Virus record (IMG/VR): IMGVR_UViG_3300009285_006822
Location: 1 to 40,480 of that record
DNA length: 40,480 nucleotides
Reading direction: 5' to 3' (one strand)
Source of the DNA: a virus
Shown here: positions 1 through 40,480 of the stretch, piece after piece
How the letters are laid out: every line of letters starts with the position of its first letter
How positions within the stretch are numbered: the stretch's first letter is position 1
The notes under the pieces: generated by a model
The model's input: only the letters and a program-made list of their open reading frames with translations
What the model was told of the DNA's origin: nothing
Database searches by the model: none
Program-made: the position numbers and the translations under genes

Positions 1-2
1 TT

Positions 3-815
3 AAAGCCCTCGGCATAGGCCAAGGCGATGAGGTTATCACAGTATCGCATACTTCATCAGCGACAATCTGCGCTATCAGGATGACAGGGGCAATGCCTAT
101 CTATACGGACATCGAGGAGAGGAGTTACCTGATCAACCCTGACTTGATCAAACCGACCAAGAAAACAAAGGCGATAGTCCCTGTCCATCTTTACGGCGGG
201 ATGTGCGATATGGCGCAGATTGGGAAGTTCGGGTTGCCTATCGTTGAAGATTGCGCGCAGTCGGTAGGTGCAGGCAACCTTTATGGCAAAGCCGGAGCTT
301 ATTCATTCTATCCCACAAAGAATCTCGGCGGTATCGGTGATGGAGGTTGCGTGATAACTGACAGCAGGACTCTCGCCCATAAAGTCAGAGCAATGAGGGA
401 ATACGGCTACGAGGAACGTTTCATCAGCAAGATAGATGGAATAAACTCCCGCCTCGATGAGATACAGGCGGCGGTCTTGCGCGTGAAACTTAAATATCTC
501 GATAAGGAATTAAAACGAAGATGGGACTTGGCGACATTCTATTGGGAAAATTTGAAGGATACGGATCTGATACTTCCCGAACTTAAAGGCACATTCCATC
601 AATATGTCATCCGGCATAAGAAGCGCGATGAGCTGGTCAAGGTCTTGGGCGCGCAGATACACTATCCCGTCCCGTGCCATTTGCAGCTGGCATATAAACA
701 GGAGATACATTTGCCCGTTACCGAAAAGGTATGCAAAGAGATCCTGAGTCTGCCGATGAAAATAGAAATTGATGAAGCAAAGGAAGTCTGTAAGAAAATA
801 AAGGAAATAATATGA
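3..815 (+). CDS. DegT/DnrJ/EryC1-type sugar aminotransferase, 5'-truncated
   Basis: The reading frame is open from base 3, so the start lies left of the window; the ATG at 81 is internal. The residues before it (GIGQGDEVITVSHTSSAT) match the usual N-terminal part of the family. The PLP-binding lysine is in SFYPTKNLG (codon 318-320). The family is PLP-dependent and aminates nucleotide-linked keto-sugars for surface glycans. The C-terminal end is the normal HYPVPCHLQ...LSLPM type region. It overlaps the next gene by ATGA, so it belongs to the same operon. The sugar substrate cannot be told from sequence alone. Confidence 0.92.
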   Translation, partial: KALGIGQGDEVITVSHTSSATICAIRMTGAMPIYTDIEERSYLINPDLIKPTKKTKAIVPVHLYGGMCDMAQIGKFGLPIVEDCAQSVGAGNLYGKAGAYSFYPTKNLGGIGDGGCVITDSRTLAHKVRAMREYGYEERFISKIDGINSRLDEIQAAVLRVKLKYLDKELKRRWDLATFYWENLKDTDLILPELKGTFHQYVIRHKKRDELVKVLGAQIHYPVPCHLQLAYKQEIHLPVTEKVCKEILSLPMKIEIDEAKEVCKKIKEII

Positions 816-2191
816 AAATAATTATCGCATGGCCGCCCATGACAAACCCGAAAGGATATTTGACAGGCGGACAAAATAGACAAGTGCAATTTTTACCTGA
901 TCCATTCTTCGCATATCCCATAATTCCCGCAATCGCGGCAACAATGTTAGCTATGAAAGGACATCAAGTCCTCTGGCTTGATTGCATTGCGGAGGAATTA
1001 AGCGAGGTGGACTTTGGCCGCATCATAATCCAATATAACCCTGATTATATCGTCTATGAGGCATCCACGCCTGTAATCAAGCGATACTGGGAGATTATCA
1101 ACGGCTTCAAGGACATCATGCCATCAATAAAACATATCCTTTGTGGCGAACATGTCAGCGCATTGCCGGATGAAAACAAGATAAACTGCAAAGTAGATCA
1201 TATTGTCTGCGGCGGCAAATGGTATAAGGATGTCTTTAAAATCGTGACCTGCAATGATTGGGAAGGTAATTTGCCATTGATAGACCGCAATCTGACGCGC
1301 TGGTGGCTCTATGCTTATAAGAATGGGAACTTCAAATATATCCCTGCAACTTATATCATGTCGGCGCAGGATTGCTGGCATGGCAAATGTTCCTTTTGTT
1401 CTTGGGCCGAATATCATAAAGATTATTTTGTGCGTCCTGTCGATGAGGTCTTAAAAGAAGTCGAGCTTTTGATAGAGGCCGGTTTCAAGGAGATATTCGA
1501 TGACAGCGGGACATTTCCTACCGGCGACTGGCTGCGGGAGTTCTGCGAGAAAGTCATCTATCGCAAATATGGGGATTACATTTCCTTCGGAGCTAATATG
1601 CGCTTCGGTGCGTTGAGTGTCGATGATTTTAAACTGATGAGCAAAGCGGGTTTTAGGATGATACTATGGGGAATGGAGAGCGTCAATCAGGTTACGCTTG
1701 ATAAATTAAACAAGGGCTATCAGGTTAAATCTATTATGCAGGATTTGATACTTGCCAAAGCCGCGGGGTTACAAAGCCATCTGGCCGTTATGTTCGGTTA
1801 TCCCTGGGAAAGTTATGAGGAAGCCAAGAGGACTTATAATATGACGCGCTGGCTCTTAAAGAAGGGATGGGCCTTTTCAGCTCAAGCGACTATCTGTATT
1901 CCATATCCCATAACCCCGCTCTGGAAATACTGCAAGGAAAACAATCTCTTATTGACGGAGGATTGGTCGCGTTATGACATGAGTGAGCCAGTAATGAAAA
2001 TTCCTTATTCAACCAAACAGTTATTCGCTTTAAGAGACGGGATTTATAATATCGCCTGGCATCCGGAATTCATCCTGCGGAAGTTAATACAGGTAAGAAG
2101 CATCGAGGATATAAAATATTATTTCAGGATAGGGCAGAAGATCTGTGATAGGGCGGGGCAATTTTTTGAAGTAGGAAAAGCGCATGATTAA
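812..2191 (+). CDS. radical SAM protein with N-terminal B12-binding-like domain (1)
   Basis: 459 residues. The N-terminal ~150 residues look like the Rossmann-type cobalamin-binding domain of B12 radical SAM enzymes (GHQVLWLDC near the start), without an obvious DxHxxG motif. The cluster motif is C188-WHGK-C193-SF-C196, four residues between the first two cysteines instead of the usual three; check this by alignment. A TIM-barrel region follows with FGANMRFGAL and ILWGMESVN. Known relatives do methylations or rearrangements in sugar, lipid or phosphonate pathways. Starts by ATGA overlap with the aminotransferase. Substrate unknown. Confidence 0.82.
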   Translation: MKIIIAWPPMTNPKGYLTGGQNRQVQFLPDPFFAYPIIPAIAATMLAMKGHQVLWLDCIAEELSEVDFGRIIIQYNPDYIVYEASTPVIKRYWEIINGFKDIMPSIKHILCGEHVSALPDENKINCKVDHIVCGGKWYKDVFKIVTCNDWEGNLPLIDRNLTRWWLYAYKNGNFKYIPATYIMSAQDCWHGKCSFCSWAEYHKDYFVRPVDEVLKEVELLIEAGFKEIFDDSGTFPTGDWLREFCEKVIYRKYGDYISFGANMRFGALSVDDFKLMSKAGFRMILWGMESVNQVTLDKLNKGYQVKSIMQDLILAKAAGLQSHLAVMFGYPWESYEEAKRTYNMTRWLLKKGWAFSAQATICIPYPITPLWKYCKENNLLLTEDWSRYDMSEPVMKIPYSTKQLFALRDGIYNIAWHPEFILRKLIQVRSIEDIKYYFRIGQKICDRAGQFFEVGKAHD

Positions 2192-2906
2192 GGATATGGT
2201 TTCTATTATCATCCCGACAACTTTAAAAGAAGCAATGTCTGCGCATGAATGTGCTGAAAGCATTAGGCGTTCTACTTATAAAAATGTAGAGATATTTATA
2301 ATCTGCGAAAATAAAGAGCGTTCTATTCAGCGCAATATAGGTATAGGTAAGGCAAAAGGGCAATATCTATTATTCATTGACAGCGACCAACGTGTCCAGC
2401 ACGATATGATAGCCGACTGTGTCAACCGCATAAAATATTTCGGCGGTATCTATATCCCTGAAATTGTAATGGGCGATGACTGGTTTGCCAAATTGAGGAA
2501 TTGGGAGAGACAATTCTATATCAGCACTCCCGTAGATGTATGCCGGTTCGTGCGTGCTTATCAATGCCCTAAATTTTCGGAGGAACTTTCGGGACCGGAA
2601 GACAGCGATTGGGATAGAAGGATACAAGGTGGCAAAACAATAAGCAAATCCTGCGTATATCATTATGAGAACGTATCTCTTTGGCAGTGGCTTCGGAAGA
2701 AAAGTTATTATGCCCGATCTATGGATAGGTTCGCTATGCACAATCCTGGCGACAAGGTACTTGACTGGAAATGGAGATGCTGGGGCGTGTTCACAGAAAA
2801 TGGGAAATGGAAAAGGTTTTTCACCAAGCCTCATTATGCTTTGGCTGTGTTAACTTTAATCCTAATCAGGGGAATTATCTACTTATGCGTAGCCAAATCC
2901 TCGTAA
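2184..2906 (+). CDS. GT2-type glycosyltransferase
   Basis: 240 residues. N-terminal MVSIIIPT strand, then CENKERSIQRNIGIGKAKGQYLLFIDSD, typical of a GT-A fold. The metal/nucleotide-sugar motif is D66-S67-D68. The acceptor part contains GPEDSDWDRRI, like the ED-type catalytic region of GT2 enzymes. The C-terminus ends with a hydrophobic stretch (ALAVLTLILIRGIIYL) that may anchor it to the inner membrane. It overlaps the radical SAM gene upstream and the next glycosyltransferase downstream. Expected role: transfer of a sugar to a lipid-linked or surface glycan; donor unknown. Confidence 0.87.
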   Translation: MIKDMVSIIIPTTLKEAMSAHECAESIRRSTYKNVEIFIICENKERSIQRNIGIGKAKGQYLLFIDSDQRVQHDMIADCVNRIKYFGGIYIPEIVMGDDWFAKLRNWERQFYISTPVDVCRFVRAYQCPKFSEELSGPEDSDWDRRIQGGKTISKSCVYHYENVSLWQWLRKKSYYARSMDRFAMHNPGDKVLDWKWRCWGVFTENGKWKRFFTKPHYALAVLTLILIRGIIYLCVAKSS

Positions 2907-3832
2907 TTACGCCGTTTTCGCCCTTAAATTTGGGCGGAGCTGAGACTTTCGCTTCAGATTTGATGAATGAGTCTCGCAAGAGCCATTCGGTCAACCTGGT
3001 GTCAATCAGGGGCAAAATCGTGAATTGGAAAGGCCTGCCTTTCGGCAAGGCCCTATTCATCATCCCGGAGTTGTTCTTTAAGGGATTAAACATGTGTCTG
3101 AGAAACAGGACCAAGACCATCGTTGCCCTTGGCCTTATTGCCGGCATGACTGGAGTATTACTCAAGTCCATATTTAGGACAAGGTTGCTCATCATTCCTC
3201 TTGCTATCTATAATTTCAAGGACAGGCCGTTCTTTTCGGTAATATCTGGATTGGTATTAAGACAGGCTGACATGATATTCTGCGAGAGCAACATTTCCCG
3301 CAATGACCTATATTATACCGGCATCCAATGGCGCAAAACAGAGCTATTCACGCATTGGGTAGATCAGACGAAATTCTTCCCAATTGAGCATGAGAACGCA
3401 CATCTGAAAGTTTTGTTCGTAGGTCGCCCGATACCAGAAAAAGGTAAGCATATAATTCAGGAAGTCGAAAAAGAGTTATGGGAGGTGGACTTTGAATATG
3501 TTGAAGATGTTAAATACGAAGACCTGCCGCGCCATTATCAGATGGCTGATGTTCTCGTTGTGCCTTCTGTCTACAATGAGTCTCCTAACCGGATTGTGGT
3601 GGAAGGCGCGGCTTGCGGGTGTGTGGTGATAGTAAGCGACAAGGGTGCATTGCCGGAACAGGTCGGCGGTTTCGGGATTATAACGAAACCTGCTCCTAAA
3701 TATTTTAAGTATCATATCGCGGTATTGGCTTCAGATAGGAAAAAATTAAAAACATTCAGGGAGATAACGATAAGATATGCGCAGGAGCATTTCACCGAAC
3801 GGAACGCACAAACCATAATGAGGGAATTTTGA
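2885..3832 (+). CDS. GT4-type glycosyltransferase (1)
   Basis: 315 residues from the ATG at 2885, chosen because MRSQILVITPFSPLNLGGAET is the normal N-terminus of a GT-B retaining glycosyltransferase; the longer frame upstream only runs through the GT2 gene. The C-terminal half has FVGRPIPEKGKH and the nucleotide-sugar site VPSVYNESPNRIVVEGAACG, including the E-x7-E-like motif. Overlaps the GT2 gene by 22 bases. Donor and acceptor cannot be read from sequence. Confidence 0.88.
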   Translation: MRSQILVITPFSPLNLGGAETFASDLMNESRKSHSVNLVSIRGKIVNWKGLPFGKALFIIPELFFKGLNMCLRNRTKTIVALGLIAGMTGVLLKSIFRTRLLIIPLAIYNFKDRPFFSVISGLVLRQADMIFCESNISRNDLYYTGIQWRKTELFTHWVDQTKFFPIEHENAHLKVLFVGRPIPEKGKHIIQEVEKELWEVDFEYVEDVKYEDLPRHYQMADVLVVPSVYNESPNRIVVEGAACGCVVIVSDKGALPEQVGGFGIITKPAPKYFKYHIAVLASDRKKLKTFREITIRYAQEHFTERNAQTIMREF

Positions 3833-5160
3833 AAATAGCGTTTGTATGTTGTGAGGATATTCAATTAGGGCCCGCCTATATTATAACCCATCTTAAAAAA
3901 CAAGGCCACGATGTCCGGCTGTTCTTTAGCCCAAGACAATTTGACAGAGGTTACGCAAGGAATAAATTCTTGGCGAGATTATTGAGCCTTGATAATTATA
4001 TCATTCACAAAATAGAGAAATTCAATCCCGATAAAGTTTTATTTTCTCTCGTAACGGCAACTTATCGTTGGAATTTACAGATGGCCGAGAGGATTAAAAA
4101 GAAATTGCCGACAACAAAGATAATCTTCGGCGGTGTGCATTCGACGCTCGTTCCCGATGAAGTCAAGAGCCATTCATTTATTGATGAGGTAATTGTAGGC
4201 GATGGGGTTGAGCATTTTGGTGGAGTGTTCGACCCTGATAATCTCTGGCCGGACAGGGATATATTCTTCAAGGAACTTCCGAGCTACCATAGGAAATACC
4301 AGTTATTCATGACATCGTTCGGCTGTCCCTATGCGTGTAGTTATTGCGCAAACGAGGAATTGAGAAAACATTATGACCGCAAACTGATAAAGCGTTCGGT
4401 CGAAGGTTGCATAAAAGAACTGAAATATCTAAAAGAAAGGGGAATGAAATATGTCTTATTTGTGGATGATATTCTTTGTGTTGATCGTGAGTGGCTACGT
4501 GCTTTTGCTATTGCTTATAATTCTGCCATTAACCTGCCTTTTTGCTGTTTTGGGCATCCTAAATTTCTGGATGAGGAGATTATTAAGACCCTCAAGGAAA
4601 TGGGTTGCGAGATGGTATGGATAGGCATCCAGACCGGCGCCGAGCAGTTGAGGAAGGATATTCTTAACCGGCCTGAAACTAATGATGAGATAAAGGCCGC
4701 TTGCGCACTCATCAAGAAATACAATATGAAATTGATGATAGACCATATCTTCGGCCTTCCCTATGAGAGCGAGATGACCAATGACTTCTCGACAGTATTC
4801 TATTCGGAATTAAAACCCGATGTTGTCAATTGTTATGAATTGCTTTATTTCCCGAAGGCGAAGATAATAAATCATGCGATTAAATTCGGTTATCTGACTT
4901 TGGCTGATGTGCCGAAGATTGAACGCGGAGAGATGCTCCAGTATCATACCGGCAATAGGGGGAATTTCTTCTATGACATCTACCATAAGCCGATGGTCGT
5001 TATCCCATTAGGCAATGTAACATGGGAATTGCTGCCGACATGGTTAGTAAAGCTGATTATTTATATCCGCGCGGGCAGGGCGTTCATCCCGATAGTAATG
5101 ATACAGAATGAAATATATTTCACTTGGAAAGCAATATTAAAAAAAGGGAGGTTGATATGA
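3829..5160 (+). CDS. radical SAM protein with N-terminal B12-binding-like domain (2)
   Basis: 443 residues. Start is a TTG at 3829 overlapping the stop of the preceding gene (TTGA). The N-terminal half (MKIAFVCCEDIQLGPAYI ... KIIFGGVHSTLVPDEV) is the B12-binding-like fold seen in BchE-type enzymes. The 4Fe-4S motif is canonical: C166-PYA-C170-SY-C173. LFVDDILC and WIGIQTGAE are typical barrel motifs. It is a paralogue in type, not a close copy, of the enzyme at 812-2191. Probably modifies a glycan or phosphonate intermediate; the reaction is unknown. Confidence 0.87.
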   Translation: MKIAFVCCEDIQLGPAYIITHLKKQGHDVRLFFSPRQFDRGYARNKFLARLLSLDNYIIHKIEKFNPDKVLFSLVTATYRWNLQMAERIKKKLPTTKIIFGGVHSTLVPDEVKSHSFIDEVIVGDGVEHFGGVFDPDNLWPDRDIFFKELPSYHRKYQLFMTSFGCPYACSYCANEELRKHYDRKLIKRSVEGCIKELKYLKERGMKYVLFVDDILCVDREWLRAFAIAYNSAINLPFCCFGHPKFLDEEIIKTLKEMGCEMVWIGIQTGAEQLRKDILNRPETNDEIKAACALIKKYNMKLMIDHIFGLPYESEMTNDFSTVFYSELKPDVVNCYELLYFPKAKIINHAIKFGYLTLADVPKIERGEMLQYHTGNRGNFFYDIYHKPMVVIPLGNVTWELLPTWLVKLIIYIRAGRAFIPIVMIQNEIYFTWKAILKKGRLI

Positions 5161-5312
5161 AAAAATATTATCGTAAATGTCCATTCTGTAAAAAAATAGG
5201 TCAATATAGTTGGAAGAAAGGTCAAGATAAGGAATTTGATAAAATTGCTAAATGCCTCGATTGTTTTAGAAAATATGGTTATATTGTATGCTCTACGGAA
5301 AAACCATCATGA
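5157..5312 (+). CDS. small zinc-ribbon protein
   Basis: 51 residues from the ATG at 5157, which overlaps the upstream stop as ATGA and follows an AGGGAGG Shine-Dalgarno. Two CxxC knuckles (CPFC and CLDC, about 25 residues apart) suggest one structural zinc. It is A/T-richer than its neighbours, like other small genes in this arm. Function not recognised; it resembles the many small phage zinc-ribbon proteins. Confidence 0.7.
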   Translation: MKKYYRKCPFCKKIGQYSWKKGQDKEFDKIAKCLDCFRKYGYIVCSTEKPS

Positions 5313-6049
5313 AAGAATATTCCAAGCAATTCTATAAAAACATCAGTCGCCCGATAGTCCGGTTCTTCATCAAGGCGCATATCACGGCTAATCAGATTAC
5401 GGTATTCAACATATTCTTTATGACCTTCGGCGCGGGATATTTCTTTGCGATAGGCCGGTTCTGGCTTGCCCTCCTCGTCTGTGGATTATCGGCTATGCTC
5501 GATTATGCGGATGGCGATGTTGCGAAGGCTACAAGCGGTTATACTCCTGCCGGAAAGTGGATAGATACATTCGGCGACATTATAAAGCAGAACGGAATAA
5601 TGGGCGCGATAGCGGTAGGCACGGGGATGCCGCCTTTAATCATCGTGATATTCTTTGTGTCAAATGCCGCCTTGAACGTAATCAGCTTTCACTACAATAG
5701 TACTTTCGGGTTTGACAGCTATACCGGCAATGAGTTGTTCCGTAAATATATGGATATGAAACCGACTTTGCTTAACAAGGCACTAAAGAATATCATTGAC
5801 CCGACATCATCGTGGATCGGGCTTATCTTTGGCACGGTGCGCTACTTCATCGTAATAGGGATAATCTTCGGCATACTTCCGATTATGTTTTATGTCATCA
5901 CTACAATCGATGTATTCAAGGCGATATTCATGTTCGCAATTTATGCTCTACATTTAGCCGAGTATAAGAAACTCTGGCTTTGCCAGGCTTTAGCTATATT
6001 AGACAAGGAAAGGCAGGAGTTCTATCAAGTAAGAAACAAAGGAGACTGA
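5309..6049 (+). CDS. CDP-alcohol phosphatidyltransferase family membrane enzyme
   Basis: 246 residues from the ATG at 5309 (ATGA overlap with the zinc-ribbon gene). The family motif Dx2DGx2A(R)x8Gx3Dx3D is seen as D65-YA-DG-DV-AK, then G-KWI-D-TFG-D; the usual Arg after Ala is Lys. Several hydrophobic helices follow. Family members transfer a phospho-alcohol from a CDP-activated donor to another alcohol within the membrane. With a cytidylyltransferase-like gene and PEP mutase-like gene in the same operon, a CDP-linked or CMP-phosphonate donor is a reasonable inference, but not shown. Confidence 0.88.
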   Translation: MKEYSKQFYKNISRPIVRFFIKAHITANQITVFNIFFMTFGAGYFFAIGRFWLALLVCGLSAMLDYADGDVAKATSGYTPAGKWIDTFGDIIKQNGIMGAIAVGTGMPPLIIVIFFVSNAALNVISFHYNSTFGFDSYTGNELFRKYMDMKPTLLNKALKNIIDPTSSWIGLIFGTVRYFIVIGIIFGILPIMFYVITTIDVFKAIFMFAIYALHLAEYKKLWLCQALAILDKERQEFYQVRNKGD

Positions 6050-6050
6050 A

Positions 6051-6233
6051 ATGGATATGTTGATAGGGTTAGCGGCATTGGTTATAATGGGCTGTCTTTA
6101 TTTCCTGCCCGCTATCGTGGGAAGGAAGAAAAGGAATTATAACGCGATACTCATACTGAACCTGCTTCTCGGATGGACACTGATTGGATGGGTAATCGCA
6201 TTGGTCTGGGCGACTTGTAAGGATAAGGAGTGA
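6051..6233 (+). CDS. superinfection immunity protein (T4 Imm-like family)
   Basis: 60 residues with two membrane segments: a first helix in ALVIMGCLYFLPAIVG and a second in LNLLLGWTLIGWVIALVWA. The YFLPAI...RKKRN...LNLLLGWTLIGWVIALVWA layout is the signature of the superinfection immunity family to which T4 Imm belongs. In T4 it blocks entry of DNA from a second phage at the inner membrane. Its place inside a surface-glycan operon suggests a shared purpose of excluding competing phages. Similar small proteins also occur in bacterial genomes, so a phage role is inferred. Confidence 0.85.
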   Translation: MDMLIGLAALVIMGCLYFLPAIVGRKKRNYNAILILNLLLGWTLIGWVIALVWATCKDKE

Positions 6234-6236
6234 AAT

Positions 6237-6614
6237 ATGAGCAAGGGATATTGCGCGGTAGCGGCAGATATACTTCACGTTGGGCATATAAACTTCATAA
6301 GGAAATGCTGGTTTATGTGCAATGATCTCACGGTGGGCGTGATGTCGGATGATTGCATCAAGAAATATAAAGGCGAATCTCCTGTCATGTATGAACAGGA
6401 CAGAATGGAGATAATACGGAGCTTGAAATATGTCAAGGATGTTATATTGCAGGACACTTTCGAGCTTCCCTCGCATGAATGTTATGATTTTATCTTCGAT
6501 TCCATGGAACACCAACGCAAAGGTGCGGATTGCTACCTACCACTAACAGAAGGTATCAGCAGCACCATAATCAAGGAGCGGATAATTGAAGCCAGCAGAA
6601 ATAGAATTAAATAA
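6237..6614 (+). CDS. cytidylyltransferase-like nucleotidyltransferase
   Basis: 125 residues, the usual size for TagD/TarD-type enzymes. The HxGH motif is H14-V-G-H17 (ADILHVGHINFI); SPVMYEQDRMEII fits the conserved middle part, and GISSTIIKERI resembles the C-terminal ISSTxIxxRI motif. Such enzymes activate glycerol-3-phosphate, choline phosphate or phosphonates with CTP. It lies 3 bases after the Imm-like gene and close to the CDP-alcohol phosphatidyltransferase, which would use a CMP-activated donor. Substrate not determinable. Confidence 0.88.
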   Translation: MSKGYCAVAADILHVGHINFIRKCWFMCNDLTVGVMSDDCIKKYKGESPVMYEQDRMEIIRSLKYVKDVILQDTFELPSHECYDFIFDSMEHQRKGADCYLPLTEGISSTIIKERIIEASRNRIK

Positions 6615-7152
6615 ATTCTTCGCATTCGCAGGTCTTAAGAAAGGCGATGTGGTCTGGGATTTCGGCTGCGGGGATGGCAGGTTTATATCCCCATTAAATA
6701 ATATGGGATGTAAAGTTTATTATACGGATAGGAAATCATCAAATCCCGCACCGGCAGAGAAAGTCGATAAATTCCTATTGTCCTGCGTCCTGCATTATAA
6801 CGATCTTACCGACAAAGCATTTATCCTGTTAACCGCCTATGGTAGCCTGAAAATCGGCGGACAGATAATCATAATTGAACCGAATCCTTTTAACCCGTTC
6901 TTCTACTGCCTCTACTTCTGGCGGTGGTTAAGAAGAAGTAAATGTGAGAGAAGATGGACTGCCGAGAAATATATGTTCTCACGCGCGAAACTCATCAAGA
7001 TACTGAAGATGACAGGATTTAAGAATATAGAGTGCCGAAAATATGCCTGGTTTCCATCAAAGTTCGGTTGGCTTAAATTAAATGAGGCACTTAACAAGAT
7101 ACCCATAATCAATATATTCAATGCGTTTAACTGGGTGAAAGCCCAAAAATAA
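6586..7152 (+). CDS. class I SAM-dependent methyltransferase
   Basis: 188 residues. TTG start at 6586 inside the end of the preceding gene, preceded by AAGGAG. Motif I is VVWDFGCGDGRF near residue 25; GGQIIIIEPNPFNPF matches the post-III strand of UbiE/Methyltransf_11-like enzymes. The C-terminus (MFSRAKLIKILKMTGF) is also typical. Probably methylates a sugar or lipid intermediate of the same pathway. Reaction unknown. Confidence 0.83.
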   Translation: MKPAEIELNKFFAFAGLKKGDVVWDFGCGDGRFISPLNNMGCKVYYTDRKSSNPAPAEKVDKFLLSCVLHYNDLTDKAFILLTAYGSLKIGGQIIIIEPNPFNPFFYCLYFWRWLRRSKCERRWTAEKYMFSRAKLIKILKMTGFKNIECRKYAWFPSKFGWLKLNEALNKIPIINIFNAFNWVKAQK

Positions 7153-7163
7153 AAGGAGGAGGT

Positions 7164-7415
7164 ATGTTTAAGTTTGAGTTGGGTAATAAAGTAAAAGATA
7201 TTATTACGGGATTTGAAGGAATAATTATGGCGCGTGTTGAGTATTTTACAGGATGTAATCAATATGGGATAACTCCGCAAAAGTTAACTAAAGAAGGAAA
7301 ACGTCCTGATTGGGAATATGTTGATGAAAATCGTCTTAAGAAATGTGGAAAAAAAATATCTTTAAATCCAAGACAGGACGATGGATTTGATGGGGATAAT
7401 CCTCCTTCAATATGA
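7164..7415 (+). CDS. small phage-type protein of unknown function
   Basis: 83 residues, ATG after a strong AAGGAGGAGG site. The pattern GNKVKDIITGFEGIIMARVEYFTGCNQYGI is one I recognise from small proteins of many phages and prophages, with a KOW-like beta-strand start. No function is known. It is more A/T-rich than the glycosyltransferase that follows by ATGA overlap. It supports a phage origin for this arm. Confidence 0.75.
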   Translation: MFKFELGNKVKDIITGFEGIIMARVEYFTGCNQYGITPQKLTKEGKRPDWEYVDENRLKKCGKKISLNPRQDDGFDGDNPPSI

Positions 7416-8410
7416 AAATCCTCATCATTGCCAACGCGCGTTATAAAGACGGTTTATCGGGAAGTGATAATATCTACTTGCATTTCGCCGAAAATTGGAA
7501 GGAGGTTGAGGTATGGGATAAGATGGGCGTGGAATTCAAGCCCTTCACAATTTGCTATATCAACCGAGTGCTAATTGGTTGCTGTCAGGCCATATTTTGC
7601 GGCAGGAGATATGACTTCATCTATTCGGCGAGCGACTTCTGGCCTGACAGTTTACCTGCTTTTATACTTAAATTAAAAGGCAATAAGTGGGTCGCAGGTT
7701 TCTATCTTTACGCTCCTAAGGAAAATAAGATTTATTACTGGTCGCAGAAATTAACTCGCTGGCTCATCAATAAATATGCGGATGTAGTCTGTGTCACGAA
7801 TGGCTCCCTGTCGTGGGGTTTCAAAGGTAAGAAGATAATCGAAGTCAACGGCGGGGTTGATTTATCTTTGGCCGGAGATGACAATAAGCCGAAGATGTAT
7901 GACGCAGTATTCTGCGGACGGCTTCATTATACAAAAGGAATAGATGAACTTATAGCCATTTGGGATTTAGTGATAAAAGAAAAGCCCGATGCGAAACTTG
8001 CCATCATCGGCGCAGGAGATACGGAAGAAGTGAAACTCTTTAATTGGATGAAAGGCAAGGAAAGCGTTATTTATCTGGGCTATATGGGTAATGAACGCTT
8101 CGATGTTTATAGACAGAGCAAATTCGTCCTTTATCCCACGCCGGTTAAATATGACCATTTCTCGATGGCTCCCGTTGAGGTGATGGCCTGCGGATGTCCG
8201 ATGATTGCCTTCGACCTGCCGGTAATGGAATATATCAAGCCGAAGGGATGGTATTGCGCCAAGTCAATCGAGGACTTCGCGCACTTTATTACATCTTTCA
8301 AATATTATGACATAATGCGAAGGGATGCGATAAGATGGGCGCAAACCTGGGATTGGAAGATAACGACAGCAAGAGTTTATGGGGAGATAACCAAATGTCT
8401 AAAATATTAG
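7412..8410 (+). CDS. GT4-type glycosyltransferase (2)
   Basis: 332 residues starting by ATGA overlap. N-terminal MKILIIANARYKDGLSGSDN fits a GT-B acceptor domain. The donor domain shows FCGRLHYTKGIDELIAIW and LYPTPVKYDHFSMAPVEVMACG, the E-containing nucleotide-sugar motif of the GT4 group. It shares type, but little obvious sequence, with the enzyme at 2885-3832. The next gene overlaps its last 16 bases. Likely adds one residue to the surface glycan. Confidence 0.87.
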   Translation: MKILIIANARYKDGLSGSDNIYLHFAENWKEVEVWDKMGVEFKPFTICYINRVLIGCCQAIFCGRRYDFIYSASDFWPDSLPAFILKLKGNKWVAGFYLYAPKENKIYYWSQKLTRWLINKYADVVCVTNGSLSWGFKGKKIIEVNGGVDLSLAGDDNKPKMYDAVFCGRLHYTKGIDELIAIWDLVIKEKPDAKLAIIGAGDTEEVKLFNWMKGKESVIYLGYMGNERFDVYRQSKFVLYPTPVKYDHFSMAPVEVMACGCPMIAFDLPVMEYIKPKGWYCAKSIEDFAHFITSFKYYDIMRRDAIRWAQTWDWKITTARVYGEITKCLKY

Positions 8411-9258
8411 TGACCGGCGGCAACGGGATGCTCGGAAGCGCGGTAAAGGAAGTGTTCAAGGATGATGACTTGATATTGACCGACATCGATACCTTAGATG
8501 TCAGGGATTATAAGCAAGTGATGGCTTACGGAGATCTCAAGCCCGAACTCATAATGCACCTCGCCGCCTTGACCGACCTTGAATATTGCGAAAGGTATCC
8601 GGCTGATGCGTATATGACCAATCATACCGGTACTGTCAATGTGATGCTATTGGCAAGACAACTCGCTATCCCAATGGTATTTATAAGCACTGCGGGGATA
8701 TTCGACGGCAAAAGAATATCTTTTTCCTATGATGATTATGATATTCCAAACCCAATAAATAATTATGGTCGGAGCAAGTATTTTTCTGAAATGGCACTTA
8801 AAAATTACGATAAGGTATGGACATTCCGGGCAAGTTGGATGATGGGTGGCGGGCCGGGGAAGGACAAGAAATTCATAAACCTCATTTATAACCAGATAAA
8901 ATCGGGCAGAACCGAGATATTTGCCCTTGATGATACCGTTGGAAGCCCGACATATACTTTCGACTTGGCGAACACAATAAAAAACGTGATAGATAAAAAA
9001 GCCGATTACGGGGTTTATAACTGCGCCGGAGAAGGCGCGGCTTCAAGATACGACATTGCAAAGCTGATAATTGAAATCTTAAAGCCCGAAATAAAGATCA
9101 TCCCCGTCAAAGATAATTTCTTCAAGAATATTTTTGCCTGCCCGCGCTCAAAAGGCGAAGTCCTTGAAAATTATAAACTCAATAGATTGGGATTGTCGAA
9201 AATGCGTTCTTGGAACGAAACAGTAAAGGAGTATATCGAAAAATGCTATATGCCCTGA
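8395..9258 (+). CDS. RmlD-like dTDP-4-dehydrorhamnose reductase / NAD-dependent epimerase
   Basis: 287 residues from the ATG at 8395, chosen because MSKILVTGGNGMLGSAV is the standard Rossmann start; the longer frame is an overlap with the previous gene. The glycine-rich loop is GGNGMLG, the catalytic pair is Y124-GRS-K128, and DDTVGSPTYTFDLAN matches the C-terminal RmlD region. It probably reduces a 4-keto nucleotide sugar or epimerises a sugar for the glycan. A precise rhamnose role is not proven since RmlA/B/C are not seen in the window. Confidence 0.88.
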   Translation: MSKILVTGGNGMLGSAVKEVFKDDDLILTDIDTLDVRDYKQVMAYGDLKPELIMHLAALTDLEYCERYPADAYMTNHTGTVNVMLLARQLAIPMVFISTAGIFDGKRISFSYDDYDIPNPINNYGRSKYFSEMALKNYDKVWTFRASWMMGGGPGKDKKFINLIYNQIKSGRTEIFALDDTVGSPTYTFDLANTIKNVIDKKADYGVYNCAGEGAASRYDIAKLIIEILKPEIKIIPVKDNFFKNIFACPRSKGEVLENYKLNRLGLSKMRSWNETVKEYIEKCYMP

Positions 9259-10694
9259 TCTGGATATTTATTGTCTGGCATTATGCGCTGCGTTGCGGGT
9301 TTATATCCGATGACCATGCCGTTATAGCCCAACGTAAGGATATAATTCCCGACGGGGAGAAGAACCCCCTCAAAAAAACTTATTGGGTGGATGTCTTTGA
9401 TCAGGGTATAATATTGTTCTATCTTAACCGCATATTTGATTTTCTGCATATACGCAAATATCCCTTCTTCTGGCATCTCTTGCTCCTTATAATCCATTTG
9501 ATGAACTGCTGGTTATTGTTTAAATTGCTTATCCCGATAATCGGGCCGGACATAGCTCTTATAGCCGTTTTCATCTGGGCGGTAAACCCGATGCTCAATC
9601 AAGCAGTCGTCTGGATAAGCGGACGGCCTTACAGCATAGCGATGATGCTATGTCTTATTGCGATGCTCAACTGGCAGCAACCCTTTATATTCCTGCCGCT
9701 CTATGCGCTCGCGGTGATAACAAATGTCTCGATAGTCTTTGTTCCGGCGTTAGTCAGGATGCTTCATCCGTCCTGGCAGGGGAATCTGTATCTTATCCTC
9801 GTGTTCCTTATCGCAGCCCCGATCGTCGCGTGGAAATTCAAGCAGCGTTTCTCAAAGGCCCTCGTCATTGATAGGGAGAATTTCAGGTGGAGAAATAGAA
9901 GGATAAATAATCTCGTCCGCGTCTACGCCTATTATGTCTGGACACTCATCGTTCCGGTAAGAATGGGTTGGTATCATCAGGCGGGTTTCCGCTATAACCC
10001 CAAATGGGATAAGTTCAATATCTGGACTTTAGTCGGTTATATCCTCGTATTCCTTCTGATAAAACAGGGCCCCTTCGGATGGTGGTTTCTCCTGGGGTTA
10101 CTGCCGAATATGAATATCGTCGTCACCAATTCTTTCGTGCAGGATAGATATGTTTATTTTGGTTCAGTGGGTCTTGCGGTTATCATAGCCCCACTGCTCT
10201 ACCAATACCCAATGCTTGCCATTATGGCTCTGACCTTTTACGGCACGCGCTCATATATGTTCTCGAGGCAGATGGTTAATGATGAGGCAATGTATCGTGA
10301 GAACTGGCGCAACCATCCCAATTCCGATTACGCGGTAAACAACCTTTCATTCTTCCTCATCCAGCAGAAACGCTATGACGAGGCCCGTGTCATAATTTTA
10401 AGGGCTTTGACATTCGCCCGCGATAACAAGATGCTCTGGTACAATTTGGGCGTTACCTGGGCCACGCAAGGCAACCTCAATACCGATGAGGGCAAATTCC
10501 GCTTCCTTCGCGCGGTAGATGCCTGGAAGATGTGCCTGCAATTAGAGCCGCGTTGGCGCAAACCGGCTGAAGACCTTGAGAAACTCATCAAATTTCTGAT
10601 TGATAACAAAGTCATCACGATGAACAAGGACGACGCGAACCCCAACATCCCGCAGATAGACATACCGATGATAGGAGACTTGGGAAAGACATGA
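9243..10694 (+). CDS. polytopic membrane protein with C-terminal TPR-like region (GT-C-like)
   Basis: 483 residues from the ATG at 9243. About the first 330 residues are strongly hydrophobic with many predicted helices. The N-terminal loop has GFISDDHAV, an acidic pair as in GT-C glycosyltransferases that use polyprenyl-phosphate sugars. The C-terminal ~130 residues are soluble and TPR-like (NNLSFFLIQQKRYDEARVII, then MLWYNLGVTWATQGN). This layout resembles bacterial TMTC/DUF1736-type proteins. Inferred role: transfer of a lipid-linked sugar outside the membrane. Confidence 0.72.
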   Translation: MLYALIWIFIVWHYALRCGFISDDHAVIAQRKDIIPDGEKNPLKKTYWVDVFDQGIILFYLNRIFDFLHIRKYPFFWHLLLLIIHLMNCWLLFKLLIPIIGPDIALIAVFIWAVNPMLNQAVVWISGRPYSIAMMLCLIAMLNWQQPFIFLPLYALAVITNVSIVFVPALVRMLHPSWQGNLYLILVFLIAAPIVAWKFKQRFSKALVIDRENFRWRNRRINNLVRVYAYYVWTLIVPVRMGWYHQAGFRYNPKWDKFNIWTLVGYILVFLLIKQGPFGWWFLLGLLPNMNIVVTNSFVQDRYVYFGSVGLAVIIAPLLYQYPMLAIMALTFYGTRSYMFSRQMVNDEAMYRENWRNHPNSDYAVNNLSFFLIQQKRYDEARVIILRALTFARDNKMLWYNLGVTWATQGNLNTDEGKFRFLRAVDAWKMCLQLEPRWRKPAEDLEKLIKFLIDNKVITMNKDDANPNIPQIDIPMIGDLGKT

Positions 10695-11158
10695 AAACTA
10701 ACTGGATGCATTTTGAATTGTGGCTTGATAAGGATTACTGGAAAGACAGGGAAAAGAACAATGAATATTTATTGCATTATTTGGCCGATATATATTCACG
10801 AATTTATCTTTATGCGGATAAGATATTCTACTTATTCGAGCCGAATCCACACCTGTTTTTGGCTATCCGCTTGCATAGGCAAAAAGATTATAATGAGGTA
10901 GTCAAAATAATAAGGCGTTGGAAATGGCAAATGCCTAAATTCGTGGAAAATTATAAATTCAAGAAAAATACCAAAGACGGCAATAATGCCGAAGGGTTCA
11001 TTTATATCATGGATGCCATCACGAAATATAACCTTATTTACCGGCAGAAAGACATTGAGTTGGGGCATCTTATTCATTGCATTTTAAACAATATGGGATT
11101 AAGGACTGATAAGGAGAAGTTTTTCTACAAGCTCATGTCGAGGATATGGAAAATATGA
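10691..11158 (+). CDS. hypothetical protein
   Basis: 155 residues, ATGA overlap with the preceding gene. Rich in Trp, Tyr and Lys, mostly helical in appearance, with no signal peptide or membrane helix. I do not recognise the family. It is co-transcribed with the glycan genes and overlaps the nitroreductase-like gene. Confidence 0.7.
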   Translation: MKTNWMHFELWLDKDYWKDREKNNEYLLHYLADIYSRIYLYADKIFYLFEPNPHLFLAIRLHRQKDYNEVVKIIRRWKWQMPKFVENYKFKKNTKDGNNAEGFIYIMDAITKYNLIYRQKDIELGHLIHCILNNMGLRTDKEKFFYKLMSRIWKI

Positions 11159-11556
11159 ATTTATTTGAAGCAATAAATCAAAGAAGGTCAATAAGGAAAT
11201 TCTCCGATAAAGAAATCCCATATGAAATCTTGGCTTTTATAATCGAGATGGCTTATAAGATACCTTCGGCGGGAAATTTACGGCCTATTGAATTATTTTT
11301 TGTCAAGTTTGATAAGCCGCCGGCCTTTATTGTTGTCTGCGCTGACTTTGAAAAGACTACCGTTAAATACGGACAACGCGGGATCAGATATGTCTATATG
11401 GAAGCTGGACATACAGCGCAGAATATCTGCCTTGTCGCCACCGCTTTGGGACTTGGCTCTTGTTGCGTAGGAGCGTTTGATGAAAATGAATTTAAGAAAA
11501 AACATAATCTTCAATATGAACCAATCTATATGGTAGCGATAGGAGTGCCAAAATGA
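11146..11556 (+). CDS. nitroreductase-family protein, short
   Basis: 136 residues. INQRRSIRKFSDKEIP is the classic FMN-binding N-terminus of nitroreductases and KIPSAGNLRPIELFFV is the second conserved block; YMEAGHTAQNICLVATALGLGSCCVGAF is the third. It is shorter than usual (170-220 residues), lacking part of the middle. Start could be the ATG at 11146 or 11155; the latter gives MNLFEAINQRRS directly. Members are FMN-dependent oxidoreductases. Its role beside PEP mutase-like and dehydrogenase genes is unknown. Confidence 0.88.
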   Translation: MENMNLFEAINQRRSIRKFSDKEIPYEILAFIIEMAYKIPSAGNLRPIELFFVKFDKPPAFIVVCADFEKTTVKYGQRGIRYVYMEAGHTAQNICLVATALGLGSCCVGAFDENEFKKKHNLQYEPIYMVAIGVPK

Positions 11557-12323
11557 AAGTGATTTTGGTTTCAGCCGGTGATGCCATCACCGCCCGTCTT
11601 GTCGAGGAAGCAGGATTTGACGGAATATGGGTTTCCGGCTTCGAGGTATCCGCGCGCATGGGCCTGCCGGATAACGGAAGTCTTACAATGACCGAAATGC
11701 TCAATGTCTGCCGGCCCATTGTCGAAGCGGTCAGGATACCTGTTTATGTTGATGTTGATACCGGATACGGGAATTTCTCTAGGACGGTAAGGGAGTTCGA
11801 GCGAGCAGGCGCGAAAGGGGTCTGCGTCCAGGATGACATGCCCCACCTCAAGCAGAACTCCCTTTGGGGCGGCAAAACCCCGCTTATGGATATGAAAGAG
11901 TTCGCGCAAAAAATTGCTATAAAACGCAAAATAATGATAATCGCCAGAACAGAGGCCCTGATACGGGGTTACTTTTTGGAAGAAGCCCTCAAACGTGCCA
12001 GATATTATGCGAAACATGGCGCTGACGTAGTCCTTGTCCATACACGCGACCAGATAGGCAAAGAGGCCTGTAATGTGGCAAAGAACTTAAAATCGGGCAT
12101 AAAATTGGCTATCGTGCCGACCAAATTCCCCCATTTTACCAATAAGAGGCTATTTGATATAGGTTACTCAATGGTGATATGGGCCAACCAGACCGAGCGT
12201 TGCAAGATAAAGGCGATACGGCAAGCGCTCAAGATACTGAAGGCAGAGGACTGCGCGTATTCTGTGGAACTTGGGATGAGCGCCACACTTGACGACATGA
12301 AGAACCTGACACCGGAGGGATAA
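11553..12323 (+). CDS. phosphoenolpyruvate mutase / isocitrate lyase superfamily enzyme
   Basis: 256 residues, ATGA overlap. Family marks: AGFDGIWVSGFEVSARMGLPD near residue 25, VDVDTGYGNF near residues 64-71, VQDDMPHLKQNSLWGG at about 92-107, IIARTEALIRG, and VLVHTRD. The K-x-N-S at 100-103 is the feature that separates PEP mutases from isocitrate lyases. The usual EDK triad before it reads D94-D95-M96 if aligned from the NS. PEP mutase converts PEP to phosphonopyruvate, the first step of nearly all phosphonate synthesis. A C-C lyase of the same superfamily is the main alternative. Confidence 0.85.
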   Translation: MKVILVSAGDAITARLVEEAGFDGIWVSGFEVSARMGLPDNGSLTMTEMLNVCRPIVEAVRIPVYVDVDTGYGNFSRTVREFERAGAKGVCVQDDMPHLKQNSLWGGKTPLMDMKEFAQKIAIKRKIMIIARTEALIRGYFLEEALKRARYYAKHGADVVLVHTRDQIGKEACNVAKNLKSGIKLAIVPTKFPHFTNKRLFDIGYSMVIWANQTERCKIKAIRQALKILKAEDCAYSVELGMSATLDDMKNLTPEG

Positions 12324-12324
12324 A

Positions 12325-12501
12325 ATGATATTGGATAAAAAAGAATTGGCTTTGATTATGGCGGAATTGGGAAAAGAAACTAAACAGGGGAAAGATGAAG
12401 AATATAAACGTGCTTATATTGATGGCATATTGGATTTTTATAATCGGGCCACGAAGAAATTAGAAGAACCTGCGGAGGCGAAAGATGTTGATAGTCCATA
12501 G
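12325..12501 (+). CDS. small hypothetical protein
   Basis: 58 residues, ATG at 12325 right after an ACCGGAGGG Shine-Dalgarno and directly following the PEP mutase-like stop. Charged and helical (KELALIMAELGKETKQGKDE). It overlaps the start of the dehydrogenase gene by 17 bases. Unrecognised; the size and composition fit the small phage-type genes in this arm. Confidence 0.65.
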   Translation: MILDKKELALIMAELGKETKQGKDEEYKRAYIDGILDFYNRATKKLEEPAEAKDVDSP

Positions 12502-13261
12502 CTCGTCAACGAAGTATTATGCGGAAATAATCCAATCACAGAAAGGTGGGATACTCTATGAGGTTACAAGTCCGCCCACAATAGAAACCCTTAAAATCCT
12601 GACCATAGAGAAGGAGATCATCGCCGTCGGCGGCGGTTCGGTAATCGACACCGCCAAGATTATCGGTATCCATTCAAAAGCGAAGGTTTATGCCATACCG
12701 ACTACCGCAAGCGGCGCGGCAATGACGCCTTGGGCTACGATCTGGAATACCGAGAAAATCTCAATCCCCACACAGATACCGGAACTTATGAATGATTATT
12801 ACGGCATGTCAAAATTCCTGCCTGATAAAGTTAGAATATCAACCCAGTATGACTGCCTGTCGCACATGGTCGAGAGTTGGTGGTCAAATAACACCACCCT
12901 TGAAAGCAAGCAATTTGTCATGAAGGCGACGGAATTCATGCGAGACTATAATGAGGAAGGCAACCTTAATGATCTGATTGATGCTGGTAACTGGGCAGGG
13001 AAAGCTATTGCCATAACACAGACCAATATCATTCATGCCTTATCATACGGCCTGACGATAAAATACGGACTGGATCACGGTTCAGCATGCGGGATATTCT
13101 TTTGGCCGGTAGTCAAGCAAATGAATTATCTGCATTGGTTGCCGAAAATTGAGAGGATAGAATTTGATTATGACGCGGAATGGGTTGTTGAGGAGGCGCT
13201 CAAATACCGGAAGGCAGAGGGTTACCTGACGAGAGAGGAATTACTTGATGTCTTGGTCTAA
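12485..13261 (+). CDS. iron-containing alcohol dehydrogenase family protein, short
   Basis: 258 residues against the usual ~370. AVGGGSVIDTAK (about residues 47-58) is the NAD(P)-binding motif and AIPTTASGAA follows. Metal ligands are suggested by YDCLSH and by the two histidines in NIIHALSYGLTIKYGLDHGSACG. Regions between domains are shortened. In phosphonate pathways the PhpC/FomC type reduces phosphonoacetaldehyde to 2-hydroxyethylphosphonate. The neighbouring PEP mutase-like gene favours this, but no phosphonopyruvate decarboxylase is in the window. Confidence 0.83.
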   Translation: MLIVHSSSTKYYAEIIQSQKGGILYEVTSPPTIETLKILTIEKEIIAVGGGSVIDTAKIIGIHSKAKVYAIPTTASGAAMTPWATIWNTEKISIPTQIPELMNDYYGMSKFLPDKVRISTQYDCLSHMVESWWSNNTTLESKQFVMKATEFMRDYNEEGNLNDLIDAGNWAGKAIAITQTNIIHALSYGLTIKYGLDHGSACGIFFWPVVKQMNYLHWLPKIERIEFDYDAEWVVEEALKYRKAEGYLTREELLDVLV

Positions 13262-13300
13262 TCCAGAAGATGGAACAAGAATATAGGAGAAAAATCGCAA

Positions 13301-13678
13301 ATCATATACTTCCATAAAGTCGGCGACTTAACGACTATTGGGCCGGAGATACCTTTCGTCGTCAAGAGGATATACTGGATAAAGCCGAGATGTCAGAATA
13401 GGGGCAATCATGCGCACAGAAAATCAAAACAGGTGATTACCTGTGCGCAAGGATTTTTTACGTTAAAAGTGGATAACGGGAAACAGGTTAAAGAATATAA
13501 ACTCTGCGGATGGAACCCCGAAGGGGTATATGTTTCGACCGAATGGCTGAATATGACAAATTGTTCCGCCGACTGCATAATACTTGTTTTTGCCTCTGAC
13601 TTCTACGACGAGGCGGATTATATCAGGAATAAGAAAACATGGAAGGAATTTATCAATGGAACCTTACAGGAAACTTAA
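13301..13678 (+). CDS. FdtA/QdtA-like sugar 3,4-ketoisomerase cupin, start codon unclear
   Basis: The frame contains a full-looking cupin: IPFVVKRIYWI, NRGNHAHRKSKQV with the HxH active-site histidines, then ILVFASDFYDEADYIR, the family's C-terminal signature. It begins at the TAA of the dehydrogenase, in the same frame, and no ATG, GTG or TTG lies in-frame before the GTG at 13433, which would cut away the HxH. AGGAGA at 13285-13290 sits suitably before ATC (13301) or ATA (13304). Either a non-standard start, a frameshift from the ATG at 13270, or a broken gene. The family isomerises dTDP-4-keto-6-deoxyglucose to the 3-keto sugar. Confidence 0.62.
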   Translation: MIYFHKVGDLTTIGPEIPFVVKRIYWIKPRCQNRGNHAHRKSKQVITCAQGFFTLKVDNGKQVKEYKLCGWNPEGVYVSTEWLNMTNCSADCIILVFASDFYDEADYIRNKKTWKEFINGTLQET

Positions 13679-13799
13679 TGTCCACAAGCTCTGCCCGCCG
13701 GTCGAGCATGCCAAAAAGATGGTCGATCAGGATAAGAACAAGATGCCGCGCAATAAGATAATGCGTTTCATCAAGATATTCTTTGGAGAGGGTTTTTGA
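13656..13799 (+). CDS. small basic hypothetical protein
   Basis: 47 residues from the ATG at 13656, inside the end of the cupin frame. Lys/Arg-rich (KMVDQDKNKMPRNKIMRFIKIF). The longer frame from 13584 only shadows the cupin. It ends TGATG into the next small gene. Not recognised. Confidence 0.5.
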   Translation: MEPYRKLNVHKLCPPVEHAKKMVDQDKNKMPRNKIMRFIKIFFGEGF

Positions 13800-13993
13800 T
13801 GGAGATAAAAGAGGATTGGGAAATAAAATTGATTGAGGAAAGTCGCAGAATAATCGATCATGGTTTCGGCAAGTTAGAGGTTATTGTCGTCGAGAGCCGT
13901 GAGATAAAAACAAAACTCATAATTTGGGCCGGATGTTCATGGGTATTTTTTATAACAAAAGAGATAGATTTAGATAAAAAGAAAATAATTTAA
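13799..13993 (+). CDS. small hypothetical protein (DUF2292-like pattern)
   Basis: 64 residues from the ATG at 13799 (a TTG at 13796 is also possible). Pattern HGFGKLEVIVVESREIKTKL resembles small DUF2292-type proteins (helix, then a beta hairpin). It is the last plus-strand gene of the left arm, and its stop overlaps the convergent stop of the tail protein gene by three bases. No hairpin terminator is visible between them. Identity weak. Confidence 0.55.
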   Translation: MEIKEDWEIKLIEESRRIIDHGFGKLEVIVVESREIKTKLIIWAGCSWVFFITKEIDLDKKKII

Positions 13994-14958
13994 GAAGCAA
14001 TCTCCGTTACTGTTATACTCGAAGCAACTTTTCCGTTATGATAAAATGGGCTGTTAAAAGATAACGTTCCTGCATCCGGGCTTCCAATTCTTACAGTAAA
14101 TGTTATCAATGAAGTCACTGCCGCCGGCATATAATGCGTAAAAGATATTAAGGATGGCTGGCTCGGCGCAGCGGCGCCTTCCACCAATCCTGACCTTAAA
14201 GCATCCGCAGTTCCCAACTTAAATAATGCCGCCTGAATTGGCTCACTTGGGACATTATGGCTGGCATAACAGTTTACATCTATTTTTAATTTATTTGCGG
14301 CAGATGACGGCGCATGCAGTAATCTCATAAATTCATTTCCTTCGGTTATCTGGGGTATCGAATTATCGAAAGGGAGTAACCCTGTTCCAGTCGCCGATCC
14401 TTCAGTCTGCACATAGGAGATATTTATTATTTTCTCTATCATCTCCGCATCGTATTCTCCGGCAAAAGTAACCGCCAATGCGCCCACGGCCACATTTTCA
14501 AACCAGCCTATGCGCCTATATGGAGCTGTTCCTATCGCAGAAGGCGCTAAGGCGTCCGTAGAAAACATTAAAGGCGTTGTTGTCGCCGCGCCCTTTGCTG
14601 TGGCATAGATATAATAGGTGGTTGCAACCAGAGTCCCGACATCGATATTACCTGCGCCCAATGCCACATCCCCGGTATTTCTCCTGAAGGCAAACTTAGT
14701 GCCGTCGGTATTTTCCAATACCGCCTCGCCGGATCTCACCGTCAATGTGCCTGCGGTTATATCCACATACATCCCGCGTTTATATCTCCTGATTAAAGTC
14801 ATAAGAGTCGCTGACCACGTCTGTGGTTCACCCACTGCGCCGATAAGACCCTGTATCGCTTCTATGCCGTCAAAGGCATTATTGGGATCGCTTGAGGCGA
14901 TATTATCGGCGCCGGTCTTGTTGACAAAATTATCTATAGTTTGGGGATATTGGCTCAT
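13990..14958 (-). CDS. tail-tip / fibre-like protein
   Basis: 322 residues, last gene of the late operon. N-terminal MSQYPQTIDNFVNKTGADNI with ASSDPNNAFDGIEAIQGLIG is the kind of start seen in tail fibre or upper-baseplate proteins. The rest is Gly/Ala/Thr-rich and beta-predicted. Position directly after the tail hub gene suggests an adhesion or baseplate role. The C-terminal half may bind receptor, but no enzymatic motif was seen. ATGs and stops overlap with the hub gene. Confidence 0.68.
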   Translation of the reverse strand: MSQYPQTIDNFVNKTGADNIASSDPNNAFDGIEAIQGLIGAVGEPQTWSATLMTLIRRYKRGMYVDITAGTLTVRSGEAVLENTDGTKFAFRRNTGDVALGAGNIDVGTLVATTYYIYATAKGAATTTPLMFSTDALAPSAIGTAPYRRIGWFENVAVGALAVTFAGEYDAEMIEKIINISYVQTEGSATGTGLLPFDNSIPQITEGNEFMRLLHAPSSAANKLKIDVNCYASHNVPSEPIQAALFKLGTADALRSGLVEGAAAPSQPSLISFTHYMPAAVTSLITFTVRIGSPDAGTLSFNSPFYHNGKVASSITVTEIAS

Positions 14959-16049
14959 TATATGTTCCCTTTCTGCGATATAAGATATTCAAGATTCTTC
15001 AAATCATCGGATATATCAGGCGGCACAGGCCCGAAATTGAATGTTACGTCCAAATTATCATCCGTAAGGGTATATTTTATCTTTTCTATTTGGAATGATT
15101 CAGTCCCCCCGTCATATTTGAGCCCGGTATCATAAAGTTGCGTGGCGACATCATATTTGTAATTCACGCCTATCTTCAGATTGATTGCCGCCATCCCAAT
15201 CGGGAGTGTCGCTTCTAATCTTGTATTGTAATTCGGTATCGTGCCGATATAGGATTTTTTGACCATCCCGTGTTCTTTTAGATACATTCTCGCATATTGC
15301 TGGCCGACAGACTGCGAAATTATTGAGGAGTTTGAAACTATGGCCTCGCGCAGGGAAATTCTATTAGTGACCGTAAATATATCGCTATAACCTTCTCCGC
15401 CTTCAAGGAATATTCTGGTTATTATAGGATTGAAATCCTTGATTGGCTGGAATGATGAGAAATTTTCCTTTATATGATAATATCTTGAGATGGAATCATC
15501 CCTCCTCTTGAAAAAGAAACTCTTGTCCGCGCGCACACCCCATTCCCTTCTTCCTGCAATGTCCGATAATTTGGATATGACCTCATAGGCATTTTCATTA
15601 AAATATAAACTATCAGCCGTAAACCCGCTATCGTCATAATCGGAGGCGAGGGAAGTTATATTTGAGTTTGGGACAATATAGGTATCGAGAATATCTTTGG
15701 CTATAGCGGAAAGTTCCATACCCGAATAGGTCTTATTATAAATGATAATTCTCTTTAATTGATTGACATAACCCAGACAGGAAGCATTTATCGTCTCCTC
15801 TTTACCTGCGACATTCGGAGCGACGCGGTCGATATATCCCGAATACCAGAGCGTCCCTTCGAGATATGCCCTTATCGAATAATCCTCGGCTAATGAACCT
15901 GCTATCGCCCCATCAAAAGGTTCAATCAATTGGAACTGGCACGGCCCGCAGCCTCCTATCCTGTTCCATTCCCATGAGATATTGCGAACCTTGTTATCTA
16001 TGTAGGCAATCAGGACATCATTATCGTCGCGTAGCTGAAGCTGGAACAT
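14958..16049 (-). CDS. tail hub / endopeptidase-like (Gp37/gp27-type) protein
   Basis: 363 residues. MFQLQLRDDNDVLIAYIDN, with EDYSIRAYLEGTLWYSGYIDRV and a middle part on tail lysin-like LDTYIVPNSNI, matches the beta-barrel hub proteins (siphovirus ReqiPepy6 Gp37-like, gp27 type). It follows the Dit-like gene, as in other siphoviruses. No peptidase motif was seen, so a structural role is most likely. Confidence 0.75.
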   Translation of the reverse strand: MFQLQLRDDNDVLIAYIDNKVRNISWEWNRIGGCGPCQFQLIEPFDGAIAGSLAEDYSIRAYLEGTLWYSGYIDRVAPNVAGKEETINASCLGYVNQLKRIIIYNKTYSGMELSAIAKDILDTYIVPNSNITSLASDYDDSGFTADSLYFNENAYEVISKLSDIAGRREWGVRADKSFFFKRRDDSISRYYHIKENFSSFQPIKDFNPIITRIFLEGGEGYSDIFTVTNRISLREAIVSNSSIISQSVGQQYARMYLKEHGMVKKSYIGTIPNYNTRLEATLPIGMAAINLKIGVNYKYDVATQLYDTGLKYDGGTESFQIEKIKYTLTDDNLDVTFNFGPVPPDISDDLKNLEYLISQKGNI

Positions 16050-16834
16050 TATGATTGATAACCTTTCCTGTAATAGATGGAGATTGTCCCTGTCGCCGCG
16101 CCGGTATATTCAAGGGCATTTGAGCCGGCTGCCAATTCCATAAAATCGCCCTCGAAGGCGCTCATGGCATTTACCCCGTCAAGAGTTACCGTATATTGCG
16201 GGACATTATTGTTGTTATAACCCAAGTCAATTATCAATGATGATGTTATCTGAAGTATGCCCCTGAACTTTAGGAGTGTTCCTAAAGTCGTGTTCTCGAA
16301 TTGAATATTGTCGTTTATCGTCGCCGCGCCGGCGCCTGTGAAGATTATTTTAATCGGTATCTGGACATCGCCAGCGTTGCTCAAGTTAAAAGCCGTTCCT
16401 GAGCAGATGCCGCCTAATGTCGAGTTGGTGACTCCCTGTATGGAACTACTATCAACTACCGCCAGAAAATAAGGCATCTCTCCGATAAGAGATAAGTTGT
16501 AATTGCAGAAATCCTGTTTGATGAATGAATAATCAAATGACCTGGCCTTGACGCGGATATATCTTTCATCATCAAATTGGAAATTCTGGGTCGTCCCGTC
16601 AACGGCGGCGCGGATACTTTTCAATTCATCCCTGAAATTATTATATCCTGTGCCGACAAGCGTTCCGATGAGGTCTATGCGCAGTGAATTCTGCTTGCCT
16701 TCCGGGATGATAGTCATATCAGAGCGGATTATGGGGTATTCGGAAATACGCTTTGAGGTCATCACCTTGATGGCTGAAATCGCAGCTTTTGTGCCTATTG
16801 CGTATGTGCCTAAAAGGACAGCCCAAGTAGCCAT
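16049..16834 (-). CDS. distal tail protein (Dit-like)
   Basis: 261 residues, between tape measure and tail hub, the usual place of Dit. ISEYPIIRSDMTIIPEGKQNSLRIDLIGTL and later DDERYIRVKARSFDYSF fit the N-terminal beta-barrel that forms the hexameric ring at the tail end. The C-terminal ~130 residues resemble a galectin/carbohydrate-binding-like jelly roll (VQIPIKIIFTGAGAATINDNI, IDLGYNN). Starts one base after the tape measure stop. Confidence 0.8.
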   Translation of the reverse strand: MATWAVLLGTYAIGTKAAISAIKVMTSKRISEYPIIRSDMTIIPEGKQNSLRIDLIGTLVGTGYNNFRDELKSIRAAVDGTTQNFQFDDERYIRVKARSFDYSFIKQDFCNYNLSLIGEMPYFLAVVDSSSIQGVTNSTLGGICSGTAFNLSNAGDVQIPIKIIFTGAGAATINDNIQFENTTLGTLLKFRGILQITSSLIIDLGYNNNNVPQYTVTLDGVNAMSAFEGDFMELAAGSNALEYTGAATGTISIYYRKGYQS

Positions 16835-18367
16835 TTATATCTTGCTCCTTGACTTCAATGTAATAAGGTCTGATAACCTGACCATTATATCCTCAATGTC
16901 ATTCTCGCTTCTAAAGGATGCATTCTCTATGTTAACTATGACGCCGCTCGCGCTTCCGCTTTTCCCGACTGGAGTGAAAGCAAACCTTTCCGGGCCAGCC
17001 TCACCGGCGAGGAATAAGGTCGGACGGGAAACTATACCTGAACCACCTTCAGCCCAACCGCCGCCGCCGGTAGAAGGGATACCGATGTCGCGTATACTTC
17101 CCATGCGGCTGCCTGCGCCTATGATGCCATTGTCTATCGCCGCAGAACCGGCTCGCATCGCGCCTGTCAGGACTGCCCCTGTCGCCACAGCTCCTGCGAC
17201 CGCCGCAGATCCCACACCTGCCGCGCCGCCTAACGTGGCTATCGAGGCCAAGATAGCCGCAGGCATCCAAGCCGCAGCAATAACTCCTGCCTGGCTGATA
17301 GTCAAACTTGCTATTATATTGCTCAATGCCGCCGCTATCATCATCTGTATGCCGTATTGGATGACGAATTCAACGATGGAGGTAATCATTGAAATCCCGA
17401 ATTCCTTGAATGCCTCACCCGCTTTTTTAGTTCCCATGATAATAGATGTTAAAGCGTTTGTCATCCCTGCGGAGAACTTCTGTATCCCCATATTGACGAA
17501 ATCGAACATCGTTGACCACATAGTATGGTGGTATGATTTGAGGGTATTCAATAACTGCATCTTGGACTGGACGGTAGTCTGATAATCCATAAGGGATTTG
17601 TTATTCATCAGATTTTCCAGTTGCGCCATCTGCTGCATCAACTGCATCCTCGCCTGCGCGCTCTGGAAGGCGGCGACATCGCCTGAAGTCAGTATATTGT
17701 AATACTGCTGTGCCGACATCTGTCCGGACATGAACAGGAGATTTACCTTCTCCATGACATCAGCCATTTCCTTCATTTTCGCTCTTATGGCTTCTATGGC
17801 GATGACGAAAGTATTTAATTCTGTGGACTTCCTTATGAATTCATCCGTAGCGAGATTGGCTACTTCTATGGCGCGCCTGTATGCCTCAAGCGGGCCTTTG
17901 CTTATATTGGCGAAGAATTCCGCTATGAAAGTGAATAGTTTTATAAAACCCGCCATAGCGGCCATCAGGACATTTTTTATTATATTTATAAGAAAAGTCA
18001 CTCCTTCCAATGCCGGAGCAAGTGATGTTCCAAACATGACTGTTAATGATTTTACTGAAGAAGTGAATTTATTAAAAGAATTGCTGGCTTCCGTGCTGTA
18101 TTCGGCTGCGGTCTTTACCGCGCCGACGATAGCGGCGAAGGCAAGCGTTATTATGAACATCTCCCTGCGGAATTCCTTGAACTTCTTAGTGCTTTCCTTT
18201 AACCCGTCGCCTATGGTCTTGTGGGCTTTGTCGGATTCTTTGCCTAATTTCTTGTTGCTTTCCGCGACCCCATCAGTCTCTTCCTTCAGCCCGCCCATAG
18301 CTTTCTTGAGTTTAGCGGAGGCTTCATCGACGAGAGATAAGATAATCTTTAGTTCGCTGTCAGCCAT
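16835..18367 (-). CDS. tail tape measure protein
   Basis: 510 residues, short for the family, so a short tail is expected. N-terminal coiled coil (LSLVDEASAKLKKAMGGLKEE), several hydrophobic segments (FIITLAFAAIVGAV; MIAAALSNIIASL; GVIAAAWMPAAILASIATLGG), and a Gly/Ala-rich C-terminal part with WAEGGSGIVSRPTLFLAGEAGPE, a common tape measure ending. It follows the frameshifted chaperone pair by overlap. Several long plus-strand frames over it are shadows caused by its composition. Confidence 0.93.
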   Translation of the reverse strand: MADSELKIILSLVDEASAKLKKAMGGLKEETDGVAESNKKLGKESDKAHKTIGDGLKESTKKFKEFRREMFIITLAFAAIVGAVKTAAEYSTEASNSFNKFTSSVKSLTVMFGTSLAPALEGVTFLINIIKNVLMAAMAGFIKLFTFIAEFFANISKGPLEAYRRAIEVANLATDEFIRKSTELNTFVIAIEAIRAKMKEMADVMEKVNLLFMSGQMSAQQYYNILTSGDVAAFQSAQARMQLMQQMAQLENLMNNKSLMDYQTTVQSKMQLLNTLKSYHHTMWSTMFDFVNMGIQKFSAGMTNALTSIIMGTKKAGEAFKEFGISMITSIVEFVIQYGIQMMIAAALSNIIASLTISQAGVIAAAWMPAAILASIATLGGAAGVGSAAVAGAVATGAVLTGAMRAGSAAIDNGIIGAGSRMGSIRDIGIPSTGGGGWAEGGSGIVSRPTLFLAGEAGPERFAFTPVGKSGSASGVIVNIENASFRSENDIEDIMVRLSDLITLKSRSKI

Positions 18368-18662
18368 GCCTTTTTTCTTTCAGTTCATCCGCCTGCAACC
18401 TGTTCAGTTCTTTTTCTATCACTATCATCGCATCAAGGAACTTCTGGCTCTCGCCCAACCAGTTATTTCCGTTTGGGAGTATACTTTTTTTATAAAAGTT
18501 ATACGCCCTTAAATACTCCCATGTTACCGGAGTCACCAACTTAACGGGGCATCTGAAAAAAACATCATCGTCTAACCTGAAAGGCAAGATGCCTCTCTCC
18601 CCGCAACCTCTTTCACGCCTTAGGACATCATCGCAATCCTGGCAATCCAGACCTAACTGCAT
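18360..18662 (-). CDS. tail assembly chaperone, frameshift extension (gpT-like)
   Basis: The frame is open up to the slippery site at 18683-18690, so it can be read as a -1 extension of the upstream chaperone, adding LITAIQV before the ATG at 18662. That ATG has only a weak Shine-Dalgarno (CCAGG), supporting frameshifting. The N-terminal part has five cysteines (CQDC, RGCGERG, FRC), perhaps zinc-binding; the C-terminal part is helical. It ends inside the tape measure start. In other siphoviruses the fusion protein binds the tape measure during tail assembly. Confidence 0.8.
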   Translation of the reverse strand: MQLGLDCQDCDDVLRRERGCGERGILPFRLDDDVFFRCPVKLVTPVTWEYLRAYNFYKKSILPNGNNWLGESQKFLDAMIVIEKELNRLQADELKEKRHG

Positions 18663-18679
18663 GACCTGGATTGCCGTGA

Positions 18680-19030
18680 TCAGTTTTTTTGTTCTTCTTT
18701 CGACAGGCCGTTTATCTCAAGGACTTTCGCCGACAATTCGGTTATTGTCTTTAACGGTATCCTGCCTAAAATGGAAACCGGCACGACATCCATCTCCTGC
18801 CCGAAGATATTCTCTTTTGCCGTTGCATATTCAATGTTGAAGTTAGCCCATCCCTTGATGGTCAACTGGAGCAGTTTATAGGCCATGTCTATTTCCGAGC
18901 CGCTAACACCGGCAGAGAGTTTTCCGAGCATATCGCTTGAAAGCATCCCCAGCTTCCAAGTTGTCGGGTTCTCTGTATCACCCTTGCAGATATAATCCAC
19001 CGTCTCCGAAAGATTTATCCCGCTTATCAT
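18680..19030 (-). CDS. tail assembly chaperone (gpG-like)
   Basis: 116 residues, between tail tube and tape measure, with the small acidic-helical look of tail assembly chaperones. It ends GLSKEEQKN at a canonical slippery sequence. Most ribosomes would make this short form; a minority would make the fusion with the next frame. Sequence identity within this family is low, so the call rests on position, size and the slippery site. Confidence 0.8.
   Translation of the reverse strand: MISGINLSETVDYICKGDTENPTTWKLGMLSSDMLGKLSAGVSGSEIDMAYKLLQLTIKGWANFNIEYATAKENIFGQEMDVVPVSILGRIPLKTITELSAKVLEINGLSKEEQKN
18683..18690 (-). promoter_or_regulatory. -1 programmed ribosomal frameshift site (A AAA AAC)
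   Basis: On the minus strand the end of the first chaperone reads CAA AAA AAC TGA. The heptamer A AAA AAC is a classic X XXY YYZ site in the correct phase. Slipping back one base continues as CTG ATC ACG GCA, in frame with the 18,360-18,662 reading frame. The stop codon lies directly behind it. This mirrors lambda gpG/gpGT. Confidence 0.85.
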
Positions 19031-19039
19031 ATTTCCTCC

Positions 19040-19978
19040 TTATTGCGACAAGCCGAATTTGATCGTCAGCTCATCGTTCTGTGAATTGACATCACTTGAC
19101 ACAAGCGCCGCCTCGCAGTCATAGACGGTCTGCCCGTTATCATCCGCGTATTTCGGCTTTTCATACTCGAAATAGCCGCTAAATCGCACCTGCTGGCCCT
19201 GTGGCGCGCTTCCGGCATTGACCCCGAAGGTATCCACTACCGCGCCGTCCCAATCGCCCCAGAACGGGTTTGAGGACTCAACAACCGCGTCCGCGCGGAA
19301 AGTCATCTTCGGTTTTCTGCCGGTGATATTAAATGATTTTACCCCGAACGTGGCGTTTAAATCATCCCTGCGGATGACATCATTGGCCAAGTCTATGTCC
19401 ATCTTTGAGCATACCGGCGAGAAACCCGCTATCTGGAAAGATGAATTATAGACGATGGGCGGCTTTGAAGTATCCACTCCCGCCAGATCAGGCGTTGTGA
19501 CAGCCGTTACCGCCGCATAGATGCCCTTGAAATCCCACTCGGCTATGCCGTATTTACCGGCCTCGAATGAGAATTTAACATTTCCGCGCGCGCCGAGGAT
19601 AGAGTGCTTATTGCCATCCTTGTAGAGAACCAAAGATGTGGACTTCATCGCGTCCTCGACCGACTGCAAAGAGTAAGTTATTTCAGCCGTGTTCGCGTGC
19701 GCGCCTGTGGCGAATCCACAGCCGACCAAGAGCGAGTGCATCTCTGGGTTTGAACCGGCGGCATTGCCCCTTATCTCGGTTTTGAAGGTCACCTCTATCT
19801 CGCGCATGCCTATGACATGCGGAATGGGAGAGAGGCTATCGCGGACAATATCGCGCTTTAATATCTCACCTTTTACGTCCAAGTCCACATCCCATCCTAA
19901 GATATGGTATGTTCCCACAGCCACCGTCCCGTAGGTAGCTTCATTTCCTACCGCGATCACCGTCCGCCTGGTCAACAT
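19040..19978 (-). CDS. tail tube protein
   Basis: 312 residues. MLTRRTVIAVGNEATYGTVAVGTYHILG is the typical start of the Phage_tube_2-type tail tube family; REIEVTFKTEIRGN is the next conserved block. The protein is beta-rich with many Gly/Thr. It is the major tail component polymerised along the tape measure, directly upstream of the chaperones. Confidence 0.88.
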   Translation of the reverse strand: MLTRRTVIAVGNEATYGTVAVGTYHILGWDVDLDVKGEILKRDIVRDSLSPIPHVIGMREIEVTFKTEIRGNAAGSNPEMHSLLVGCGFATGAHANTAEITYSLQSVEDAMKSTSLVLYKDGNKHSILGARGNVKFSFEAGKYGIAEWDFKGIYAAVTAVTTPDLAGVDTSKPPIVYNSSFQIAGFSPVCSKMDIDLANDVIRRDDLNATFGVKSFNITGRKPKMTFRADAVVESSNPFWGDWDGAVVDTFGVNAGSAPQGQQVRFSGYFEYEKPKYADDNGQTVYDCEAALVSSDVNSQNDELTIKFGLSQ

Positions 19979-20038
19979 CTTTCATCCCTCCCTTTTAGTT
20001 TACTTGTTATTCAAACCCATTTGTGTTACCATATATCT

Positions 20039-20530
20039 ATGGTTATGATTGCCCGCAAATGCGAAATCTGTAATAAATCTTTTAAAGTTTATCCAGCCGT
20101 TGTAACAATTGGCGGCGGAAAATTTTGTAGTCGTAAATGTTTCTCTAAACATTGCCATTTGTATCATCGAGGTGCAGGCAATAATAGATTTGGTAAACAT
20201 CAATCTGAAAAACAAAAAAGAATAGTGCATGCGATACATTTTAAAGGGGGAAGAACTAAAACAACTACGGGATATATTTGGGTTCTTCAATCTGATCATC
20301 CATTTGCTAATCATGGTTATGTCTCTGAGCATCGTCTTATAATAGAGAAGTATCTTGGGCGTTACCTCAAATCCAAAGAAACTGTTCATCATCTTGGAAA
20401 AAGAGACGATAATCGTTTGAATATGTTGATACTTTTTACTTCTCATTCTGCTCATATTCGTTTTCATAAGAACCCTTTAAATGTAAAGCCCGAAGAAATA
20501 ATATTTAATGGTCAGGCTCACTCAAACTGA
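20039..20530 (+). CDS. HNH homing-type endonuclease with N-terminal zinc finger
   Basis: 163 residues from the ATG at 20039 (or 156 from 20045). N-terminal zinc finger CEIC-KSF ... FCSRKCF, then the HNH core: GYVSEHRLIIEKYLGR, ETVHHLGKRDDNRLNMLIL, ending with FTSHSAHIRFHK. It is on the plus strand inside the minus-strand tail operon, between tail tube and a small tail gene, and A/T-richer than both. Its last 13 bases overlap the convergent stop of the next gene. This layout fits a free-standing homing endonuclease. Confidence 0.9.
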   Translation: MVMIARKCEICNKSFKVYPAVVTIGGGKFCSRKCFSKHCHLYHRGAGNNRFGKHQSEKQKRIVHAIHFKGGRTKTTTGYIWVLQSDHPFANHGYVSEHRLIIEKYLGRYLKSKETVHHLGKRDDNRLNMLILFTSHSAHIRFHKNPLNVKPEEIIFNGQAHSN

Positions 20531-20829
20531 TCAAAAACCGTTAGTTTCACAGTCTCACCCAACCACGTCCCATCCGCTCCGGCTGCATACGCCTGGAATT
20601 CCCACTCACCGGCGATGCCGAAATCTGTATATGCCAATGTCCTGCTGACATAATAAGTGCCCGTTAACTTCGCGAGGTCGCTGTAACTGTCGAATAATGT
20701 CGAAACGAAAGTCCCTGTAACTCCTGTTGGGTCTTTCCATTTGATATGATAAGCCGCCGCAGTGCCTATATTTATCCCGCAGTCAAGCCGGAGATAACTG
20801 CCGGTTTCGTTCTTATAATGTTTGCTCAT
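20518..20829 (-). CDS. small beta-rich virion protein (hypothetical)
   Basis: 103 residues, MSKHYKNETGSYLRLDCGINI then IKWKDPTGVTGTFVSTLF, reminding of small BppU/Ig-like tail proteins. No membrane helix or signal. Position between the pilin-like membrane protein and tail tube suggests a minor tail role. Family not recognised with certainty. Confidence 0.65.
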   Translation of the reverse strand: MSKHYKNETGSYLRLDCGINIGTAAAYHIKWKDPTGVTGTFVSTLFDSYSDLAKLTGTYYVSRTLAYTDFGIAGEWEFQAYAAGADGTWLGETVKLTVFDQFE

Positions 20830-20837
20830 TTATCCCC

Positions 20838-21407
20838 CTACCCTGTCGGTTGAACTATCGCCGAAGTCTGGATGTCCCCTGATTTTACCAGGTTAGCCTT
20901 TGTCGCCAATACCGCCAATTTCGCGCTCTTGTCCATCTTTTTGGACAGATTATTCTGAAGTTTAGCGATATCTTCCGCCGCCAATTCCTTCTTGGCTTCC
21001 TCAATTCCGTTGACTAACTGGGTAAAGTTATTCTTCATATCCCAGAATCTCTTGAATAACCATACTCCGAAAGAAGGAAACGCTATGGCAAGAAAACCAA
21101 GCAATATGGCATATTTCTTTACCGTATCCCAGATCGTTGGCTTGGGGGCCGTGCTGATATAATTCATATCGTCGACTTCCAGTTTATACGGCGTCGGTGC
21201 GGGAAGATATTGCCCCTTCTCGTTCTGGTAGAAAGTCTGATACTGCTGCCTGACCTTGTGCGTCGCCTTCTGCTGGTTCTTATCGCCGCCGGATGTCAGT
21301 GTCCCCAAAGATTTCACAAGAGGAGGGCCTGCGAATAATGCGATAGCGCCGGTTATCGCCAGTATCATTACTATCTCTATGCCGGTGAACGCTCTCCTGT
21401 TCTTCAT
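20838..21407 (-). CDS. membrane protein with pilin-like N-terminus, hypothetical
   Basis: 189 residues. The N-terminus RRAFTGIEIVMILAITGAIALFAGP resembles a type IV prepilin segment: FTxIE with a Glu at the place of Glu5 and a following hydrophobic helix, but Ala instead of the usual Gly before F. A second helix lies at about residues 95-115 (AILLGFLAIAFPSFGVWLF) and the tail end is a charged coiled coil. Could be a lysis or entry-related membrane protein. Function unknown. Confidence 0.6.
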   Translation of the reverse strand: MKNRRAFTGIEIVMILAITGAIALFAGPPLVKSLGTLTSGGDKNQQKATHKVRQQYQTFYQNEKGQYLPAPTPYKLEVDDMNYISTAPKPTIWDTVKKYAILLGFLAIAFPSFGVWLFKRFWDMKNNFTQLVNGIEEAKKELAAEDIAKLQNNLSKKMDKSAKLAVLATKANLVKSGDIQTSAIVQPTG

Positions 21408-21422
21408 ATCAGCCCCCTTTAT

Positions 21423-21647
21423 TTACCAGTCTATCTCGAAATGATGAAAAGGCAGCGGTGTTACTTTCATAAAATCCTTTATCTGCTTTTTTATCTCATC
21501 CGTAAATGTCTCTGTCTTATGGTATGTTCCCTTGTATTCCGCGCCCAGGAGTTCCTTCTTCTCCCAGTTGACCTTAATCCGTAAATCGGAATTATAGGGG
21601 ACTAATACCCACTCATCCTCCGGTGAAAAACCAGTTTCATTGCTCAT
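21423..21647 (-). CDS. small hypothetical protein
   Basis: 74 residues, start close to the stop of the next-upstream gene. Mixed alpha/beta, acidic and aromatic. No motif or membrane segment recognised. Located in the small-gene cluster between large virion protein and tail tube. Confidence 0.6.
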   Translation of the reverse strand: MSNETGFSPEDEWVLVPYNSDLRIKVNWEKKELLGAEYKGTYHKTETFTDEIKKQIKDFMKVTPLPFHHFEIDW

Positions 21648-21655
21648 CTATAACC

Positions 21656-21886
21656 TCATTTCTTTAATATCACCGTAATTAAAATGCCGCATAAGGTAGT
21701 CAACGCCGTTATTATCCACGATACCACCCAAGAAGGCCGACGGGACGACATCTTCTCCTTTATTTCGTCCAATTTTGTGTAGATTGATTTTAAGTGGTTC
21801 GACCGTATGTCCTCCATAAACGCCTCGAAATGCTCTTTCGATTCCAAGAGTATTCCGATTTTTTCTTCTTTTACACAAGGTTCCAT
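21656..21886 (-). CDS. small protein with coiled coil and C-terminal membrane helix (XhlA/holin-like)
   Basis: 76 residues. About 45 residues of charged coiled coil (AFMEDIRSNHLKSIYTKLDEIKEKM) precede one C-terminal helix (VVSWIITALTTLCGILITVIL) and a KK end. This layout resembles haemolysin XhlA-type phage lysis proteins. A second overlapping frame (21648-21878) is a shadow. No endolysin lies nearby, so lysis role is only an inference. Confidence 0.72.
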   Translation of the reverse strand: MEPCVKEEKIGILLESKEHFEAFMEDIRSNHLKSIYTKLDEIKEKMSSRRPSWVVSWIITALTTLCGILITVILKK

Positions 21887-21894
21887 CTTTTCCT

Positions 21895-22038
21895 CTATTT
21901 GAATATGCTGTCTTTGACCGACTTAATCCAATCGGCGATAGCCTTCAAGAACTCCATAACCCTTTTTGTCGCTTCTTTATGGTTATAGGCGAGGATCAAC
22001 GCTATAATTACCACAAGGGAAATAAGTGCTATTTTCAT
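21895..22038 (-). CDS. small single-helix membrane protein
   Basis: 47 residues, ATG (minus strand) at 22038 after TTAGGAGG. Starts MKIALISLVVIIALILAYN, one N-terminal membrane helix, then KEATKRVMEFLKAIADWIKSVK. With the neighbouring coiled-coil membrane protein it may form a lysis pair. Not recognised further. Confidence 0.65.
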   Translation of the reverse strand: MKIALISLVVIIALILAYNHKEATKRVMEFLKAIADWIKSVKDSIFK

Positions 22039-22048
22039 CTGACACCTC

Positions 22049-23605
22049 CTAATGTATGGGGCTTTCGCCTTTTATTACCTGCTCAATCCGTGATTTCTTG
22101 GTTATCGTCTTATCCATTCCCGATAATTCCATTATTATCTTCTCCATCTTTGAGCGTCTGACAATCAACTGGCTCATCTGCGATTGCCTTGTGATGATCT
22201 GTTCTATCGCGGAGGCAAGCCGGATAACATCGGCAATTCCGGTTGCGATGCCCGATACCGTTATCGTCGGGGCATAAAGAAGCAATCTCTCCTGCAATAC
22301 GGATAAAGCGAGTGCGATATCGGTTTTGACGCTCGGCGACTGCGTGATAATCCTGTTTGATAATATGCCTGCGCTTATGAGTGCGTCTATCCTGACCGAA
22401 GGCGATAAGGATAAAATCCTATTGGATAAAGTGCTTATTGTAATGACCGCGTCAATCTTTATCGAAGGCGAAAGTAATGTTACCTTTGAAGTGATTACCC
22501 CCGCTGATATTACCGCATCAATCTTTATCGTCGGAGATTGGACGATAATCCTGTTAGTGATGACAGAAGGCGTTATCACGACATCGCCCGTTACTGATAT
22601 TGTCGGCGCCAACGGCATAACGCGGCTTGACAGGGCATTAACGCTTGCGATATTATCTATCTTTACGGATGGGGCAAGCGGAACGACTCTTGATGAAATG
22701 GCATTTAAGGACACGATACAATCGGTCCTTATCGTCGGAGATTGCGGGACTATCCTTGCGGATAAGGCATTCGGCGTTACGATGACATCGATTGCGCCGG
22801 TAGCGGGGGTAAAATATATTACCCTTTTATAGGGCTGTATGAATTGATAAGGGTTGGAAGAAAAATATCTAACTTCAGATGGGGTCAAGACCCTTTTCCA
22901 TAGCATAACAGTTGCAATCCCACCAGGAAAATCCCTTATGCCAGGGGTCGCGTTATTCCCGATATGCCAAATGCCGGTTGCGTCCGCATTTTCAGCCCCG
23001 ACTCCATTTGTGGTAGTTTGGTATGTAGTTTCCAAACCATTGATATAGATATGGATACCAGTTGCCGTAGCACTTCCATCCCAGGTTACGAGAACTAGGT
23101 GCTGAACATTCTGCGTAAGAGTATTATCGGCGGAGCGTCTTAACAAATCAGTTGTCGCGTAGTCTTTCTGGAAGAGCAGACAATTATCAAGTCCGGCTTG
23201 GTTCTGAAATTCAAAAATCGTAAACCCCGTCCCGCCTTTTCCAAGTATACGACCTTCAGCGTTTGCATCTCCGCCAGGGGTGGCATTTGGCTTTATCACC
23301 GCAAAGATGGTCAGGGGCCCGCCTTCGCACAGCAAGACGCTCTCGGCCACGGTGGGAATGTCGTCGTCAACGTTATCAAAAAATAAACACATACCCGCCC
23401 GACTTGGTTTCCATAGGGGAGCGCTTACTCCTGAAAATCTACCAGTATGCCCACGTGCTATATCTTTGATTATGCCACCAGCCCGCTCATTCATCAGCCA
23501 ACAGGCGACAAGTTTTTGGGAAAGCGGATGCCCCCAATCTATCGTGGAGCCGACAGGCGGTTTGTTTAACCACGTCTTCCTATGCGGTATTATTATGTTC
23601 GCCAT
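22049..23605 (-). CDS. large virion protein: LamG-like domain plus tandem 22-residue repeats
   Basis: 518 residues. The first ~260 residues look like a concanavalin A/LamG-type jelly roll (VACWLMNERAGG, FSGVSAPLW, PLTIFAVIKPN, IHIYINGLE, DATGIWHIGNNATPG, FPGGIATVMLWKRVLTPSEV). Then about eight 22-residue repeats (residues ~280-455) and a charged C-terminal helix with a shorter repeating S-x-M pattern. Phage proteins of this sort are usually on the tail or capsid and bind carbohydrate. Exact location in the virion unknown. Confidence 0.75.
   Translation of the reverse strand: MANIIIPHRKTWLNKPPVGSTIDWGHPLSQKLVACWLMNERAGGIIKDIARGHTGRFSGVSAPLWKPSRAGMCLFFDNVDDDIPTVAESVLLCEGGPLTIFAVIKPNATPGGDANAEGRILGKGGTGFTIFEFQNQAGLDNCLLFQKDYATTDLLRRSADNTLTQNVQHLVLVTWDGSATATGIHIYINGLETTYQTTTNGVGAENADATGIWHIGNNATPGIRDFPGGIATVMLWKRVLTPSEVRYFSSNPYQFIQPYKRVIYFTPATGAIDVIVTPNALSARIVPQSPTIRTDCIVSLNAISSRVVPLAPSVKIDNIASVNALSSRVMPLAPTISVTGDVVITPSVITNRIIVQSPTIKIDAVISAGVITSKVTLLSPSIKIDAVITISTLSNRILSLSPSVRIDALISAGILSNRIITQSPSVKTDIALALSVLQERLLLYAPTITVSGIATGIADVIRLASAIEQIITRQSQMSQLIVRRSKMEKIIMELSGMDKTITKKSRIEQVIKGESPIH
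22245..22770 (-). repeat. eight tandem repeats of 22 codons
   Basis: Within the 22,049-23,605 gene. Each unit has the core N/S-x-(I/L)-S-x-R-(I/V)-x4-(S/A)-P-(S/T)-(I/V), e.g. NALSARIVPQSPTI, NAISSRVVPLAPSV, STLSNRILSLSPSV. The repeats follow directly one after another, with DNA less conserved than protein. They probably form a rod or beta-solenoid spacer. Confidence 0.8.
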
Positions 23606-23606
23606 A

Positions 23607-24074
23607 TTAGGTCGTGTAGAATACTCCTCTTACGTATTTGATGAAATTCGCTTCCGTCCCGTTTAACGCGGCGTTCGTTTGGTTCTCGACGACAATCCCC
23701 CATAACGGCGGGATGTTGCCGCCAAAAAACGAGGCGACAGAGCCGATTGACGCCTCATAGACAGTCCCGAATATCCCATACATAGGTATTACATACGGCC
23801 CCTTTAGCCCGTGATAAGTTCCCAAGAAAACCGCCGCATCAGCGCCGGTGCAGGGGTCATCGTAATTTGTGGCATCGACCGAGCCGTAGAACCAGACATA
23901 GCACGCCTTATCGCCCGCCAAAGTCCCCGAAGCGATAGGGGCAATATTCAACTGCACCATAAAATCATCATATATGGTCGTCCTGTTGTCTATCGCTATT
24001 GACTGCCTTGCGCTGTTATTAGCAAGGGCCGCCAGAGTCAACGCAAATGAACTTGCCGCAACATAGCCCTGCAT
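23607..24074 (-). CDS. hypothetical virion protein
   Basis: 155 residues starting MQGYVAASSFALTLAALANNSARQSIAI, with a pattern (FMVQLNIAPIASGTLAGDKACYVWFYGS; VYEASIGSVASFFGGNIPPLWGIVVENQT) common to small structural proteins of siphoviruses. Beta-rich. Lies in the structural gene block; specific role not known. Confidence 0.65.
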   Translation of the reverse strand: MQGYVAASSFALTLAALANNSARQSIAIDNRTTIYDDFMVQLNIAPIASGTLAGDKACYVWFYGSVDATNYDDPCTGADAAVFLGTYHGLKGPYVIPMYGIFGTVYEASIGSVASFFGGNIPPLWGIVVENQTNAALNGTEANFIKYVRGVFYTT

Positions 24075-24075
24075 A

Positions 24076-24321
24076 TCAAACTCCTATCTTTTTTGCTTCA
24101 GTAATATCTTTTTCTTCTATGATATTTGGGGTATCCGCTATGCCCGCTAAAATTACGTTAATCCGCGCAGTCTGGATGTCCTCGACAACCCTCGTCTTTA
24201 TGACGGGATTATTGAGCAAGTCCATAATCTCCTTGTCGGACTTTCCGGCATAGCCCACTCCTGTCGGGTCTTTATCAATCTCTTCTTTAATCTTGGCGTT
24301 AATAATTTCTTTTAGTCCCAT
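24076..24321 (-). CDS. small hypothetical protein
   Basis: 81 residues, MGLKEIINAKIKEEIDKDPTG, helical and charged. No motif recognised. Stop and start of neighbours are adjacent, so it is co-transcribed with the virion genes. Confidence 0.6.
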   Translation of the reverse strand: MGLKEIINAKIKEEIDKDPTGVGYAGKSDKEIMDLLNNPVIKTRVVEDIQTARINVILAGIADTPNIIEEKDITEAKKIGV

Positions 24322-24332
24322 ATATCACCTCG

Positions 24333-24764
24333 TTAAGTCGTGTTCAATATTCCAGCCGCGTTCCACTGTATCGTAAATGTCCCAGCCGTGACGGATTTAT
24401 CCGCCGCAAAGTCGAACCAACAAATCAAGGGGTCGGAGGCCATACCCAAACCCGATGAGCCGTAGAGAATAGCCCCGCGCGCGATGAATGTCGCAGAGTC
24501 CCAGGCGATATTACTGCCCTTTAACTGTCCCCTATCGCCTGTGTCATCCTGGACTATATGCGGAGAAGATAGGGCTTTTCCACCGGCGGTATAACCCGAA
24601 CCTGATACCTCATAGACGCGGGGAGTCGTCCCATATAAGTCGGTATCTATATTCGGCGAATAACTGTTATTGATTAACGCCACCCAGATAGGTAATGTCG
24701 TCGGTAATGGATAACTGCCATTCAGCATTCCTGCCTTAAATTTATTGAATACGAGGTCTGCCAC
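24333..24764 (-). CDS. hypothetical virion-associated protein
   Basis: 143 residues; MADLVFNKFKAGMLNGSYPLPTTLPIWVALINN and IWVALINNSYSPNIDTDLYGT is a pattern I recognise from phage head/tail gene blocks, without a known function. Contains a Ser/Gly-rich middle and CWFDFAADKSVTAGTFTIQWNAAG near the end. Possibly decoration or tail-related. Confidence 0.7.
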   Translation of the reverse strand: MADLVFNKFKAGMLNGSYPLPTTLPIWVALINNSYSPNIDTDLYGTTPRVYEVSGSGYTAGGKALSSPHIVQDDTGDRGQLKGSNIAWDSATFIARGAILYGSSGLGMASDPLICWFDFAADKSVTAGTFTIQWNAAGILNTT

Positions 24765-24778
24765 TTTTCACTCCTTTG

Positions 24779-25225
24779 TTATGCACCAGCAATCTGCTGA
24801 TACAGGATTTTAACCGGTATCTCAAAACCCCTGTACGGAAATTCCTTGAAATCATAGAATAATGTCGGGTCGCATTTTATGTCTATCACCCTATCGCCTA
24901 AAGTGTAAGATGATTGCAGGCACGCGCGGATGTCATTTTCAATGTCCAAGACGCCCTTGTAATCATCATCGCCGACAACCGCCTTATCCGGCTGGGTTAT
25001 GTTATATGTATAGGCGATTATCTTTAACGTGAGCCATATCTTTTTATAAGTATGGATTTCCTGTTGTATTTCATTATTACCGGATATATCGACATAAATG
25101 CAAGGCATGGAATCCGGCTCGACATTAAAACGGAAACTCTTGAATACATATTTGACGTATTCCGAGAGCGTATCGTTGCCCCTTAATGTTTCAACAACTG
25201 CATTAAAAACCGTCGAGGCCAACAT
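24779..25225 (-). CDS. tail terminator/completion-like protein
   Basis: 148 residues, following the gp10-like gene by one-base overlap, the normal place of the tail terminator. Sequence MLASTVFNAVVETLRGNDTLSEYV and later VLDIENDIRACLQSSYTLGDRVIDI fit small tail-completion proteins. Call rests on position and size more than on motif. Confidence 0.65.
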   Translation of the reverse strand: MLASTVFNAVVETLRGNDTLSEYVKYVFKSFRFNVEPDSMPCIYVDISGNNEIQQEIHTYKKIWLTLKIIAYTYNITQPDKAVVGDDDYKGVLDIENDIRACLQSSYTLGDRVIDIKCDPTLFYDFKEFPYRGFEIPVKILYQQIAGA

Positions 25226-25656
25226 TATGACTCCAACTGTTTATCTATGTTGCGCTTCAAATCGGTTAATACGGACTGCCTGTTTGCCTTGTCCTCGACA
25301 GCAGGGCGCATAAACGGGCGCTTCGGCATATTGACCGAATGGTTGCGTCCTGTCATCCCGCCGTATTCGTGTATCCTGCCATAGACGACATTTGTGCCAA
25401 TCCTTGCGAAATATGTATTCCCTTCCTTCTGCGTAGGCGTAGATGTTATCGATGAACGAAGTCGTCCGGTTACCACGCCTAATCTTGTAGGCCCGCGCGG
25501 ACCGGATAACCTATTCGTTTTTATCCATCCTGCAATGAATATCGCACTCTGCGTTAAACTCTGCCTTATCACACCATCCCTCTGTTGAGGGTCGAGTTTC
25601 TTCAGCAGTTTATCCACATCAGCCTTCTTTATCGACATCTCGATTTCAGGCATCAT
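25225..25656 (-). CDS. HK97 gp10 / Mu G-type virion morphogenesis protein
   Basis: 143 residues. The block RTGRxHSVNMPKRPFMRPA-type ending (seen: GMTGRNHSVNMPKRPFMRPA) and GRLRSSITSTPT are typical of the HK97-gp10/tail-completion family. Preceded by the gp6-like connector and followed by a tail terminator-like gene, the standard order. Role: closing of head-tail joining. Confidence 0.82.
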   Translation of the reverse strand: MMPEIEMSIKKADVDKLLKKLDPQQRDGVIRQSLTQSAIFIAGWIKTNRLSGPRGPTRLGVVTGRLRSSITSTPTQKEGNTYFARIGTNVVYGRIHEYGGMTGRNHSVNMPKRPFMRPAVEDKANRQSVLTDLKRNIDKQLES

Positions 25657-26246
25657 AACCCCACTGAATAATTTTTATATGCGTTAAGGGTATTCTTCCA
25701 AAGCGTGTTGGACGACAGCATTTGTATCATCTTCGTCTCCTCAATGCCCTGGACCGTATGGACGCCGGTGATGCCTTCCTTAAACGACTGGACGGCCATC
25801 TCTATCATCACCTGCTTTAAGTCCAGGGGCACGGGATAGGTCGAAACCGACGCCGCTCCATATCCGGCGATATAGTCAATCCTCACGTTCCTGTGTCCCT
25901 TAGTAAAATATCCTGCTTCGGAATAAATCTTTCCTTCTTCCCAGTAGATGACCAGATCAGCCGAAGCAATTAAAGAACCGCTTCCCCAGACCCTGTCGCT
26001 ATCGACATAAACCGCGCTTACCCAGCTTATCGGATACGCGCGCGTATAGATGTAATTCCGGCCAATGCCATCATATATCGAGTAATCCTGATGGCCATTG
26101 TAATATGTCGCCTCTAACTGCCGGTGGGTATAAGTCTCGACAAAATCCTGGATAGACTGCAATAGAGTCGCAAATTTCGGGTTTGAAGCCTTATCCCCGT
26201 CTTCGAGGCTTAACCACGCTCTTAGGTCTGATGTAGCGATCAGCAT
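25653..26246 (-). CDS. head-tail connector (gp6-like)
   Basis: 197 residues. Starts MLIATSDLRAWLSLEDGDKASNPKFATLLQSIQDFVETYTHR, then VSAVYVDSDRVWGSGSLIASAD, the pattern of gp6-type head-tail connectors. It sits after the capsid and decoration-like genes. Forms a ring under the portal in known phages. Upstream of its start lies a G/C-rich hairpin. Confidence 0.82.
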   Translation of the reverse strand: MLIATSDLRAWLSLEDGDKASNPKFATLLQSIQDFVETYTHRQLEATYYNGHQDYSIYDGIGRNYIYTRAYPISWVSAVYVDSDRVWGSGSLIASADLVIYWEEGKIYSEAGYFTKGHRNVRIDYIAGYGAASVSTYPVPLDLKQVMIEMAVQSFKEGITGVHTVQGIEETKMIQMLSSNTLWKNTLNAYKNYSVGL

Positions 26247-26310
26247 TTTTAACCTTTACCTTTTTATCGTCCATCATCCTGTTCTTGTATTTATTTATCA
26301 TATAAGTCCC

Positions 26311-26331
26311 GCGGCGGAATTTCACCGCCGC
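26311..26331 (-). other. G/C-rich hairpin in the late operon
   Basis: GCGGCGG at 26311-26317 pairs with CCGCCGC at 26325-26331 around the loop AATTTCA. A T-run follows on the plus side (ATTTTT), so it is a terminator-like structure for plus-strand transcripts but not for the late mRNA. It lies between the capsid-side and connector genes and could reduce readthrough or protect mRNA ends. Confidence 0.55.
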
Positions 26332-26344
26332 ATTTTTCCCCGTA

Positions 26345-26908
26345 TTACATACCAGGTGTTGATCCGTATTTGAAACCCCATTCCGTTTGAATGGATGTCG
26401 CCAAAGAAACCGCGTCGATGATGTAGTTTGAATCTGCCGGACGGCCAAGTATCGCGGCAACAGAGACTACAAACTCGCCTGACTGCGATGCCGCCCCTAC
26501 TATGGAGGCATTGACCCTCAGGTAACGCTGCCTAACCCCGTCATTGAGGTTAAGATAGAGCTTCCTCTGATACTGGCCTGTTGCATACGGTCTTGATTCA
26601 GCGACCAAAGCGACCGCATCGAACTGGGCAGAACCCTTGACGCACGCCGTGCCATTGATAGCGCCATTCGTGATGTCAGTCCAATTCGTGCCTATTGAGG
26701 CCGCTTCCTGGATTTTGACCGTCAAAGTGGCGGTCTGGCTCGCCGCGCCTGAACCTTTCAAAGTGCCTACGCACAATACAGCTAGCATATCCCTGAAACC
26801 GATGGTATCAATCGCGATACCCTGAAGGGTTGCCGCCGTAGTGTGGCTCGCGCAAATCACTCCGGTCAATGCGTTCTTGACGTGAAACGTGCTGTTGTAA
26901 TTCCTCAT
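26345..26908 (-). CDS. hypothetical minor capsid / decoration-like protein
   Basis: 187 residues, first gene after the major capsid protein. Beta-rich, Thr/Ala/Gly-rich (ATLQGIAIDTIGFRDMLAVLCVGTLKGSG) and without enzyme motifs. Position and composition fit a capsid decoration or head-completion protein, but no family is recognised with certainty. Confidence 0.68.
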   Translation of the reverse strand: MRNYNSTFHVKNALTGVICASHTTAATLQGIAIDTIGFRDMLAVLCVGTLKGSGAASQTATLTVKIQEAASIGTNWTDITNGAINGTACVKGSAQFDAVALVAESRPYATGQYQRKLYLNLNDGVRQRYLRVNASIVGAASQSGEFVVSVAAILGRPADSNYIIDAVSLATSIQTEWGFKYGSTPGM

Positions 26909-26968
26909 TGTCTTTCCCTTTCTTGTGGGGTGAAGGGGAGCTTGATTGCCCCCCTCTCCCTTGACAAG

Positions 26969-28189
26969 TTACGTTGTCAACCTTACAAACGCCGAAGGCA
27001 GCAATATACCCATTGCCACCCTTTCAATCATTCTTAAAGCGACCATATCCTTTTCGAAGAGGTTGTCGGAATCGACCGTCGCCTCCTCAGAAAGTTTCAT
27101 GGTAATAGCGCCCCTTTCACCCATCGCGTATCCTCGTCTGATATTTCCGAAGATACCGTAAGTCGTCCCGTCTGACGCGCCCATTGCGGCGACCGAACGC
27201 AATTTCTCGCAAGATACCAACGGGTATCCTACGATGTCATTAGCGGTCGCGGAAAATATCGGCGCACCGGCGGTTGTTATCATTGCCTTGATATTAGCTA
27301 TAATTGAACGGTGAAGATAAAACTTTGCGCCTTCCAGGGCATTCGCGTAAATAGACCCTGTAGCCACAACCAAGTCGGGATAACTCAAAGCCGAAATGGT
27401 CCCGACAGGAATGGCGCTTGTCGGCGAACCGGTTGATTCACAAACCCCGATAAACGGCGAACCCGTTCCCAGGAACCCCTGCTGATCCTCTGCCTGCGCG
27501 AACGCCTCGGCTATCAACTCGGCTAAATACTGAATCACGTCCACATCGGCGTCAGCCAAGAGTTCATTGGTAACTTTCGGTATCGCAGCCAACTTATTGA
27601 TGGTTAACGTCACCTGGGTGAAGTTCGGGTTGGTCTGCAATATCTGAGCCGCTTCCTGTGTCCAAATAGCCGACTGATCTGTCGCTCCCGCAGCCGGTAT
27701 ATTCAGGACATCGTATCTCATCGGTATAATCCTGACTTCCTTGCGGATTACGCCATAGAGAGGCATTAACCTTAACACCTCGGCCTTGAACTCCTCCGGC
27801 ACCAGATACCCGCCCGCGCCAACGGCTCCTTCAGACAGATTAGCCTTGACTCTGACTTCCTCGGATAACTGCCTTGCCACGTTGACATCAGCATGCGCCA
27901 ATGCGCGAAGGAATTTCTTCATCTTGCCGAACTTGCCTTCGGGCGATATATCCCCGTCCACATAACCTATTCCGGGAAACGCGAAGAACTTCCTGTCGAC
28001 TTTGGTCATGGGCTTGATCTGCTCCTCGATTATTTCCTTGACCTTGTTCGTGAAGTCCTTTATCGTCATCTCCTTAAAACTTTCCTTCTCCTTCTCAATC
28101 TCTAACTGACTCTTGACTAACGCCGCAGCATTAGCCAATATCTGCTCCTTCTGTTCTTTCGGAAGGGCATTATATTCCTCTTGTGTCAT
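26969..28189 (-). CDS. major capsid protein, HK97 fold
   Basis: 406 residues. The N-terminal ~100 residues are a charged helical delta/scaffold-like domain (QKEQILANAAALVKSQLEIEKEKES) that the protease probably removes. The body has AGGYLVPEEFKAEVLRLMPLYGVIRKEVRIIPM and ADVDVIQYLAELIAEAFAQAEDQQGFLG, typical of HK97-type capsid proteins. Directly downstream of the protease gene. Confidence 0.95.
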   Translation of the reverse strand: MTQEEYNALPKEQKEQILANAAALVKSQLEIEKEKESFKEMTIKDFTNKVKEIIEEQIKPMTKVDRKFFAFPGIGYVDGDISPEGKFGKMKKFLRALAHADVNVARQLSEEVRVKANLSEGAVGAGGYLVPEEFKAEVLRLMPLYGVIRKEVRIIPMRYDVLNIPAAGATDQSAIWTQEAAQILQTNPNFTQVTLTINKLAAIPKVTNELLADADVDVIQYLAELIAEAFAQAEDQQGFLGTGSPFIGVCESTGSPTSAIPVGTISALSYPDLVVATGSIYANALEGAKFYLHRSIIANIKAMITTAGAPIFSATANDIVGYPLVSCEKLRSVAAMGASDGTTYGIFGNIRRGYAMGERGAITMKLSEEATVDSDNLFEKDMVALRMIERVAMGILLPSAFVRLTT

Positions 28190-28200
28190 CGCTTTCTCCT

Positions 28201-29001
28201 TTAGCTTACCTTGCCGGTTGTCTTCCTGATAACCCCGACGAGCTGATCTTTTATTATGTTTTGGATCTGCTCATCTGTTATCTCCGAAAGCGTTAATGGT
28301 TTTTTTTCCTTTTGTGATAACGCGAATTTAAGGTTAAGTATATCATTTTCCAAGTTTTCCTTTTCTATCTTCAGATTATCGTTTGCCTCTTTAAGCATCA
28401 CTATGTCTGCAAGCAATTCGCTTGTCTTTGGTTCCTCGGCCTGCGGAGATGTAGGCTCAATGACCGGATCAGGCGCGGGTGGTTCTCCATCCTTTACTCC
28501 CATCAATTCTTTCAAATGCGGGTCTTTAAGTATCCCTTTCTGTATGGAAAGAGCCAATGCCTCAGGATTAGCCGGAACGGGAACGGCGGAATATTCGAGC
28601 AGTTCCCATTTATTGTATGTCCTCTTGGGAGATTTCTCGCCATCGCCGTCGGTATATTCCTTCGGTATGAACCCGACAGAGAACGCCCGCATAAAACCGC
28701 CTTGATATAACTGGAATATCTCCTCGGCGAAAGCGGTATTGGCAAATTGGACTTTGGAGAGTATGCCATCGCCGTCCTTTTTTATCCATAACGCCTTCCC
28801 GATAGGCGGCGATTGGTAATCATGGGCGAAGAGGACAACGGGGTTCTTCTTGAACTTAGTCAGATCAACGCCCGCAGGATCAAGCACCTCATCCATCCTG
28901 TCGCGCGCATTAGTGGAAACATATGCCGTCAGTGTCCTCTCGCCCTTGTCAATTTCTTTTATCTCGCTGTCAAATACCTGTTTTAGCAGATTCAGTTCCA
29001 T
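28201..29001 (-). CDS. prohead protease (HK97 / U35 family)
   Basis: 266 residues. LTAYVSTNARDRMDEVLDP, FAHD with the catalytic His60, and FMRAFSVGFIPKEY with the catalytic Ser108, all in the usual spacing. The C-terminal ~100 residues form a charged coiled coil (LKEANDNLKIEKENLE), perhaps acting as a built-in scaffold. It would cleave the capsid delta domain. Between portal and capsid genes as usual. Confidence 0.93.
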   Translation of the reverse strand: MELNLLKQVFDSEIKEIDKGERTLTAYVSTNARDRMDEVLDPAGVDLTKFKKNPVVLFAHDYQSPPIGKALWIKKDGDGILSKVQFANTAFAEEIFQLYQGGFMRAFSVGFIPKEYTDGDGEKSPKRTYNKWELLEYSAVPVPANPEALALSIQKGILKDPHLKELMGVKDGEPPAPDPVIEPTSPQAEEPKTSELLADIVMLKEANDNLKIEKENLENDILNLKFALSQKEKKPLTLSEITDEQIQNIIKDQLVGVIRKTTGKVS

Positions 29002-29005
29002 AGTA

Positions 29006-31054
29006 TTACTCCTTTTTTCTCACACCGATATATGAGCACCGGCAGTTCACCACATCTTCCGCGGGTGCGCCTGCCGTCCTATCTCCAGGGAATCTCATGT
29101 GCGAACCCAACCCTGTCACGAAATCTTCCGTTATTTTGATTGGCGGTCCTTCTATCTGGTGGGATAACCTCACCTTTTCATCACGGGCAGTTATCCATTG
29201 CTTATATTCGATTCCGGCATCAATATAGACTTGGAATTGTCCTTCGTTGTTAGCGCCTATGACCTCTGTTCGTGCCGTCCTTATCGAACGGAATTGCTCG
29301 GAATAATTAAATACCTTATCCACTCGTTTGGCAATCTGGTCTATTGTCTCACCATTAGTCAAAGCTTCGGATAACTCATCGGTCAAAAGTTTTGCCGTTC
29401 CCGCATTTGTACCTTCAACGAAAAATCGCAATCTCGTTTCTAAGACACGCAAGATATTCGGTTCTAATAGGTTGAAATCTATCCCAAGTTCACTTGCCGC
29501 AAGAGTGCCTCCTGAGATCAACGCCTCGCGTATATGGTTCTTTGCGATAATCTTCAATTTTTCGTTCTGCTCGTTCATGTTAAATATTATATTCGCCGAT
29601 ATGCCCGCCTTCGCTTCCTTCGAGTAAGAGCGGTAATTATTAAGGTTGCGCATGACCTCTGTATGCTGCGCTTTGAAATATCTCTCCATCGCCGACTTCA
29701 TCAGTCTTTCCTGCGGGGCGGTGATAGCCGCGAATATCTCCCATTTGCTCGCTCGACGTTTGGCCGATTTGATAATCTTTTTATCTTCATCTTCTTCCAT
29801 CATCGGCTCTACCGGCATATCCCCTTCATCCGTGGGTGCTAACGATGGCTCAAATTTAGGACTTCCCGCCGGAACAACAGAGAAAGGAATTAAAGGCGCG
29901 ACCGTTTCCGGCAATTCATAAGGTTCCTCATTATCCTTTATTCTTTCATCGTCTATCGAGGAATAACCCACCCTGATATGCTCCGCCATCTCGCGCAGGC
30001 GGAATTCCTTATCATCCGGCACGGGCGAAACAAAATGGACTTCCAGGCCTACATCATAAACAGGCATCAATTTCTCGTTTATCTTTTCCTCTATCAATTT
30101 AAGCCGCGGCTCGATTGTCTCTTTCTGGTATGTGTAATCATTTGCCTCGGCATTAGCGCGGTTGACATCCTCGACAAGGCCCAATTTTGAAGCCGGAACG
30201 CCGAAGATAGCCAATATCTCATCGCGGATAGTATTCGCCATATCTTCAAATTTTATATCTTTAAGTCCTTGTCCTATCTGCTGGTATTTAAGACCATTTC
30301 CGAGTATCGCCATCTTTCCGGCGTTCTTCGATCCTCGGTATCTTTCATTCCATTGTTCTTTAAGCCTTTTATACTGATCTTCGCCGATAATGGAATCGGT
30401 AGTCAATACTCCCGACGGCTGGGCCTGGTTCATCAGGAAATTTATGCCGTATAATTTTATTTCATTATTCAAATCCACCCCGTATCTCGCCGCCAGTAAA
30501 GGCCCAGTCCCGTAGAATATATCAAACGGCGACGGATATTTAAAATGGATTATCTCCGTCTCATCGAAGGGAGTGGGCGTCGGCGCGCCTAGCGGCTGTA
30601 TGGTATAACCCGCGATAAAGTCCGTCTTACTTGGTATTATCTTAACCCAATTCGCCGGTATATGCCAAATCTCTCTTGGCGTGCCTAACTGGTCCTTAAC
30701 TATCCACCAGTAAGCGTTTCCGGTCAGTTCCAAAAATATAGAAGTCAATGTCCAAAGCTCGAATTTGTTGAAGAACGGGTTGACTTTCTTCATCACATCC
30801 AGAAATGGATGGTCGTCTATTTCTTCAAGCTCTTTATTGGCGCCTTTCTTAAAGAGTTCAATCTCGCATTTAGCTATCGAGAAGGCATTGCGCTGGACAC
30901 ACGCATAAGTCCAAGACTTGAATTGTTCGATCAGGAGATTATTGTCGGTGGGCCGTTCCCTGCCGTATTTATTCTCAAAGCCGATGATCCTGTAAAACGG
31001 CAGGATTGCCTTCACATTGCCTATCGCCGTCCTCACCCTGTCGAGTAGATTCAT
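29006..31054 (-). CDS. portal protein fused to MuF-type head morphogenesis domain
   Basis: 682 residues. The first ~400 are an HK97-type portal (WTYACVQRNAFSIAKCEIELF, PLGAPTPTPFDETEIIHFKYPSPF, GAPSKLGLVEDVNRANAEANDYTYQ). The C-terminal ~200 are a Mu gpF/SPP1 gp7-like domain (FVEGTNAGTAKLL, RTARTEVIGANNEGQ, and the end GDRTAGAPAEDVVNCRC). Portal and MuF genes are normally separate neighbours, so this is a fusion. Overlaps the terminase stop by one base (TGATG). Confidence 0.93.
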   Translation of the reverse strand: MNLLDRVRTAIGNVKAILPFYRIIGFENKYGRERPTDNNLLIEQFKSWTYACVQRNAFSIAKCEIELFKKGANKELEEIDDHPFLDVMKKVNPFFNKFELWTLTSIFLELTGNAYWWIVKDQLGTPREIWHIPANWVKIIPSKTDFIAGYTIQPLGAPTPTPFDETEIIHFKYPSPFDIFYGTGPLLAARYGVDLNNEIKLYGINFLMNQAQPSGVLTTDSIIGEDQYKRLKEQWNERYRGSKNAGKMAILGNGLKYQQIGQGLKDIKFEDMANTIRDEILAIFGVPASKLGLVEDVNRANAEANDYTYQKETIEPRLKLIEEKINEKLMPVYDVGLEVHFVSPVPDDKEFRLREMAEHIRVGYSSIDDERIKDNEEPYELPETVAPLIPFSVVPAGSPKFEPSLAPTDEGDMPVEPMMEEDEDKKIIKSAKRRASKWEIFAAITAPQERLMKSAMERYFKAQHTEVMRNLNNYRSYSKEAKAGISANIIFNMNEQNEKLKIIAKNHIREALISGGTLAASELGIDFNLLEPNILRVLETRLRFFVEGTNAGTAKLLTDELSEALTNGETIDQIAKRVDKVFNYSEQFRSIRTARTEVIGANNEGQFQVYIDAGIEYKQWITARDEKVRLSHQIEGPPIKITEDFVTGLGSHMRFPGDRTAGAPAEDVVNCRCSYIGVRKKE

Positions 31055-32247
31055 CAGATAAACCTTATGTTAAAATCTTTGGCTTTGATATATCGTTCAA
31101 GGGCATATCTTGCGCTATCCGGCCAGTGATCCGAACCTTCCGCGGGAATCGGCAAAATCCTTCCCGTGACTTTATCGACTTTCCATTTGTAATTTTTGAA
31201 GTTATCGATTGCACCAGGACAGCGGGGATGGATAACAATCTCCTCAAAACCGCGCAGAAAAGCAATGCCGTCATCGACAGAACCCTTGCCCTTCTCGGCA
31301 CCCCTGATTGGAAATCCTTTCTTTGCCAAAAATGAGATAGTATCAGGCCGCTCCGAATCACCGATAATCTCCCATCTTCTTGAACCCGGAACAGCGTCAA
31401 AAAAACCCTCAAGCTCGTTGATCTCGACTCCAAAACCGTATGCCTCGTAATCGATATAAAGTCTATTCTCCTTGACAAACATCCGTCCAAGAACTGATGG
31501 ATCTCCTGAAAATCCCCAGTCAGCCCCGAAAAAGAATTGAACCTCGTCGGGTGTGTCGAATGCCTCGACTTTGATCTTCCCCTTGAAGATGCAGGCAGAA
31601 GAATATCCCTTTGTCTTTCCTTCCCATACATGCTCATATTTGTCAGGATCGATTCTTTTATCGTATTCCATCTCACGTCTGAGGACATCAGGGAAGAATT
31701 CGTTATCTCGATAAGTAAGATGTTCTGATTTACAATCGGGCGGGGGGTTTTTGATGAATCGTGTGTAGGTGGCACTGTTCTCATCTTCGGGATTAAAGCT
31801 AACCCATATCTCGGAATTTTCTTTGCGGACAGTAGGAATAAGAACTGTCCAGCTGAAATCAGATACCCTTTCAGCTTCCTCAACCCAGCATATATCGATT
31901 CCTTCAGTCGATTTGATTTCAGATATATTGTGATGCAGGCCCTTAAATATGAACTCTGCGCCTGATGAAGAATAGATCGAATCTTTCTGGATAACGAAGA
32001 ATTTATCAAACTGAAGCGCCGAGATCCTATCGGAAAGAAGCCGGTGAACCGAATCCTTGATTGAATTCTGGGTTTCTCTTGTGCATAGGATACGTAATTT
32101 CTCATGCGCTGCCCTCGCTATCAAAGTATCCGCAAAGGAATAACTCTTGCCCGAACCGCGACCGCCTTCCAAGACTTTGTATCTGGCTTTTGAGCCGACG
32201 ACAATCTGCGCCTTCTCCGGCATGTAAGAAACTATGGCTTCGGGCAT
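31054..32247 (-). CDS. terL: terminase large subunit
   Basis: 397 residues. Walker A is GGRGSGKS (28-35), Walker B is DICWVEEAE, followed by the usual coupling motif (IWVSFNPEDENSATYTRF). The nuclease domain has FFGADWGFSGDP and later DSERPDTISFLAKKGF and KGSVDDGIAFLRG. It belongs to the PBSX-type Terminase_3 family. A 346-residue frame on the same strand inside it is a shadow. Pumps DNA into the prohead and cuts it. Confidence 0.96.
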   Translation of the reverse strand: MPEAIVSYMPEKAQIVVGSKARYKVLEGGRGSGKSYSFADTLIARAAHEKLRILCTRETQNSIKDSVHRLLSDRISALQFDKFFVIQKDSIYSSSGAEFIFKGLHHNISEIKSTEGIDICWVEEAERVSDFSWTVLIPTVRKENSEIWVSFNPEDENSATYTRFIKNPPPDCKSEHLTYRDNEFFPDVLRREMEYDKRIDPDKYEHVWEGKTKGYSSACIFKGKIKVEAFDTPDEVQFFFGADWGFSGDPSVLGRMFVKENRLYIDYEAYGFGVEINELEGFFDAVPGSRRWEIIGDSERPDTISFLAKKGFPIRGAEKGKGSVDDGIAFLRGFEEIVIHPRCPGAIDNFKNYKWKVDKVTGRILPIPAEGSDHWPDSARYALERYIKAKDFNIRFI

Positions 32248-32696
32248 TCACTTTTCACCAAATCATTTTTGACCGCTGTAAATATTACCGCATGCGGAGT
32301 TTCGACAGTCGTATTACCCTCGGTATTTATATTTATATTTATGCCGTTTGGCTTGGTAAATTCACGGGCTATCTCAAGCAATCTGTCAAGGTGATGGAAC
32401 GAACCTTTCTCCGCGAATTTCTCAAGCAGGAGATACCACCGGCCGCGATGTTTTAAGACTTCTGTTTTCGCATATTCCTGCAACCATTCCTGAAATCCGG
32501 ATTGTTCTACCCAGATATAATAAATGCTTCGGGAAGGATTGCCATAAAGAATTGAGGCTGCGGTAATATTACCTTTACATTCGATATAAAATCTTGCGAA
32601 AACGAGCTGTTCTGCCGATGGCTCAAATTTCGTTGACTTACGTTGTCCACTTTCTTTGTATTCCAATAATCTTGATTCCATCATGCCCTCTCGCAA
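32232..32696 (-). CDS. terminase small subunit-like protein
   Basis: 154 residues, directly upstream of TerL and overlapping it by 16 bases, the normal place of TerS. SAEQLVFARFYIECKGNITAAS is an HTH-like recognition region, typical of DNA-binding terminase subunits; the middle is helical. The final ~35 residues are Thr/Asn-rich and unstructured. Sequence homology in this family is poor, so the call relies on position and HTH look. Confidence 0.75.
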   Translation of the reverse strand: MREGMMESRLLEYKESGQRKSTKFEPSAEQLVFARFYIECKGNITAASILYGNPSRSIYYIWVEQSGFQEWLQEYAKTEVLKHRGRWYLLLEKFAEKGSFHHLDRLLEIAREFTKPNGINININTEGNTTVETPHAVIFTAVKNDLVKSECPKP

Positions 32697-32917
32697 AGCA
32701 CTTTAAGCGCGCGCAATAATTCGACAAGCGTCTGCTTATCGTTTTTTACCTGCTGTAATTCCATATCCGCTTTTCCCCGCGCGACAATCGCTTCACCTAT
32801 TTGCCGGTTTACCCTTGTCAATAAAACCGTATTCTCTCCGATGAGCCGCAATGCCGCATCCACTTGGAGTGTTTCTATCTCCTCCGGCGTCAAAGTCTTT
32901 ATCTCGATCCGCTCCAT
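32681..32917 (-). CDS. small coiled-coil hypothetical protein
   Basis: 78 residues, first gene of the late operon, overlapping the TerS-like gene by 16 bases. Almost entirely helical (LTPEEIETLQVDAALRLIGENTVLL; VARGKADMELQQVKND). Function not recognised; could be a terminase accessory factor. Confidence 0.65.
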   Translation of the reverse strand: MERIEIKTLTPEEIETLQVDAALRLIGENTVLLTRVNRQIGEAIVARGKADMELQQVKNDKQTLVELLRALKVLCERA

Positions 32918-32971
32918 TCACTTCTTCGGCTTCCTTCCTCCATGACATCTGAATATCATTGCCGCCTCCAT

Positions 32972-33011
32972 AAAAAAATAAGGGCCACCCGCATCCTTGT
33001 GCGGATAGCCC
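32972..33011 (-). terminator. intrinsic terminator-like hairpin before the late genes (possible attenuator)
   Basis: On the minus strand GGGC (33008-33011, outer) and TGCGG/CCGCA (33000-33004 with 32989-32993) form a stem, then GCCC and a run of U (32972-32978 are A on the plus strand). It is oriented for minus-strand transcripts. No minus-strand gene lies further right in the window, so it must sit between the late promoter and the first late gene. Confidence 0.68.
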
Positions 33012-33053
33012 ATTCTTGTGGGGCCTCTTAATACTTAAAATCTTATCGGCTAA

Positions 33054-33082
33054 AGTATGCTACCAATCTTTAATTTTGTCAA
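33054..33082 (-). promoter_or_regulatory. minus-strand promoter candidate for the late operon
   Basis: Reading the minus strand: TTGACA (33077-33082) and, 17 bases on, CATACT (33054-33059), a moderate -10. A 19-base spacing to TACTTT is an alternative. The -10 overlaps one arm (AGTATGC) of the inverted pair described for this region. Confidence 0.6.
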
Positions 33083-33114
33083 GAAGATTATTTTATATGA
33101 GATTAAAATAGTTC

Positions 33115-33143
33115 TTGACAAACATTGTTTTATAGTGTATATA
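33115..33143 (+). promoter_or_regulatory. sigma70-type early promoter
   Basis: TTGACA (33115-33120), 17 bases, TATATA (33138-33143). Expected start about 33150, which falls inside the GCATACT repeat. It feeds the RHH gene, whose Shine-Dalgarno is AAAGGAGG at 33157-33164. Confidence 0.82.
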
Positions 33144-33168
33144 TAGAAGCATACTAAAAGGAGGCTAT

Positions 33169-33318
33169 ATGGCGAAGAAACTGATAGGAATCAGGCTCGA
33201 CGAGGAAATGATAAAAATTCTCAAGGAGACGAGCAGGAAAGAAGAAGAAGGCAACGTCAGCAAGACCATCCGCAGGATATTGCGGAATTATTTCCTCGTA
33301 AAGAAATCGCAAAAATGA
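33169..33318 (+). CDS. ribbon-helix-helix transcription regulator
   Basis: 49 residues from the ATG at 33169, after AAAAGGAGG. KLIGIRLDEEMIKILKETSRKEE then VSKTIRRILRNYFL is the CopG/Arc-type strand-helix-helix pattern. It is the first gene after the early promoter and ends by ATGA overlap with the RlpA-like gene. Likely binds the operator-like pair between the divergent promoters and regulates itself and the late operon. Confidence 0.82.
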   Translation: MAKKLIGIRLDEEMIKILKETSRKEEEGNVSKTIRRILRNYFLVKKSQK

Positions 33319-33704
33319 CCCGCTCCCTATGCCTCATTGTCATCTCCCCAATAATCGCGGCTGTCTTAATAGGGGGCTTTTTTTCTCCTGCATGGGCCGA
33401 GACCGCTTCGTATTATACCTATGACTCCTGTGTCCGCGAAGGGACTTCGGGCGTATGGACAGCAAGTGGGGAACGCTTTGATGAAAATGCCCTGACCTGC
33501 GCTATGAGATCAAGGGATTTTGGCAAGTTCTACAAAGTGACGAATCTGGACAACGGCAAATCGGTAATCGTCCGGCATAATGATTTCGGCCCGAATAAGA
33601 AACTTTGGAAGAAAGGCAGGATTGTAGACTTATCAAAAGGCGCGTTTGAAAAGATAGCGGATCTGAAAACCGGAGTAATAAACGTAAAGGTGGAAATCCT
33701 ATGA
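33315..33704 (+). CDS. secreted RlpA-like double-psi beta-barrel protein
   Basis: 129 residues with an N-terminal signal peptide (LCLIVISPIIAAVLIGGFF, cleavage likely after AWA). The mature part has TASYYTYDSC, GVWTASGERFDENALTCAM, KVTNLDNGKSVIVRHNDFGP and IVDLSKGAFEKI, all typical of the RlpA beta-barrel. RlpA binds or cuts denuded peptidoglycan. It is the only cell-wall-directed protein clearly seen in the window and could serve lysis or surface modification. Confidence 0.88.
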   Translation: MTRSLCLIVISPIIAAVLIGGFFSPAWAETASYYTYDSCVREGTSGVWTASGERFDENALTCAMRSRDFGKFYKVTNLDNGKSVIVRHNDFGPNKKLWKKGRIVDLSKGAFEKIADLKTGVINVKVEIL

Positions 33705-33865
33705 AACACTACCGCTTTGACATTTCCTATAAGGGCCGGCAGATAGACTGCATCAACATATCCGCCAAAGATGATTCGGATGCCTATGATAAGGCGGCGC
33801 AGAAAGTGACCGATGACACAAAGATCGAATTGGCGGAAGCGCCGGTGGAAAGGGAGAAAAAATGA
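33701..33865 (+). CDS. small hypothetical protein
   Basis: 54 residues, ATGA overlap. MKHYRFDISYKGRQIDCINIS then DDSDAYDKAAQKVTDD, a beta-beta-alpha look as in small phage proteins. Function not recognised. Confidence 0.65.
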   Translation: MKHYRFDISYKGRQIDCINISAKDDSDAYDKAAQKVTDDTKIELAEAPVEREKK

Positions 33866-33945
33866 ACCATCGCAATGGAGAAGATTTCGAATTCGGTAAA
33901 CCATCAATTTATGATGAGGACGGCAATTGGCCGGATTACAGATGA
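33862..33945 (+). CDS. very small acidic hypothetical protein
   Basis: 27 residues, ATGA overlap with the preceding gene (ATG at 33862) and with the next one. Acidic and Asn/Gly-rich. Kept because of the regular translational coupling on both sides; not recognised. Confidence 0.45.
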   Translation: MNHRNGEDFEFGKPSIYDEDGNWPDYR

Positions 33946-34190
33946 AAGCATCTTGGCGCGCCCTATGCTATCTCTGGTATCATTACCAGTCAAAATTTTA
34001 CATCAAAGATGGGACATTCACTCTAACAACCAAAGAAATGAAACAAAGGTTTTGCACAGAATACAATGTTAAGATTATCTATGATGTCAGCCAGCAGCAG
34101 GTCGATAAGTGGTTTAAGAGTAACAAAAGTTATGCGAAATATATCTACTTCAAGGCAGATTACTTATCAAATGATTGGGGCAAACCATAA
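33942..34190 (+). CDS. hypothetical protein
   Basis: 82 residues from the ATG at 33942, overlapping the preceding small gene as ATGA. Rich in Tyr, Lys and Trp (LCYLWYHYQSKFYIKDG; TKEMKQRFCTEYNVKIIYD). No motif recognised. The ends fit with a Shine-Dalgarno for the next gene. Confidence 0.6.
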   Translation: MKASWRALCYLWYHYQSKFYIKDGTFTLTTKEMKQRFCTEYNVKIIYDVSQQQVDKWFKSNKSYAKYIYFKADYLSNDWGKP

Positions 34191-34204
34191 CAAAGGAGGG
34201 TAAC

Positions 34205-35098
34205 ATGGACGGAGAATTGGTAAAGCAGGACAATGCTTTAACCTTGGATCAGGTCAAAGGACAGATAAACCTGATACAGGAGATTATGCGCGGCGTAATG
34301 AAAGAAGGCCAGCATTACGGGGTTATCCCTGGCTGTGGCACGAAACCCACCCTGTTAAAACCTGGCGCCGAGAAATTATCCCTTACGTTCCGGCTGCGCC
34401 CTGTCATAGACAACAACAAGGATGTCAGCTTTACGGATATGGGAAACGGACATCGCGAGATAAGGGTCTACTGCCACATTATGAATTCCGCAGGGGTAGA
34501 GATGTCAACCGGCGTGGGATCATGTTCCACGATGGAAGCTAAATATCGCTATCGCGGCGGAGAAAAGAAACCCACCGATCAACCCGTCCCGAAAGAATAC
34601 TGGAACCTAAAGAAGGAAGGCAAGGCCCAGGAAGCCCTTGAAATCATCGGTGGGCGGGGATTCGGCGTAGCCAAAGTCGAAGGCACCTGGCAGATTGTAG
34701 AATTCGGCGAGAAGATGGAGAACCCCGACATCGCCGACACATATAATACCGTCTTAAAGATGGCCAAGAAGCGCGCCTACATAGACGGTATTCTCTCCGC
34801 TACCGCCGCGAGCGACATCTTCACCCAAGACATCGAGGATATGGTCGAAGGCGAAGTAATACCCCACAAAACCGATAGTCCGGTGGAAGGTAACGGCGAT
34901 GATAATCCCGATAAGGCCGAACCCGTCATCAACACGAACCAGGCCAAGCTCGTCTATGCCCGCTGGAAGGCAAAAGGCATCCCTGATGATGAGGTGAAAA
35001 CCTATCTCCTGAAGACCTATGCCATCGAACATACCAAAGAAATCAAGGCGATACATCTGGACAGCATCCTAACATGGATAGAGGCATACAAGAAATAG
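34205..35098 (+). CDS. phage recombination-like protein (function not established)
   Basis: 297 residues, ATG after AAAGGAGGG. The blocks VMKEGQHYGVIPGCGTKPTLLKPGAEKL and PDIADTYNTVLKMAKKRAYIDGILSATAASDIFTQD form a family common in phages close to recombination and replication genes. The second block recalls the Rad52/ERF-type annealing proteins. I give no firm function. The C-terminal ~60 residues look like a separate helical part. Confidence 0.75.
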   Translation: MDGELVKQDNALTLDQVKGQINLIQEIMRGVMKEGQHYGVIPGCGTKPTLLKPGAEKLSLTFRLRPVIDNNKDVSFTDMGNGHREIRVYCHIMNSAGVEMSTGVGSCSTMEAKYRYRGGEKKPTDQPVPKEYWNLKKEGKAQEALEIIGGRGFGVAKVEGTWQIVEFGEKMENPDIADTYNTVLKMAKKRAYIDGILSATAASDIFTQDIEDMVEGEVIPHKTDSPVEGNGDDNPDKAEPVINTNQAKLVYARWKAKGIPDDEVKTYLLKTYAIEHTKEIKAIHLDSILTWIEAYKK

Positions 35099-35157
35099 GG
35101 TTAGTCAACAGGAGGCCGGTAAATTTGGCTGCCGGGCCCCCGATAAAAAAGGAGAAC

Positions 35158-35382
35158 ATGAAAAACACACAGAACCAGCAGATACTCCAATATTTCAAAG
35201 ATGGCGGCAGCCTGACCCCGTTATCCGCGCTCAAATTGTTTGGGTGCTTCAGAATCGGTGCGAGAGCATGGGACATAGCTCACGGCAAGGCGGACGGCAT
35301 TAACTATCCGATCGTGTCCGAGATGGTCAAGGACGAGGCGACAGGAAAAAGGTTCGCGAAGTATCATCTTTTTTGTAAATAG
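35158..35382 (+). CDS. HTH DNA-binding protein
   Basis: 74 residues from the ATG at 35158, after AAAAAAGGAG. LQYFKDGGSLTPLSALKLFGCFRIGARAWDIAHG is a winged-helix-like arrangement common in small phage regulators. Ends just before the strong promoter at 35386. It may control that promoter. Confidence 0.68.
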   Translation: MKNTQNQQILQYFKDGGSLTPLSALKLFGCFRIGARAWDIAHGKADGINYPIVSEMVKDEATGKRFAKYHLFCK

Positions 35383-35385
35383 TGC

Positions 35386-35415
35386 TTGACAGGTAAATGA
35401 GCAATATGTTATATT
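35386..35415 (+). promoter_or_regulatory. strong sigma70-type promoter
   Basis: TTGACA (35386-35391), 18 bases, TATATT (35410-35415). Transcription should start near 35422, a few bases before the GGGAGG at 35428. It lies between the HTH gene and the replication gene. Confidence 0.85.
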
Positions 35416-35427
35416 ATAGGCACAAAC

Positions 35428-35569
35428 GGGAGGTTGTAAGATAAATGAACCGGATAAACGTAAGTAAGGACGGGAAAGAGATCCCGTCTTTTTTATTATC
35501 CCTATCAGGTGCTTACACCTCCCAAGATGCAAGCAGAACAAATGTTCAGCCTGATAGGGATAATTTTTT
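35428..35569 (+). ncRNA. structured leader RNA of the replication gene
   Basis: After the promoter: GGGAGGTTGTAAG (35428-35440); a terminator hairpin (35469-35494); then ATTATCCCTATCAGG (35495-35509) paired perfectly with CCTGATAGGGATAAT (35550-35564) and followed by a T-run. The 40-base loop holds TGCTT/AAGCA (35510-35514; 35531-35535) and GAAC/GTTC (35536-35539; 35544-35547). CTTACACCTCCC (35512-35523) complements the GGGAGG stretch with one bulge. This suggests a three-way-junction RNA with a long-range interaction. A 51-codon frame (35445-35600) also exists. Confidence 0.72.
35469..35494 (+). terminator. intrinsic terminator in the leader
   Basis: GACGGGA (35469-35475) and TCCCGTC (35482-35488), loop AAGAGA, followed by TTTTTT (35489-35494). 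A canonical Rho-independent terminator, standing between the strong promoter and the replication gene. Transcription of the gene needs readthrough. Confidence 0.85.
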
Positions 35570-35580
35570 AAGGGGAAATA

Positions 35581-36282
35581 ATGCGCTGGTTCAAGCATAG
35601 CACAAATAGTTTTGATGATATTAAGCTCAAAAAACTGCGCCGGAAGTTTGGGTTCTTGGCCTATGGACTATGGTTCTATTTGCTGGAAACGGTCGCCAAG
35701 GACGGAAAAGACTGTTGTTTGCCTTTAGACAAACTTTCTCCTGAAGATATGTCAAAAGATACTGAAATTGAAGTAGAAAAAATTAAGGAAATGATACTTG
35801 AAATGTGTAACGTAACCCTAATAAATAAAGAACGCTATATAAAAGATAAGGTTATATTTGTCCCTCAATTTGTTGGATACTATGACGATTATTCAAATAG
35901 AGTTCGGAGAGAGTTCGGAGAGAGTTCGGAGAAAGTCGCTAAGAATAGAGAAGAAGAGAATAGAATAGAGAAGAATATAGTAGATATATGGAACGCTACT
36001 TCTTTGCCTAAAATCTTCACCTTTTCACAGGAACGGAAAAGACACTTAAAGGAACGAATTAAAAACAAGCATTTCGTTGAAAATTATGCTGCCACGATTA
36101 AAAAAATAGCCGAAAGCGACTTCTGCAACGGCAAAGTGAACGGCAAGGAATGGAAAGCTACCGTTGACTGGTTTATAGCCAACGACAACAATTATGTTAA
36201 GGTTCTTGAGGGTAAGTATGATAACCGCGCCGATCCTGAAGCTCTGCGAAAGCAGTTCGGCCTTAAACCGGAGAACAAATAA
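35581..36282 (+). CDS. phage replication initiator / replisome organiser-like protein
   Basis: 233 residues after AAGGGGA. N-terminal MRWFKHSTNSFDDIKLKKLRRKFG is the DUF4373 (Lin1244/Lin1753-type) domain; the C-terminal ANDNNYVKVLEGKYDN end and the KHFVENYAATIKKIAESDFCNG block are typical of phage replisome organisers. The linker between them holds the iterons. Expected to bind the origin and load helicase. Confidence 0.87.
   Translation: MRWFKHSTNSFDDIKLKKLRRKFGFLAYGLWFYLLETVAKDGKDCCLPLDKLSPEDMSKDTEIEVEKIKEMILEMCNVTLINKERYIKDKVIFVPQFVGYYDDYSNRVRREFGESSEKVAKNREEENRIEKNIVDIWNATSLPKIFTFSQERKRHLKERIKNKHFVENYAATIKKIAESDFCNGKVNGKEWKATVDWFIANDNNYVKVLEGKYDNRADPEALRKQFGLKPENK
35901..35975 (+). repeat. 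iterons and A-rich repeats, candidate replication origin
   Basis: Three direct repeats of 11 bases: AGTTCGGAGAG at 35901-35911 and 35912-35922, AGTTCGGAGAA at 35923-35933. 11 bases is about one helix turn and not a codon multiple, so this is not a protein repeat. Then AATAGAGAAGAA twice (35944-35955; 35964-35975) in a purine-rich A/T stretch, a likely unwinding element. Lambda carries its origin inside the O gene in the same way. Confidence 0.8.
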
Positions 36283-36735
36283 GTGTATAAGTCAATTTAC
36301 AAAAGTGAAGATGGGGTATTTGAGACGCTTGAAAATGAGCAAGGCAGAACCTATACCATTAAACATAAAAAACCTTTCCCCGAATGGATAGAAACCAATT
36401 ATAGCAGTTACCAAAATTTTCTCACCCTTAAAACACAGGACAAGGAAAGGATATTCTTAAAATACAAACATGGTCTTGAGACCGATCATATGAATCTTTC
36501 CCTTGAGATAAATGAACGCCGCCTTATGAGGGATATGATTTCGCCCGAAGATATAGCCGAAGATGGGCATTACGCAAGCCGGAAGGCATTTGATAGTTAT
36601 TGTTATGAGGTTAAGAAAGAGATCGGACTTGTAGCAACGGATGAACAGATAAAGACACGGGACATGGTAAGCAAGGTATTTGGGGGTAAAGTCGAACGCG
36701 GAAGTCCTATTGAAAAGGAGGATATACCGTTTTGA
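36283..36735 (+). CDS. hypothetical protein
   Basis: 150 residues, GTG start at 36283 directly after the initiator stop. Mixed charged, helical (YASRKAFDSYCYEVKKEIGLVA). No recognised domain. Belongs to the replication operon; overlaps the NinG-like gene by TTTGA. Confidence 0.62.
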   Translation: MYKSIYKSEDGVFETLENEQGRTYTIKHKKPFPEWIETNYSSYQNFLTLKTQDKERIFLKYKHGLETDHMNLSLEINERRLMRDMISPEDIAEDGHYASRKAFDSYCYEVKKEIGLVATDEQIKTRDMVSKVFGGKVERGSPIEKEDIPF

Positions 36736-37205
36736 AATACCACACCCTTAAACCCTCATCCGCAAGGGGTCGGCTAAAAGGAGTTACGGGGGATTTACAT
36801 CTTAAACTCTTACGGCTTCAACGTGGCAATAAGTGTGAAATATCCGGTGATGCTAATTGTGTTGTAGGCCGTTTTCATATTTTACGTGTGTCTTCCCATC
36901 CACGCCTTGAATTTGAGTCGGAGAATATACTCTTATGCCGGTGGTTTCCCGAACATTATGCTTGGCATCATAACGGTGCAAACGATGCGCGCAATGCCAA
37001 GACCTTAGCCCGCATAAAAGAATTGAAGGGCGAGGACTATGAAGAAAAGTTATTAAAAATAGAGGCGACCAAGCAGAGGCACGATATGTTATATCTCGAA
37101 GCCTTAAAATTATACCTGAAAAGTGAAATCGGCAGGTTAAACAAGGAAACCGAGATTAAGTTAAAAAAAGACTTGACAAATCAAAGCGGGTTAGGTAAAA
37201 TATGA
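36732..37205 (+). CDS. NinG/HNH-like recombination protein
   Basis: 157 residues, TTG start at 36732. The segment CEISGDANCVVGRFHILRVSSHPRLEFESENILLCRWFPEHYAWH resembles lambda NinG/Rap-type proteins and small HNH proteins, with the HIL...H...N...H order. The C-terminus is a charged helix. NinG proteins usually lie in late-replication gene clusters. Possibly Holliday-junction processing; exact activity not proven. Confidence 0.7.
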   Translation: MKYHTLKPSSARGRLKGVTGDLHLKLLRLQRGNKCEISGDANCVVGRFHILRVSSHPRLEFESENILLCRWFPEHYAWHHNGANDARNAKTLARIKELKGEDYEEKLLKIEATKQRHDMLYLEALKLYLKSEIGRLNKETEIKLKKDLTNQSGLGKI

Positions 37206-37342
37206 CTATGAGTAAAGAGATTAAAACATATTTAAGTAAAATCGGACGCAAAGGTGGTAAATCGCGCTCGGATAAAAAAATCAGTGCTTCAAGGGAGAAC
37301 GGAAAACTCGGTGGTCGCCCAAAAACTACAAAGAAGTTATAA
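37202..37342 (+). CDS. small basic protein with GRKGG / GGRPK motifs
   Basis: 46 residues, ATGA overlap. MTMSKEIKTYLSKIGRKGGKSRS then NGKLGGRPKTTKKL. I recognise this small basic pattern from phage and mobile-element contexts; a nucleic-acid-binding role is likely. Its end overlaps the TnpB start. Confidence 0.65.
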   Translation: MTMSKEIKTYLSKIGRKGGKSRSDKKISASRENGKLGGRPKTTKKL

Positions 37343-38333
37343 GTTAAAACTTTATGCCAATAAATCGAAGCTGGACACCGCTCGCTATACCAACCTTCGC
37401 TTTAATCAATATATGAATATTTTTTTGGGTAGGATTTTCTTTGGGCAAGATAAGATCTCTACAAAGGGGATGGGAACACTAGCTAACCAAGCAAAATATA
37501 AATCTCATAAAATGGTCAAGGGATTGAAACGTCTAAACAGAAAAGAAGGCGTTAAGATAAATGTTCCTTATGCCATAAACCAATCTAATTATGCCAAAAT
37601 AGAAAAATCAAAAGATAGTAGATTCGATTATTGGGTTAAGGTTTCAAATCAATGGACAAAAGCAAAGATGGTTGCTATTCCTGCTAAATCTCATAAGGTA
37701 TTGAATAAAGCGTTAAAAGACGGGTGGAAACTTTCCGGAAATTGTAAAGTCAAGTTTATAAATAATAATGTCTATGCTATTGTGTTTTTATCTAAGGCTG
37801 TTCCTGTTATTAAAATTCCAAACAAAATAATAGGATGTGATGTAGGTATCATCCATTCTGTCGTAACTTCCGATGGATATAAAGGGCACGGATTATCTCG
37901 TGTTATAAGAACACAAAAACGAAGGTATGCAGAGAGAAGAAGGCAAGGACATAAAGTTTCAAAAAAAGTAAAGACGTGTGTTAAGCAAATTCTCGACAGG
38001 GAGGCTAAGGGAGTTATCAGACGTTCTGTAAACCTCGGCGTCGGTATCGCTGTTGAGAGCCCGAAACGGCTTGCTAATCTGCGGAGCGGAAATCTTCAAG
38101 GATGGGCAAGGAGTTGCTTTGCTAACCGACTCGAAATTTTGGGCAAGGAAAATGGAGTTAAGATCATAAGGATAAATCCTTATCAAACTTCTATTACTTG
38201 CTCGAAATGCGGTGTCGTGGATAAAGAGAGCAGAGATGATAGGATATTTAACTGCGTTTCCTGCGGTCATATTGCACACGCAGATGTAAATGCGGCAATA
38301 AATATCTCTAATCTTGGAAGGGCAACCCTATGA
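37311..38333 (+). CDS. tnpB: TnpB-type RuvC nuclease (IS605-family OrfB)
   Basis: 340 residues from the GTG at 37311 (MVAQKLQRSYKLKLYAN), chosen since RSYKLKLYAN is the usual TnpB start; the frame is open further upstream. RuvC triad intact: D177 in CDVGIIHS, E249 in VESPKR, D325 in AHADVNAAI. Zinc finger CSKC ... CVSC before the last motif. No TnpA is seen. It is coupled to both neighbours (overlap at the start, ATGA at the end), leaving little space for separate transposon ends. Confidence 0.92.
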   Translation: MVAQKLQRSYKLKLYANKSKLDTARYTNLRFNQYMNIFLGRIFFGQDKISTKGMGTLANQAKYKSHKMVKGLKRLNRKEGVKINVPYAINQSNYAKIEKSKDSRFDYWVKVSNQWTKAKMVAIPAKSHKVLNKALKDGWKLSGNCKVKFINNNVYAIVFLSKAVPVIKIPNKIIGCDVGIIHSVVTSDGYKGHGLSRVIRTQKRRYAERRRQGHKVSKKVKTCVKQILDREAKGVIRRSVNLGVGIAVESPKRLANLRSGNLQGWARSCFANRLEILGKENGVKIIRINPYQTSITCSKCGVVDKESRDDRIFNCVSCGHIAHADVNAAINISNLGRATL

Positions 38334-38665
38334 AATATCAGATGGGTAAAAAATCTGTGTCCACCTTAAAAGATAAATTGAGGGAGATAGTAAGAGATGC
38401 TTTTGATAGCCAGTATTTTGTTGGAGGAAAAGAAAGGGATATAGATAAATATCTTGATAACATCCTCGCCCTCCTCCTCTCCTCAATCTTGGCAGAGTTG
38501 CCCGAAGAAAAAGGTGTATGGAAAAATAAATATACAGGTAAACCCGTCAGCTCAGAAATACTAAGATTAGGAGAAACATATATTTTTGATAATGAAGCAA
38601 GGATACATAACGAGTGCCTCACCGATGTCCGTCAGAGGATAACCGGATTACTGGGAGGAAAGTAA
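38330..38665 (+). CDS. hypothetical protein
   Basis: 111 residues, ATGA overlap with TnpB. Possible inner start at MGKKSVSTLKDKLREIVRDAFDSQYFV. Phage-type helical protein containing YLDNILALLLSSILAELPEEKG, and after it TGKPVSSEILRLGETYIFD. Not recognised. Confidence 0.65.
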   Translation: MKYQMGKKSVSTLKDKLREIVRDAFDSQYFVGGKERDIDKYLDNILALLLSSILAELPEEKGVWKNKYTGKPVSSEILRLGETYIFDNEARIHNECLTDVRQRITGLLGGK

Positions 38666-38666
38666 G

Positions 38667-38852
38667 ATGAGCGGAGGAGTCAAAATAATTATAGAAGTAG
38701 AAGGTTGCAAAGATTGCCCTATGCTAAGGGTAGATTCATACAATCAATTTAGATGTCATTTGTTTGACGCTTATTTGGGTACGGAAATCTATGATTTAAT
38801 TCGGAGTGATGAATGTAGGGAAAAGTTTAAGGAGTCTAAAGGAACAACTTAA
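38667..38852 (+). CDS. small Cys-rich hypothetical protein
   Basis: 61 residues. KIIIEVEGCKDCPMLRVDS with later RCHLFDA and SDECREK: four or more cysteines, a likely zinc site. Common type of small phage protein, function unknown. Confidence 0.65.
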   Translation: MSGGVKIIIEVEGCKDCPMLRVDSYNQFRCHLFDAYLGTEIYDLIRSDECREKFKESKGTT

Positions 38853-38872
38853 AGACGAAGGAGGAAAGTAAG

Positions 38873-39055
38873 ATGGCAAAGAAAAAGTTAATAGGATATA
38901 CTGCAAGAGAATTTTTCAACTTATGTTTAGATTATAATTGCTACGGAGAAATTTATGTACAAAATGTTTTCAAAGATACAGAAGAATATTATATGAGTAA
39001 TGAACACGATGGAAAAAAACCTGTTAAAGTCCGTATCACAATCGAGGAGGTCTAA
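38873..39055 (+). CDS. small hypothetical protein
   Basis: 60 residues after AAGGAGGAAAG. MAKKKLIGYTAREFFNLCLDYNCYGEIYVQ; aromatic and charged. No family recognised. Confidence 0.6.
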   Translation: MAKKKLIGYTAREFFNLCLDYNCYGEIYVQNVFKDTEEYYMSNEHDGKKPVKVRITIEEV

Positions 39056-39056
39056 T

Positions 39057-39212
39057 ATGCTCCCATCAAGGAAAGAATTAAAAGAAGTGACAAGGATGGC
39101 ATTGGCTACACCGTTTATTGTTATAGCAGGATTTCTTTGTACAATATCGGAGTTTATAAGTGGCTATAAAATAACAATGAAAATATCACCAGATAACGAG
39201 GAGATAACCTAA
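39057..39212 (+). CDS. small single-helix membrane protein
   Basis: 51 residues from the ATG at 39057 after GAGGAGG. One hydrophobic helix (MALATPFIVIAGFLCTISEFI) in the middle. The ORF from 39000 only shadows the previous gene. Function unknown. Confidence 0.6.
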   Translation: MLPSRKELKEVTRMALATPFIVIAGFLCTISEFISGYKITMKISPDNEEIT

Positions 39213-39355
39213 TGGAAAGCAAGACAGTAAAATGTCCTATATGCGGTGAGCCATACAAAGTTTATGCCTATACGGTTGCCGACCAATCTGCTTGTCGTGA
39301 TTGCGTAAGAAAGGCAGAACAAAAAGAGCAGAAAAATATTCAACAAAGGAGATAA
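39212..39355 (+). CDS. small zinc-ribbon protein
   Basis: 47 residues, ATG at 39212 touching the previous stop. CPICG and CRDC, about 20 residues apart, form one zinc ribbon; the remainder is Lys/Glu/Gln-rich. Not recognised further. Confidence 0.65.
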   Translation: MESKTVKCPICGEPYKVYAYTVADQSACRDCVRKAEQKEQKNIQQRR

Positions 39356-39359
39356 CCTG

Positions 39360-40385
39360 ATGGACATCGAGCGGTTGAAGAAAGCGGTAGAAGTAATAGA
39401 GGAATGGCTTAAAAATCGCAAACAATATGTTGGTTGCCAAGTTAATCCAAGGGATATTGCGTTACGAACTGCCCTCTCCCTCGCCCAGTCCGTCATTGGT
39501 GGCTCTATCTTTAGCACGAAAGGTCGCCTACGGGATGATGGACAATATCAATGTGAACACATAGACAAGGACGAGATAAGCGGAAATTGTGTATGGTGTG
39601 CCTTAACCTTAGCCGAAAAGGGGTTAAAGTATAGGGGTAAAGTCGGGGAGATGATGAGCGAAGGAGGTATTGCAAATCTTATACCATTAAATTGGCGGGA
39701 ATTATCGCTACAAGATTTGGTTTATGTCCTCTTTGGTCATATCTCTGCCCGTGAAAAGGAGAATAAAATGCCAAGTAGCCCAAGTAATTTTTGGAAAGAA
39801 GCAAGTGAGATATTGATTAAGTTTGAAAATAAATCTACGCAAGGAAGCGATGGTTATACACTCAAAGAAGCGTTAGAGGCATTATGTATTTTACGCGAGA
39901 AAGAAACACCTGCCCGTAAGGAAATAAGCGAGTCATCAGAAGATGCATTAAGACGTTATCTATGGGCATCACACGGGCATCGAGGATTATACGGAGATAA
40001 CGGGGAAATGCAATGTGGTGAATGTTGTAAGTTTGGGGCACTGGACTATAAAAAAGACCCCATAGACGATGTTATAAAAGCGGCAATTAACGCGAGAGAA
40101 GATGTAAATTATAAAATACTCACGCAAGCCCCTACCTCTAAATCTGCCTGTAAATTAAGCAGGGAGGAGTTGATAGAGATAATAATGAGAAAGATGCCTC
40201 TCAAATTCTTTCTTAATTCCGAAGGGCAAAAGGAATGGAAAAAGTTTTCGGTAAAGTTAGCCGACGCCATCCTCTCCTCCGGCAAAGAGGTGTGTCCTGA
40301 GTGTCACGCAACAGGATATGACCTCCAATGTAAAGTATGTTCAGGCACAGGCACTCTCAAGAAAGAGGTAAGTGATGACAAATAA
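39360..40385 (+). CDS. hypothetical protein with several Cys motifs and an internal repeat pattern
   Basis: 341 residues after AAAGGAG. Two related parts: GRLRDDGQYQCEHIDKDEISGNCVWC and RGLYGDNGEMQCGECCKFGALDYK, both with the DxG-xxQC shape. The C-terminal CPECHATGYDLQCKVCSGTG is a DnaJ-like CxxC zinc finger. Similar mosaic proteins of phages combine such modules. Function unknown. Confidence 0.7.
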   Translation: MDIERLKKAVEVIEEWLKNRKQYVGCQVNPRDIALRTALSLAQSVIGGSIFSTKGRLRDDGQYQCEHIDKDEISGNCVWCALTLAEKGLKYRGKVGEMMSEGGIANLIPLNWRELSLQDLVYVLFGHISAREKENKMPSSPSNFWKEASEILIKFENKSTQGSDGYTLKEALEALCILREKETPARKEISESSEDALRRYLWASHGHRGLYGDNGEMQCGECCKFGALDYKKDPIDDVIKAAINAREDVNYKILTQAPTSKSACKLSREELIEIIMRKMPLKFFLNSEGQKEWKKFSVKLADAILSSGKEVCPECHATGYDLQCKVCSGTGTLKKEVSDDK

Positions 40386-40480
40386 ATACTGTTGTGTATT
40401 AAGTATGAATTTAGATATAAGCAAGAGTAAAAAATACTTTCTTATGATAGCAAACAGGCTTTGGGACAAAAAGCACAAGA
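40375..40480 (+). CDS. hypothetical protein, cut by the window end
   Basis: Starts at the ATG at 40375 overlapping the preceding stop region and remains open to the last base (35 codons seen). Begins MTNKYCCVLSMNLDISKSKK. Incomplete, not recognised. Confidence 0.45.
   Translation, partial: MTNKYCCVLSMNLDISKSKKYFLMIANRLWDKKHK

Follow-up and report, generated by a model that had tools for sequence, protein, structure and literature searches.

Probable function of a two-terminator leader upstream of a phage replication gene

How might an uncultivated phage control its replication initiator gene through the short segment that precedes it? We addressed this question at a locus in a phage record from IMG/VR that comprises 40,480 bases and has no terminal repeat; this whole stretch is called the window in the following. 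The initial annotation had proposed that the segment could be a riboswitch-like attenuator or an abundant small RNA. The attenuator, i.e., regulatory leader, part of this proposal is well supported by the anatomy: a promoter, a first terminator (T1), a second terminator-like stem (T2) and the Shine-Dalgarno sequence (SD) of the initiator gene are all present, together with near-equal, mutually exclusive folds. The riboswitch part, in the sense of ligand binding, has no support, with no Rfam match and no conserved aptamer. We put the probability at roughly 0.5 that the segment is a cis-acting, two-stage attenuator leader of the replication operon that is translationally coupled and also frees an RNA of about 75 nt.

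The leader adjoins a replication initiator gene

Structural genes lie on the minus strand of the window and end by position 32917, and a rightward early region begins at 33170. The product of 49 amino acids encoded at 33170 looked ribbon-helix-helix-like by eye. Upstream of the leader, a gene for a 74-aa winged-helix protein has its stop at 35382; downstream, on the plus strand, follows the gene for the replication initiator (Rep, 35581–36282), the candidate controlled gene. Rep matched Pfam Lin1244_N with an E value of 1e-12, and its PHROGs profile matches were 'DnaD-like helicase loader' and 'replication initiation O-like'. The Rep ATG at 35581 is preceded by the SD AAGGGG (35570–35575), which adjoins the U-run of T2 (to 35569) without a gap.

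Three tandem 11-bp repeats, TTCGGAGAGAG, are found within rep at 35892–35935 and are followed by a purine-rich stretch. They are iteron-like and may mark a replication origin inside the initiator gene, cf. lambda O. The early region also contains a TnpB-like gene (37254–38333) with a Cas12f1-like TNB domain (E 9e-19); upstream of it are a promoter-like site of its own at 37173 and a small basic ORF, and no TnpA was noticed nearby. Positions 1–13000 of the window hold a long block of glycosyltransferase, radical-SAM, epimerase and aminotransferase-like genes, as assigned by eye. The block is mostly conserved in the related phage G003 and is probably a phage-borne surface-glycan module.

A near-consensus promoter is followed by an intrinsic terminator

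As annotated initially, the leader starts with a strong promoter. It reads TTGACA-18-TATATT with a TG before the −10 box (35386–35415, plus strand), i.e., it is near-consensus with 11 of 12 matches, and the expected transcription start is at about 35421. Its score ties for the top among 18 sites in the region from 33 to 40.5 kb, a region with no overall excess of promoter-like sites (18 vs 16.8 in shuffles). The 13-mer TATAYTATAGGCA at 35410–35422 recurs exactly at the head of the G003 late operon (L165:5725), a pattern picked after both sites had been seen. A scan of the minus strand from 35500 to 36150 for an antisense-RNA promoter found no promoter-like site.

The canonical terminator reported behind the promoter was likewise recovered. 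T1 (35466–35494, plus strand) has the core GACGGG-8 nt-CCCGTC and a U-run at 35489–35494, and its hairpin (35466–35491) comprises ten pairs and a loop of 6 nt. From these positions, an RNA ending at T1 is predicted to be about 75 nt long. The order of promoter, terminator and controlled gene that characterizes an intrinsic attenuator is present in the sequence.

The second stem is unique in the window and its loop is complementary to the leader strand

An inverted-repeat search placed the two arms of the perfect 15-bp T2 stem at 35495–35509 and 35550–35564 on the plus strand, separated by 40 nt and followed by T's to 35569. Stem, loop and T-run hence agree with what had been described, and so do the two small loop hairpins, a GAAC-AAAU-GUUC hairpin and a second one in the T2 fold. 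T2 is the sole perfect 15-mer inverted repeat with a loop of up to 100 nt in the 40.5-kb window, and when the entire window was shuffled 60 times with dinucleotide composition kept, no inverted repeat of this quality arose. Because the U-run of T2 abuts the Rep SD and no promoter fits in between, transcripts of Rep, whether they start here or upstream, must pass both T1 and T2.

The leader strand GGGAGGUUGUAAG (35428–35440, plus strand) contains the SD of a 51-codon ORF and is at the same time the 5′ strand of a leader-loop helix, of which CUUACACCUCCC in the T2 loop (35512–35523, plus strand) is the 3′ strand. The two strands are joined by 12 Watson-Crick pairs, interrupted by one bulged U, and the calculated duplex energy is −17.3 kcal/mol; when leader and loop were shuffled together 20,000 times, 12 pairs were never reached. 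The pairing of the loop with the upstream GGGAGG stretch had been noticed before, as had the resemblance of the loop to the 16S anti-SD, which is real (CACCUCC). This likeness is better explained as a strand masking the leader's own SD, because the complement extends beyond the SD into UUGUAAG.

A perfect inverted repeat adjoining an initiator gene, with a TnpB-like gene 1.7 kb off, might also act at the DNA level as an origin hairpin, a recombination site or the remnant of a TnpB-type element. We consider this most improbable. The iteron-like repeats within rep are a better origin candidate, the T-run is found on the plus-strand side only, and three genes separate the stem from TnpB. Moreover, a DNA-level element would leave the leader-loop pairing unexplained.

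Two predicted, mutually exclusive folds are close in energy

The whole leader of 158 nt folded with a z-score of −5.4, and none of 200 shuffles was equally stable. Enforcing either helix on 35418–35575, we obtained −52.1 kcal/mol for state A (leader-loop) and −50.3 kcal/mol for state B (T2), i.e., a predicted gap of less than 2 kcal/mol between folds that are mutually exclusive as nested structures. In state A, the T2 5′ arm is additionally engaged at its base by GGAUAA of the leader. The alternative folding expected of an intrinsic attenuator is thus predicted for T2, whereas T1 is present in both folds. On steric grounds, a pseudoknot combining both helices is conceivable.

When the RNA was lengthened stepwise, T1 folded first. 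At a 3′ end of 35524, the leader-loop helix closed over T1 (−43.5 kcal/mol) with the T2 3′ arm still unmade; with this arm out, at 35565–35572, the T2 fold was equal or slightly better, and upon inclusion of the Rep start region states A and B swapped rank again. Ensemble pair probabilities favoured state A with 0.94 vs 0.05 for T2, and T2 may therefore rarely form on the full-length RNA.

Since two competing folds coincide with two transcription stops, the leader is probably an on/off gate for replication. RNA polymerase would start near 35421, T1 would probably halt most transcripts as the RNA of about 75 nt, T2 would halt a second set, and the remainder would reach Rep. In state A, the SD-bearing leader strand would pair with the T2 loop, leaving the SD masked and T2 opened, whereas in state B the 15-bp stem of T2 would form and leave the leader strand unpaired. 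Ribosomes loading on the leader ORF would melt T1 and T2 and hand translation to the overlapping Rep start. Once the full leader has been made, leader-loop pairing would block further ribosome loading.

A different use of the same parts would make the T1-ended RNA of about 75 nt the main product. Like IsrK, it would act in trans, either against the read-through mRNA from the same leader or against a different target, and T2 would be part of the target structure. The strong promoter about 75 nt ahead of the T1 end would suit such a module, the strand that can pair with the T2 loop of the long transcript is contained in the short one, and a duplex of the short RNA with the T2 hairpin would reach −30.3 kcal/mol if both unfold. 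The architecture also closely parallels that of IsrK (PMC4825925). However, co-folding with T2 already folded yielded no gain from binding (−49.8 kcal/mol bound or apart), and a homologue was not found. We regard a small RNA as main product as unlikely, if worth keeping in view.

A 51-codon ORF encloses both hairpins

The 51-codon frame mentioned in the initial annotation exists at 35445–35600 on the plus strand. Both T1 and T2 lie within it, and its last 20 nt overlap the start of Rep in a different frame. Its codon score of −4.5 is below the 5th percentile (+1.2) of 50-codon in-frame stretches of this phage's genes, and the frame is hence unlike an ordinary gene and doubtful as a normal protein gene. 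The score is higher than the mean of out-of-frame stretches and above most of them. With about 11 nt, the spacing between the leader SD and the AUG exceeds the optimum.

An open frame that has an SD and an ATG and overlaps the Rep start could simply encode a 51-aa protein, with the hairpins coincidental. This appears scarcely credible for a frame that scores under at least 95% of this phage's gene stretches, has no family match and encloses a canonical terminator and a perfect 15-bp stem. A role as regulatory leader ORF is possible. Programmed frameshifting at an in-frame U UUU UUA heptamer (35489–35495), located ahead of the stem, was discarded as a candidate; the −1 frame stops inside T2 and misses Rep, whose frame is +1.

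Terminators abutting an SD are common in related phages

Rfam covariance models, among them riboswitch, C4, isrK and P4-type models, gave 0 matches at gathering score in the window; the best match below threshold, Hammerhead_HH10 with 17.9 bits vs 75, was judged to be chance. Searches of the IMG/VR, phage and plasmid collections gave no homologue of the element. With the Rep protein as query, viral and genome contigs and phages yielded C-terminal relatives only, of at most 53% identity, and the leader was absent from the two viral loci among them. Searches via the flanking winged-helix gene, the upstream 297-aa gene and the downstream 150-aa gene found no element homologue. Exact leader, leader-loop and stem patterns had 0 matches in viral contigs, and blastn against phages and plasmids returned chance-length matches only. 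A mechanical search for hairpins flanked on both sides by a T-run, covering 1.7 Mb of related loci, gave scattered matches and nothing recurrent.

G003 is the closest phage, with 78% terminase identity and conserved structural and glycan genes, and a search of it for the element gave no match. A G003 segment with promoter, terminator, stem with a 42-nt loop and small ORF (L164:3859–4207) was considered as a parallel and dropped, because a 54-aa frame contains its promoter and the stop of that frame precedes its T1.

Termination just upstream of gene starts is a habit of this phage group. Strong terminators abut an SD at the window's late operon (32980–33013, minus strand) and at the late (L165:5819–5855) and glycan (L164:12322–12357) operons of G003. 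Among 45 strong terminators in loci of related phages, 17 are located at most 40 nt from a start codon, a count that includes duplicates from near-identical contigs and doubtful TTG/GTG starts. SD-abutting terminators are ordinary in relatives, and the Rep leader is therefore less exotic; peculiar to it are the paired stops and the leader-loop complement.

The three SD-abutting terminators named above sit between promoter-like sequence and the first operon gene. TTTTTTATGGAGG is found at two of the three, and GGCCCCACA is common to both late leaders. ATAGTGTATA occurs exactly at three putative promoters in two related phages (window 33132–33141, L165:5719 and L164:12257) and might be an operator or promoter motif common to them, perhaps one for the 49-aa product encoded at 33170.

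T1 and T2 might be plain promoter-proximal terminators that lower expression or obey antitermination, as at the other operons of the group, and the leader-loop complement would then be without a role. SD-abutting terminators at the phage's own late operon, at two G003 operons and in many relatives speak in favour of this explanation. We nevertheless hold it to be improbable, given a 12-bp complement equalled in none of the 20,000 shuffles and tandem stops, one with a 40-nt loop, that are absent at other operon heads.

Discussion

Our preferred reading, the two-stage attenuator, draws its roughly even odds from the non-random stem and complement, the exclusive folds, a leader-loop fold that precedes the T2 3′ arm, the lack of room for a promoter between T2 and Rep, the adjoining initiator gene and the terminators placed right before SDs at other operons of this phage and its relatives. 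Its main weakness is that no homologous element was found, the nearest phage included. The 40-nt T2 loop is unusual in an efficient terminator and also counts against it, as do the poor codon signal of the ORF, the SD spacing of about 11 nt and the dominance of state A.

At the IsrK/orf45/anrP locus of Gifsy-1, a short terminated RNA, a read-through mRNA and a coupled upstream ORF control an antirepressor, and the locus folds have −85.7 and −84.2 kcal/mol (PMC4825925). The Rep leader shares with it a promoter, a predicted short RNA to an intrinsic terminator, a predicted read-through mRNA and a small upstream ORF by a phage regulatory gene. In both, an early segment can pair with a segment beyond the terminator and the folds are exclusive, those of IsrK being about 1.5 kcal/mol apart. 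The Rep leader differs from IsrK in that its small ORF begins upstream of T1, a second terminator-like stem is present and the putative target is a replication initiator instead of an antirepressor; the two match neither in sequence nor through Rfam. The replication-operon leader of satellite phage P4 contains seqA, the CI RNA and seqC (described in PMC4825925). Complementary segments and premature termination in the leader of a phage replication operon are common to both, whereas the processed antisense CI RNA of P4 pairs with two sites and the leader described here has one complementary pair.

The ermK and tet(M) leaders are ribosome-mediated attenuators with a terminator in the leader ORF. 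Ribosome-mediated attenuation with a terminator inside a small leader ORF is also described for bmrB of B. subtilis (PMC4191407). As in these three, a small ORF with alternative stem-loops and terminators lies upstream of the putatively controlled gene; those three respond to ribosome-targeting drugs, and for the Rep leader we could name no such signal. In the lambda pR′-tR′ and HK022 put leaders, a promoter is followed by a terminator before the operon, an order also found here, but T1 has no put-like paired hairpins 5′ of it and no antiterminator protein was identified. On paper, the leader would work like IsrK, P4 and bmrB, and we do not claim its membership in any of them.

Rather speculatively, one leader strand could combine three roles, as SD of the coupling ORF, as competitor of the T2 stem and, within the RNA of about 75 nt, perhaps as a regulator acting in trans on the read-through mRNA of the same leader. 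This would be an immunity or copy-control RNA similar to IsrK or P4, of independent origin and acting on a Lin1244/DnaD-type initiator; we give this idea little weight.

C4/IsrK-type RNAs control antirepressors. For RNA control of phage replication initiation, to our knowledge, few systems are known in detail, P4 being the chief one. The Rep leader is small enough for reporter tests. If our reading is true, finding a compact leader in an uncultivated phage that follows this logic without sequence relationship would suggest that such switches arise repeatedly.
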